Below are positions 1 through 64,000 of a stretch of DNA of 64,000 bases, in pieces (the stretch's first letter is position 1; each line of letters begins with the position of its first letter). The stretch comes from Tubulanus polymorphus. Taxonomy: Eukaryota; Nemertea; Palaeonemertea; Tubulaniformes; Tubulanidae. A program made the translations under genes and the position numbers. The notes beneath the pieces were generated by a model. It was not told where the DNA came from. It ran no database searches and worked only from the letters and a program-made list of their open reading frames with translations. The stretch spans positions 2,764,501 to 2,828,500 of the forward strand of contig NC_134028.1 in NCBI RefSeq assembly GCF_964204645.1, written 5' to 3'.

Positions 1-689
1 GTAAATACATATCGATTTCTATGAAATGACATGAGAATTTGTAGAGGAGCTGTATTCTCAACTTGATGAAGAATAGTAAAAACGAGGTGGAAAGCACTTG
101 ACCAGTTTTATCTTGTCTTATTTGTTACATCGGTAGATATATTGATTTTGTTGTGCTTAATTGATTTAAAGGGCTTGTGATTGGTGTTTGATAATTGGTT
201 GACCTCTTTGTTTACTTATATACATACATTAAATACGTATTAAACTATTAATCGCAACGACTAAAACCTGTTTGTGGTTTAAGTTGTTCATTACAAATTG
301 TTTGTGTTATTTTTCTGTGATCTACAGTGGACTCGGCTCTTTTAACTCTTATCAAACTAATCAAGTATAGTATCGCATTGACTCAGACACTTTTAAACTC
401 TTTGAAATATTCTATTGTCTACAGTCAATCACCTGTACTCGTTTTAATTGATTTAGTTAGAAGAACTCGGTCTACCCATGCACATTTAAACTTGATCGTC
501 CAGATTATATTTTCCAGTTTATACTAACACATTAAGTGTAATGATAGATAATTACAGCAAACCTAACTCGGGTTTTCACTTCAACTCGAGCCGATCTAGC
601 GGGTCTCAGTTAATCCAAGTAAGGGCGAGCCGGTTCACTGGAGTGTCTGTCACCTTACCCCTTAAATAGGTTAACTCAATTCTGAAATC
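1..689. other. Intergenic, nothing recognised
   Basis: AT-rich sequence with only short chance reading frames. I see no coding exon, RNA gene or clear repeat here. Confidence 0.5.
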
Positions 690-1077
690 TAGATATTACC
701 ATCTTCTGAATATTTCATTGGTCCGTAATAATCTCGGCGAATCCGCAGCAAAAACACTAACCCAGTCTCTCGTTCAAGTTCGGATTGTTGTAACAGTCTT
801 CTTGCTGATATACCTACGCAAGACTCCCAGCGTCTCCAAAACTCTTGTGCCCGACCAATCACTAGAACTAGATATTTTGATCATATTTCACCAGCTCTTA
901 TACAACTTCACTGGCTCCCTGTTCGTGCACGGAATGACTTTTAAGTTACTGCTGTTAACCTTTAAATCGTTGACTGGACTAACTCCGAAGTACCTTGTTG
1001 AACTTTTGGACACATACAAACCTGTTTCATCGTCAATATCCGCTGAAATTCGTGCGTCCAACATACAAAGACCTTGA
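690..1077 (+). mobile_element. Decayed non-LTR retrotransposon (LINE) reverse transcriptase fragment
   Basis: Conceptual translation shows the C-terminal part of a CR1/jockey/L2-type reverse transcriptase, broken by at least two frameshifts. About 718-783 reads as an ESAAKTLTQSLV-like stretch. A second frame, 783-950, has D-C-C-N-S-L-L (usual form DYCNSLL), then RLQ..QN, then LHWLPVRAR. Frame one resumes near 940 with FKLLLLTFKSLTGLTPKYL. These segments are in the usual order for the family. A stop follows the RAR segment in its own frame, so this is a dead fragment, not a gene. I cannot assign the clade without a database comparison. Confidence 0.8.
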
Positions 1078-1200
1078 ATGTAATCACCCAAGTCATTCAT
1101 GGTCACATCTTTACATAACTGTGGATACAGAGACCACTGGCTCTCACATGATCGTGTAGTTGGAACGCATCCTTTTCAAAAGTATCAATAATGACAAGCT

Positions 1201-1331
1201 GGGTCCAGTTTCACGAAAAAGTTTAAGCCTAAAACGGTTAAGTTTGAATTGTTGTCCTCATTGAAAACATGAAGTAACCAATGGCAATTACACCAAAAAT
1301 TTGAGTTTAAGTTTTTCGTGAAACCGGGCCC
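1201..1331. mobile_element. Small MITE-like foldback element
   Basis: About 131 bp with terminal inverted repeats. The left end (1201-1229) starts GGGTCCAGTTTCACGAAAAA. The right end (about 1305-1331) is its imperfect reverse complement, ending GTGAAACCGGGCCC. There is no coding capacity. This matches the plan of a non-autonomous DNA element; no target-site duplication was confirmed. Confidence 0.65.
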
Positions 1332-1339
1332 TGGACGGC

Positions 1340-2227
1340 ATTAATCGGGGCGTTCATTTATGTGTATTACACTCGCTGTATCAGCGTTCGCGGCTCTCAA
1401 CCTACAAACGTCATATAGCCTACCGGAACCCGCCACCTTTACGATTTTACATCTACATGATCAAATCGATTTCTGACACCGTTTTCGCATTTTCATTCGT
1501 GTATCTGTAGTGTTTCAACGAATTTTTTCAGCATACCCGGGGACCTCGGGGGTTAAAATGGATCTTTGAACATATGAAAGATTTTGATATATTGATATTT
1601 TGCCACGTATGTCATTCATTTATTTCAACTCATAAACTTTTGGAGGATTTAATTAAAGAAATAGTCGTTAAGCCTTCGAATGATCACACATGCGATCGCG
1701 GCCCGCCCCGCTCGTTCCTGAAACGGAAAATTAGTATATATTCTACGATGATGAATGATCGAAAATTAAAGATGAAATCTTAATAATTCGATTCTTTCAA
1801 AGAAATGCATTGGAAAATGTGGTTTGGAAATAAACTGAAATGTTTATTACCGGGTGCTCGCATGTTGCCTAGTTTCTGGAAAACTACTGTGATCGTTGTG
1901 ATTGTTGTACTGGCCACAAAAGCACACAGATCACACTACCCCAACACCAAACTATACCCACAGCTTTAAACCATCATATTACTCTAGTGTGTTTCTCCGG
2001 GTGCGAGGGTTTCAGTTCGATGCTTTACCACACCAAACACTTTCTCTAAAAGGCGGGTGCGTTACTTCTGAAAGAAAATGAAAGCATTTTATGAAGACCA
2101 ACGTTATTTACGTTTTAGATTTAAATGCCTTCCTAAAATAAATTTAGTAAAACAATGCGGAGTAAATAAGACTTGTAATGTTGCTGTCTTGCGTGAAACA
2201 TTTCGAAAAACAACCCATGTCTACACG
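1340..2227. other. Intergenic, nothing recognised
   Basis: No exon, RNA gene or clear repeat found. A 69-codon frame at 1574-1783 has no recognisable motif and is treated as chance. Confidence 0.45.
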
Positions 2228-2770
2228 GGGATCAAAACCGGGACACCCCTGTTCATCCTCTATTCAGCATCAGAACCACTCTGAAAACTTAGGCAGTAAT
2301 TTCAGGGTTCGAACTCGGGACATTTGCCTAGTTTGTCAATGATGCTATGATCGCCATCTATTGGAATTTGGCTGAACTGACTAGACAGCTCTTACTTGTC
2401 TCACCGACTCTTCTTTAATCCCTTAAAATCACACTCGCCATCTAGTGGATATAAGGCATCATTACTGTAGTAGCATAGAAATCCACCCGATGGCGAGTCT
2501 GATTTCAGCACATTGAAGAAGAGTCAGTGAGACAAATAAGAGATGTCTAGTCGGTTCAGCCAAATTGCAATAGATGGCGATCACGTTAGAAATCTTGATA
2601 TCCCTACCGTCGGGCACTGAGCATCACTACAAGATTATTCTGAATCAGAGTATCAGCAATTACTTACTTCGAACCCGCGACACCCCACCCTGTACATCAT
2701 CTTTTCAGCATCAGGACCACAGAATCAGCGACAATAATTACTGGATTCGAACCCAGGACATCCGCTTAGT
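2228..2770. repeat. Two SINE-like direct repeats flanking a foldback element
   Basis: Copy A (about 2228-2332) and copy B (about 2668-2770) share TCAGCATCAG(A/G)ACCAC and, about 50 bp further on, a segment like GGTTCGAACTCGGGACAT (copy A) or GGATTCGAACCCAGGACAT (copy B). The latter resembles the B box of a tRNA promoter (GGTTCGANNCC), as found in tRNA-derived SINEs. No matching A box or cloverleaf was seen, so a tRNA gene is unlikely. Confidence 0.45.
2349..2582. mobile_element. 234-bp foldback element with 102-bp arms
   Basis: The left arm 2349-2450 and right arm 2481-2582 are imperfect reverse complements of equal length, with a 30-bp loop. The outer ends read GATCGCCATCTATTG and CAATAGATGGCGATC. 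It would fold into one long hairpin and has no reading frame. It lies between the two SINE-like copies. Confidence 0.75.
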
Positions 2771-2991
2771 ATATTTATATACTTATTTATTTATACTCAG
2801 ACCCGTTACAGGTATTACAGGGACACAAAATTTACATATTTTATCACACGGTAGAAAATTTACAAATTCAATAATCTTGTTTAAATGAGCAAACGAGAGC
2901 AATCGACAACTTGCAATTAATTGCCACTTATGCTCATGACCGTACAGTGCTGCCACCATATTCGCGGTAGATCAACAACCTCCCTTTGATG

Positions 2992-2997
2992 CACGTG
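2992..2997. promoter_or_regulatory. CACGTG E-box upstream of CCZ1
   Basis: A palindromic CACGTG in the context GCACGTGA lies 128 bp before the CCZ1 start codon. It resembles the core of the CLEAR element (GTCACGTGAC) bound by TFEB/MITF proteins on lysosomal genes. A six-base match alone is weak evidence. Confidence 0.3.
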
Positions 2998-3124
2998 AAA
3001 TATCCACCACCCTGCCCTGCCGTTGACACTAACCCGGAAATAAAGAAGTGGCTCCTAGTTTTTCGAATTTTTTTCGGGCTGGATGTTCAATATCGTGGCC
3101 ACGCAAATATTGAATTTGTCAGCG

Positions 3125-6100
3125 ATGGCAGGAAGAAACGCGCCTGCACAGTCCCATGTTACCTTAAACAATTTCTTCATTTTCAATTCGACGTATGCTC
3201 CGAAAGAAGGCGAAGTACGTGAAGAATCAATGTAAATTCAAATCAAGCATGAATTGAACCTGAAACATCTGTAAATTCGTTTTTCTCGATTTCAGGAAGA
3301 AAATAAGATTATGTTCTATTTTCCACCAGCTACTGACATCGATACCAAAATTAAAGACATTGGTTTATGCGAGGCAGTTATCAAGTTTACGGAGTAAGAT
3401 TTTTATCAAATTTATTTATTTACTGTCAATTTCCACGATATCTTTGTAATCGAACTATCATGTCAATCGTTAATATTTATTAACATTTTATCCTAAGAAC
3501 ATTCTCGGACAAACCCTGCCAGTCAGTTCACTCGCAGAAACGTAGACAGATTTTCTACGAACCGGAGAAAGATTTCTGGATGGTGATGGTAAGATCCGTT
3601 TCTATTCCTTTCATCCCTTCCCCGATCACTCTCCCACTAAGATATTCATCATTGTGTTTACTAGAGTTTACTTTATTTCATACTGGATGTAGTCATCATT
3701 GGCTATTAAAAGATTTTATCATAACCCCAAACTTTGTTAACAAATTAAAACCCACAGTTGATATGTAGAAAAGTTTATTTTCTAACAATTTCAGGGTTGA
3801 ATCTAAACCCCATCTTCAGAGAAGTTAATATCAATTAATTGATCAATTTATTTGATTAGAATCCGTTTACTATAACCAAAGTTTGTTGTTATGAATTCCA
3901 GCAGTATCCTTCATACCAATCGTGTATTTCAGACAGTCAATATTCCGACCACTGAGAAAATAAAAGATGGTCAACCACATACAGAATATTTAGAAGACGA
4001 TGTTCAAGATCATATCTACGAAAGCGTCCTAAAACAAGCTTATAAAATGTTCCGAGTATGTTCTAACTTTGTGAAAAATTTCTGTATCATTATGATATTC
4101 CAGTGATGATGATTCAATTCCTGTGTTTGTGTTTCTTTAGTTATTTATGGGCAGTTTTTACAGCGTTTGTAAAAAGGGAAACGTACAAAGCCTAAAACAG
4201 AGATTCGATCATTTCTTTTCACGTGTAAGTTCATCTGAACAGTCGGATTTATATTGCAGTTTGATTCACCAGTCTTACATCGTTATGCTTATTTGATTTC
4301 AGTATTTGTTGACTCTGAAACTAAACACCTGTGATTTGCTGGATGTATTCAATGGTATTCACTTTCTGCCTCTGGATAAAAACACTTATCTTCAAATTCA
4401 GTGCTTCATCAACAACCTAGAAGCCACATTTCCACAGATTCACTACTCGGCATTTCTCTACAATGATCAACTTGTTTGGTAAGTTTAGCAGGAGTATTGA
4501 CACGTGACTTGATGACAATTTTAGAAAATGTATTGAATCTAATTAAATTGTATCATTGATTGTACAAATAGATGAAAAAATGGCATCCTTCCTTGTGTAT
4601 GCACCTCCTATCTTACGTACACTAGTTGATTAAAAACTTAACACTTATGCCGGTGTAAATATCATCAGAGTTTTTTTCCTCAACCTGGTCAAATAATCAA
4701 GACTACTACAACCTAGTGCATTATGATTCGTTAAGGACATGTGCTTTCCTGTAATAGCTACCTAGCTATGTATGCAGATCATAACTACGCTTTTTGACAT
4801 AAAGGTCATTCCTCATTGACTCGCCTACGTACTTTATGAATGGTCCATTGTTGTAATTTATTCAGGAGTGGTTTAGAACAAGAAGACATGCGTATAATGT
4901 ATAAATATCTGACGACGAGTTTGTTCCCGCCGTTCACTGAACTCGAGTTACAAGGCAGCAGTCAATCGTCACCGTCTGCTAGCAATCAAACAGGTGCTGT
5001 ACATTACGGTCGATTCATTACGGGACCCGCAAATTTAAACGATGCCAGTAATATCGGAAAAGTGCCTCGAGTTTTCGTCAATACTGATTTGCAAAGCGAA
5101 GAATGTCATCTATTGGTCTATAAAGCACTAAGCGCAAACGTTTGCCTTCTTGTTGATGGTGAGTGCTGTACATTTAATTTTGCCTTACTAACATGTTATA
5201 ACATGTGATAATTATGTTGTAACATAACTAAATTAACATGTTTTCCTATCTATGACTCGCTTACCTCGGACCAATTTTACCGGTCCCAGTTTGTTTGAGT
5301 TAGGCAAGGTTTACTGTATTTAGAACTTTGACTTCCACATGTGCACTGTATTATATGTGACTACTTGATAATTTAGACACATCCACCTTATAAGACCAAG
5401 TTTATTGTATTTTGCTTGAAAACGTAATTTGTTAATCTCGTCTAAATTTTCAGCCTCTTTTCAAATGGATCTTGAGTTCTTTAGGAAACTGGACAGTTTT
5501 CTCGGACCACAATTGAGTGAGCTAGCGTCTGGTATTAGTGAACAGTACGCAAAAAGACCTCCTAGGTGACTAGAAAATATTCATCCGCTGAAATTGGTAT
5601 AAAAATTTGCTGAACAAAATGATCAAGTTTTTGATATTCTGACTTTTCAGCGGGCATTCAGATCCACAAATACGCTACATATATTTCAACCACATGAATT
5701 TAGCTCAGAAAACGACGTTACACTCAGATGGAAGGAAATCACCGAACGTGACGACTCCGCCGGAGATATTACGACTGATAGGTGATATCAACCATGATAT
5801 GACCAGGTGAACATTGAATTCATTACTAAATTGAAATTCAGTTATTTCACGTACAGCATGTTTTATGAAATTCTGTTCTGCCTTGTAGAACGTGTGAGGA
5901 TGGAGAAACTATAATCAAAACGTGTTCAGATTATTGGGTTGTCGGTAAAAGGTCCGACCAAAGAGAATTCTATGTGGTCATTTATCAAAAGAATGCTAAT
6001 TTGATACTTATCAACGGTGAGTAGATCAATCAATTTTCTGATCGTTGCAAGACATTAATTTAGCAATTTCGAAAACAAAAGTTCTTCGAAGTCAGATTTA

Positions 6101-6183
6101 GTAGTAGTCGTTTTATCTCTATTTCAGAGGAAGTCAAGCGATTGTGTGCTAGTAATTTCAGCAATATTTTCTTTCTAGATTGA
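3125..6183 (+). CDS. CCZ1: CCZ1 vacuolar fusion protein, Rab7 GEF subunit
   Basis: With MON1, CCZ1 forms the exchange factor that loads Rab7 on late endosomes and autophagosomes. Eleven exons: 3125-3214, 3296-3393, 3498-3588, 3933-4055, 4141-4224, 4303-4478, 4866-5158, 5454-5565, 5651-5806, 5889-6016, 6128-6183. All junctions are GT..AG and phases are continuous, giving 468 aa (human about 482). Visible landmarks in order are an N-terminal FFIFN strand (Longin-type start), EENKIMFY, GLCEAVIKFTE, FWMVM, SAFLYNDQLVWSGLEQ, MYKYLTTSLFP, HYGRFITGP, VFVNTD, YIYFNHMNLA, SDYWVVGK and the C-terminal SNIFFLD, each closely matching the family. The start was chosen because the first exon is in frame, short and directly precedes the conserved Longin strand. 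Introns are small (78-387 bp). No breaks or missing blocks were seen. Confidence 0.96.
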
Positions 6184-6321
6184 AATAGATAACCGTTAGA
6201 TAGATAACTGTTCGAGTTTGTGAGAATGTTTTCTAGTCATAATCCAATTTCATTTTATACATGATATTCTGTCTGTTATGTAAAAATGTAATAAGTTATA
6301 CTGTGTAAATATGATTATAGG

Positions 6322-6327
6322 AATAAA
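6322..6327 (+). terminator. Poly(A) signal of CCZ1
   Basis: AATAAA lies 139 bp after the CCZ1 stop and is followed by T-rich sequence. It is the first canonical signal downstream and fits a short 3' UTR ending well before the next gene at 6674. Confidence 0.6.
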
Positions 6328-6673
6328 TGATATTTATTTTTCTAATGTATTTCTGCGTTATCTAAGTTAGAAATGTGGTTTTATGTTGCAACGACCAAGG
6401 TGGAAATCACATTAGGACACCTATAGATAGAGGTGCATCGTAGGATACGGGGTTTGAGCATTGAGTTTTGAGCCCACCCGGCTGTGACTGCAAGCGGGCA
6501 AGGAATCGGATGGTGCTGCCACCACCGAACGATTCTATAACTAAAAGTTTGTTTTGCAACTGTAGTGACTGTGAACGAGTCACCGACTCGCTAAGATCGT
6601 GGAGAACACATTTTGACATTTCGGGAGGTGTTTGTTCGAATATTGTCACAGTTTTTACTATTTCAACCAAAAG

Positions 6674-9600
6674 ATGAGCGAAAGGAAACTGATTATTCTA
6701 AACAGACAGGCTGAACAGCAGCCGTGGGGATTCAGATTACAAGGAGGCAGTGATTTTAAGACGCCTTTATCCGTTCAGTCGGTGAGTCATCGTGATCACG
6801 TCAATCTTAGAAAAAAGTTTTTGTAAATGTTCAATCAATATATTTTATTGATATTACCATAAAATCACACATATGAAGTTTTAACATATCCCGATGCATC
6901 TAATAAGAGTCTTTTAAATTGTGTAGGCTTATAAAATTGAATATAACACTAATGGTATGTTATTTTTTTAACTGTTTTGTGGGACTTCTTACTGTTCTAG
7001 GTGACTCTTCTTTTTTTGGGCTCTTAATTTTAGTGTTTCTGGACATTAACTTTTTGAAGCAACTCATTTCACTTTGGGTTTAGATAGTTTTGATTGAGGT
7101 TAACTCTTTTGAGGCAACTTTTCTTACTTATGTTTCTGGGAGGTAAACCCTGACTAGGCTAGGTTAGGTTAGGTTACATAGTTTTAGTTGAGTTCATTTT
7201 AACCTATTCCATTTTATTATCTAGTGTCAGCCTGGCAGTGTATCTGAAGCATCAGGATTATTTCCCGGTGATGCTGTCCTTCGAATTAATAATCTACCGA
7301 CCGACAATATTAGTCATGACGAAGCCAAACAGGAAATTTTGAAATCTGGAAATATTGTTGAATTAATGATTGAAAGGTAAAATGAAGAACCCATAGCTGG
7401 TTTATTAATGATCTTTACAAACGGAATATAAGTAAAATTCTGGCAGGTTTTTTGATTGGTCCTTACTAATTCTGGATTACTCTTCTGGCGCATAGGCCTA
7501 TATTTCAACCAGAATAAGCTTATGCTTTACCTATTCCGGAATAGTGTAAATCCTAAAACCTGATACAAATGGCCAGTGGCGTTTTTAATCCGGAATTGGT
7601 ATTCCCAAACTGGAATACGTTTAATGGAAACCTGTCTAAGGTTTATTGGTTCATCATCATATTTCTGCTGTATTTGATGTTCGTATTTAGAGTATATCTC
7701 GTGTGTTAAGTTGTTCGTCGGTGAATTTTTTTCAGAGGAGGAGCTACGATCTGGCGTCCACAGGTGACTCAACTGTCCAATATTAAACCACATCAACCGA
7801 ACACACAACAGTTTCATCACGATTCTGAGCCGGTTTATACGAAAACATCACTGAAACATGATCATCAGGTAATTACGTCTACTAGGCATTATACCCTCTT
7901 GTCGGTTTCCCGATGATGTGCCAATTCTTACATTGGCAGACGCAGTTTTGTTTAGAAAATATGAAACTCACTGTTTTTTAAGAACTACAGTAAATGTGAC
8001 CCAATTGTATGTATGAAAGTGGAATTTAAAATCAGCAATTCAAGAATCTGTTGTAGAAATATTCTATTCTTTATAGTATCAATTTATTACACGAACTGGT
8101 ATGAGGGTTTGTATGATGATAGTGTGGTATGTGCAACCACTCTCTGCTGCTCAACCAACAGCTACGGGTAGCTCTCCTTTAGCTCTATGTGCGATGCATA
8201 GATTATAAATTCTATCCGATTTCACTGTGGAGTATATATGTGTGTGTGTAGGTGTTTGCTTGAGTTATTTTCAGCTCTCAATCTATTTCTATTGCAGCTT
8301 AGCCTGTATTTGATCCTATAAGCTGATTATCATTCTACGCCAGTCTATCATGAAAGTCCTGCTCTAATGAAAGATGAGGATAAAATTAAACGACATTAAA
8401 AAACTGTCTTCTAAACTGGCCATATTTTGATTGAATAAAGAATTTAAAAAAACTTTGAAATAAATCATAAGAAAAATTGTTAGAAGGTGCTCAAAGAAAT
8501 GTCTCGAATTGAAAGGGGACTTTTAAGAAAGCTGTTGGCCTAAGGGAAATTCCTTGTCTCCCTGCATCTTCCCGTATAAAAGGTTTTTTCAATTCAAGTG
8601 ATGAATTACTTTTTTCTCACTGTTTTTAGGAATCATTGAATATTGGAAGTAGTCACAATCGTAGCGCGGCACCGTACGGCAGTAGAAGGCACGGCTCAGG
8701 ACCCGAGATCGTTCACGCTCAGTTTAATTCTCCAAAAGGACTTTATTCTAATAAGAATGCTGAAAGCGTCTATCAGAAAGCTGAACAAGATCTTGCCCAG
8801 TACGTATCTATATAAATTACAAATGCTTAACACCCATAAAAATCTTAATATGGGACATACGAAGCAAGTCCAGATGCATTAGACAACTAAAAAAGGATCA
8901 GTAATTGAGGTCACATGAAATGATTCCCTCACACTTATTGTACCAGGGTAATATTGATTTCCAGTAGATTTACTTGATTGTTCAACGCAGACCTTCCTTT
9001 ACTAGATCGAATTCAAATCCTCTCATCACATGTACCACCAATCGATATTAAATTGATGTTCCTACAGTTTTGGGCAAATATCATTTTGAATCTTCTTAAA
9101 TCATAGTGATGGACACCAGCGCGACTCGGATGAGGTACAACATTTAGGTTATTCAAACCCGAATACCCAATCACGTTGTTTTCGTCGGTTAGAACATGAC
9201 CTTGAGTATGATGGGGAAGGTCATAGCCCCAGTGGTGAGTAGAGGTGTTCGGCCTGCTGCTGCTGCTGCTGATGCCTGTAATGTAGCATTCAGCGAACTG
9301 ATATGTAAGATTGTTTTCCAATCAGCGGCAGCATTTCAATCAAAGTTATTTAATTCTTTCCACCAAATCGAAGCAAAAGTTTAAGGAATTGGAAAACAAC
9401 TTTTTATCAACCTGAATTTTAGGTGCACCTCGGTACGATATTAGGTTTACAATATATAACCATCTCACTATAGTAATGTGTAAACAGTCAGTACCACGTC
9501 AGTCAGTCAGTCATCGCTGCTTGCATGTTATCACTAATTTACCACACAAAGCCTTTGCCCACTTCGACTTAGTGTAAATATCTTCCAATTCTATACATTG

Positions 9601-11698
9601 TGCTTGTATCTGGTATTTGCGGAAATATTTGCTTAAATACAACATTCTTGTAATTCTTTCACTTATTTTCTGATAATGTGGGGTCAAACGAGTTCAGTAT
9701 TGGAATACAGGCCCAGATACCTGTGGGTTAGGGGAGAGGGTCTCGGTTATTGTATGAATAGTGTGATCCGGGTAGATATAATTTTAGTTCAATGAAATGG
9801 CGATTGTCTCTTCAGTTCTTGTGCAAGAGATGAATGCTAGTTCGTTTAGATTTAGGAGTGCTACGAGGAATTGTTACTGGATTGATTATAGAAATAGATG
9901 TATAATAAACCATAAATGCCTGGTTTTTTGTGAAGTATGTGTAGCTCGGGAAACAGACTCTCGGTCTTGTTATTTCATTTAAATTATCGTTGAAAGTTTT
10001 TAATAGATTTTTGATTTTCATTTGATTTTTCCATACAGGATGACGGGTAAGGCAGTATTAATTAGTATGGCCTCGAGTTTATTTGTTTGTTTCTTTTTCA
10101 TTTTCATTCAAATCGCTTTAGAAAGCTGATAGTGACACTACTACTTACTGTTGAACATCTCCTGCTCCTGTCTTGTTTTCAACCCTGCTCCTCCTTTTTT
10201 TCGCGTTATTCCTTGGTTTTGAAAATTTGAAATATACTATATGTATCTTATTCTGGGCTCGGATATTGTTGGGGAGTTGGGTTATTTGATGAAATTCTCT
10301 CATTTAAGCAAATCATTTTGGTTTGTTCTGCATCCATTGCTCTTGATAACTTACAGCATTGGCTTATAATTTTGCTTTCATCACTGAATACATAGTTCTT
10401 ATAGTATAATCATCATATGATATGATATTGAATTATATTTGCCTGATGTTTCTTTTCTTTTAATATCTGCATAACTAACAAATCACTGAAGTATGCTTCA
10501 TATTTCTGCTATATTTTATGTATAATACTTTGTTACCTCATTTTAATCTCCTCAATTTTCACTATTTAATTCTCTTTATACATTAACTACGTGCCTACAT
10601 AATAAGTTTTCTGATGTTTTGTTCATTCTCAATTTACTGGCTTGATTATGATTAAGTACCTGCATTAATCGAATGAAGAATATGCTATGATTCTCTGAAG
10701 TTTTGAAACTCATCATTTCTTTCGCATAGGTCAACCATACCAACCGCAGACAAGAGCTGGTGCTGGCCCGGCGGGATTCCGTAGTGTAATGGCCCCGACG
10801 CCGAACACTCAACCTGCCCAGCAACCTGCTACTCAACTTATGAGATGTGGGGCTTGTGACGGAACAATCATGTAAGTATCCCTGAAACTAGTTCCACAGT
10901 TATATTTTCACTGTCGCAGGGTTCGTTACAGTAATTAATTGATTTTTCGAGGTTTTGAATAGCAGTGATTTTTGAAAAAGGACCTTGGAAATGAAGAAAG
11001 ACTGTAAAAATTGGAGGTGGTGGTCAAAAACAAATTATTAATGTAATGAATCCTTCAAAATGGCTTAGAAGATGCCATTAAAAAAAAAACAACTTTTTTT
11101 TCAAAACTTTCATTTTGCCAGACATGAAACATAGGTGATGCGTTATTAGTTCTGTTTTTGTCAATTTTTCAGCGGTGTATTCGTGAAAGTAAAAGGAATA
11201 CCGATGCATCCCGGTTGTTTGAAATGTGTTCGATGCGGAGTTAATCTGAAAAATGTTGGTAAGTTTTTCGCAATGAAATACAAAAGCGATATAAATTTCT
11301 GTGACGAGATCGAGATCGAAACTTTCGGCTCTTGAAGAACCACTATACTCCTGGGGCCGGCGCGGGAAACCGTGTTAGTGCTAACCGTGGATAGCGAACA
11401 GTGGTTAGGCACAAATGGGCACAGGAAAACACTGCCAGCTAACCATTGTCTTCGTGTGGCTTCTTATCTTAAGCTGGGTAGGCTAACCACGCACAAGCCA
11501 CTAACCACGGTTAGGCTGTATAGGTTTTCCTGCGCCCACCCCAGGTTCTGTTGAGAGAACCTATTTTGTAATGGTGGTTTTTCTCGTATATCTGCAGGTT
11601 ATTTCTTCATCGAAAATCAACTGTATTGCGAAACTCATGCTAAGCAAGCGACAAGACCAGGCTACGGAGGTTACACTGCTGAAGTACAATACAAGTAA
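6674..11698 (+). CDS. ALP-type PDZ and LIM domain protein (PDLIM1-4-like)
   Basis: Likely adaptor that links alpha-actinin and actin at Z-discs or stress fibres. Eight exons: 6674-6781, 7225-7376, 7736-7868, 8630-8803, 9120-9234, 10730-10871, 11173-11258, 11598-11698, giving 336 aa. The PDZ (about residues 4-87) has the family ligand-binding loop PWGFRLQGG. A ZM motif, QFNSPKGLYSNKNAESVYQ, lies at 162-180, and an SR-x-FR-x-L segment at 207-213. One LIM domain spans 267-317 with all eight zinc ligands (C267, C270, H287, C290, C293, C296, C314, H317). The end GYFFIENQLYCETHA closely follows vertebrate PDLIM1/3. Exon 5 was not obvious as an open frame. It is supported by phase (0 in, 1 out), a strong GGTGAGT donor and the conserved SR-x-FR motif; its acceptor at 9119 is the least certain junction. 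Length matches PDLIM1/4 (about 330 aa). Confidence 0.92.
7443..7637. mobile_element. Dispersed MITE-like repeat in intron 2 of the ALP-type gene
   Basis: It starts GGCAGGTTTTTTGATTGG and ends with AATGGAAACCTGTC, giving imperfect inverted ends. Its first ~110 bp match, in opposite orientation, the segment at about 30957-31037, including GGATTACTCTTCTGGCGCAT. Two copies in 64 kb show it is a dispersed family. Confidence 0.6.
11350..11545. mobile_element. MITE-like inverted repeat in intron 7 of the ALP-type gene
   Basis: The ends CCTGGGGCCGGCGCGGGAAA and, as reverse complement, CCTGGGGTGGGCGCAGGAAA are near-perfect terminal inverted repeats. Several GCTAACC(G/A)(T/C)GG and (A/G)(G/C)TGGTTAGG submotifs repeat inside in both orientations. 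It is non-coding and lies entirely between exons 7 and 8. Confidence 0.65.
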
Positions 11699-12376
11699 AA
11701 AGTAAGGATTGCGTCGAGATATTTGTCAAGTCAGTCTTTTATCGTTGAGCCGAAAATGTCAAGGTTAAAATATGATTTATATACGAATATAATAGTTATT
11801 TTTATGGGAATTTTAGTTTGAGGAATGCCATCTAGTAGGCAGCACTGTCTAATGAGTTGAATGTATCTATTATTATAGGTAAGTCAGTCGTCTGTATAGT
11901 GGTTTATATATCAGTTGAGGAGAATGCATATGAAACCCAGTGGAGTCTAAAACCAGGGGTTGTATAGAATACCTCTGCTGTACTAATGTAATACCGGATA
12001 AATTCGCGCTTCCATCATTAAAAGAACATATACACCCGACTGACTCTGACTCGCTCGCTCGCTCGTAGACCAACCCATCAGCAGCGACGACGATGATGAT
12101 GAGAACTGATGTGCAGACTTCGACCTCAGTTATCTTCTGTTTATAATGAATTTTAAAAATGATTGTTCGGTGCAGTAGTACCTGAATGTGTTTACAAGTG
12201 TGAACCTTCTTACCCAAACTCTTAACGAAATTTAAGCGGATCAGATATCTGTATATCAAACAGTCCAATACACGCGTTATGAAAATTTATCGAAAGTTCG
12301 TATTGTGTTTGTATCCGATTAATTATTATTTCTAAGTTCATTTTAACGAAGTTCTATTGTAGGAGTTTGTCCTGTA
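11699..12376. other. 3' flank of the ALP-type gene
   Basis: Non-coding. It is probably 3' UTR of the gene ending at 11698, because no canonical AATAAA is seen before 13786. Confidence 0.45.
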
Positions 12377-12697
12377 AGGGGATCATCCATTCACAAAGGT
12401 ACCGGGGTAGTCTCCTGGAAGAAATCTAATTTCTCAAATGCATGTACATTGGATCGATAGAAAATTAAAAGCCTATCTACAGTAGTCTCCGTTTACCCCT
12501 TATATGATAAGGATAATCGCGTGCTCCGGATGATATGTTACAGATTTTCTTACTCCATTTCATGGTGATAACCACCCATCCAAGCTCTGACTTCCCCAGA
12601 ATCTGCGCACCGGTACCTCTGAGAGAATTGGTCCAGCGAGATCTGAGGCAAGCAGTCTCTTGTACCGTACATTCGCATGATAATGGATGATCGCCCT
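12377..12697. mobile_element. MITE-like element with AGGGNGATCATCCATT ends
   Basis: The left end reads AGGGGATCATCCATTCACAA and the right end, reversed, AGGGCGATCATCCATTATCA. These are terminal inverted repeats about 320 bp apart, and both continue imperfectly inwards to a GTAC. There is no reading frame of note. An AT-dinucleotide run (12701-12722) directly abuts the right end. Confidence 0.6.
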
Positions 12698-13785
12698 GTG
12701 ATATATATATATATATATATATACACAGTGCTAAAATGAAATATTTCTGCTGTAAGATTTAGTCTTCCTAATATGGGGGATCAGGTGTTTGATGTTCTTT
12801 TGATATGTCTGAATTGTGATAAACATACATGTATACTGCTTACATGTTATTTGTATTAATACATTTTCGACTGCAGCATTCAGATAGAAAAGTCCTAATT
12901 TCAGTCTTAAGCTGTTTTTGTCTCGAGAGTTCGCTTTGTAACTAATGTGTCCATTGAATCAATGAGTATACTACGTGTACCCGGTAAATGACGAGGCATA
13001 TTCCTCCATATTTATATATACTTGTATGTATGAATGATTATGCAGTAACCCGCACCTCCGAGATTTTGGTGCTGTGAGACAATGGCTTAACTAATCCATA
13101 CCTATTCACATCTATCGTCTGTCGTCTAATGTGGACAAAAAATAACATAGATTCTACTAGAATAATGTAGTTTAGTTACATTTGCGACTTGTTTGACAGT
13201 TTGTATGTCCAGTGACTAATTCAATAGTTTATTAGAAAAATACTCAGCTGCCAGTGCTCGGTTTTTGCATGTATATCTAGTCTTTCAATATACTCTTGTA
13301 AACTAGACATTTCACGTATTCTACTCTTCAATTATTATATTAAGATAAACATGGATTATTTATGTTATTATAGAGGTTATGTGCAGAGATTCTCATCAGG
13401 AAGTTGTGAAAGTGTATGTAAGAGTTGGATATTGAATCTATCATTGATTTCTTCACCTCTTCAAATCAGTAGAGCTTTAAACGATTAGAAACATAGATGA
13501 TTATTGTTCATCATAAAACCTTTCGAAATTTAGTGGAAAATTGACATATATGTAAAGTTATGAGATCAGTGGTGCTAAACATTTTTACATCGAGATTGTA
13601 TCAGTCTTTTTAATGAGAAATTATCATTAACTGTGTTGTAAATATCATTTCAATGATGCCATATGTTGGTGCTCCCTCACGTAATCAAGGAATGTTTCTT
13701 ATCCGGCTAAGATCTTTTCGTTATAGACTTTATTAATATTGCTACATATTATGTTCACCAATTTAGATAATTAATGTAATGAACA

Positions 13786-13791
13786 AATAAA
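13786..13791 (+). terminator. Candidate distal poly(A) signal of the ALP-type gene
   Basis: AATAAA about 2.1 kb after the stop codon, followed by T-rich sequence. A reverse-strand AATAAA (TTTATT at 13812-13817) lies only 20 bp further on, facing the convergent gene at 15219-18249. Confidence 0.4.
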
Positions 13792-13829
13792 TATTGCATT
13801 ATTTGCTATTCTTTATTTACAACGGATAA

Positions 13830-15218
13830 ATTGTTACTTTCATGTTTTTATCGTGGTGATGGGAAGCGAATCTTGGTTTCTGTACATGGAATTCTTCTCT
13901 TGGAATTAAAAAGATACGCGGCTTTGTCATAAGAGTTCTAGGAAAAGAACTCCAGTGTAAAATCACCTGCCATAGTTCGAACCAACGGGTAATCGTCCTT
14001 CGCCTAGGAAAACGACTGTATCACGGTACATGATGGATGATGACCATTCCTTCTCTAGAAAACGTAATCCTCGCAGATTTCCTCCATCACAAAATCTGGA
14101 TCCAGAAAGAAAAACGAACAACGAACAATGTTTTTAAAGACAACACGTGTATCATATCTTTTTACAATCAGTTGAGTATGGATATAATATCGATAGATCT
14201 CAAAATAATAACGATTTCGCGTTTTAAACACGATCGAGTCCATTCATAGTTATGACTGGTAAGCTTTGTTAATAATGATGATAATTAGTAAATAATTGAT
14301 AATTGTGTTAAATATGATTTAATATGGAAATACTGTTGTTCTTCTAACTAAAACCTTTATTGAAATTTAGCACCAATTGACCAGACAGACCCCGTTTAAT
14401 AGCGGCTGCGACTCCCAACGTTATTACAAAACTATCCACCTATGAATAAAATAGACATCCAATAAAAAGAAATCTTCCTGCAGTTTGGACAAATAAACTA
14501 CAGTCGATCCGACCTGGGGCAAAAGCTCCGGGCAGCGTTCCGTACGTATTTCAGCGCGTAGCAAAAATATGTTTCTTTATATCGTGTTGTGCGCTGTGCA
14601 TGTATAATGTGTCATTCAAAATTCTATGCACCCGCTTAAAGATACTTTCAAGCCCTTCCATGATACATCTTTTACCGAAATTCCAAAAATATAACTTAAA
14701 TTGCCAGTTACTGGGTTAAACGTGTGAAAACAAGGAGGTAATTGAAAAGTGTCGAGTTCCACCACATTCGTGCGCGCGAAATTTGTTGAATCGAGTTTAT
14801 TTAGGGATAAAGCACGTGCTGCTGAGTTTACGTGAATAAATAATCATGCCACGTTTTAATTAACATCTTCTTATCGTGTTTGAATTTATAAATAGCTCGG
14901 TTCGTAGGCGGAAAATATATCTTATTTCACACATTAAATTCTAAACATAGAATGTTTTGATTATAAAACACATCATATCATACGCGTCCTTCACGTCACG
15001 TATCCAGAAATTGAGATTGGTGTTAAAATCCTACGAAATGAGACGGGTTAACTTCGTTATCTTTTGCAAGCACATCAGAGGCGAGGGATTGCAATTAGCT
15101 TTATTGCGGTAGTTTATGTTGAAACACACTCTCCAACCGTTCGTCAAAAACCGCAGATTAAAGAGTGTGAATCAGGGTTGAGTATTTGCACATTCATCGG
15201 TTCGCATTCCGGTTTAGT
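13830..15218. other. Space between convergent genes; probably includes the 3' UTR of the minus-strand PDZ gene
   Basis: No exon or repeat recognised. Reverse-strand AATAAA signals occur at 14796-14801 and 14356-14361. Either could end the transcript of the minus-strand gene whose stop is at 15219-15221. Confidence 0.4.
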
Positions 15219-18200
15219 TCAGTCTTGCTGGTCGAGGATCGTCGGAGGCCTTTCTCCTGAAAAATTACAAAAAAAAGATTTTAATGTACACTTCGTAGAA
15301 TTTATGATGATCATTTTATATTCATTTTATGGCAAAATACCTGTTGCTTCAGACTCGTCTAAATGCATTTGTAGCATTCTAAAAGATCTCGATTGTAAAT
15401 GTTTATTTTCTTCACCAGTTCCCTCCCAGTGAATACTTTCTTCTTCGGGTTGTTTCGGAGCAACATTGGCCGGTTGTGCCGCAATATCCATAGCATTCCT
15501 AAAATCATCACAATCAAAACAATTAAATCTACCATAATCGAGAATATTTCAAATTTCACGATCATCCAGCATCTAGAAACTAGAACATTAAACTGAGTAT
15601 ACATTAACCAGGTTAAGTCTAATTCCAGGGTGGATCCAGCAACCATTTTCCATTGTATTCCGGATTTAGAAGGGCACGTGATATTCTGGACAGGGCACCC
15701 TCAGTCATGCCTATCCATGTGCCATGGGCTAATCATACACTCTTGATGAAATGTCGTAAGACTGTATACATGGTGTACTGACGAACATTGTTTGTAGAAT
15801 TGTTATTTTTTACAATGGCAGAAATTCATATAAGGGCATTTTCCCACTATATTCCGAAATGGCCTGAATCTACGGCCTGATTTGTGAAGTTTTCCCTACT
15901 TACTTTTGTACTAACAAGTCTAAATCACATCCAGATCTGATGATTTCCATTTTGGCCTGTTCATGTGACATGCCGCAGGCCTGTGTCCGAGCAATACGAA
16001 GCAAAACATCTCCCGGTTGCAAACCTGCCTTATGGGCTATACTGTTCTTCGTTATCTATAAAGAAAGGGGGAGACGGGTAAGACTTTGACTATATATGAT
16101 TAAAATGGATATTTATAAGGCCTCGTCTGGGCGAAACTCGTAAACCGTATTCCGTTCGTGCCTAACAGACGAACAGTTTGACAGTAGAAACACACTATAA
16201 AGGATAACGCCCGCAAAATTGTGTTTAGTTTCAAACAAGAAATCTTAACCGCAAATCTCCACACAATTACTCTTAGATCCCTCAAAACGTTTCATTGGCG
16301 TATTAATGTTATGGAATGCTTTTTGAATGTAATATTAGCATAATAACTTGCAAAAATATTTTTCTCTGGTGGTTATGCAAGTAGTTGGTGGTATGGTTGG
16401 GGGTATACACTGACTGCAACCTGTATAAATCTCCTGATACAAAAATAACTGACAGTGTTAGTTGTTGTTTGAGCTCTCAGCATACTCCAAGGGTTTAGAG
16501 AAACGAGAGAAACAACGATGCGTCTTTCTTTTCACCGCATCCAAAAACAAAAGAGCTCCCAAGGACATCATGGAACCTAGCGTCATGCAAATCCTACTAC
16601 CCAAAACATAGATTCCAATTAAATAAGATTCAGATATTTGCAGATTAATTTAGCACAGTCTGGAAGTCAATCGAGTGCAGCCGAGAAGGCCACTGGGTTC
16701 AGCAAAAATCTCTTTGAGAAAATTGAACCGAAAATTGTTAATTCTCCTAGACCGTGACATCTGCTTGCGTAATCTAGTTAAGTGAGTGTAACAAAATGGA
16801 GAACACGTGGGAGTTGTTTTAGATACTGATATTAGCATCCCTAGATGTGTAATAGAAATAACTAACTAGTACTGAGCCGGATAGATGTACGGTAGGGTAT
16901 ATAGATCAGCAGCGTGGTGTGGTACTGTGGTATAGCGGTAGTATAACTGCACTGGGGATGCGATAACAAGATGCATTCCTGTCCTTATATGGGGGCTCGT
17001 ACTTATGTTACATCTCTCATTCATCCCTACGGCAACAAGTGGTAGGATCCCATTTTACACAATGCCGAATAGTCGAATGAATAATATGCATTTTCATATA
17101 GTAATCTATTGTTTTTTCTAAGACTTTATACCGTAATGTGAATTTGTTGAGTTTCGTGAATGTAAAATAGAAACATTTTCTGTCACTTCTGGCAGAAGGC
17201 TAAGAGTAAGAGTAGAATATACCGGATACCAGTTAGAATACCGTGTAACAGTTCTCTTTCACGCCTAAATTGTTTTCATTTGTATATCTATATTTTTTTC
17301 TAAAAACTTTATTTTTTACGCCAAGAGTTTTGCAAATCTAAGGAGATACATTCGCAAGCTTTTGGCACCCAGCAATGATAGACTGGAGCGTACCATCTGT
17401 TTACCGAATGAAAAGTATTTTTTTTTTATTTGAAAGCCAACGAACTACGTACATGCTGCTTGCTCTAGGTTTTGAAATCGGGGGCTAAAATGACAAAATA
17501 GACTACCGCGGGTGACACTAATCAAAAACACTGATTGCGCCAATAGGCCATCACTCGGTCACACAAGATTAGCTTCCGCACTATCTTTTTCTCGTTCAGC
17601 TAGTTCATAAATACACACAGCCTATATATGAATTAGTTAATTTCTATATTCCCACGTGTGTAATTACGGAACCCGTCTGAATACGGGTGAACTCTGTATC
17701 GTACCATTATCTCAGCTACACGTATCAGTTTACAGGCGTAATTTCGATACTTTCAGCGTTGGTAGAATAAAATAATGTTTATCGTCGTGACCTTTGGATA
17801 GTTATCTCGGAATTCAGCTTCGTACGCTGATATAGGGGGAATAATGCATTATACGTGGGCCGATTACAAAATCTCTGTCAGAGAATTACTTTTCACATTC
17901 GATCATCAATAATTCCTTAATGAACAGGATAACTGTTTTGTAGAACGCAAAAGCTAGTTTCGTTTCGGCTTTACCTACGAATGTTTTTGTTCTAGAATTT
18001 TTATGGGGGGCAAAATGAAATAACGCAATTGACCTGAAATTCTAATATGACATTAACACAGTTGAGGGTACTTACAACTCAGTTACAACACGAGAGAGAG
18101 GGAGAGAGAAGATGATATACCTCAATGCTGCAACAATCGAGTCTTACCTTTTGAATGTACAAAGGTTTTCCGAATTCAGCCCCGCCGTTCAGTCGAAATC

Positions 18201-18249
18201 CCCACGATGCGGAACTATCATTCCTCCTTAGTTGATATTCCTGGGCCAT
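15219..18249 (-). CDS. LIM-less PDZ protein of the ALP/Enigma family
   Basis: Four exons on the minus strand, in transcript order: 18249-18148, 16055-15904, 15498-15341, 15256-15219, encoding 149 aa. The PDZ domain fills residues 1-85, with the loop SWGFRLNGG; serine replaces the usual proline before WGFRL. Exon 2 is 152 bp, as in the two plus-strand paralogues. Residues 120-132 read QSRSFRMLQMHLD, the conserved segment found between PDZ and LIM in PDLIM proteins. The last exon adds 12 codons ending ILDQQD then TGA. No LIM domain follows: no further exon with paired cysteines was found downstream. LIM-less family members exist in other animals, for example fly Zasp66/67. Likely a short actin/alpha-actinin adaptor or competitor of the longer paralogues. 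The last exon rests on phase and a good polypyrimidine-CAG acceptor. Confidence 0.85.
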
Positions 18250-21200
18250 TTTCGTGTTTAAAAAATTCTAAAATTTGGAGGAATCGTACCACAGTGATAG
18301 CAGCACTGGGAAGCTGGCTAACTGGGACACCCGAGTACTGACGTCACTGAATGTGGAGTGCGCTGCAAGTGTTAGTAGTTTATTGGCGCGTAGTTTGGTG
18401 GAGTCGGAATTAACATAAATATAGGGTAAATCAAAAGCTGCGAAACATCCTTTAATTCACGTTCATCGCCCTTAAAAATGGGCGTGGTTTCCAGGCCCGG
18501 TGTAGCCAGGAATTTTCCTAGCGCGCAGCTCTTTTTAGGTAAAACATTTCTAGTACGAAAACACTATACGTACATCCTCGAATCCAGTCCACAGGCCCGG
18601 AACCCGCTAGTGCCGGGACATTCCGAGAGCTAATGACCATTTAACTTCAGACCACGGAAATGGCAATAAAAAATTGAATCATGTCCACGGTCAATGTGAT
18701 CTGAATTGTAATACATTACCATGATGACAGAACGATCGAGAAAGATTTGATGATATCCTCAAGGACTAGCTGCACTCGGCAATGGGGACGGTCAGATTGA
18801 GATTGGATCAGAATATTAGGACTAGCTTTTGTAAAAGTTGACGGAAATTTTATGGGACATTTTTGGCCTGCTTTTGACAATTCCAGGGGACAATTCTTGC
18901 CCTACTTGCATTGACATTTTGTTTATCCTCGCCATCGAGAGTTCACGAAAAATTGACAGATCCAAGGAAATTCTGGATCATGTGTCGTTGAAGTTTTACG
19001 GGGATCAGTAAAAATACAAAAGATGATGTAATTATTCTAGATTTGTTCCATTCATTCAGCGGTTGCGTTACGGTCTTCTTATATAGTATTGTAAAATTTT
19101 CAGAACGCAACGATCAAAATCTTCACGATTTTTACTATCGATTTCGACTCATCTCACCGACTCAGCCTTTTCAAGAAATGAATAGATACAAAACTAGCGG
19201 ACATGCGACGTGAAGTGCGGCCAGTTCTTTAGTTCATCGGTTATTTCAATAGAGAAGTGGGAAAATATCGAGGTGACTCTCCAACCCTTTACTTCACTGA
19301 GATTCTTGGTACACTGACTGACCCTGTCCTGGGTCGTAGAGTCCTAGTCGAGGACGATGGCCATGGCATATCAACGCCGCGGCGGGCCACACGGGACTCC
19401 ACGATACGAGCCCCATGCGTGAGGTTTCTCTGACGTAGCTAATGCTACGTCTTTTTGAAATGACAATACCGGTATATCGTGTTGATATTTCAAAATAAGA
19501 GTTTGCCACCTAGAACGAAAGGACAAGACACTTTTCCGGGCCGCTCGAAACTTTTCTAATTACGGGGTTCGATCCTGATTTCATTCAAGAACGCGACACT
19601 GGTAAGCGAATGTACTTCGAATAGATGGCGCTCTGGAAGCTTGTGGAATAAACAATTCAATATGGACATCCTGAAAAAATTTAGTTTTGCCTAGAAAATG
19701 ATGAATTTTAAAGTTTTATGTCATTGGTCTGGCTTTGAAACGGAGGTATTTTCATGTTGATTGTGCATAGAATTGTTATTTGATTATTGGTTTACCAGTG
19801 AATCTACGTGCATAGGCCTTTCAGCGTTTATTAATTGTTTTTTTTTTGTGTCGTGATTGTGGTGAGTGTTGCGGACACCACTGACAGTTTATCGAATCGG
19901 TCAGCTGTGGACCTTGAGATAGAGCAGTTTTAAACGGTGTCTCTAATGACGGTTATGTACCTTAATCTAACGATGACCATAATCCATCAGTGCCAATCAG
20001 TACACACCCACCACGGCGAAAAGCCGAGTGCTGTGGTCTTACCTCACAAGACAGAAAGGCAGATTCCATTTTATGCCATATTAACTGCAGTTTAGGTATC
20101 CCTAATGGTTATATGTACCTTGAACCTTACCATAACCCTAGCCCTGAGGCCCAACGGTACAGTTCCTAATAAAAATATTAGCATTAACGTGTTACTCTGT
20201 AGGCCTAGATATATTTTGATATACCTACCTTTTATTCTGGGAACCCTATCATAGTTATGGAGGTATCCCCGTTTAAGATTCCCCTCATATTACTATTCCC
20301 CCCTATTACAGTGACGCTATAAACTCACTGCTGGTGACATCATAGGCCGGAACTATAAGAACAAGTGGACATGTCATAAACCACTGCATTATTGGGATCC
20401 TGGTCTTGAAATTCTGAGAAATACAGTGATTTTTAATTCAATAGATTACGTCATTTGTGAGAGGTGTGGATCTACATTTTTACCAAATGATCTCTTAACC
20501 ACAGGTTATCATCCGCACCTTTATGTCAATTATATGAAATCATCGGTTATGAGCAATTCTTAAGTGGGGGTTGGCTGTATAATTTTCCTAATAACTAATT
20601 GTCAGCAGACAGAGGAAGTAGTTTATTAAGGTGTACAGACTTGTAAATGTAAAGAAGATACTGTGATGCTGTTACACACTTTCTCTCTCCTGAAGATTGT
20701 GGTTGTGTGAAATGTAACAATGGGCATTGAGGTGGGTAAAATAACCAAATCAACTGGTGTACTATTATGTAAATCAAAATTGGTAAATTGTTTGGTGAAA
20801 TTGTTTTTAAACTCATGATTGATTTGTCCAGCAGGGTGTGTGACAGATTTCCATAATTCACGTGCCTCTCATGAGGCGTCTTCTGGTTTGAATCACAGCA
20901 AGGAAAAAATCTGCTACTAAACAATCCCATGATATTTATTCTGTAGATGACTGTGTTATCATGACTTTTAGAAATTATATATCAGATGATCATGCGTACA
21001 GCTCAAGAGTACAGCTCAATGTGTCAGCAGCGTCTGAATTAAAATGTATCTCCTTTACGAGAGTTACAATGTTTCATGAAAGATTCAGAAAATCAAGTCT
21101 CTCGATGAACTCAGATCAGATGGTAGATCTTCAGGGTTCATGCATCAGTGTAGTTTTTATTAACACATTATTTCATTAAGATACAAGCAGTTATGGATAG

Positions 21201-22130
21201 ATTTGAATTGAATTTGCCGATATCACTGTCCGAATGCACATATTTGACCCTCATTTGCTGCAAGCGTAATCCGCCTCCATTGCCGCAGTTTTGGTTGCAT
21301 GGGAACTGCACAGCTATACAACTAGCTAATTGAATTTCTACACTCTTTAAGGACAGACTTTTATCCGATAATTTGATTGTCGTCTCCTTTACCACATTTG
21401 ATAATTAAAACGGTTGATTAGAAAACAGTTATTGCATACATTTCAATTTCAGTTACATATATAGGTAATGGAACATCATTATTAATACACTGATTATAAA
21501 GAAAAGCGTAGCCTTACATAATGTGAATAGATCAATAGATAAATCACTGGTGGGTTCATTTTATGCAGTGTTCCCCATATGCTGGAATTATAAAGGAGAT
21601 CGTAGTTGATGAAGAAGCAAGGTTTTCGATCCCTCAAAAAGTACAGAAAAATTAGCTTAATTTTGGTGTAGGCCTAATCTATTTTTCACATAAGCTCAAT
21701 ATATTTCGAAGCAATTTTTTAGCATTGTCAGAATATTGACATCCACCTGTGATAGGGGCAGCAGATATTTTATAAGCGGTGGCTAATTTTCAGAGGGATG
21801 GATGTTAAAATGAAAGCGGTTGCCAAACCTCTAAAACCTGTTATAAATGGAGAACACTATGTAACTAAAGTAGGATAAGAAGAAACAAAAAAAACTGAAG
21901 TTTGTAAGAAACTGATCCCTTAACTCTTTTCCCCGTTGTGTTGTAGAAGGTTTGAATTTCTATGTCCACGCATTAAGAAGATTTACTGGAGAATTTACAG
22001 AATTAAAAAGTCGTCTGTAACAATGTGAATCGATAATAGAAGCTGATAGACGTCTAATACTTCCCGGTTTTAAAAATTCATCATCAGTCGATGATATACA
22101 GGTCGTAGTTAGGTTGTCATGCGTGCGAGA
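18250..22130. other. Intergenic region between divergent genes
   Basis: This holds the promoter of the minus-strand PDZ gene near its left edge. No coding exon recognised. The longest frames (20595-20930 minus, 111 codons; 20961-21179 plus) have no family resemblance or splice support. Scattered unmatched segments may be old transposon remains. Confidence 0.45.
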
Positions 22131-22131
22131 G

Positions 22132-22158
22132 AGTGTGTGTGTGTGTGTGAGTGTGTGG
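22132..22158. repeat. GT-rich microsatellite
   Basis: A short (GT)n run interrupted by GA, about 27 bp, immediately before the small frame at 22181-22345. Confidence 0.7.
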
Positions 22159-22180
22159 GTCGGTTGCGACATACAACGTT

Positions 22181-22345
22181 ATGGAAACGAATCATTATCA
22201 ACTGAACAATCAATACAGACAGGCTGCTGACGGCTGTACGACTCCCGGGGCCTTATTCGAACACCTCGGTATTCGTGCATGCCGGTGTTCAGTTTTTGCC
22301 GAACAACTGGACAACATTTCAACCGAGGAATTCGATGATTTTTAG
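22181..22345 (+). CDS. Small ORF, 54 aa, possible uORF or orphan gene
   Basis: ATG to TAG, 54 codons, with an in-frame upstream ATG extending it to 22151. The product begins METNHYQLNNQY, has three cysteines in its middle and ends with the acidic STEEFDDF. I do not recognise it. It sits 620 bp before the start codon of the MARCH-like gene on the same strand, so it could be an upstream ORF in a 5' exon. A chance frame is equally possible. Confidence 0.2.
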   Translation: METNHYQLNNQYRQAADGCTTPGALFEHLGIRACRCSVFAEQLDNISTEEFDDF

Positions 22346-22963
22346 CTAAGATGGTTTATGTAGAAGGCTATTTTGTTCGAATGATTGGTTTCTGCGATCG
22401 TGATTGTAATTAAGTTGATATTCGTGAATTGTCGGATGATTTCTATCATAGATAAAAAACTATCAATCGAATCTGATTTGTTGTGAATTATATATACATT
22501 TTATTAGTTTCTGTGGCGTGTGAAACTAATGGACATCTTTTAGAGTGAAATTTGTCGATACTGATCTTTAACTGGCGATATTGAATGGAATGTTTTAATG
22601 GCTGTGACCGCTATATTCAACTGATGATTATGTATCGCACTTATAGGTAACATGTGGTAATTTATACATTACGATATCATTATTATTAACTATCGTCGCT
22701 GGTTTCCATTCGACGTGACAATTCTATCTATCCTCAAACATTATCGAATCCTCGGATGAATGTTGCTCGGATGACGTTCGTTTTGTAGATCGCGATGCAA
22801 CGACTATCGCCGCTTCATAGGATAACTTCACCGCCAGATCGATATTCAATTTATTATTTTGCATTGAAATGATTTATAATGTCCGTCATTTTCGGTGTAT
22901 TCAGGATCCGTAAATTGTAACGTAACAATCGCGAATATAGAATTTAATAGTTAAGGCGGAACA

Positions 22964-24531
22964 ATGACCGACAAGGAAAAACAGAAGAATAAACAAATGA
23001 ATGAAGTTATTCTAACTGCTGTTAATCTGTTCAATGCTCAGGTAATATCTATGATTATGTTTAGTTCTATGTAAGGTATCCCTATTGACCTTTAGGAGCT
23101 ATAAGTAAATCACCTCTTTTGTAAGCAATCTTTTCATGACACTCTCCTAAATTCAAGTTGTTTTTATGAGACACTACTAATTTTATCAGTGCCCTGAAAA
23201 GCCGGGTTCATTTATCTGCTAATCTATCAGAGACATCAATAATGCTACCTCAGAACTGGTATTTATTATGACCCAAGTTTTTGTTTGGTTTCTGTTTATT
23301 CAAATATACGGAATCTGTTTTTCTCTTAGAGTTCGTAAGGGACGTATCCAGCATCTTATCCTGAATACCACTTTAAGACAACCATTGATCAAACACTATA
23401 ATCGTGTTATGACCATAATCTAAGTGATCTCAAAATGATAATGAAACATAGTACCGGTATAAAGTCTGAGATCGTTCCCTTGCGCTAGTAGTTTATTTCA
23501 CGTTTTGACTGTGTTCTAATTGTCATCTTCAGGAATACTATTTTCCTGTTTTCCTGAAGATGACTGTTTAGAACTTCTCTATAGATTGACATTATCACAG
23601 CGCCAGGGGAGCTGGATGCCGAGAAAACACCGTCAGATGCATTCCGAGCGTTTTGGAGATGTTAGATTTAATTCTCCACACATTGATCCAAAATACTTGA
23701 GAAATGAATCGATTCTAGTGTTTGATGTTCGTCTGTTCATCTCCTTTTTTTCTATTTCGTTGAAGATTTATTTACCCAGTATTGTTTATAGCTGACTGAT
23801 GAATCTATCTCACCGGATTCATTTAAATGGTGGCCACTTACGTACCTAGAAATCAGGGAATTTTTTTTTTATCAAAAAGTCGGAAAAGAAGCTTAAAAGT
23901 CAGGTAAATTTATTGAGATCGCTTGTAGAATCAAACAGTTTTTGTATATGTGTTATATATTTTGCTGTGGTCATTGATTCGATTCTTAGCTTGGATTCTT
24001 CGAGTCAGGTAACACAACATGCATGTCAGGGAATAATCAGGGAAAAAGTAAGTCGAATAAATGTGGCACCCCCTGATTTAACTTAGAAATCATTTTATTG
24101 TATATTTTCAGGAGACATTACATCCGAACTCTCCGAGTCCACCGACGGCTGCGGAGAGATGCGACTCGACGCTTTCGAACGTTTCCAATTGGGGTGCAGA
24201 TATTTGTCGGATATGCCACTGCGAGTCGGAGCCCGATTCACCGTTAATTTCTCCGTGTTTATGTTCGGGAAGTTTGAAATACGTGCATCAGATGTGTTTA
24301 CAACAGTGGATTAAAAGTGCCGACACGAAATCATGTGAACTGTGTAAATATGTATTCGTAATGAAAGCCAAAGTGAAACCTTTTCGAAAAGTAAGTTAAG
24401 TAAAAGTTGCGTCGCGAGGGTCAGTGTTTCCAATTAGGGGTTTCAAAGGGACATTTTTATATCCATCCTTCTGAAAATCATCCACCCATGTTTGAAATTT
24501 CTGCTAATTTTTCTATACATGTATATCAAGT

Positions 24532-24611
<80 letters not shown>

Positions 24612-27600
24612 AGTCAATTCTATCAATGCTTATTATGATTATAGCGGCTTATTACCAATCAACATTAAGCTTTATTTTGCCATTTTTAGGGGGGGAATAA
24701 AAGCTGAATAACTTCAGCAGCCACAATGTTATGCTGAAGTAAAGCCTACACGCTGTAGAATGGAGGCAGCCCCTCCCAGCATACAGAGAACACTGGGAGG
24801 CAGTTTTAAACTGTTTTAGACTGTTTTTAACTAAGAAACAAAGTTAATTATTCTAAGAATTGGTTTAAAGTTATAGCATCTAAAACGACAGAGTTCTCAC
24901 GCAAATGGAATCTTTGCTGAGGTACATCTGCTGTACAAATGAGTACAATTGAGGTTTTTGTGCTTCCTCAAATAGTGTTTTTGTGTATGCGCTAATATTA
25001 TGACTTTAATTGTATAACTGGAGGCCATAGATAGATGAATTTTTCATGATTCTTTCTCAGAACTCTGTCGATATCTTGCATCGTTCCGCGATGAAATGAT
25101 GATTGAATAAATGAATGTAGAATTCATCCCGTCTTATAGCAACAGGCCGCGTAGACTGCAGTGTTTGTGCAGTGTTGGTAGTCGCTGGCTAGCTATACGG
25201 TCGGCGTTAACCATTCCCTAGCAACACCTCTTAACTGTTGGTACTCGAGAGCAAATGGAATTTTTTTATTCATATATTTCATTATTTTCGATTATGAAGC
25301 GTTTTTCCTTTAATTACTTTGAGTATGTTTCCACCGCTCAGAACGTGGTTTCATAAAGAAAATTTTAGCTGTCATTTGTGTATTTTAAGTAGATTTTTGG
25401 ACAAAACATTTTTCTTAATTTTGCATCTAATGATTTGCAAAAAGTTATTTTTCGTTATTTTTCCTATTTTTTGAATTTTATTCAAAAAAAATATCTTTCA
25501 CTCTTCTATTCTATTGATCCCAAGATTTAATGCGAAAAAAAATTGTAATATTTAAGAATTTGTTTTCAATATGGGTTATTTGATTAAATGGAAGGAAAGA
25601 GGGGAAAACGAGTTAAAAATTTGATTGAAAAAATTCCTTTTGTCCTTCCAATTTTTTCTCCAAAAAGTTACGTACACCATGTTATTAAAAATTATTAAAA
25701 ATGCACCAGTTTGCAAACGCTTTATAATGCTAACGTTTTTCTATTGACGCTAAATGACACTATAAATCAATTTAGGCCTTGGTCAGTCATCCAGTTGCGT
25801 GTTGTCTGTACCAGCTGGTAAAAATGCGCCACAAAATTAACCCACACGGGATCGAACTGGTTCATATCTGTAAATGCGAATATGGCTCGTTCAGTTCGGT
25901 CAAACCTCGTACAATTAGGTTTCATTCTCGATATACGTCTACAGAGAATGTTCAATTAATTACCGACCCGTGCTTCATGTGTAATAAACTATCGGTTATG
26001 AATAATGCACAGTTAATTTTAATCCCCTTAAAGTTTTTTGTTTAATGACTGTATCAGGTAGCCCCACCCTTCTATTTCAATCATCCTCGTTAAGCGTAGC
26101 ATTTATAGAAAGCATTTATATGGTATATCTGTCGGATGGAATAGAAAGAATTTGCGTCAAACGCAGTAGATTTAATCTACATTTTTAGTATAAGATGAAT
26201 AGCCGTCATATTGTTGTGGCATTTTCTTTTGTTGCTGCTGCTGCTGCTGCTGCATTTTTTCATTTAACGAAATAGAAAATGAAAAGCAAAAATTTATGGT
26301 ATTCATCGTACACTCCGGTGAAAATCAATCATATCGTCAAGAGCTTCGCGACGAGAAATAAAAAACCATTTCACGAATTTCATCATCAAATATTTAAAGC
26401 TATATTTGCTGATCATTGCGAGACAACATGATTTATTTATTTATTATCAACTATGCGTTCAGTAAATGATGTCGCGCAAACTGCTGAAATAATTGGAAAC
26501 TGACAAAAAAATGTACAGCCTCTGTATTAATGAAAATAGGTTCATCTATTATATGTACTTTAAATGTAACACTGCATCACGATGGGTTTAAGAAAGGGTT
26601 TGTACTAGTCCTGACAATCCTGGAATAGTTATCGAAATCAGTTTATACTTTTTTGATGAATTGAAAGTTGATATCTATCTTGTGTAAGGCTCTTTGAAAT
26701 TCTGGGCTGAATTTTGCAATTTGATCGCCGCCTCTAACAGTGTCCCTTCGAATCCTCCTTCTAAATGGAAAATGCTTGTGAAGGTGCTTCAAACTCCTTT
26801 GATTTGAGCAAAATCTTCTTTAAAACTCCTGCGATTTTGAGAATTGTCAATGAGATATTCAAATAGTTGTACAGTAGACTATGCCTAAATCAGTACAGTT
26901 GAAACCAGGATCTTTTTTTTACGTTAATAGGTGGTTACCGATTGTTTATAAAAATAGTTTAGTTGCATATAAGGATACAAATTTGCTTACAAAACCACTG
27001 AATCGACAGTTTACTGAGATTTAAGGTACCGATTTACAATGAATCAGCAGTAATTGGAATACGAAAGTGATGCAGTCGCTTTGAAACGCTTTATTTGATG
27101 CAGACGAAATTTGAAATTTTCTCTTAAAATCCTTATATCCAGGAACGATCTGTTGTTGTTTAGAAAATTGCGAAATATTTGAATCTGAAATATGATATGT
27201 TTTGAATTGTTTCAGTGGCAGAGGTTAGACATGACAGCCGTCGAGAGACGAAAAGTATTCTGTTCGGTGACTTTCCACATAATTGCTGTGACATGTGTAA
27301 TATGGTCGTTGTACGTGCTAATTGACCGCACGACCGAGGAAATCAAAGCTGGCATCTTAGAGTGGCCGTTCTGGACAAAACTAATTGTCGTTGCTATTGG
27401 ATTTACTGGTGGACTAGTATTCATGTATGTGCAGTGTAAAATGTACATGCAGCTATGTCGAAGGTGGAGGGCGTATAATAGAGTTATATATATTGAAAAC
27501 TGTCCTGAAGGTACAAAGCCTGCTGCAAACGATCATACCGTGGACTTCCTGAAGAAGATCGCCGCATCGCCTGCCGCTGCCGCCGCCGGTGGTGGTGTCG

Positions 27601-27665
27601 GGGGCGCCACTGCTGCGGCGGATCAATCTGTAGATATACACGTACAAGAATCTGAAATTGTATAG
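22964..27665 (+). CDS. MARCH1/8-like membrane RING-CH E3 ubiquitin ligase
   Basis: Ubiquitin ligase of endosomes and plasma membrane that marks membrane proteins for lysosomal sorting. Three exons: 22964-23041, 24112-24390, 27216-27665, giving 268 aa. The RING-CH finger has the C4HC3 pattern: C58, C61, C75, C77, H85, C88, C101, C104, starting [11 protein letters not shown] and ending SCELCKY. Two membrane segments follow, about 133-155 and 178-200, separated by a short luminal loop ([17 protein letters not shown]). The cytoplasmic stretch [13 protein letters not shown] then follows. Finger, both helices and loop match vertebrate MARCH1/8 closely; the finger-to-helix linker begins [13 protein letters not shown]. 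The N-terminus is shorter than in mammals. The C-terminal tail is lineage-specific, with an Ala/Gly-rich run at about 233-250. The gene cannot be assigned to MARCH1 or MARCH8 specifically, and both may derive from one invertebrate ancestor. Confidence 0.94.
24534..24609. repeat. (AT)n microsatellite in MARCH intron 2
   Basis: About 76 bp of uninterrupted AT dinucleotides, 144 bp after the exon 2 donor. Its length is likely polymorphic. Confidence 0.95.
26231..26253. repeat. Short (TGC)n run in MARCH intron 2
   Basis: About seven TGC/CTG triplets in intronic sequence; not coding in the exon model. Confidence 0.8.
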
Positions 27666-30600
27666 TCGCTTGGAAAATGTGTAAATACCTGAAATGAAGA
27701 AAAGATGATGAATTGATGTGTTCCTCACTTGCCGGGGCAGCAATGCGAGGATCTATGCCACATACTGTACTAACTGTGATTCTATGATATTATTTTCATA
27801 TTACTGATTTTCTAATATGAGTTCTTAATGAGAACAAAGATGATTTTCGCAATTTTCCTGAACTGTTTCATTATCGAGTTAGATTGTGGTATTTTATGGG
27901 TTTGTTTTGCGCTCGGGTGACTAGCCTATCTGAATATATCTCGACTCGGAATATTTTCCTATTTATTGAATGCTTGCTGAATTTCTACCACATGGTGATA
28001 TGTTACAAATTGAACATTTTACCATAAATTCTCGAAAAATAACATCTACGGCATATTCTCCTCGAAGGGTTTGTGTAAATACGTGCAATCTTAGAATATT
28101 ATAAGAATATGGATATATACGTCAAACAGGCTGTTGCCACTCCGCACAACCCCAGATGTCTAGATAGTTATGCCTAGAAATATTAAATTATGGTTCGGTA
28201 CATAAACAATTGATTTTGGTATGATTGGATACCTTTGGTACCTAGAAATATCTAGTTATAGAAAATACCTATTTTCTGTGAATGTTTCATTGTTCAATGT
28301 TGAATAACTTAAAAAAGATAGTTCTGTTTATGGTCACCTGGAGTGATATTTCATGTATTAATACTAAATTAATTGATTATCGACTGCTGTTGCTATTAGA
28401 TGGTAATTTATTCTCGTATTGCTGATGACACTCCTCAGTTCCTCCACCTGCTCTGCATAAAATCAACCACAATCATATCGGTAATGACATTAGCCGTATT
28501 TGAATATTCTTGCTGAATTCGATACTTCGTATTAGAAATATTATCTCGCAGTGGCCTAAACGATGGTTATATTTGTAGAATATTGATTTTTTTCACACTA
28601 TATTTTCAATATTTGTTGAATCGAGGCAGGTAGAATTTTTAACTCGATATATCCAGACATCCCTAGTATTGGCACGCATCTCGTAACCACAAACTATGGA
28701 CGACCAAAACATTCCAGTCATTCGTGCGGGATATTATCGAATCAAATTTTCTCGGTACAAAAAAAGTAATTTTTGTTTTATCAAAATGAATTGTTACATC
28801 AGAGTTTGTTATGGCGGGGGTCTACTATATTTATCTTGGATGATAGATTGTATCTACAAATGCTTGGACAAAGAGTAGATTAAACTATAGACGCCAGGGT
28901 TTATATATGGTACAGGTATAAATAGATTAAGGTGTGCCATCTAGTTATAATGATACTGCTGTTAGCCATGCATATGTCTCTTTATTTCTGGCCAGGTATA
29001 CCTGCTATTTATCTCTATATCTCGCTTTCTCTTTTATGAAGTATAAAACACTTAATAATCAGGTAACAATATCCGTACTTTCTTACCCTGGAGGCGACAT
29101 CGGCGTAGAGGCAGTTACAGGGAATCATTTTTAGATTTTAGACAGTTGTATTCATTGAAGAACGTTTAATCCGCGATAGAAGGATGAAATCGTAAAATGT
29201 GACAATCTTTCACATCTACATGAAAATGCTTCCGATAATTGCAAAACTCTTTTCGGGACAAGCTCATCTAATTGCAGGTCTAGTTGACTTTTTAAGGGTA
29301 TTTCTCAATCCGATGTTATGGACAAACCTGAATGTTATTCGTGGTCTTAGAATTAGTTAAAATCCCAAAAAATGTCAAAAAGGTATTTATTCAAATGATT
29401 TTATTTTTAAGTAAAAATGACTTCCTATTTTTTCAGCAGTAATGTTAGTTACAATGTGCAGAATATCGCCCGTGTTATACTCTGTATACGCTTATGTGTA
29501 TTGAAAAACTGTAGTCGCCGTTTTAAGACATTGTGTAAATATGGATCATTATTCAATGATATTATTACAAAATCAATATTGTTATAATTATCATTCAGAT
29601 AAAGTCGTAGTTTTATAAGAAGTGCATATAGTTGACAAGTGTGTATAAAATTCTAAAAGAAACTGTTGAATTTTGAGCGTTTGAAAAAAATAGATGCGAA
29701 CGAGTCTTTTAAACATCACCATTGATTTTGCTGTGTTTCATTTTGTATCGTTCGCCGTCGAATGTATGTAGGTGAAATTTCCTCGGACGACGTTTTTGTT
29801 TCGGAATTGGTTTCGATTGTAGTTATTGAATCGACTTTCAATTTTCAACAACCTCACTGCACTTACGGGTGCACGTGTAGCATACAGATTTTGCGAGTAC
29901 CACTTTCGCAGACATTTCCGATACATTGTGCAGACATTCGAGTTTTTTATTGACCAACAGGTTTGAACGTGAAGCAGAATTTTATCGGATATGTATTAGA
30001 ATATAAAATGTCTGTATGCAGTAATTGTACGCATGAATTATTATGTAGACTGACTTAAATTCAAACACGGAATTAATGACGCTCATTCACTGGGAAAACA
30101 CAAAATATAAGTCGCTTCAGATTCTTCTTAATGTCAGAATGATGCAATTTTGTTTTAAGACTTTTTGAAGCGTAACTGATAAACTTGATCACAAAAGGCA
30201 ATGTTCGATTTTCTGAGTCTTGATGAAAATGATAATTACTTCATATGCCGTTGTCGAAAATATTTTTGTGAACCTAGAATTGGTTTAATCAGCAACCGGT
30301 CTCGTGGTATGGTTACTAGAACAGAAATGCTCGTCGAATTGTCCGTGGAAGCAAAATTTGTTTGTATTTTCCTATGACAAGGTTATCCACTAAACGTAAT
30401 ACAAGCTGCAAGGGAAGTATATTGACAGAACTCTTCACGATCGGAACGTAGATGTTTTTTACTACTTAATTGTTGCTGATAAATTTTTCATTTAGTTTTA
30501 CTGTCTATTGTCTGTACACCTACGGCCCTGGCCCCCAGGGATACGAGCTTCGTTTTCTAATGGTGCTGCCCCCTCTGAATAGAAAATAGAACTAAAATAT

Positions 30601-30956
30601 AGTAAAGGCAGGTTTTGATTGAATGTATTCTGATTTATGAAATATCAATTCGCAGATTACAAACTCAACCGAACGCTTCTAATTCAGATTACAGGACTGT
30701 GCCAAGCTTTTTTGAGGGGCAGATCTATTTCAAGACAAACGGCACTTTTTCACCATGAGAATCGGCACATTCCTATTGAAAAAGGACAGATCTTGAATAG
30801 GATCCCTTCAGAACCTGAATAAATCATTTGAGAATAGATTACTTGAAAAATATGAAAATTTCATTCCAAATTTGTTGACTCTATGACTTTTTGAAGGGCA
30901 CTTTCAAAATGATAGGGGGTTCGTTTGCTACCCCTAAACACCCTTGACACAGACCT
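27666..30956. other. 3' flank of MARCH gene and intergenic DNA
   Basis: No coding exon recognised. The MARCH 3' UTR probably occupies the start; an ATTAAA at 28182-28187 is the first plausible poly(A) signal I noticed. Short frames at 28696, 28934 and 29762 show no family features. Confidence 0.4.
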
Positions 30957-31037
30957 GGATTACACTATTCAGGAATAAATGAAATGAATGCGCCAGAAGA
31001 GTAATCCTGGAATCAAACCAATCGAAACCTGCCTCTG
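30957..31037. mobile_element. Second copy of the dispersed repeat at 7443-7637 (reverse orientation)
   Basis: Its reverse complement carries the same order of blocks as 7443-7556: GGCAGGTTT, GATTGG, GGATTACTCTTCTGGCGCAT, then a segment ending AATAGTGTAATCC. It is truncated relative to the intronic copy. Confidence 0.6.
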
Positions 31038-31444
31038 TTTTCATTGTAGTTTCAAGTTGTGATTGTGAACCTCTATTATGAATTTGTATCTTTATTGTTT
31101 TGAGTCTAGTCTATTATCGTGGGTTTCAATCTACTCTGATAAGTATGTTTAGTAATGCGAGTGAGATGTGTTTAAAGCTATCTCACATTTATTCGATGTT
31201 GATATAGTCTCAATAGCCAGTGATGCTAACTGTGAAATTGGCTGTGAAACTGGACCAGGGTGTGCGTAATGGTAATCTTTGACATTTCGTGATCTTTACG
31301 TCACACTTCTCGGAAGTGAATGCGAAAGTAAGCCATCATAACACGTTAACCTATTGGAAGGATTAACAATTCATTGTAGAATCTCTTGAAGAACGACGGG
31401 ATAGTGCAAACATGTTGCTGTTTTCTTCAAAACTGTGTTTATTA

Positions 31445-31664
31445 GGCCAAAAAAAATTGATACCTTGTTTCTCCGCTCTGCTGAGCTTAAATGTTGACCC
31501 GGCCGGCCGCCTATCTACCCTATACATTACTTTTTTTAAAGTCATGATCAATTTCACCATAACAGACCCGGCCGCTATAGAAATGAACTGTGTATGAATT
31601 TTATCATATTTTACAAAAATGACCCGACCGCTGCGGAGAAACAAGGTATCATTTTTGTTTAGCC
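31445..31664. mobile_element. 220-bp MITE-like element
   Basis: The left terminal repeat (31445-31476) contains TGATACCTTGTTTCTCCGC and the right one (about 31633-31664) its reverse complement GCGGAGAAACAAGGTATCA. The interior contains three GACCCG(G/A)CCG segments spaced tens of bases apart. No coding capacity. Confidence 0.75.
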
Positions 31665-32367
31665 TTATAGTCACACTTATTGCGTCCATATAGTTTTGTC
31701 ATTGCATATATTTATTCATTTATTTATTTATTGATGTAATTATCAAAAACTTTCTCATGATTTGGTTTTTGTTCTGGCAATAAAAATCCAAATTTCATTA
31801 CGGTTTTTGATTTCATGTAGGGTTTTAATGCAGACTATGCGTCTCTCTCTGTGTTTGTCCTGTGACGTACAGGGGAAATGTGATGATTATAACTTTGTTC
31901 ATGTAAATTCTTCAAATTATGAAACATGTCCCCTTTCTGTGAATGATCCATTGCTCTGTATATCAATAACCCAGTGATTGATACCTAGTCCTTAAGATGT
32001 TTCTGTTTTGTTATTATCTGTGAAGTTATTTATTAACTAGTTACATTCGTATTAAAGGACTAGATATCAATTATGCGTGGTCTGCTCTGTTAGTGATATG
32101 AGTTCATACTCCGACAATTCTTCCTTGTTGTCAAAAGTCAAATGTCTTTATGGTTGTTTCATATAATACAATAAATAAAATTATTGATAGTAAAAATTCA
32201 ATCTTGAGTATTTATTTTTTAATTCCCTTCCTTTTCTTTTGTTGGAAAGTTAGTGATAAATTTGGAAGTTTCATTTCCTTTGAACGTCACTCCCGGGACA
32301 GTTTTCTTTACTATGATAACACGCGATTTATTGTGAGTGATTGTCAAATATCTGAAGTCGTAGTAAA

Positions 32368-32375
32368 TGACGTCA
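32368..32375. promoter_or_regulatory. CRE site (TGACGTCA), distal
   Basis: Perfect palindromic cAMP-response element, 249 bp before the start codon of the Enigma-like gene. Confidence 0.45.
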
Positions 32376-32429
32376 TCAGCCATTCATAAAATTGTCCCAT
32401 TCATGCCGCGAGCGTAGCGTGTAGTACCT

Positions 32430-32439
32430 CCAAATATGG
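32430..32439. promoter_or_regulatory. CArG box (SRF site)
   Basis: CCAAATATGG is a perfect match to CC(A/T)6GG, the serum response factor site typical of muscle and cytoskeletal genes. It lies 119 bp upstream of the TATA box of the Enigma-like gene. Confidence 0.55.
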
Positions 32440-32448
32440 AAGTATGGA

Positions 32449-32456
32449 TGACGTCA
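32449..32456. promoter_or_regulatory. CRE site (TGACGTCA), proximal
   Basis: Second perfect TGACGTCA, only 9 bp downstream of the CArG box. Confidence 0.45.
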
Positions 32457-32520
32457 TTACGCGAGTTGAGGAATTTCCACCAGATGGCGTAGGAGTAGTG
32501 ATTGTAATGAATGAATGAAT

Positions 32521-32526
32521 CAGCTG
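32521..32526. promoter_or_regulatory. CAGCTG E-box
   Basis: CAGCTG is the E-box version preferred by MyoD-type factors. It is located between the CArG box and the TATA box. Confidence 0.35.
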
Positions 32527-32557
32527 GGGTTGGGCTGTTCCGCATCGTATCGTCGTG

Positions 32558-32563
32558 TATAAA
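32558..32563 (+). promoter_or_regulatory. TATA box of the Enigma-like gene
   Basis: TATAAA 59 bp before the ATG, predicting transcription start near 32588 and a 5' UTR of about 30 bases. The placement relative to the PDZ start exon makes it credible. Confidence 0.5.
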
Positions 32564-32616
32564 CTTCGTTAACTTTCGATAACTTTTCATTTATTCGGTT
32601 TTTCAAACGCGTCGAC

Positions 32617-35600
32617 ATGTCGGCCGGAATGCAGATAAGTGCTAAGTTAGACCGTACGGATTCGAGCACACCGTGGGGATTTCGATTACAAGGCGGAAAG
32701 GATTTCAGTAGACCATTAACTATACAACGGGTACGTTATTCTCTAGTCTATATCAATTTAAATTTGAATTTATTGATGAAACGGCAATCATATACTCAAT
32801 CACTCGCTTGATGTGTGTGATGCCTCAATACTTGAACTGTAGGCTCCAGTGGCCTTCGCATCTTTTTGGAAAATCATATGATGCCTGGAACGAAAATTTG
32901 AGTTAGAAGATTCTTACTAATGATTCTGAGTTCAAACTAAACTTAAAGGACGGGCGACAAGGAGAGGGTTAAGACTACTGAAGAGCTAAAACTGCCAATA
33001 ACCTGTTCTGATTTTGTGTGACTCATAAAACTCATATAAATAGATAGCTGATATCCAATCTCAAGTACCGGACTTCACAAACATTGTTAGTTTGACCTAA
33101 GTATATATTATTCTAGGACAAAGTTATTTGACATTATTGGTGTCCTTATTTGTGCAATTATGTTACATACCCCGGTATGGCTACTGTTCAGAGCCTGAAT
33201 GGGACACTTCTCTGAAAGTGCCATTTCAACTCCTGGCAGGGAGGCACAGAGACTAGATCCCACAGGAGAAAGAACGACTCATGACATGTTCCCAAAACTG
33301 TTAGAGTGCCTGACAGATTTTTCTGTTAAAAGAATTAATCAGATACCTCTCCATGCCTACCGGTATATAAAATCATGCATTAGTCCTAACTGCCATAAAT
33401 TAAACGTTAACAATATGCGCAAAATCCAGCTGTCAAATACCCAGGGATCTGGCGCTGAATTTATTGGTATAAAACGATTTAATGTTAAATAGGCCTTTAT
33501 GAAATCTGATCTACAGTATTTTGTTAACAGCATTATTGATAGAATTATTAATTTTTCGTCTGTCTAACAGACGGACTGTTTTAACCTCTCGTCAACAGAT
33601 GTGAAACAAATTAATGATTCAAGCCCCGCATATATCTCCTCCCAGAACCTAGGCCTATACATACATTATGTAATTATGTATGCTGAACATTGCTTTTGAC
33701 TCATGAACTGTCAGCCTGGCCTCCGGGTTCAGGCCTTTACCGTTTTAAGTGGTGATACTTCACTTACATAAGATCCTATTGTATGCATGGAATGCGTCTT
33801 TAGATAGTTATTGAAAATATTTTTTTTCACTATCAGTCATTGTTAGGCTACATGTACTTCAGTCATTTCTATCAGTCACCCTTCACATTTCTATTAAGGT
33901 TTCGATTTTCCTCTTGATTCTGGGACTCAGCTCTAGCCTACTAGGAATGAGTTGTTTTCTGAATCAAATTTCAAATAAGTACTTTGGACCAAATATGGAT
34001 TCCAGACAAAGTTAACCTACATTAGGAATATGCCACAAAACCGCTGAGAAGAAAAGTTTGAGTGAATGAGTATTTTATGGGGTTTTTTTATTCCAGGTAA
34101 CACCGGGTAGTTTAGCGGATAAATGTGGATTAAAGGCTGGAGATGTGGTCGCTAAGATATCTGGTGTCGACACGACGAGTGTGTTTCATAAAGAGGCTCA
34201 ACAAGCTGTGATTAATAGTGGAAATTATCTAGAACTCGTCTTGCAGAGGTACGGGTTTAAAATCTTTGACTAAATGATTTATATTAAGTTTGGGTTAACA
34301 TTCAGTCTCCTGCTTTAAAAGGAGTTAAGCTAAACAGAACTCCCAACTTGTCCATCCGGTCAGTGGCTTCAAATCTAGGCTGTCCAGGAGTTCCCAACGC
34401 ACCTGGGGGAAATGGCTGGTCCTAAATGGCTGTAAACTGAAAGAAGGAAACAGCTATTAGAAATATATTTCAGTCACAATCTTCCCCCCTTTTTTTAAAG
34501 CATTTCCCCATTAAATACAGATAGAAGGAAATTGCTTATCATAAGCGGAAGTATCCTCAATAGTTTTGATAGTTAATAGAACTGTTCAAATATTTCTCAA
34601 GCTGATCATTGAATGATCACGCAATATAATATAAGGCCTGTATCGTGACTGTTCTTCTATCACACAATGTACCGTGACAGAGGTTAGAAAAAAGTACGTT
34701 CTATTCGATCTAGGTTTTGTAACTCGTACTACAAACGGACTATTGATGGGAAATTTGTGATATTAACCTGAATAAAGCTCTATAAAGCCTACACATAGTT
34801 ACCTGTTCTTTAATACACAGTATAGACAACCTATTACTCGTTTATTTGTGCTCGTCCCAGCGCATTTAAAAGCACATTTGTACTGTATATCAAGTATTCA
34901 AACATTTGGTTATACCGAAATTGTCTGATCGATGTCAGAATATAACTGGTTATATGTCTAGTATGTAATGCCTCTATTCCTAAAATTTGTAATATGAACT
35001 TTGGCATTTTCTTCTAACGTTATTTATTAGGCTACTAAAAAAGCTTTCACCCTGAGGAATACCGATTGATAATTTCAATTTCAATTTATTCATCATAAAT
35101 CCAAAGTATAAGATTGTGAATGAAGAAAACAACGATAACAACAAACAGACAAAAAACAAAAATGTGTGACACAAAGATGTGCACTAACAGAAAAATAATA
35201 AAAGGAGAGAGAACTAATACAATGTCTAACATATATATATATACAATATTATTTAAGTGATATTTACAAGCCCATGATATATGAATTTCGCAATATTTAA
35301 GAAGATTGGTTTATTGGGATTAGTAAAGGCCGAAAGAAAAGTGTCTAGGTTTAGATTTACAATATCATATTTAGTTCTTAAATTATCCTGCAGTTTACAA
35401 TAAAAAAGAAAATGGGATTGATAAGATTTGGTTTGACGTATGTCATCTTTATAGTCAGAAGAGTTGACAGTGAAATAATGTCTGTGAATCTACTTCACAT
35501 AAAAGATGAGTAGTATAGGGTGTGTATTGAGACCTGTACGAAAGCCTATCATTGCTCATTGCGATATGAACTCGATGACTTCGCGTCTTCTTCAGCGGTG

Positions 35601-38600
35601 GCTAAAATTCAGATAAAATTTCATCGCAAATAGTTAGATAAGTTTCTCCCGAGAAATAGATTCGTGGTTTTTTTTATGTCGCTGATAAGAAAGAGATACC
35701 GAATGAATGGAGTTCTGATCGTTGATTTCAGCGCTCCCGACTCGGCGTATTATGCCCGCTTTTATCTACGCTATTGTGCGTATAAAAGATCCGTCGTTGC
35801 GTTATTGAGAACTGACTGACTGGAAGCCGCAGGGTTGTATTAACCTTCCAGGCCCTATAATACATATAGCTATAACGTGCCACCACGGTGTGGTGAAACA
35901 TTAAATGTTGGCGAAAGTTTTTCCATTCACCACCCATTGATGTAGGCACTTTGCTCGGTTGTATCTAGCGCTTGACTGATGCAGTCAATGTCAGTCAAAG
36001 CCAACAACTCTCCGATATACAGAAAACATCCGATCGCAACATTTACCTCTATATTAGTTTTTTGTGTTCATAAAGGTCGATATCTTCCCCGCAAAGGATA
36101 GAAATATTGCCTCGCTATAAAGCTGGGAAACCCCCCTGACTAGTAATGATCAGATTACCAATACAGCTTCAAACCAATCATGGAGAGACTCGAGCGATGC
36201 TAAAATGTTACCATAGCTATCCCTGAAAAGTGCAGTTTCTTGAAAAAATTTCGTGATTAAGTTGGCCTATAGGTATAACTGTACATTTATGCAATTCATA
36301 TACACTAATATATCACAAACAAACAGGTGGATTATATATAGATATTATATACAGTTTTCAGTAATTAACCCTCCCTCAGTAGTTGAGCCCCCTCTCTCTC
36401 TCTCTCCCTCTCTCTCACTGGCAGTCTGATACACAATCAGTGGTTTGTTTGTTACTCAGTGAGATGTGATATGAAAGAAACCGATGTATCATAGATAGAC
36501 TGACTGAAGGGCAATCCGAACGAAGAGCGAAGAATTCGTATCAGTTTCGGAAATATCAGTTCGAATTCGGGATCTATTATTTTTTCGGGTTTTTAGATAT
36601 ATATTAATTTTAAGATGTATCCTTTTCGTCGGTAAGTGTGATAACGTAACATTTTTAAGTAGCTTGAGTAGCCTTTTAAAATTGATTTTGTATTGAAATG
36701 TTCGAGGAATTTGTATGTTCATGATAAATTAATTGATAGAATATTCTGCTTTGAAAATCATTTCAAATTGTTGTTTAGAGAAATCCACGGCAAAATCGAG
36801 TTGAAGTTATCATTTTTTATTTTCTTGAAAAATGTAAAATTAAAATACAAAGACAATTTTGTGGTTTGATTCAAATGAAGCATATGTATTTTTTTGTTTA
36901 TATTTCAGGGGAGGTGCTTCGTCCTATTATGCTCCTGATTCATACAGCTATCCAACATTCTCAGAGGCAGCTCAGCCAAGTCCATATAGTTCACAAGTAA
37001 GTCCTCCGTGGTCATAGATACCTGGCATTCTGGGCGAATTCGACCTAGCATTGCCCGCTAAGGTACTTAACAATGCTTATTTCCGGTTAATGGGTACCGT
37101 TCATGTATATACCACAGTTTATTCTAGAGCGATAAGGTCTAACGATAAAATGGATCTCCGGGTGATTATGTTAGTAGGCCTATATTCCGGTGGTTATTAT
37201 CTTGTGTACGTGGAGATAAATTTTGTTTTTTTTTAAGTAACAATTTTAATTTGCTTTCAACAACTGTCGTCTGACCTTTTCAATTACCTAGCAAGATGAA
37301 TCGAGAAATAATAGTACATTGAATCTATGATTAGATTTAAAATGTCAGAAGTTTTTGTCTTTGAAATGAATTCTTCGATTTTGCCTAAGACTGCAGTCTG
37401 TTTTCAAAATGATTGATAACCAGTCATCTCTATACCCTCTGTTTAGTGAGTTGTAACACTGATGATACCTCCTCTCCACCTCCCTCTCTCTCTCTCTCTC
37501 TCCCTCTCTCTCCCTCTCCCTCTCCCTCTCCCTCTCCCTCTCCCTCTCTCTCTCCCTCTCTCTCTCTCTCCCTCCCTCTCTCTCTCCCCCTCTCTCCCGT
37601 ACAGGCCTCTGTGTGCTCGGATATACAGAAATTCCAGGTTTATCCTCAACTGCTATCTGTGTAAAACTGGTGTATGGTTTCGTTGTAGCAAATTTCATGT
37701 AAAATGTAATTCGTAGCAGCTGAAGTGGTTGTAGACTGAGAAAAAATTGTACACTTTTCCTAGAAAACTGACTAAATACTACCCTACATATGAAATATTA
37801 GACTTTATTTTCAAATTTCTGTAAACTGAATCTTACCGGCGATCGGACGTGAATCATTGCGAGCTTTCTCATTCCAGCCTAGATTAAGAAGCTTTGTTTG
37901 AAATATGAAGAATATCGAGCAAAATTTCTAACATTGCTTAATCTTGAAATGCAATATATAAGATACTATTGAAGTATCAATCGACGCTGTCTTTGAGAGT
38001 AACGTTTAATCTTAGTATGTCTAAACACCAAAAGGAAATTACTGCAATCCATCCTAATAAGATTGATAGTAAAGATCGCCAAAACACAAGGAAGTCCACA
38101 ATTTTCAGTTATGATTTCGAAAGCCTGTAAAATCTAGCCTATAGAACAAGCAATGGCAGGTGAGTTTGCTAGGTTTCTGCTGTTCTTGTATTTGCGTTTT
38201 CTTCATACAGCGGCTGTAGTGTACATATCATATATCACTGAACTGTATATAGATGGCCCCTGGAACGAGTAGTACGAACCTGAGAGAAATAAGAAGATCT
38301 TATACATAAATGCTGAATTTATCGCAATAGATTATATGCTATTTCGTCATATTCTTTGTAAGAAAATTTAGGAGAAGATTTGGCACATTGTTACCTCGGA
38401 CAAACTGGCTTGGCAGTGAATATTATTACTTATATATAAACATATCTTAAAAATCATTATGGAAAAAATGAATGTAGTTAAAAAAAAATTCATCAGAGTT
38501 CGTAAAGTTTAGAATTGTTTTAAATCTGATTGCGTATCTCGCTTATTTCGAGAGGTACTTCGTTCTCTCGAAAAATGATGACCACATTCTGTAAACATGT

Positions 38601-41600
38601 CTTTCTTACTTGAAATTTCCACTTCATCAATACAGAATCTTTATCTGACTGGATATCTGTGAGAACATCTTTTAGTCGTGTTCAATTCTGTTTTCTAAAA
38701 TATGTCGAATTCTACAGTTTACAGCAAAAATGAATGTAATTTTGCACGAGTGTTGAGGATATGTGTGGTCCCTACATCATTTTGGGGGAAACCAAACATG
38801 GAACGCCCCACATAGTAGTAATGAGACTGAAAAATGAATGTGATAATGATATAGGGTAATTTCATTTCCTTTATCATACAGGCATTAGTAATCTGAATGA
38901 CTGTGATAATTTCCCTGTTATCCCTTTTATTGGCCAATTATAATTACGCATTCGAAAAATATATTAAGTTATTCATTGTTCCTAGAACAAAGCCTTCTAT
39001 GATATCATATGGCACCGGATCTCTCTCGGTCGGTCGGTATTCCGGTAAATGCATTCTCCTATGTTTAGTCATTCAGTCCGAGGAATTTCTGTCTCCAAAC
39101 ATACATTTTTGCTCGAGACATTTTCTTGGTAACCGCCATGAAATGGGACGTATATATACCTATTTATATTCGTGTGAATAGCTATGAAATATGTTGCCTA
39201 TCTACGGTATTTTTCTGCGTATAAATGCAATGTTTTGTCTCATTTTTTAATTTCGTTTTGATAACATTATGTGTGTCGTTGTATGTACGCGTTGTATTAA
39301 ATGGGAAATGGCTTATTGACAAGAATGCAGTGAAAAGCCGAGCATGCATTACTAATGCCACCGGTTTTTCTAATGAAATGAATTATGCGCTTTCTAGTAT
39401 CGCCCTGTATGGACTACTTTATCAATTTATCAATGCCCAAAATAAACGAAATAAAACAATCTTGCATTGCTTGAATATTTGAGATGTTAATGTATTTTGT
39501 TATGGAGACGAGATTCCTTGCAGTCATAGCGCGTGATAAATTTATAGTCAATGGTTTTTTTTAAAGATGAATAGAAATTGTATGCTGAAGGCTGTACTTC
39601 ATTTTTACATAGCTTCACCTACACGTTTAAGCCCTTCTGCTGGATTCATGAAGAAGCGAGGATGCATGATTAGTTAGAGTTTGAATCCATTTGATGTTGG
39701 ATTCTTCCATGGAGCCTGAGTCTATTATTCTTCCCAGCTGTTCATTCATTCCCTTACCTCAAACTCGGGTTCAGATGACCTTTACAGTTTTACCTATATA
39801 CCTGCCTCCTCGACATGCTATTAGAAATGTTCATACGTTATACGTTACTTAGAGCTATGAGCATGAGATGACTGCTCGTAACTTAAGACTGCCTATTCAG
39901 GGCTTCTAGTGGACTAACCCAGGAAGAGTCACACATTCAGTCTCCGAAATTCAATATTTACAATGCCTTAGATGAATGCTTCGAATTTTTCAAAATTTTA
40001 CCTCTGATCCCAGTATACAATAAGTCTACAGTACTTAGATCTATGGGATAATGGTTCGGCAAACTGTCTAAGCTAGTCGATTTCATATATATCTAAACGT
40101 TGTCTGTTCTTGTTATTCATTTCTGAGAGAGGGAAATTTTTACATCATGCCGCGTAGACTGTTATAGATTTAAACTGATATATACCGACGTATGGCGTAT
40201 ATACCACGGTATACGCGTACCATATACCACCATATACCACGGTATACCACCAACCTCCTTACAACTTATATAACCTTCTCATTCAAGGTTATTATCCTCA
40301 CCTCCCAGATTTAGTTATATACGCAACCGTTCAGATACAACCCAACTAGGCTTCTTCGTTTCAACATTTCTCGATGATGTTTTTACATCAGGAAATCCTA
40401 TCATCGTGTAGTAACATAGAACATATTATACGTGTACTGGAACCCACATATTTGTTTTATTGAAAAAATGTTAATTTTTGTTCGGATTAAGTCGTTATTT
40501 ATCTTCAATATTTGTAGAAATGAACGAAGTTGTTAGCAAGACTGCTAATCATTTTCATAGATCGAAGAAAGAAAATTCCTGCATCATCGCAATTTGAATC
40601 ATTCGTTGATTTTCATGTTTTTTTCTCCACATTTTTATCGTTTCAGGCATATAATAATCCCGCTTCAAATTATTCCTCTTCACCAGCCTCAGGAATCGGT
40701 AGTCAAATGTCAAATCTTTCATTAAACAGGTTAGTTTCAATATCAAAAACGAGATGGCAGCACTATATAGACAATAATTTTGTTTATATCGCCCCGTGGT
40801 TAGTGCCGGGTATGTATATAGCGAAAAAGCGTAGAAATATTAGACTTTTAGGAAATTAACTCGCAGTAGTTTGTCATGCAAATGATTGCATGTGATAGTA
40901 GATAATTGCCAGCTCAAGAAGCATGATAAATTTTCATTCAGTTGCATAAAGATCTCTTTAAGTTATTTTCCAATATTTTCATTTGTATTATTTTCAATTT
41001 CGTGCTGACCAGTGGATAAGGAAGTGATAACCTTTAGTTAAGTTAGAATATATATCATTCATGGATTTCATTTTGTTTATGTTTCAGATCTCCGCAGCCA
41101 TTCAGATCTTATGAAGACACTTCTCCAGGTCTGCATCAAAAAATGATTATTGTACTTACTAAATATAATTTGAAAATGTTTGAAATAGACGAAAAAAATA
41201 TTGAAGCCAATTTCCAATTATGAATAATAAGTGAACATAATGAAAGGGGACCCGTGGGGCGGGGAAGTTTTCCATCAAAATCTCGAGGAAAAATTGTGAT
41301 GAATGTAAATGTTTCAGAACCCATAAAAGTGAACGTTAATGTAGAAGTTGTGGCACCCTCGTCTGACGAGGGCGCCACTGTTCCCGTCGTCGTGCAAACA
41401 TCGCAATACAATTCACCGATCGGACTTTATTCGGCTGACAATACGACGCAGAGCCTCGAAAAGAGCAAAATCGATAATCGGTAATGAATGAATGAAACCT
41501 CATCGGGAATCTTCTGTACTTACTAGTATGTAAGAATTACGTGCATGGGATCCTTATATTCCCAGTTCTCGAATAGCTGACCGAATAGACACCTGAACCT

Positions 41601-44600
41601 ACCTTGAAAATCTAGGTTATTCAGGAATATTCTGTTACTGGGTTCTTTTGGGTTTTCATGCGAAATTCTTACATCTTTTGTAATCATGCTTAATGCCTAT
41701 ATGCTTCATAATCATCCATTATTTCAGGGAATGTGGTATCAATGGTTCGGTCTGTTCTTTCGCTTGCGTCTTTTATTGAAAATTCAGCAAATTTCATAAA
41801 AATAATTTTTATAGCATCTTTCTCGGTGTACTTTTCATTATTTTCGATTTTTGACTCGAAATATTTAGTTGTTAAATAATCCAAATATTCAGATAAGCAT
41901 AAGTGAAAATAACGGACCTTGTTATTGGTATAAATGGTCACTCAGAGGAAGGCATGGAGTCTATGTATATCATTATATATCTATATTTGATTATTTAGGT
42001 TATGGAGGTGGTGCGCCATATCATCCAAGGTAGCAAAAACTTGTTGTGCGAAAAAGTGTTGTTATTTTTTCCCCCTTTTTCAAGATTTCGTCGCTTATTT
42101 TTTGTGCCTTTGGCATTTTTAATCGAGAGAAATTTCTATATATCATCATGGCTTGGAACTTGTGGATTTGACGAAAATCTGATTGGAATTAATGCTGTGA
42201 AAATCGATGTTTAATTTCATCAAATTCTTAAGTTTTCATATTTGAGAAGTTTTTGCATACATTTTGAATATACAGTAAACTCTGCTCAAGTTGGATCTTT
42301 TGGGGTCGTAAAAATGTGTCCGACTTAAGTGATATCTGAGTTGAATATTATGTATTTCATATATAGTGTCACAAAAGATATTTGAAAAAACATCCGAGTT
42401 GAACGGATCCGACTTGGGCTGAGTCTAATGGTTATACTTATACTGGGTTTTCTATGTTTATTTTCGTTCTGATTGAATATTATTTTCAATACTTATCTCT
42501 TCTTATCCTTTACCTTAATCAACTATTTTCTGTATACAACATATCTCTTAGTTTGCTTTTAGATTTAGTAAAAATGTCTTGCTTTTTCACTCTTTTCACA
42601 ATTCATGAGTAAATGTTATTTTGTCCATAGATATCAATGAAATCCCCATACAATGTATATTACAGGGCCTATAGATATTTACACATTTTAATTTTGTCTT
42701 TGAAAATGATATTCAATTTAATGCACGTTTGTTCATGATAAACCTTTACAATGAACTTCACCAATTGTGAAAAAATCATCAATACCATAAATATCTTCAT
42801 CATAATTAATTCTTTCGATTATTTATTGGTGAAAGTCATTTAGAACTGAATTTCGATATCTAGTTTTTATTACTAAACGGATTGATTTGCATGGCATTGC
42901 TTATTTTATATAAACCATAGGAAAAGTCCAACATTTGAGCAAAATTCCATTAAGAAGAAATCGCCGCCGACCGAAGCGCCCCCACCTGTACCAGAGATTC
43001 CCCCTCCGGTACCGCCACCGCCTAGCAACATGACCAACGGTAAGCCGGGGGTTGTGGTTAGTTCAGAGACGTTGAAACTGATTAAACAAGAAGATGAAGG
43101 TGTGGATGATAAACAGGATGTTACAACACATTCACGTACATTCCGTTTATTACAACAACAATTAGACAGGTATTAAACACACTTGGATTCATTCGGGCAA
43201 AATGCCTGCCTTAGCTGTTAAAAATCACTTCAATGGCAAATGGGAACTTTTGCATTATCCTTACTTTTCTGGCGCCATCAGATACCATCTATGAAAGCAT
43301 TTTAGATGCTGTTTTGCCTGATAGAATGCAGAGTTAGAGTTTATTGCTCCAAATGTTTTGCATGCTGGCTGCCAGATTTAAACTAGATTTCAAATGTTCG
43401 ATTTTTAACGGATTGTTAAAAATGAATTGAAAATATGCTCGCCGTCTGTAACATACGTACCCGTATATTATTATTCTGTCTGCATGTTGGATGTTGAATG
43501 AACTTTCATTTCTTTTAGCCTAAAGTAGATTTGATAAACTATTGTCTCGACTAAAAATTTCTTCTTGTTGCTAAATATTAAATCTTTTTATCTGAATCAA
43601 TTGAATAATCTTCTATCAATGTAGGCAATATCGGAAAATTCTTTAATCACACTATTATTATATTATTATATGATCTGTTTTGACGCATCTTATTGAACTG
43701 GTATGGCGCCATGACCCAGAAATGCTATGAATTACTGGAAAAAAATATTCATTCGCATCTTATTCTAGAAACCTACTTAAATAAATTGTTTGGCACTAAT
43801 ATCTCTTTTTGAATTTCATTTTCAGTGGAACTTACAACCCTCAAGGTGAGTGTTAAACTTGAATTTGACTGCGTTTACAGAATAGGAACCCAGACCTGAC
43901 TACCAATACTATTTGAGAGTAGAAACTACTATTTTAAGAGCTCAATTACTGCCAAAATTATCTAAATCCTCTAAAAATCAGAATAATTTCTAGTTCATTT
44001 CCAATTAAATTACTATTTTCGATCTGAAATTGTGGTCAAAACTACTACTATGTGAGACGCAGCGGTAGTCGGGTCTGGGAACCTAGTTCTCGCATTACTG
44101 GGTGCCTTGTTTAAGCTGTTGACATTTGATATGTTATGAACATGGTGTGGTATCTTACAGAACATCCCGGTGGAAAACGAATGTCACCGATTCTTACGAA
44201 AGAACGCAGCGAATCTCCCAAATCACAGTCTAAATTTGTTCCTAAACAATACAATTCACCTATCGGGCTTTACTCGGCTGAAAACGCCGCTTCAGATAGC
44301 GTGCAGCAATGGAAATCTATCAACCCGTAAGAATAAACTCAGCTGGTGGTGGAACTCAAATATATATATATATATATATATCAACCAACTACTCTTCTCT
44401 TATTTTTGGATTGATAACTGCAATACTGAGTTCATTTGTGGACGAATTCAATTCATCTCAACGTTTTGCAGTTTTCAACTTCAAATTCCTGCTGCCCATG
44501 GTTTACCAGCTTATCACATTCTATCTCTCCTATAACCTCTTGGCAGGCGTGGATCTACCAGGGTGCTAGGAGCACACCCCCTTCTCATTCAAAATCCTGG

Positions 44601-47600
44601 ATCCGCCCCTGCTTAGATCACTCAGTTTCTAGTAATTTCCGATAGTTATTGGTTATTTCAAAAGCATATAATTGACTCGTTAATGTAACTGATAACTACC
44701 GGTTTGAGAAACTGTGTGGAGTGGGCTCTAATTACATATGTATATTATAATCTATCAGCACTTGTAAATTTAAGCTATCCCTAACATTTCAGGAAACCCA
44801 CCTTGGCATAAGAGGTATTGTAAAATAGCACTAGATATTCGTAGTTGAAGCTTTTCTGTTTTTATTGTCTCACCCGGATATTTTCAACTCCCCACGTTCT
44901 GTATTTGATGCATACTCAAGATTTGCATTATTTGGAATATTTTACCTCCTATGTTATTTATCACAGCGTTGACATGCAACGATATCATGAATCTAAATTA
45001 TCAATATCGCAATTTTCTCCATTGAAGGGTGATAAATTTTGTGAAATGTTGTCATGCCATATTATTTGCATGCATTTTTCCAAAAATGGATACAAAGAAA
45101 GCATGATAAGATAAATGCTATATTCATTCGTGAAGTTTTTCTAAAAAGATGAATGGCCAAAATAATTTCAGGAATAAAATACCCCCAGTCAGTAATAAAG
45201 CCACGAAATACGGCTCAAAAGATGAATGGGCTTAGTAAGTACGGACGGTGTATAGAGGTTGTAGTCCGTAGCTGTTTATGGTGTGTCTTGGCTGTGAATA
45301 TATTGCAGTCATCTTCACTTTTCTAGCAGTGTAGAGGTCAAAGTTTCACTAAGAAATATCCTTTGATATTCTGGGGCCAGCGCCTCGGTTGTTAGTCTGG
45401 GTCAAGTGATGATGATATGCAGCTAAATTATAGGTTGCTGACAATATCTAGAAATCATTCAGACTTTAACCCGAGTGAACACAATAGATTATATACTGAT
45501 TCAATGATCTATATAGTTATTGAAACACTTATCCATAAGAATTATGATTAAGAGAAATCCCACAATTGATGTCTAATAGTTCAAATTTCGTAAATGTGCT
45601 GAGACTACAATGTTTCAACTTCATTAGTGGGATTTTTCTTAATTTATGTGATGCATTGATGTTTTTTGTATTAATGTCTAAAATGCATGATTTTGAACAA
45701 TATTCATTGTCCTGACATGTGATTTATCGTTTCTCAGTAATTAACTCAGAACTTGCATGAGAATTTGATTGTAATTTAATGATTTGATTACCTGTTTCTT
45801 TATTAGCCACCTAATTAACCGCATTATTTTTGCATGTTTGTTGTCTTTAGATCTACTAACTCTGAAACACCTAGTGACACAAAACCGGATGGTACGAAAA
45901 TCTATCGGCCATCGGAAACCTACAAACTCGTTAAGGAGCAAGAATCGGTGAAATCACCTCGGAAATCACCAGTCAATGCGAAAGGCGATTCGCCACCGGC
46001 TTCGTCACCAAAAATGGGACGTACGATGCGCCACCTACAAATACAGCTTGACGCGCAAGAATTTCAGCCAGTTACCGTTCAGAAAAATGTATACAGACAG
46101 AAAGATGAGGAAACAAATAACAATGCACCGCAGACGATTACACAAACTACATTTACGAGTGAACCAGTTCGACCCCCACTACCGCAGTTCTCAACCGCTA
46201 AACCATACAGTGCGCCTAAACCTGCGTTCGCGAGTGGGCCGGTTAAATTTGAACCGGTGGCCGCACCATTACAACAGAAATCTTACTCGAGTTTCAATCC
46301 AAATACTAGTTTTACGAGTGACCCCCTCAAAATGGAGCCCTTGGCACCGCCTTTAGATCAAAGTGCCTCAGAGTTTGGGTAGGATGATTGTATGAAAATT
46401 ACTTCAACGACATTCACTATTTCTCATTCACTGTTACTCTCTATCCAAATTAACTTTTTCTCATTGATTTCTTAATGTTTATCTCTTAATAATATAAGTG
46501 CCTACTGGTAATAAAACCAGTATTATTTGAGATTTTGAAAAAATGATAAGACTTAATGAAATATTGATACAATGCGATACAATGAATTTGAACAGAATCC
46601 TTGTGTATTTTTTGTAGCCTGAATGAACCTGGTCGAGACTACAATCAAATGCACGTCGGTCCAGGAGGAGGTGGATATCACGGAGCTCCTACCCACGCTC
46701 CTCCACCATTACCCCAGGCACCTGCTCCAAAATGGAGTCCGGCTAGCAGTGCTCCTCCGGCGAGAGGCCCTGCTGCACCCGGAGGCACTAGAGGAAACCC
46801 TAGGTTTGGTAAGAAAGGCGATGCTGCACTGAGAACTGATTCTGCTACTAGAATCCCGGTTTGTCATGGATGCAGCGCTCCTATCAGGTAAATCGAAGTT
46901 CAACCAAATTATCAATATGTCACAGAAAATCCAAAAAAAATTGTTGAATTTTTCATTTTGTTTATGTTTTTAGGGGGCCTTTTGTCTTGGCCTTGGGTCA
47001 GAGTTGGTGTCCGGATCATTTCACGTGTGCTAACTGTAATGTGAAACTGATTGATATTGGATTTATTGAGATTGATGGCCGTCTGTACTGTGAACGCGAT
47101 TATGAACAATATTTTGCCCCTCACTGCACAAAATGTAAACAAACCATCGTCGGAGTACGTATTACTTGAAATGTCAGAATGATTTCGATTTTGAAAATGT
47201 TGTCCCTCGTTAATGAATGTTAAACGATATTTATTTAAGGATTGTGTGAATGCTTTAAGTCAAACATGGCATCCTCACTGTTTCCTTTGCACTCATTGTC
47301 GTCAGCCAATTGGAAGCGGAGGCTTCCACATGGAGGAAGGTCTGCCTTACTGTGAGAAAGGTGAGAACTCGGAGAACTCATTATTTATGGATAGAAGATC
47401 GTCCAAAGATACTTTTTGCGCCTTTAATCCATGCAAAACTCTTTTAAGATTGATCTAGTGGTACATGTATTGCGTTTTCAGATTGGGCTGAGATGTTCCA
47501 GATGAAATGCAATGGTTGTCAGTTCCCCATCGAACCCGGTGACAGATGGGTTGAAGCCATTGGCCAGAATTTCCATTCAGAATGTTTCAATTGTTCGGTA

Positions 47601-47806
47601 AGTTCGGTCTAAGTAACTTTCAAACTTTTCATTCCAAAAAACCTCATAGGCATATCACTTTGACATATACCCCTTGATTTGAGCTTCACTGGTATAACTT
47701 TTAATATCTTTTTCTGTAGGCTTGTCAGGTGAACTTGGAAGGATCAGCATTCTGTGCTAAGAATGGCAAACCTTACTGCAAGAAACACGCCTCTGGGCGC
47801 TTCTAA
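32617..47806 (+). CDS. Enigma/Zasp/LDB3-like PDZ-ZM-LIM protein with three LIM domains
   Basis: Z-disc or stress-fibre scaffold binding alpha-actinin. Longest in-frame form, 792 aa: 32617-32730, 34097-34248, 36909-36996, 40647-40729, 41088-41128, 41318-41480, 42921-43169, 43826-43845, 44161-44326, 45851-46378, 46618-46887, 46974-47154, 47240-47360, 47482-47597, 47720-47806. Alternative exons are 41999-42029, 44793-44814 and 45172-45234. PDZ 5-89 has the loop PWGFRLQGG. ZM motifs QYNSPIGLYSA lie at 189 and 333. SR-x-FR-type segments occur near 285 and in exon 45851-46378 (GRTMRHLQIQLD). A Pro/Gly/Ala-rich linker precedes LIM1 (from C617), LIM2 (from C676) and LIM3 (from C735). LIM2 and LIM3 have canonical zinc ligands. 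LIM1 has C637-x2-H640 where H-x2-C is usual. The end ...CKKHASGRF parallels CKKHAHxxx of LDB3/PDLIM5/7. It cannot be assigned to one vertebrate paralogue. Confidence 0.94.
35781..35788 (+). promoter_or_regulatory. Candidate internal promoter (TATAAAAG)
   Basis: A strong TATAAAAG in intron 2 of the Enigma-like gene, 1.1 kb before exon 3. No matching first coding exon was found, so an internal promoter is only a possibility. Confidence 0.2.
36391..36416. repeat. (CT)n microsatellite
   Basis: About 26 bp of CT repeats in intron 2 of the Enigma-like gene. Confidence 0.85.
37470..37598. repeat. (CT)n/(CCCTCT)n low-complexity tract
   Basis: About 130 bp made only of C and T, mixing CT dinucleotides with CCCTCT hexamers, in intron 3 of the Enigma-like gene. 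The long SP/LS and RE/GR frames through it are artefacts of the repeat. Confidence 0.95.
40177..40252. repeat. Palindromic ATATACCAC-rich tract
   Basis: Multiple overlapping copies of ATATACC(A/G) and its reverse complement around GGTATAC, in intron 3 of the Enigma-like gene. It can form small hairpins; no other function is visible. Confidence 0.6.
41318..41480 (+). CDS. Alternative exon 6 (first ZM motif) of the Enigma-like gene
   Basis: Phase 1 in, phase 2 out. It encodes EPIKVNVNVEVV followed by QYNSPIGLYSADN, a clear ZM motif implicated in alpha-actinin binding. It is preceded by GTTTCAG and followed by GTAATG. It competes with the 31-bp exon at 41999-42029, which has the same phases. 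Confidence 0.85.
41999..42029 (+). CDS. Alternative micro-exon 7 of the Enigma-like gene
   Basis: 31 bp, phase 1 in, phase 2 out, encoding GYGGGAPYHPR with the split codons from its neighbours. TTTAG acceptor and GTAGCA donor; the donor is weak. Joined from exon 5 to exon 8 it keeps the frame and gives the same arginine at the junction as exon 6 does. If both exons 6 and 7 are used, exon 8 reaches a TGA within six codons. Confidence 0.6.
44161..44326 (+). CDS. Alternative exon 10 (second ZM motif) of the Enigma-like gene
   Basis: Phase 1 in, phase 2 out. It encodes EHPGGKRMSPILTKERSE and then QYNSPIGLYSAENAASD. The motif shares eleven consecutive residues, QYNSPIGLYSA, with exon 6, so the two exons probably arose by duplication. 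It ends CC before GTAAGA. Confidence 0.85.
44360..44381. repeat. (AT)n microsatellite
   Basis: About 22 bp of AT repeats 34 bp after the exon 10 donor. Confidence 0.9.
44544..44611. mobile_element. 68-bp MITE-like inverted repeat
   Basis: Ends CAGGCGTGGATCTACCAGG and, as reverse complement, CAGGGGCGGATCCAGGATTT. It resembles very short DNA-transposon derivatives with CAGGGGCGGATCCA-type ends that occur widely in animals. It lies in the intron between exons 10 and 11. Confidence 0.55.
44793..44814 (+). CDS. Alternative micro-exon 11 of the Enigma-like gene
   Basis: 22 bp, phase 1 in, phase 2 out, encoding GNPPWHKR with split codons. ATTTCAG acceptor and GTATTG donor. It mirrors micro-exon 7. 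Used after exon 9 instead of exon 10 it keeps the frame; used after exon 10 it reads into TAA within six codons. Confidence 0.55.
45172..45234 (+). CDS. Alternative exon 12 of the Enigma-like gene
   Basis: 63 bp, phase 2 in, phase 2 out, encoding NKIPPVSNKATKYGSKDEWA and leaving TA. TTTCAG acceptor and GTAAGT donor, both strong. Spliced to the exon at 46618 (starting C) it gives TAC and continues into the LIM domains. Spliced to the exon at 45851 (starting A) it gives TAA and ends the protein. Intron retention also gives a stop at once (TAG). Confidence 0.6.
45851..46378 (+). CDS. Large linker exon 13 of the Enigma-like gene
   Basis: 528 bp, phase 2 in and out, included in the 792-aa form. 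It encodes a Pro/Ser/Lys-rich, probably disordered linker with GRTMRHLQIQLDAQEF near the middle. The second half holds three loose ~30-aa repeats built on F(T/A)S(E/G/D)P(V/L)...P(L)..P(L).Q. It ends at a GTAGG donor. Confidence 0.8.
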
Positions 47807-48471
47807 ACCTTGTCAACCCACTACAGATTAAATTGTGCGTTGTTCTTAAAAACTTTGCGTGGAGTGGTTGCGCCGAATGCGAATACAAAGCTAATGTATG
47901 AGCAAAAGGCGGATTTCGCCTAAGTCAAAAAGGGATTGTGTTGATTGTAGCCACATTGTGTGTGATGAAACTTAGACAACAGGGAAGACAATTTTTTTAA
48001 GAGAGATATTGGTGCCTTTTGCGCTGTTAATTTATTGTAGTGAGTTATACATAAAAGAGAATTAACTTTATAGCTGTATTATTATTTTTATTCACTGATT
48101 TGTTTAAATCCATTTGTGTGATGAATAATATTATATCTGATGAATATATATATACATATATATAAAGTTTACGATGCATGTCTAATTTTTATTGTTCAGA
48201 TCTGGGTTTATTGAACTGTGAATTTTTTAAATCTTTTCACATCTGTCTTATATAGCGCTATTTGGGTTGATTATTCTTATGGTATGAGTGCTATAATTTA
48301 CGCTGATATTATAAAAAGTCTTAAAAAAATGTGTCTATAGAAATGCTTTGTCATTGCCAAAAGTAAATATAATTACCTATAAAGATAGTTATTTGTACAT
48401 AGACTTTCAGCTTCTTTGCTAAGATGATGATATTGTTGGTTTAATCTGCGTCGTGCTGAATATGCTTGTAT
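47807..48471. other. 3' UTR and flank of the Enigma-like gene
   Basis: Unique AT-rich sequence after the stop codon, with no exon. It continues directly into the first repeat unit at about 48472. An ATTAAA at 48482-48487, just inside the array, is the first plausible poly(A) signal. Confidence 0.5.
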
Positions 48472-49106
48472 AATACTTCAGATTAAAGAATATATACGCT
48501 TTCAATATGGATAATATTAAAGACAATTACTGAATATCTTTCAAATACAAACAGTAGTATTCTTATTCAATATAGGAGAAGCTATAATTATAATATGTTG
48601 ATATAGCGCTCGAGCCCTTGTATTAGATATGATTTAAAAGTGTGTACTGCTTAGTTTCTACCAAGTCTTCCATACATATTAATGATTGATACGTTAAGAT
48701 TCTCTACACTGGATACACTGACTACACTGAGATGTTTTGTCAATGCATTGAAATTATTGTAATTCATTTCGTTGTTATAAAATGGTCACTAATATCTGTT
48801 AACAAGCTGTTGAGAATGTTATTTCTGAATGGATTTATGTAAGTTAGAATTCCATTCAGATATTTCAATGGTTATATGTATAATTGGTACGCTGTTATGC
48901 ACGTCCATCACATCCAAAGTAAATCATTTTCATAAAAGTTTTGATTATTACAGTTGTTACACAAGTATTTTGTATGATGTGCGATTGATAAAATCACTTG
49001 CCAATTGTATCACAAACTGTTTTTACTTATTAGGTGGAAATAGAAATCCCTGCTGATAATAGTATGTTTGAATACATCGTTATACCCTAATAAATATTGC
49101 TTCTAA

Positions 49107-49112
49107 AATAAA
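49107..49112 (+). terminator. Candidate distal poly(A) signal in the first array unit
   Basis: AATAAA, with a second one at 49089-49094, followed by TGGTGGATTGTTTTTT, a GT/T-rich downstream element. It lies 1.3 kb after the Enigma-like stop codon. The same arrangement recurs in each unit. Confidence 0.4.
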
Positions 49113-49130
49113 CTATTGGCTACTAAATAT

Positions 49131-50758
49131 GGTGGATTGTTTTTTATTCTCATCGCTGCACTCCCGAAGATAAGCTAGAGAATTCGCGTTGCTGATACCA
49201 CCGCCACCTTTTGGAATTTTTGTGAACTATGAAAAAGAAACGACCGAAATTTTACAGGACCCGTTCATGCATAATTACTTTAGTTCGCAGGATTTCCGCT
49301 AGGGGACCGTATGGTGCTGCCACCAGTTTGTACGCGACATTTGCTTGTTTTTTTCTAAATTGTATCCACGCAACATTTGCTTTTTTTTCCTAATTTGTAT
49401 CCATAGCTGTATTTCGTATCTCGCAGTTGAAGATGGGCGTTAATGACACCACCTCCACCTTATGGAATTTTTGTGAACTATGAAAAAAGCGACCGAAACT
49501 TGTTCTTACGGACACCGTCCATGCATTATTACTTGAATTCGCAGAATTCCCGCTAGGGGCCGTTTGGTGCTGCCACCAAGTTTGAACATGACATTTACAT
49601 GTTTTTTCTTTCAATTTGTATCCATCTGTCCGTCGTAGAAGGGGAACTGATTATCCGTCTGTCCTGATGTATGGGAATAGAACCAAATAATAACTAAACC
49701 ACAATTGTTTTAAATACAATATGCTTTCAAAGCACACATTAATTATTATCGATAACATTGCTCCAGTGATCACTATAAAAACGCCAGTGACTGACACAGG
49801 ATAAACACAGAGCAAACTCTTTACTACAAAAATAAATTGCCACACTTGTATACGCTGAAAGCTAGGATTACTGTTTTTTTTCCAATTTTTTATCAGACAC
49901 AAGCTTCCTCTATATTATAATTACTATGTGTATTTACATCATTTGAAGATCAAAGAAAACAGTGTCATAAGAACAATCAGTGAGAGAAATCTAACAAAAC
50001 GATTCTGTGACTGGAAAGATCTATTCTTCCATGTCCTACAGCAATAATTATTCAATTCTAACCCACTAAATCTGATGAATTCTGACGTTTCTGCCAAGAA
50101 TGTAATTCCTTCATGAAAGTAAATATTTCAGGAAGCTGGTATCGAATTAGAGCAATGTTACTGAAGGCAGTTAACTTGCTTTCCACAGAATGGCAAAAAA
50201 TCCTTTTTAACAAAAATTTGGTGTCGAGTAAACACATTTTTAAATACAGATATATATCAGCTTTCAGCGTATACAAGTGTGGCAATTTATTTTTGTAGTA
50301 AAGAGTTTGCTCTGTGTTTATCCTGTGTCAGTTTCTGACGTTTTGTATAGTGACCACTGGAGCAATGTTATTGATAATAAATAATGATTAATGTGTGCTT
50401 TGAAAGTATTTTGTATTTAAAACAATTGTCTTAGTTATTTTTGGTTCTATTCCCATTCATCATGAGACAGACGATTAATCAGTTCCCCTTCTACCAAGAA
50501 CAGATGGATACAAATTTTCAAAAAACAAGCAAATGTCACGTTCAAACTGGGTGGCAGCACCATACGGTCCCCTAGCGGCAATTCTGCGAACTAAAGTAAT
50601 AATGAATGGACGGTGTCCCGTAAGAACACGTTTCGGTCGTTTCTTTTTCATAGTTCACAAAAATTCCAAAAGATGGAGGTGGTGTCACCAACGCGAATTC
50701 TCTGGTTTCATCTAGCTTATCTTCAGGAGTGCAGTGATGAAAATAAAAACAGCAAAAA
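49131..50758. repeat. Large inverted repeat in the first array unit
   Basis: The left arm runs 49131 to about 49864 and includes the internal duplication. The right arm, about 50259-50758, is the reverse complement of the left arm minus one duplicated segment. Its start, GCTTTCAGCGTATACAAGTG, mirrors CACTTGTATACGCTGAAAGC at 49845-49864, and its end mirrors the GATAAGCTAGAGAATTCGCG region. The loop is about 395 bp. Arms of about 500 bp would form a long hairpin if transcribed. Confidence 0.85.
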
Positions 50759-51214
50759 AGTTTATTGGTTCGCATTTATACATATTCACATAATAAAGCT
50801 ATACACTATTATATACAGCGGACCGAGGTTTCTTGCATAAAGACAAAAAACTTCAATGAGGATGTATGAGTCAATGCACTGAAATTATTGTAATTCATTT
50901 CGTTGTTATAAAATGGTCACTAATATCTGTTAACAAGCTGTTGAGATTGTTATTTTTGAATGGATTTATTGAAGTTAGCATTCCATTCAGATATTTCGAT
51001 GGTTATATGTATAATTGGTACCCTGCAAGGCACATCCATCACATCCAAAGTAAATCATTTTCATAAAAGTTGATAAAATCACTTGCCAATTTTATCACAA
51101 ACTGTTTCTACTTATAAGGTAGAAATAGAAATCCCTGATAATAGTAAACGTTTGTATACGTCGTTTTACCCTAATCAATATTGCTTCTAAAATAAACTAT
51201 TGGCTACTAAATAT

Positions 51215-52807
51215 GGTGGATTGTTTTTATTCTCATCACTGCACTCCTGAAGATAAGCAGAGAATTCGCGTTGCTGACACGACCTCCACCTCCACCTTTT
51301 GGAAATTTTGTGAACTATGAAAAAGAAACGACCGAAACTTTTTCTTACATGGCACGTCCATGCATTATTACTTTAGTTCGAAGAATTCCCGCTAGGGGAC
51401 CGTATGGTGCTGCCACCAAGTTTGAACGTGACATTTGCTTGTTTTTCTTATAATTTGTATACATAGCTGTATTTCGTATCTAGCAGTTGAAGATTAGCGT
51501 TGCTGACACCGTCTCCACCTTTTGAAATTTTTGGAAACTTGTTCTTACAGGGCACCGTCCATGCATTATTACTCTAGTTCGCAGAATTCCCGCTAGGGGA
51601 CCGTATGGTGCTGCCACCAATTTCGAAAGTGACATTTGCTTGTTTTTCTTTTAAGATTTGTATCCATCTGTTCTTCGTAGAAGGGGAACTGATTATCCGT
51701 CTGTCCTATGATGAATGGGAAAAGAACCAAAAACAACTAAGACAATTGTTTTAAATACAATATGCTTTCAAAGCACACATTAATCATTATTTATTATCAA
51801 TAACATTGCTCCAGTGGTCACTATACAAAACGTCAGAGACTGACACAGGATAAACACAGAGCAAACTCTTTACTACAAAAATAAATTGCCACACTTGTAT
51901 ACGCTGAAAGCTAGGATTACTGTTTTTTTTCCAATTTTTTATCAGACACAAGCTTCCTCTATATTATAATTACTATGTGTATTTACATCATTTGAAGATC
52001 AAAGAAAACAGTGTCATAAGAACAATCAGTGAGAGAAATCTAACAAAACGATTCTGTGACTGGAAAGATCTATTCTTCCATGTCCTACAGCAATAATTAT
52101 TCAATTCTAACCCACTAAATCTGATGAATTCTGACGTTTCTGCCAAGAATGTAATTCCTTCATGAAAGTAAATATTTCAGGAAGCTGGTATCGAATTAGA
52201 GCAATGTTACTGAAGGCAGTTAACTTGCTTTCCACAGAATGGCAAAAAATCCTTTTTAACAAAAATTTGGTGTCGAGTAAACACATTTTTAAATACAGAT
52301 ATATATCAGCTTTCAGCGTATACAAGTGTGGCAATTTATTTTTGTAGTAAAGAGTTTGCTCTGTGTTTATCCTGTGTCAGTTTCTGACGTTTTGTATAGT
52401 GACCACTGGAGCAATGTTATTGATAATAAATAATGATTAATGTGTGCTTTGAAAGTATTTTGTATTTAAAACAATTGTCTTAGTTATTTTTGGTTCTATT
52501 CCCATTCATCATGAGACAGACGATTAATCAGTTCCCCTTCTACCAAGAACAGATGGATACAAATTTTCAAAAAACAAGCAAATGTCACGTTCAAACTGGG
52601 TGGCAGCACCATACGGTCCCCTAGCGGCAATTCTGCGAACTAAAGTAATAATGAATGGACGGTGTCCCGTAAGAACACGTTTCGGTCGTTTCTTTTTCAT
52701 AGTTCACAAAAATTCCAAAAGATGGAGGTGGTGTCACCAACGCGAATTCTCTGGTTTCATCTAGCTTATCTTCAGGAGTGCAGTGATGAAAATAAAAACA
52801 GCAAAAA
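51215..52807. repeat. Large inverted repeat in the second array unit
   Basis: Same structure as in the first unit, shifted by 2049 bp: left arm 51215 to about 51913, right arm about 52308-52807. The right arm and loop look identical to those of the first unit. The later units lack the right arm. Confidence 0.85.
51395..51618. repeat. ~201-bp internal duplication within array units (example)
   Basis: The segment containing GGGGACCGTATGGTGCTGCC occurs at 51395 and again at 51596 (201 bp apart). It recurs with the same 201-bp spacing at 58870 and 59071. In the unit starting at 49131 the copies are 254 bp apart and a partial third copy lies between them. Units starting at 53264, 55051 and 56845 have one copy. 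Confidence 0.8.
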
Positions 52808-55800
52808 AGTTTATTGGTTCGCATTTATACATATTCACATAATAAAGCTATACACTATTATATACAGCGGACCGAGGTTTCTTGCATAAAGACAAAAAAC
52901 TTCAATGAGGATGTATGAGTCAATGCACTGAAATTATTGTAATTCATTTCGTTGTTATAAAATGGTCACTAATATCTGTTAACAAGCTGTTGAGATTGTT
53001 ATTTTTGAATGGATTTATTGAAGTTAGCATTCCATTCAGATATTTCGATGGTTATATGTATAATTGGTACCCTGCAAGGCACATCCATCACATCCAAAGT
53101 AAATCATTTTCATAAAAGTTGATAAAATCACTTGCCAATTTTATCACAAACTGTTTCTACTTATAAGGTAGAAATAGAAATCCCTGATAATAGTAAACGT
53201 TTGTATACGTCGTTTTACCCTAATCAATATTGCTTCTAAAATAAACTGTTGGCTACTAAATATGGTGGATTGTTTTTATTCTCATCACTGCACTCCTAAA
53301 GATAAGCTAGATGAAACCAGAGAATTCGCGTTGCTGACACCACCTCCACCTTTTGGGATTTTTGTGAACTATGAAAAAGAAACGACCGAAACTTGTTCTT
53401 ACAGGGCTATTACTTTAGTTCGCAGAATTCCCGCCAGGGGACCGTATGGTGCTGCCACCCAGTTTAAACGTGACGTTTGCTTGTTTTTTTGAAAATTTGT
53501 ATCCATCTGTCCTTCGTAGAAGGGAACTGATTATCTGTATGTCCTATGATGCATGGGAATAGAACCAAAAATAACTAAGACAATTGTTTTAAATACAATA
53601 TGCTTTCAAAGCACACATTATTTATTATCGATAACATTGCTCCAGTGGTCACTATACAAAACGTCAGAGACTGACACAGGATAAACACAGAGCAAACTCT
53701 TTACTACAAAAATAAATTGCCACACTTGTATACGCTGAAAGCTAGGATTACTGTTTTTTTTTTCAATTTTGTATCAGACACAAGCTTCCTCTATATTATA
53801 ATTACTATGTGTATTTACATCATTTGAAGATCAATAAAAACAGTGTCATAAGAACAATCAGTGAGAAGAAATCTAACAAAACTATTCTGTGACTGGAAAG
53901 ATCTATTCTTCCATGTCCTACAGCCATAATTATTCAATTCTAACCCACTAAATCTGATGAATTCTGAAAATTCTGCCAAGAATATAATTCCTTCAGGAAA
54001 GTAAATATTTCAGGAAGCTGGTATCGAATTAGAGCAATGTTACTGAAGGCAGTTAACTTGCTTTCAACAGAACGAACTGTCTTTAAATGGCAAAATATTC
54101 TTTTTTTCCAAAACCCGGTGGCGAGTAAGCACATCCTTAAATACAGCAAAAAAGATTATTAGTTCGCATTTATACAGATTCACATAATAAAGCTATACAC
54201 TATTATATGCAACGGGCCGAGATTTCTTGAATAAAGACAAAAAACTTCAATGAGGATGCATGTGCGCAAAACGGCAATATATACACGATGAAGCTAGACA
54301 TCCAAAGACTGTTAAATAATTTGATTACAAGCTTCACTCATGCATCAGAATTATAGAGTGTCAATAAAAGTATTGAATTATCAAAATCTTCCTTTGCAAG
54401 CCATTTTCTTAAATCATATGGACTTGAAACCTTAAATCAATAATACTTCAGAATAAAGAATATATACGCGTTCAATATGGATAATATCAAAGACAACTAC
54501 TGAATATCTTTCAAATACAAACAGTAGTATTCTTATTCAATATAGGAGAAGCTATAATTATAATATGTTGATATAGCGCTCGAGCCCTTGTATTAGATAT
54601 GATTTAAAAGTGTGTACTGCTTAGTTTCTACCAAGTCTTCCACACATATCAATGATTGATATGTTAAGATTCTCTATACTGGATACACTGACTACACTGA
54701 GATGTTTTGTCAATGCTTTGAAATTATTGTAATTCATTTCGTTGTTATAAAATGGTCACTAATATCTGTTAACAAGCTGTTGAGATTGTTATTTCTGAAT
54801 GGATTTATGTAAGTTAGCATTCCATTCAGATATTTCGGTGGTTATATGTATAATTGGTACCCTGCAAGGCACATCCATCACATCCAAAGTAAATCATTTT
54901 CATAAAAGTTGATAAAATCACTTGCCAATTTTATCACAAACTGTTTCTACTTATTAGGTAGAAATACAAATCCCTGCTAATAGTAAACGTTTGTATACAT
55001 CGTTTTACCTAATCAATTGCTTCTAAAATAAACTATTGGCTACTAAATATGGTGGATTGTTTTTATTCTCATCACTGCACTCCTGAAGATAAGCTAGATG
55101 AAACCAGAGAATTCGCGTTGCTGACACCACCTCCACCTTTCGGGATTTTTGTGAACTATGAAAAAGAAACGACCGAAACTTGTTCTTACAGAGCTATTAC
55201 TTTAGTTCGCAGAATTCCCGCCAGGTGACCGTATGGTGCTGCCACCCAGTTTAAACGTGACGTTTGCTTGTTTTTTGGAAAATTTGTATCCATCTGTCCT
55301 TCGTAGAAGGGAACTGATTATCTGTATGTCCTATGATGCATGGGAATAGAACCAAAAATAACTAAGACACAATTGTTTTAAATACAATATGCTTTCAAAG
55401 CACACATTAATCATTATTTATTATCAATAACATTGCTCCAGTGATCACTATACAAAACGTCAGAGACTGACACAGGATAAACACAGAGCAAACTCTTTAC
55501 TACAAAAATAAATTGCCACACTTGTATACGCTGAAAGCTAGGATTACTGTTTTTTTTCCAATTTTTTATCAGACACAAGCTTCCTCTATATTATAATTAC
55601 TATGTGTATTTACATCATTTGAAGATCAAAGAAAACAGTGTCATAAGAACAATCAGTGACAGAAATCTAACAAAACGATTCTGTGACTGGAAAGATCTAT
55701 TCTTCCATGTCCTACAGCCATAATTATTCAATTCTAACCCACTAAATCTGATGAATTCTGACGTTTCTGCCAAGAATGTAATTCCTTCAGGAAAGTAAAT

Positions 55801-58800
55801 ATTTCAGGAAGCTGGTATCGAATTAGAGCAATGTTACTGAAGGCAGTTAACTTGCTTTCAACAGAACGAACTGTCTTTAAATGGCAAAATATTCTTTTTT
55901 TCCAAAACCCGGTGGCGAGTAAGCACATCCTTAAATACAGCAAAAAAGATTATTAGTTCGCATTTATACAGATTCACATAATAAAGCTATACACTATTAT
56001 ATGCAACGGGCCGAGATTTCTTGAATAAAGACAAAAAACTTCAATGAGGATGCATGTGCGCAAAACGGCAATATATACACGATGAAGCTAGACATCCAAA
56101 GACTGTTAAATAATCTAATTACAAGCTTCACTCTTGCATCAGAATTATAGAGTGTCAATAAAAGTATTGAATTATCAAAATCTTCCTTTGCAAGCCATTT
56201 TCTTAAATCATATGGACTTGAAACCTTAAATCAATAATACTTCAGAATAAAGAATATATACGCGTTCAATATGGATAATATTAAAGACAACTACTGAATA
56301 TCTTTCAAATACAAACAGTAGTATTCTTATTCAATATAGGAGAAGCTATAATTATAATATGTTGATATAGCGCTCGAGCCCTTGTATTAGATATGATTTA
56401 AAAGTGTGTACTGCTTAGTTTCTACCAAGTCTTCCATACATATTAATGATTGATATGTTAAGATTCTCTATACTGGATACGCTGACTACCAGAGATGTTT
56501 TGTCAATGCTTTGAAATTATTGTAATTCATTTCGTTGTTATAAAATGGTCACTAATATCTGTTAACAAGCTGTTGAGATTGTTATTTCTGAATGGATTTA
56601 TGTAAGTTAGCATTCCATTCAGATATTTCGGTGGTTATATGTATAATTGGTACCCTGCAAGGCACATCCATCACATCCAAAGTAAATCATTTTCATAAAA
56701 GTTGATAAAATCACTTGCCAATTTTATCACAAACTGTTTCTACTTATAAGGTAGAAATAGAAATCCCTGCTAATAGTACACGTTTGTATACATCGTTATA
56801 CCCTAATTAATTGCTTCTAAAATAAACTATTGGCTACTAAATATGGTGGATTGTTTTTATTCTCATCACTGCACTCCTGAAGATAAGCTAGATGAAACCA
56901 GAGAATTCGCGTTGCTGATACCACCTCCACCTTTTGGGATTTTTGTGAACTATGAAAAAGAAACGACCAAAACTTGTTCTTACAGGGCTATTACTTTAGT
57001 TCGCAGAATTCCCGCCAGGGGACCGTATGGTGCTGCCACCCAGTTTGAACGTGACGTTTGCTTGTTTTTTTTTTTGAAAATTTGTATCCTTCTGTCCTTC
57101 GTAGAAGAGGAAATGATTATCTGTCTGTCCTATGATGCATGGGAATAGAACCAAAAATAACTAAGACACAATTGTTTTAAATACAATATGCTTTCAAAGC
57201 ACACATTAATCATTATTTATTATCAATAACATTGCTCCAGTGATCACTATACAAAACGTCAGAAACTGACACAGGATAAACACAGAGCAAACTCTTTACT
57301 ACAAAAATAAATTGCCACACTTGTATACGCTGAAAGCTAGGATTACTGTTTTTTTTCAATTTTTTATCAGACACAAGCTTCCTCTATATTATAATTACTA
57401 TGTGTATTTACATCATTTGAAGATCAATAAAAACAGTGTCATAAGAACAATCAGTGAGAAGAAATCTAACAAAACGATTCTGTGACATCTATTCTTCCAT
57501 GTCCTACAGTCATTATTATTCAATTCTAACCCACTAAATCTGATGAATTCTGAAAATTCTGCCAAGAATATAATTCCTTCAGGAAAGTAAATATTTCAGG
57601 AAGCTGGTATCGAATTAGAGCAATGTTACTGAAGGCAGTTAACTTGCTTTCAACAGAACGAACTGTCTTTAAATGGCAAAATATTCTTTTTTCCAAAACT
57701 CGGTGGCGAGTAAGCACATCCTTAAAAACAGCAAAAAAGATTATTAGTTCGCATTTATACAGATTCACATAATAAAGCTATACACTATTATATCCAACGA
57801 GACGAGATTTCTTGAATAAAGACAAAAAACTTCAATGAGGATGCATATGCGCAAAACGGCAATATATACACGATGAAGCTAGACATCCAAAGACTGTTAA
57901 ATAATTTGATTACAAGCTACACTCATGCATCAGAATTATAGAGTGTCAATAAAAGTATTGAATTATCAAAATCTTCCTTTGCAAGCTATTTTCTTAAATC
58001 ACATGGACTTGAAACCTTAAATCAATAATACTTCAGATTAAAGAATATATACGCGTTCAATATGGATAATATTAAAGACAACTACTGAATATCTTTTAAA
58101 TACAAACAGTTGTATTCTTATTCAATATAGGAGAAGCTATAATTATAATATGTTGATATAGCACCCGAGCCCTTGTATTAGATACGATTTAAAAAAGTGT
58201 ACTGCTTAGTTTCTACCAAGTCTTCCATACATATCAATGATTGATATGTTAAGATTCTCTATACTGGATACACTGACTACACTGAGATGTTTTGTCAATG
58301 CTTTGAAATTATTGTAATTCATTTCGTTGTTATAAAATGGTCACTAATATCTGTTAACAAGCTGTTGAGATTGTTATTTCTGAATGGATTTATGTAAGTT
58401 ATCATTCCATTCAGATATTTCGGTGGTTATATGTATAATTGGTACCCTGCTAGGCACGTCCATCACATCCAAAGTAAATCATTTTCATTATAGTTTTGAT
58501 TATTATAGTTGTTATACAAGTACGTTTTTTTTGTATGATGGGGCGATTGATAAAATCACTTGCCAATTTTATCACAAACTGTTTTGTTACATATTAGGTG
58601 GAAATAGAAATCCCTGCTAATAATATGTTTGTATACATCGTTATACCCTAATTAATTGCTTCTAAAATAAACTATTGGCTACTAAATATGGTGGATTGTT
58701 TTTATTCTCATCACTGCACTCCTGAAGATAAGCAGAGAATTCGCGTTGCTGACACGACCTCCACCTCCACCTTTTGGAATTTGTGTGAACTATGAAAAAG

Positions 58801-61800
58801 AAACGACCGAAACTTGTTCTTACATGACACGTCCATGCATTATTACTTTAGTTCGAAGAATTCCCGCTAGGGGACCGTATGGTGCTGCCACCAAGTTTGA
58901 ACGTGACATTCGCTTGTTTTTCTTATAAGTTGTATACATAGCTGTATTTCGTATCTAGCAGTTGAAGATTGGCGTTGCTGACACCGTCTCCACCTTTTGA
59001 AATTTTTGGAAACTTGTTCTCACAGGGCACCGTCCATACATTATTACTCTAGTTCGCAGAATTCCCGCTAGGGGACCGTATGGTGCTGCCACCAAGTTTG
59101 AAAGTGACATTTGCTTGTTTTTCTTTTAAGATTTGTATCCATCTGTTCTTCGTAGAAAGGGAACTGATTATCCGTCTGTCCTATGATGAATGGGAAAAGA
59201 ACCAAAAACAACTAAGACAATTGTTTTAAATACAATATGCTTTCAATGCACACATTAATCATTATTTATTATCAATAACATTGCTCCAGTGGTCACTATA
59301 CAAAACGTCAGAAACTGACACAGGATAAACACAGAGCAAACTCTTTACTACAAAAATAAATTGCCACACTTGTATACGCTGAAAGCTAGGATTACTGTTT
59401 TTTTTCAATTTTTTATCAGACACAAGCTTCCTCTATATTATAATTACTATGTGTATTTACATCATTTGAAGATCAAAGAAAACAGTGTCATAAGAACAAT
59501 CAGTGAGAGAAATCTAACAAAACGATTCTGTGACTGGAAAGATCTATTCTTCCATGTCCTACAGCCATAATTATTCAATTCTAACCCACTAAATCTGATG
59601 AATTCTGACGTTTCTGCCAAGAATGTAATTCCTTCAGGAAAGTAAATATTTCAGGAAGCTGGTATCGAATTAGAGCAATGTTACTGAAGGCAGTTAACTT
59701 GCTTTCAACAGAACGAACTGTCTTTAAATGGCAAAATATTCTTTTTTACAAAAACTCGAGTGTCGAGTAAGCACATATTTAAATACAGCAAAAAAAGATT
59801 ATTAGTTCGCATTTATACAGATTTACATGATAAGCTATACACTATTATATGCAAGGGCCGGGATTTTTTGAATAAAGACAAAAAAACTTCAATGAGGATG
59901 CATGTGCGCAAAACGGCAATATATACACGATGAAGCCAGACATCCAAAGACTGTTAAATAATCTAATTACAAGCTTCACTCTTGCATCAGAATTATAGAG
60001 TGTCAATAAAAGTATTGAATTATCAAAATCTTCCTTTGCAAGCTATTTTCTTAAATCACATGTACTTGAAACCTTAAATCAATAATACTTCAGATTAAAG
60101 AATATACACGCGTTCAATATGGATAATATTAAAGACAACTACTGAATATCTTTTAAATACAAACAGTAGTATTCTTATTCAATATAGGAGAAGCTATAAT
60201 TATAATATGTTGATATAGCACCCGAGCCCTTGTATTAGATACGATTTTAAAAAGTGTACTGCTTAGTTTCTACCAAGTCTTCCACACATATCAATGATTG
60301 ATATGTTAAGATTCTCTATACTGGATACACTGACTACACTGAGATGTTTTGTCAATGCTTTGAAATTATTGTAATTCATTTCGTTGTTATAAAATGGTCA
60401 CTAATATCTGTTAACAAGCTGTTGAGATTGTTATTTCTGAATGGATTTATGTAAGTTGGCATTCCATTCAGATATTTCGGTGGTTATATGTATAATTGGT
60501 ACCCTGCTAGGCACGTCCATCACATCCAAAGTAAATCATTTTCATTATAGTTTTGATTATTATAGTTGTTATACAAGTACGTGTTTTGTATGATGGGGCG
60601 ATTGATAAAATCACTTGCCAATTTTATCACAAACTGTTTTTTACATATTAGGTGGAAATAGAAATCCCTGCTAATAATATGTTTGCTTCTAAAATAAACT
60701 ATTGGCTACTAAATATGGTGGATTGTTTTTATTCTCATCACTGCACTCCTGAAGATAAGCAGAGAATTCGCGTTGCTGACACGACCTCCACCTCCACCTT
60801 TTGGAATTTTTGTGAACTATGAAAAAGAAACGACCGAAACTTGTTCTTACATGGCACGTCCATGCATTATTACTTTAGTTCGAAGAATTTCCGCTAGGGG
60901 ACCGTATGGTGCTGCCACCAAGTTTGAACGTGACATTTGCTTGTTTTTCTGGTAATTTGTATACATAGCTGTATTTCGTATCTAGCAGTTGAAGATTGGC
61001 GTTGCTGACACCGTCTCCACCTTTTGAAATTTTTGAAAACTTGTTCTTACAGGGCACCGTCCATGCATTATTACTCTAGTTCGCAGAATTCCCGCTAGGG
61101 GACCGTATGGTGCTGCCACCAATTTCGAAAGTGACATATGCTTGTTTTTCTTTTAAGATTTGTATCCATCTGTTCTTCGTAGAAGGGGAACTGATTATCC
61201 GTCTGTCCTATGATGAATGGGAAAAGAACCAAAAACAACTAAGACAATTGTTTTAAATACAATATGCTTTCAAAGCACACATTAATCATTATTTATTATC
61301 AATAACATTGCTCCAGTGGTCACTATACAAAACGTCAGAGACTGACACAGGATAAACACAGAGCAAACTCTTTACTACAAAAATAAATTGCCACACTTGT
61401 ATACGCTGAAAGCTAGGATTACTGTTTTTTTTCAATTTTTTATCAGACACAAGCTTCCTCTATATTATAATTACTATGTGTATTTACATCATTTGAAGAT
61501 CAAAGAAAACAGTGTCATAAGAACAATCAGTGAGAGAAATCTAACAAAACGATTCTGTGACATCTATTCTTCCATGTCCTACAGCCATAATTATTCAATT
61601 GTTACCCACTAAATCTGATGAATTCTGACGTTTCTGCCAAGAATGTAATTCCTTCAGGAAAGTTAATATTTCAGGAAGCTGGTATCGAATTAGAGCAATG
61701 TTACTGAAGGCAGTTAACTTGCTTTCAACAGAACGAGCTGTCTTTAAATGGCAAAATATCCTTTTTTTCCAAAACCCGGTGGCGAGTAAGCACATCCTTA

Positions 61801-64000
61801 AATACAGCAAAAAAGATTATTAGTTCGCATTTATACAGATTTTCATGATAAGCTATACACTATTATATGCAAGGGCCGAGATTTCTTGAATAAAGACAAA
61901 AAACTTCAATGAGGATGCATGTGCGCAAAACGGCAATATATACACGATGAAGCTAGACATCCAAAGACTGTTAAATACTTTGATTACAAGCTTCACTCAT
62001 GCATCAGAATTATAGAGTGTCAATAAAAGTATTGAATTATCCAAATCTTCCTTTGCAAGCTATTTTCTTAAATTACATGGACTTGAAACCTTAAATCAAT
62101 AATACTTCAGATTAAAGAATATATACGCGTTCAATATGGATAATATTAAAGACAACTACTGAATATCTTTTAAATACAAACAGTAGTATTTTAATTCAAT
62201 ATAGGAGAAGCTATAGTTATAATATGTTGATATAGCACCCGAGCCCTTGTATTAGATACGATTTAAAAAAGTGTACTGCTTAGTTTCTACCAAGTCTTCC
62301 ACACATATCAATGATTGATATGTTAAGATTCTCTATACTGGATACACTGACTACACTGAGATGTTTTGTCAATGCTTTGAAATTATTGTAATTCATTTCG
62401 TTGTTATAAAATGGTCACTAATATCTGTTAACAAGCTGTTGAGATTGTTATTTCTGAATGGATTTATGTAAGTTGGCATTCCATTCAGATATTTCGGTGG
62501 TTATATGTATAATTGGTACCCTGCTAGGCACGTCCATCACATCCAAAGTAAATCATTTTCATTATAGTTTTGATTATTATAGTTGTTATACAAGTACGTT
62601 TTTTTGTATGATGGGGCGATTGATAAAATCACTTGCCAATTTTATCACAAACTGTTTTTTACATATTAGGTGGAAATAGAAATCCCTGCTGATAATATGT
62701 TTGTATACATCGTTATACCCTAATTAATTGCTTCTAAAATAAACTATTGGCTACTAAATATGGTGGATTGTTTTTATTCTCATCACTGCACTCCTGAAGA
62801 TAAGCAGAGAATTCGCGTTGCTGACACGACCTCCACCTCCACCTTTTGGAATTTTTGTGAACTATGAAAAAGAAACGAACCGAAACTTGTTCTTACATGA
62901 CACGTCCATGCATTATTACTTTAGTTCGAAGAATTCCCGCTAGGGGACCGTATGGTGCTGCCACCAAGTTTGAACGTGACATTCGCTTGTTTTTCTTATA
63001 ATTTGTATACATAGCTGTATTTCGTATCTAGCAGTTGAAGATTGGCGTTGCTGACACCGTCTCCACCTTTTGAAATGTTTGGAAACTTGTTCTTACAGGG
63101 CACCGTCCATGCATTATTACTCTAGTTCGCAGAATTCCCGCTAGGGGACCGTATGGTGCTGCCACCAAGTTTGAAAGTGACATTTGCTTGTTATTCTTTT
63201 AAGATTTGTATCCATCTGTTCTTCGTAGAAGGGGAACTGATTATCCATCTGTCCTATGATGAATGGGAAAAGAACCAAAAACAACTAAGACAATTGTTTT
63301 AAATACAATATGCTTTCAAAGCACACATTAATCATTATTTATTATCAATAACATTGCTCCAATGGTCACTATACAAAACGTCAGAGACTGACACAGGATA
63401 AACACAGAGCAAACTCTTTACTACAAAAATAAATTGCCACACTTGTATACGCTGAAAGCTAGGATTACTGTTTTTTTTTTCAATTTTTTATCAGACACAA
63501 GCTTCCTCTATATTATAATTACTATGTGTATTTACATCATTTGAAGATCAAAGAAAACAGTGTCATAAGAACAATCAGTGAGAAGAAATCTAACAAAACG
63601 ATTCTGTGACTGGAAAGATCTATTCTTCCATGTCCTACAGCCATAATTATTCAATTCTAACCCACTAAATCTGATGAATTCTGACGTTTCTGCCAAGAAT
63701 ATAATTCCTTCAGGAAAGTAAATATTTCAGGAAGCTGGTATCGAATTAGAGCAATGTTACTGAAGGCAGTTAACTTGCTTTCAACAGAACGAACTGTCTT
63801 TAAATGGCAAAATATTCTTTTTTACAAAAACTCGAGTGTCGAGTAAGCACATCTTTAAATACAGCAAAAAAAGATTATTAGTTCGCATTTATACAGATTT
63901 ACATGATAAGCTATACACTATTATATGCAAGGGCCGGGATTTCTTGAATAAAGACAAAAAAACTTCAATGAGGATGCATGTGCGCAAAACGGCAATATAT

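Follow-up and report, generated by a model that had tools for sequence, protein, structure and literature searches.

Two putative either/or choices between a ZM exon and a tiny phase-matched exon in an Enigma-type gene of Tubulanus polymorphus

In the middle of a gene of the nemertean Tubulanus polymorphus, an exon encoding a ZM motif is followed twice by a tiny exon candidate, which raises the question of whether the two layouts are copies of one splice switch, each admitting either the ZM exon or its tiny partner. The window analysed was a 64,000-nt stretch of contig NC_134028.1, and its features are listed in Table 1. The gene is an Alp/Enigma-family (Zasp/LDB3-like) scaffold of the Enigma type, since a PDZ domain, two ZM exons and three LIM domains were all present in a form of 792 aa. 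Pfam placed the PDZ domain at the N-terminus (residues 13-87, 6.2e-13), the ZM motif (DUF4749, PF15936) in three stretches (2e-17, 64.2 bits) and the LIM domains in three C-terminal stretches (1.8e-39). A genome search with nt 44100-45300 matched only itself, revealing no second or allelic copy, and a protein search of the genome with ZM1 likewise gave no match besides itself; the Pfam ZM profile run over the genome marked five ZM places. No animal relatives were retrieved by a 61-residue LIM-region query in the viral_contigs and genome_contigs collections.

Table 1. Features of the gene, with positions counted from the first nucleotide of the window
Feature	Coordinates	Strand	Length (nt)	Phase	Encoded residues	Basis
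First coding exon, PDZ start	32617..32730	+			MSAGMQ...	ATG, GT donor, in frame with exon at 34097; Pfam PDZ
Second PDZ exon	34097..34248	+				Pfam PDZ, frame
Exon 5, block A lead-in	41088..41128	+	41	2 to 1		0.02 pseudo-exons expected at equal summed quality
ZM1 exon	41318..41480	+	163	1 to 2	...QYNSPIGLYSADN...	DUF4749/ZM
Tiny1, candidate exon	41999..42029	+	31	1 to 2	GYGGGAPYHPR	P[YW]H motif; splice sites at chance level
Exon 8, AM-like, block A	42921..43169	+	249	2 to 2	SETLKLIKQ...SRTFRLLQQQLD	AM label is a motif reading
Exon 9, block B lead-in	43826..43845	+	20	2 to 1	GTYNPQ	Strong splice sites
Exon 10, ZM2 exon	44161..44326	+	166	1 to 2	...QYNSPIGLYSAEN...	DUF4749, 36.7 bits joined to exon 13
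Exon 11, tiny2, candidate exon	44793..44814	+	22	1 to 2	GNPPWHKR	Recurrent P[YW]Hx[RK]; splice sites no better than chance
Exon 12, candidate exon	45172..45234	+	63	2 to 2	...KDEWA, then TA|	0.03-0.21 equal-quality pseudo-exons expected
Exon 13, AM-like, block B	45851..46378	+	528	2 to 2	SETYKLVKEQ...GRTMRHLQIQLD	Partner that keeps exon 10 or 11 in frame
Three LIM domains and stop	46974-47154, 47240-47360, 47482-47597, 47720-47806	+				With end of preceding exon, 46618-46887

An earlier note on this DNA had stated that exon 9 ends in phase 1, that exons 10 and 11 both run from phase 1 to phase 2, and that splicing 10 to 11 reads into TAA within six codons. The coordinates, AG/GT borders, lengths and phases of exons 9, 10 and 11 were verified, and the 10-to-11 junction read ...SIN-P-K-P-T-L-A-stop (TAA), with the stop after six codons. 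Its further statement that a ZM exon followed by a tiny phase-matched exon occurs twice also held: in pair A, ZM1 and tiny1 obey the same rule, and ZM1-to-tiny1 splicing runs on to a stop in exon 8. Readings of the junctions in block A, block B and a paralog (R, described below) demonstrate that, with the neighbouring exons fixed, a transcript containing both exons, or lacking both behind the lead-in exon, would be out of frame and run into a stop. Since both members of a pair start in phase 1 and end in phase 2, exactly one of them would be needed. Of 512 exon combinations, 75 kept the reading frame; exceptions to the rule, with ZM2 and tiny2 together in 9 and ZM1 and tiny1 together in 6 of the 75, all lacked exon 8.

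The earlier note had extended the second layout to the end of exon 12, and this part did not survive. Exon 12 ends ...GCT TA|gtaagt, so that it gives TAG when unspliced and TAA when joined to exon 13; it therefore cannot sit between exon 10 or 11 and exon 13, and it is excluded as a constant exon after the switch. The two exons occurred together in none of the 75 frame-keeping combinations, while joining exon 12 to exon 14 kept the frame. The downstream partner is thus exon 13. For direct 10-to-13 joining, DUF4749 scored 36.7 bits versus 22.9 bits with exon 12 between, the queries differing in length and the latter carrying Y at the 12/13 junction, a codon that is a stop in the DNA. Exon 12 was also considered as a terminal exon and rejected, neither AATAAA nor ATTAAA being found from its end to nt 46000; two such signals lay inside exon 12.

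Splice-site strength was scored with a model trained on 26 exons of Alp/Enigma family genes. Exon 9 had no equal among the pseudo-exons of a 135,500-nt background. For tiny2, the intron between exons 10 and 12 was expected to hold 0.21 (if each site must match) to 0.69 (if only the sum must match) equal open pseudo-microexons of phase 1 to 2, and the range up to exon 13 0.38-1.24; for tiny1 the expectation was 0.88-2.60. By this measure alone neither tiny exon rises above chance, and splice-site strength was rejected as proof of exon 11. These counts (0.2-1.2 for tiny2 and 0.9-2.6 for tiny1, equal or better, per intron) favour an explanation that we consider doubtful, though to be taken seriously, namely that the tiny exons are chance pseudo-exons and that the real ZM exons are either constitutive or skipped jointly with the lead-in exon before them, which leaves the frame intact. 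Decoys with higher scores in these introns point the same way: 41728-41749 (sum 10.6, also 1 to 2) and 42666-42726 (11.8) after ZM1, and 44967-45028 (13.4) after ZM2. The 22-nt candidate at 41728-41749, with splice scores better than those of tiny1, was tried as the true tiny1 and set aside, as it lacks P[YW]H. Also in line with this explanation, exons 9 and 10 add up to 186 nt (20+166) and exon 5 and ZM1 to 204 nt (41+163), and every one of the four ZM states is reached by the 27 of 75 in-frame combinations that leave out both tiny exons. Hence the earlier expectation of four ZM combinations from one gene stands insofar as all four states keep the frame, but, these pairs being frame-neutral, the tiny exons are not required for it.

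What argues against chance is the encoded peptide. P[YW]Hx[RK] was common to exon 11 (PPWHKR) and tiny1 (APYHPR), and the candidate of paralog R has TPYHGK; this recurrence raises the tiny exons above chance. P[YWF]H was found once in the intron after each of the three phase-1 ZM exons, always inside the candidate and always as P[YW]Hx[KR], versus 0 of 114 background pseudo-microexons of phase 1 to 2 and 0 of 333 that exit in phase 2 whatever their entry phase (176,168 nt). In order-1 Markov resamples of each intron, P[YW]Hx[KR] appeared in 0.5-1.2% of 2000, and tiny1 and R encode P-Y-H with codons whose 3 differences all fall on third positions. When splice sites are ignored P[YW]H is not rare, with 17 occurrences in the background and an expectation of 0.07 for the R intron; the common peptide comprises just 3-5 residues, and residue permutation of tiny1 and tiny2 gave 0.05; the R intron was already in view before tiny1 was scored against tiny2, and was scanned for candidates only later. 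All three tiny donors (tiny1, tiny2 and R) were weak, only 1 of 29 training donors scoring so low, which may be expected of regulated exons. TGCATG was observed twice, 61 nt downstream of the ZM1 donor and some 250 nt past tiny2, too few occurrences for a claim about a splice regulator.

Paralog R (G000:C4, 26.76 Mb, minus strand) has a ZM exon that also runs from phase 1 to 2. The intron after it held a 49-nt candidate (...YTPYHGK...), the only one of phase 1 to 2 at the thresholds of tiny1, and a stricter scan of this intron (score sum of at least 7.5) returned no candidate. The R tiny candidate joins the preceding exon in frame to an AM-like exon, whereas ZM-to-tiny joining is terminated by the second codon, and leaving out both exons also leads to a stop. 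Two of the five ZM exons were without such a partner: none was seen for P (ZM 0 to 2), and Q (ZM 2 to 2) had a 27-nt candidate of phase 2 to 2 without the motif. ZM1 and ZM2 were each other's best match, with the core QYNSPIGLYSA[DE]N and a z of 11.4 versus 5.9-9.2 for the other nine of the ten ZM pairs. The AM-like exons of blocks A and B showed weak similarity, reached by 26 of 1000 shuffles, and other AM pairs scored higher by z; lead-in exons 5 and 9 were rejected as duplicates of each other (218 of 1000 shuffles, not significant). The earlier suggestion of a duplicated two-exon switch is thus backed by the ZM1/ZM2 match and by paralog R, and is weakened by the AM exons. Because paralog R has the same ZM/tiny pair, the two-exon unit looks to have been inherited and later duplicated, each ZM exon being followed by an AM (Alp-motif-like) exon.

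The tiny exons might also be real but poisonous, inclusion beside a ZM exon triggering nonsense-mediated decay and lowering expression, with exon 12 acting likewise. The TAA six codons after the ZM2-tiny2 junction, the stop in exon 8 after ZM1-tiny1, the second-codon stop in R and the TAA at the exon 12-to-13 junction are all what such exons would produce. We nevertheless regard this as improbable, as none of the three tiny exons contains a stop or breaks the phase once the ZM exon is omitted, and all keep a peptide motif that a poison exon would not need.

We therefore return to the either/or choice between ZM and tiny exon, repeated twice, which we regard as likely from the frame rule and the recurring motif. 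Mid-gene there would be two copies of a four-exon module, in which a short lead-in exon is followed by the ZM exon, the tiny exon and an AM-like exon, and the spliceosome would take exactly one of ZM and tiny between fixed neighbours, the tiny exon providing a detour that keeps the frame, leaves out the ZM motif and inserts a short peptide with P[YW]Hx[K/R]. In a profile search the tiny2 form gave no DUF4749 match, as opposed to the ZM2 form, and, compared by eye, ZM2 and the six-residue tiny2 had no common ZM core. The ZM-to-tiny introns measured 518 nt (pair A), 466 nt (pair B) and 347 nt (paralog R), lengths that do not indicate steric exclusion; with ZM and tiny exons 466-518 nt apart in this gene, steric blocking would not be the enforcing means. 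Incompatibility of U2 and U12 sites was not indicated either, the borders being GT-AG and U12-type sites absent by eye. The choice would instead be enforced by the frame, nonsense-mediated decay and a regulated weak donor of the tiny exon. The two switches would set the ZM motifs per molecule at 0, 1 or 2 and hence valence, given that oligomerisation of Zasp at the fly Z-disc was reported to be driven by the ZM motif, a binding partner of LIM domains (PMC6910826).

A broader scenario is tentative: the P[YW]Hx[K/R] microexon stand-in may have been inherited from before the split of this gene and paralog R, tandem duplication in the Enigma gene may have created a two-step ZM counter (0, 1, 2), splicing may thereby set the valence of LIM-ZM oligomerisation and thus Z-disc or dense-body size, and the P[YW]H peptide may be a docking motif. 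From the source excerpts available, ZM-LIM binding is a proposed ruler of Z-disc diameter, and described isoform control acts through the number of LIM domains or through one ZM choice. If true, two frame-locked splice choices setting ZM at 0, 1 or 2 would make the valence idea directly testable, and a short peptide replacing ZM would be a new handle on the role of non-ZM isoforms.

Among the literature matches listed, the word microexon did not appear in connection with ZM, and no title or abstract opening concerned Zasp exon choice in molluscs or annelids. The abstracts and excerpts at hand describe three related systems. Human LDB3/ZASP, likewise Enigma-type, uses alternative exons of its ZM region in a tissue-specific manner, exon 4 or exon 6 in cardiac and skeletal muscle (PMC8002584, PMC4465641); there the substituted exon is remotely homologous and the choice single, whereas the gene analysed here has two ZM exons, each with a candidate partner of 22 or 31 nt that lacks ZM. 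Human PDLIM3/ALP includes exons 5/6 in mature muscle and exon 4 in fetal and in more ubiquitous forms, and is misregulated in myotonic dystrophy (PMC3983107); loss of ZM has been proposed (PMC9751615, citing Ohsawa 2011). That is one switch in a single-LIM gene, with no 22-nt partner exon described in those excerpts, compared with two putative switches in a three-LIM gene here. In Drosophila Zasp52/66/67, ZM binds LIM and Z-disc size is set by how growing and blocking isoforms are balanced (PMC6910826); the part of that paper at hand describes variation in LIM number and mentions no double ZM switch, whereas in the gene analysed here it is the number of ZM motifs that would vary.

Between fixed neighbouring exons, exactly one of a Z-disc motif (ZM; Pfam DUF4749) exon and a tiny exon fits the frame, twice in the Alp/Enigma-type gene (pair A, ZM1/tiny1; pair B, ZM2/tiny2) and once in R, another ZM-bearing gene. 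The exons of the Enigma-type gene, which lies in the window (C4, 2764501-2828500) of a 268-Mb genome, could be joined in a single frame that opens with the ATG at 32617 and closes with the stop at 47806; the resulting protein of 792 aa carries a PDZ domain, DUF4749 as three stretches, and three LIM domains. The solved chains listed (60 of 109 matched) included the PDZ of Cypher, ZASP and LDB3 and the LIM of paxillin and PDLIM5. By eye, a possible alternative first exon was seen at 36615-36631 (ATG TAT CCT TTT CGT CG|GTAAGT), in frame with the exon at 36909, from which a PDZ-less form is possible. Two similar open stretches at ~53178-53489 and 56807-57145 (...WLLNMVDCFYSHHCTP...), with a similar one near 49.1 kb, were also observed; together they are probably a dispersed repeat downstream of the gene. 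The neighbouring positions of the ALP-type gene P and the Enigma-type gene are interesting with regard to how four-LIM ALP/Enigma fusion proteins arose.

Coordinates and splice phases of ZM exons, tiny exons and the neighbouring ALP-type gene
Feature	Location	Length (nt)	Phase, entry to exit	Remarks
ZM1	41318-41480	163	1 to 2	
tiny1	41999-42029	31	1 to 2	GYGGGAPYHPR
Exon 9	43826-43845	20	2 to 1	
Exon 10 (ZM2)	44161-44326	166	1 to 2	...QYNSPIGLYSAEN...
Exon 11 (tiny2)	44793-44814	22	1 to 2	GNPPWHKR
Gene P (single-LIM, ALP-type)	6676-11700			same strand as Enigma-type gene, ~21 kb upstream; PDZ, ZM, AM-like and LIM by reading
ZM of P	8630-8799		0 to 2	
ZM of Q	C4, 20.79 Mb		2 to 2	
ZM of R	C4, 26.76 Mb		1 to 2	
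R tiny candidate	L012 (R extract) 718-766, minus	49	1 to 2	V-NKTYTPYHGKLFTYF-W

The earlier note had held that exon 9 ends in phase 1 and that exons 10 and 11 share phases; coordinates, lengths and phases were correct on re-reading, the exon 10-to-11 junction gave six codons and then TAA, as claimed, and the upstream pair repeated the arrangement. Among the 512 in-order combinations of nine middle exons, 75 kept the frame to the LIM stop; ZM and tiny exon occurred together in 9 of the 75 for pair B and 6 for pair A, with exon 8 absent from all. Loss of ZM does not depend on the tiny exon alone, since dropping the lead-in exon along with the ZM exon (186 or 204 nt) also preserved the frame. TGCATG, an RBFOX-type site, was located at 41542 (~60 nt past the ZM1 donor) and 45067 (~250 nt past the tiny2 donor), with 27 occurrences in the whole window.

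The span given in the same note ends with exon 12 (45172-45234), and here a correction was needed. The final TA of exon 12 and the first A of exon 13 formed TAA, none of the 75 combinations held both exons, and ZM2 joined directly to exon 13 gave one continuous DUF4749 match (36.7 bits, profile 2-72), compared with 22.9 bits with exon 12 between them, where the query was longer and a Y was put at the junction. The frame-permitted partner downstream of exon 10 or 11 is thus exon 13. The junction stop (TA|A) keeps exons 12 and 13 apart, which gives this gene a second either/or of another type. Exon 12 read through its donor met TAG, its junction with exon 14, which precedes the last four LIM-coding exons, was in frame (TA|C), and its splice sites were somewhat above chance (0.03-0.21 such pseudo-exons expected); it is either an optional path that leaves out exon 13, a path leading to decay, or no exon.

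Splice sites were scored with a crude model whose training set comprised 29 exons from four genes of the family (26 for the chance test, without exons 5, 9 and 12) against open pseudo-microexons in 135,500 nt. Exon 9 had no equal in this background and exon 5 an expectation of 0.02. Pseudo-microexons as good as exon 11 occurred at 0.25/kb (both sites) to 0.81/kb (sum), that is, 0.2-0.7 expected in its intron and 0.4-1.2 up to exon 13, and 0.9-2.6 equals were expected for tiny1; by splice sites alone in the 26-exon model, neither tiny exon was above chance, and stronger decoys lay close by. A 62-nt AG-GT segment in exon 11's intron (44967-45028) scored above exon 11, its frame fitting no neighbour.

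A P[YW]Hx motif is common to both tiny peptides (APYHPR, PPWHKR). Their resemblance was equalled by 1/168 (against tiny2) and 3/168 (against tiny1) pseudo-exon peptides, 1.9% of random pairs, and 5% of residue permutations. A DUF4749 profile search of the genome found five places, all on contig C4, two of them in the Enigma-type gene and the others in P, Q and R. The R intron between the ZM and Alp-motif-like (AM-like) exons contained one phase 1-to-2 candidate at tiny1 thresholds, which a scan with a higher cut-off (sum of at least 7.5) had not listed; it was in frame with the preceding and AM-like exons, ZM-to-tiny splicing met a stop at the second codon, and a stop also followed when neither exon was used. 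The R sequence was already in view before the tiny peptides were compared. P[YWF]H occurred once in each of the three introns following a phase-1 ZM exon, always inside the candidate exon, and in 1 of 11 other introns checked in these genes (R 598-3106, PFH). In 176,168 nt of background it was found in none of 114 phase 1-to-2 pseudo-microexons and none of 333 that exit in phase 2, whatever their entry phase; regardless of splice sites, P[YW]H was present 17 times and P[YW]Hx[KR] twice, predicting 0.07 and 0.008 in the R intron. Order-1 Markov resamples of each intron held P[YW]Hx[KR] in 0.5-1.2% of cases, and the P-Y-H codons of tiny1 and R differed at third positions only. This recurrence supports the tiny exons as candidate exons. 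No tiny candidate was found in the ZM intron of P, and a 27-nt phase 2-to-2 candidate in Q (NNTPEFKPP) lacked P[YW]H. Q (C4, 20.78-20.79 Mb) and R (C4, 26.75-26.77 Mb) possessed PDZ, ZM and AM-like exons with no LIM match within the next 10 kb downstream, and may be LIM-less Zasp genes or have LIM beyond longer introns. A long tandem array of a ~28-nt unit (GGAGGGTTGTGGAGTGTCTGTGGTGAAT) was seen by eye in an R intron (L012 ~2250-2810, minus strand).

Duplication of a whole two-exon switch, as proposed previously, had good support from the ZM exons: ZM1-ZM2 similarity (z = 11.4) exceeded that of the nine other pairs that the five ZM exons form (5.9-9.2), although P-Q had the higher raw score (71 versus 67). 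Exon 12 apart, both blocks run from lead-in through ZM and tiny to AM-like exon in matching phases. However, the two AM-like exons matched weakly (z 2.6, equalled by 26/1000 shuffles), below A-P, B-Q, P-Q and Q-R, and evidence from the lead-in exons was absent. The blocks are read as a module duplicated so long ago that its flanks have diverged.

The donors of all three tiny exons were weak (1/29 training donors as low), so ZM would be the default choice; the tiny exon would be used wherever ZM is not wanted, as a bypass retaining the lead-in peptide. Steric hindrance is an unlikely cause of exclusion at 347-518 nt spacing. That the repeated either/or switch is in use seems somewhat probable.

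Related genes already provide examples of alternative exons around ZM, as excerpts of published reports indicate. Cardiac LDB3 isoforms carry exon 4 and skeletal ones exon 6 (PMC8002584), and mutually exclusive homologous exons common to LDB3 and PDLIM3 predate their duplication (PMC4465641); PDLIM3 uses exons 5/6 in mature muscle versus exon 4 in fetal and in more ubiquitous forms (PMC3983107). Splicing of Ldb3, Pdlim3 and Pdlim5 is altered in mouse heart upon MBNL1 loss (PMC4356957), and in the flight muscle of flies Zasp52 exon use shifts upon reduction of SF1 or Hrb87F (PMC8534295). LIM is bound by ZM, and Z-disc diameter is set by how growing and blocking isoforms are balanced (PMC6910826); ZM and AM are thought older than the family split (PMC3305314, PMC9751615). 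A doubled choice with P[YW]H microexon partners was not found in the portions of the literature searched.
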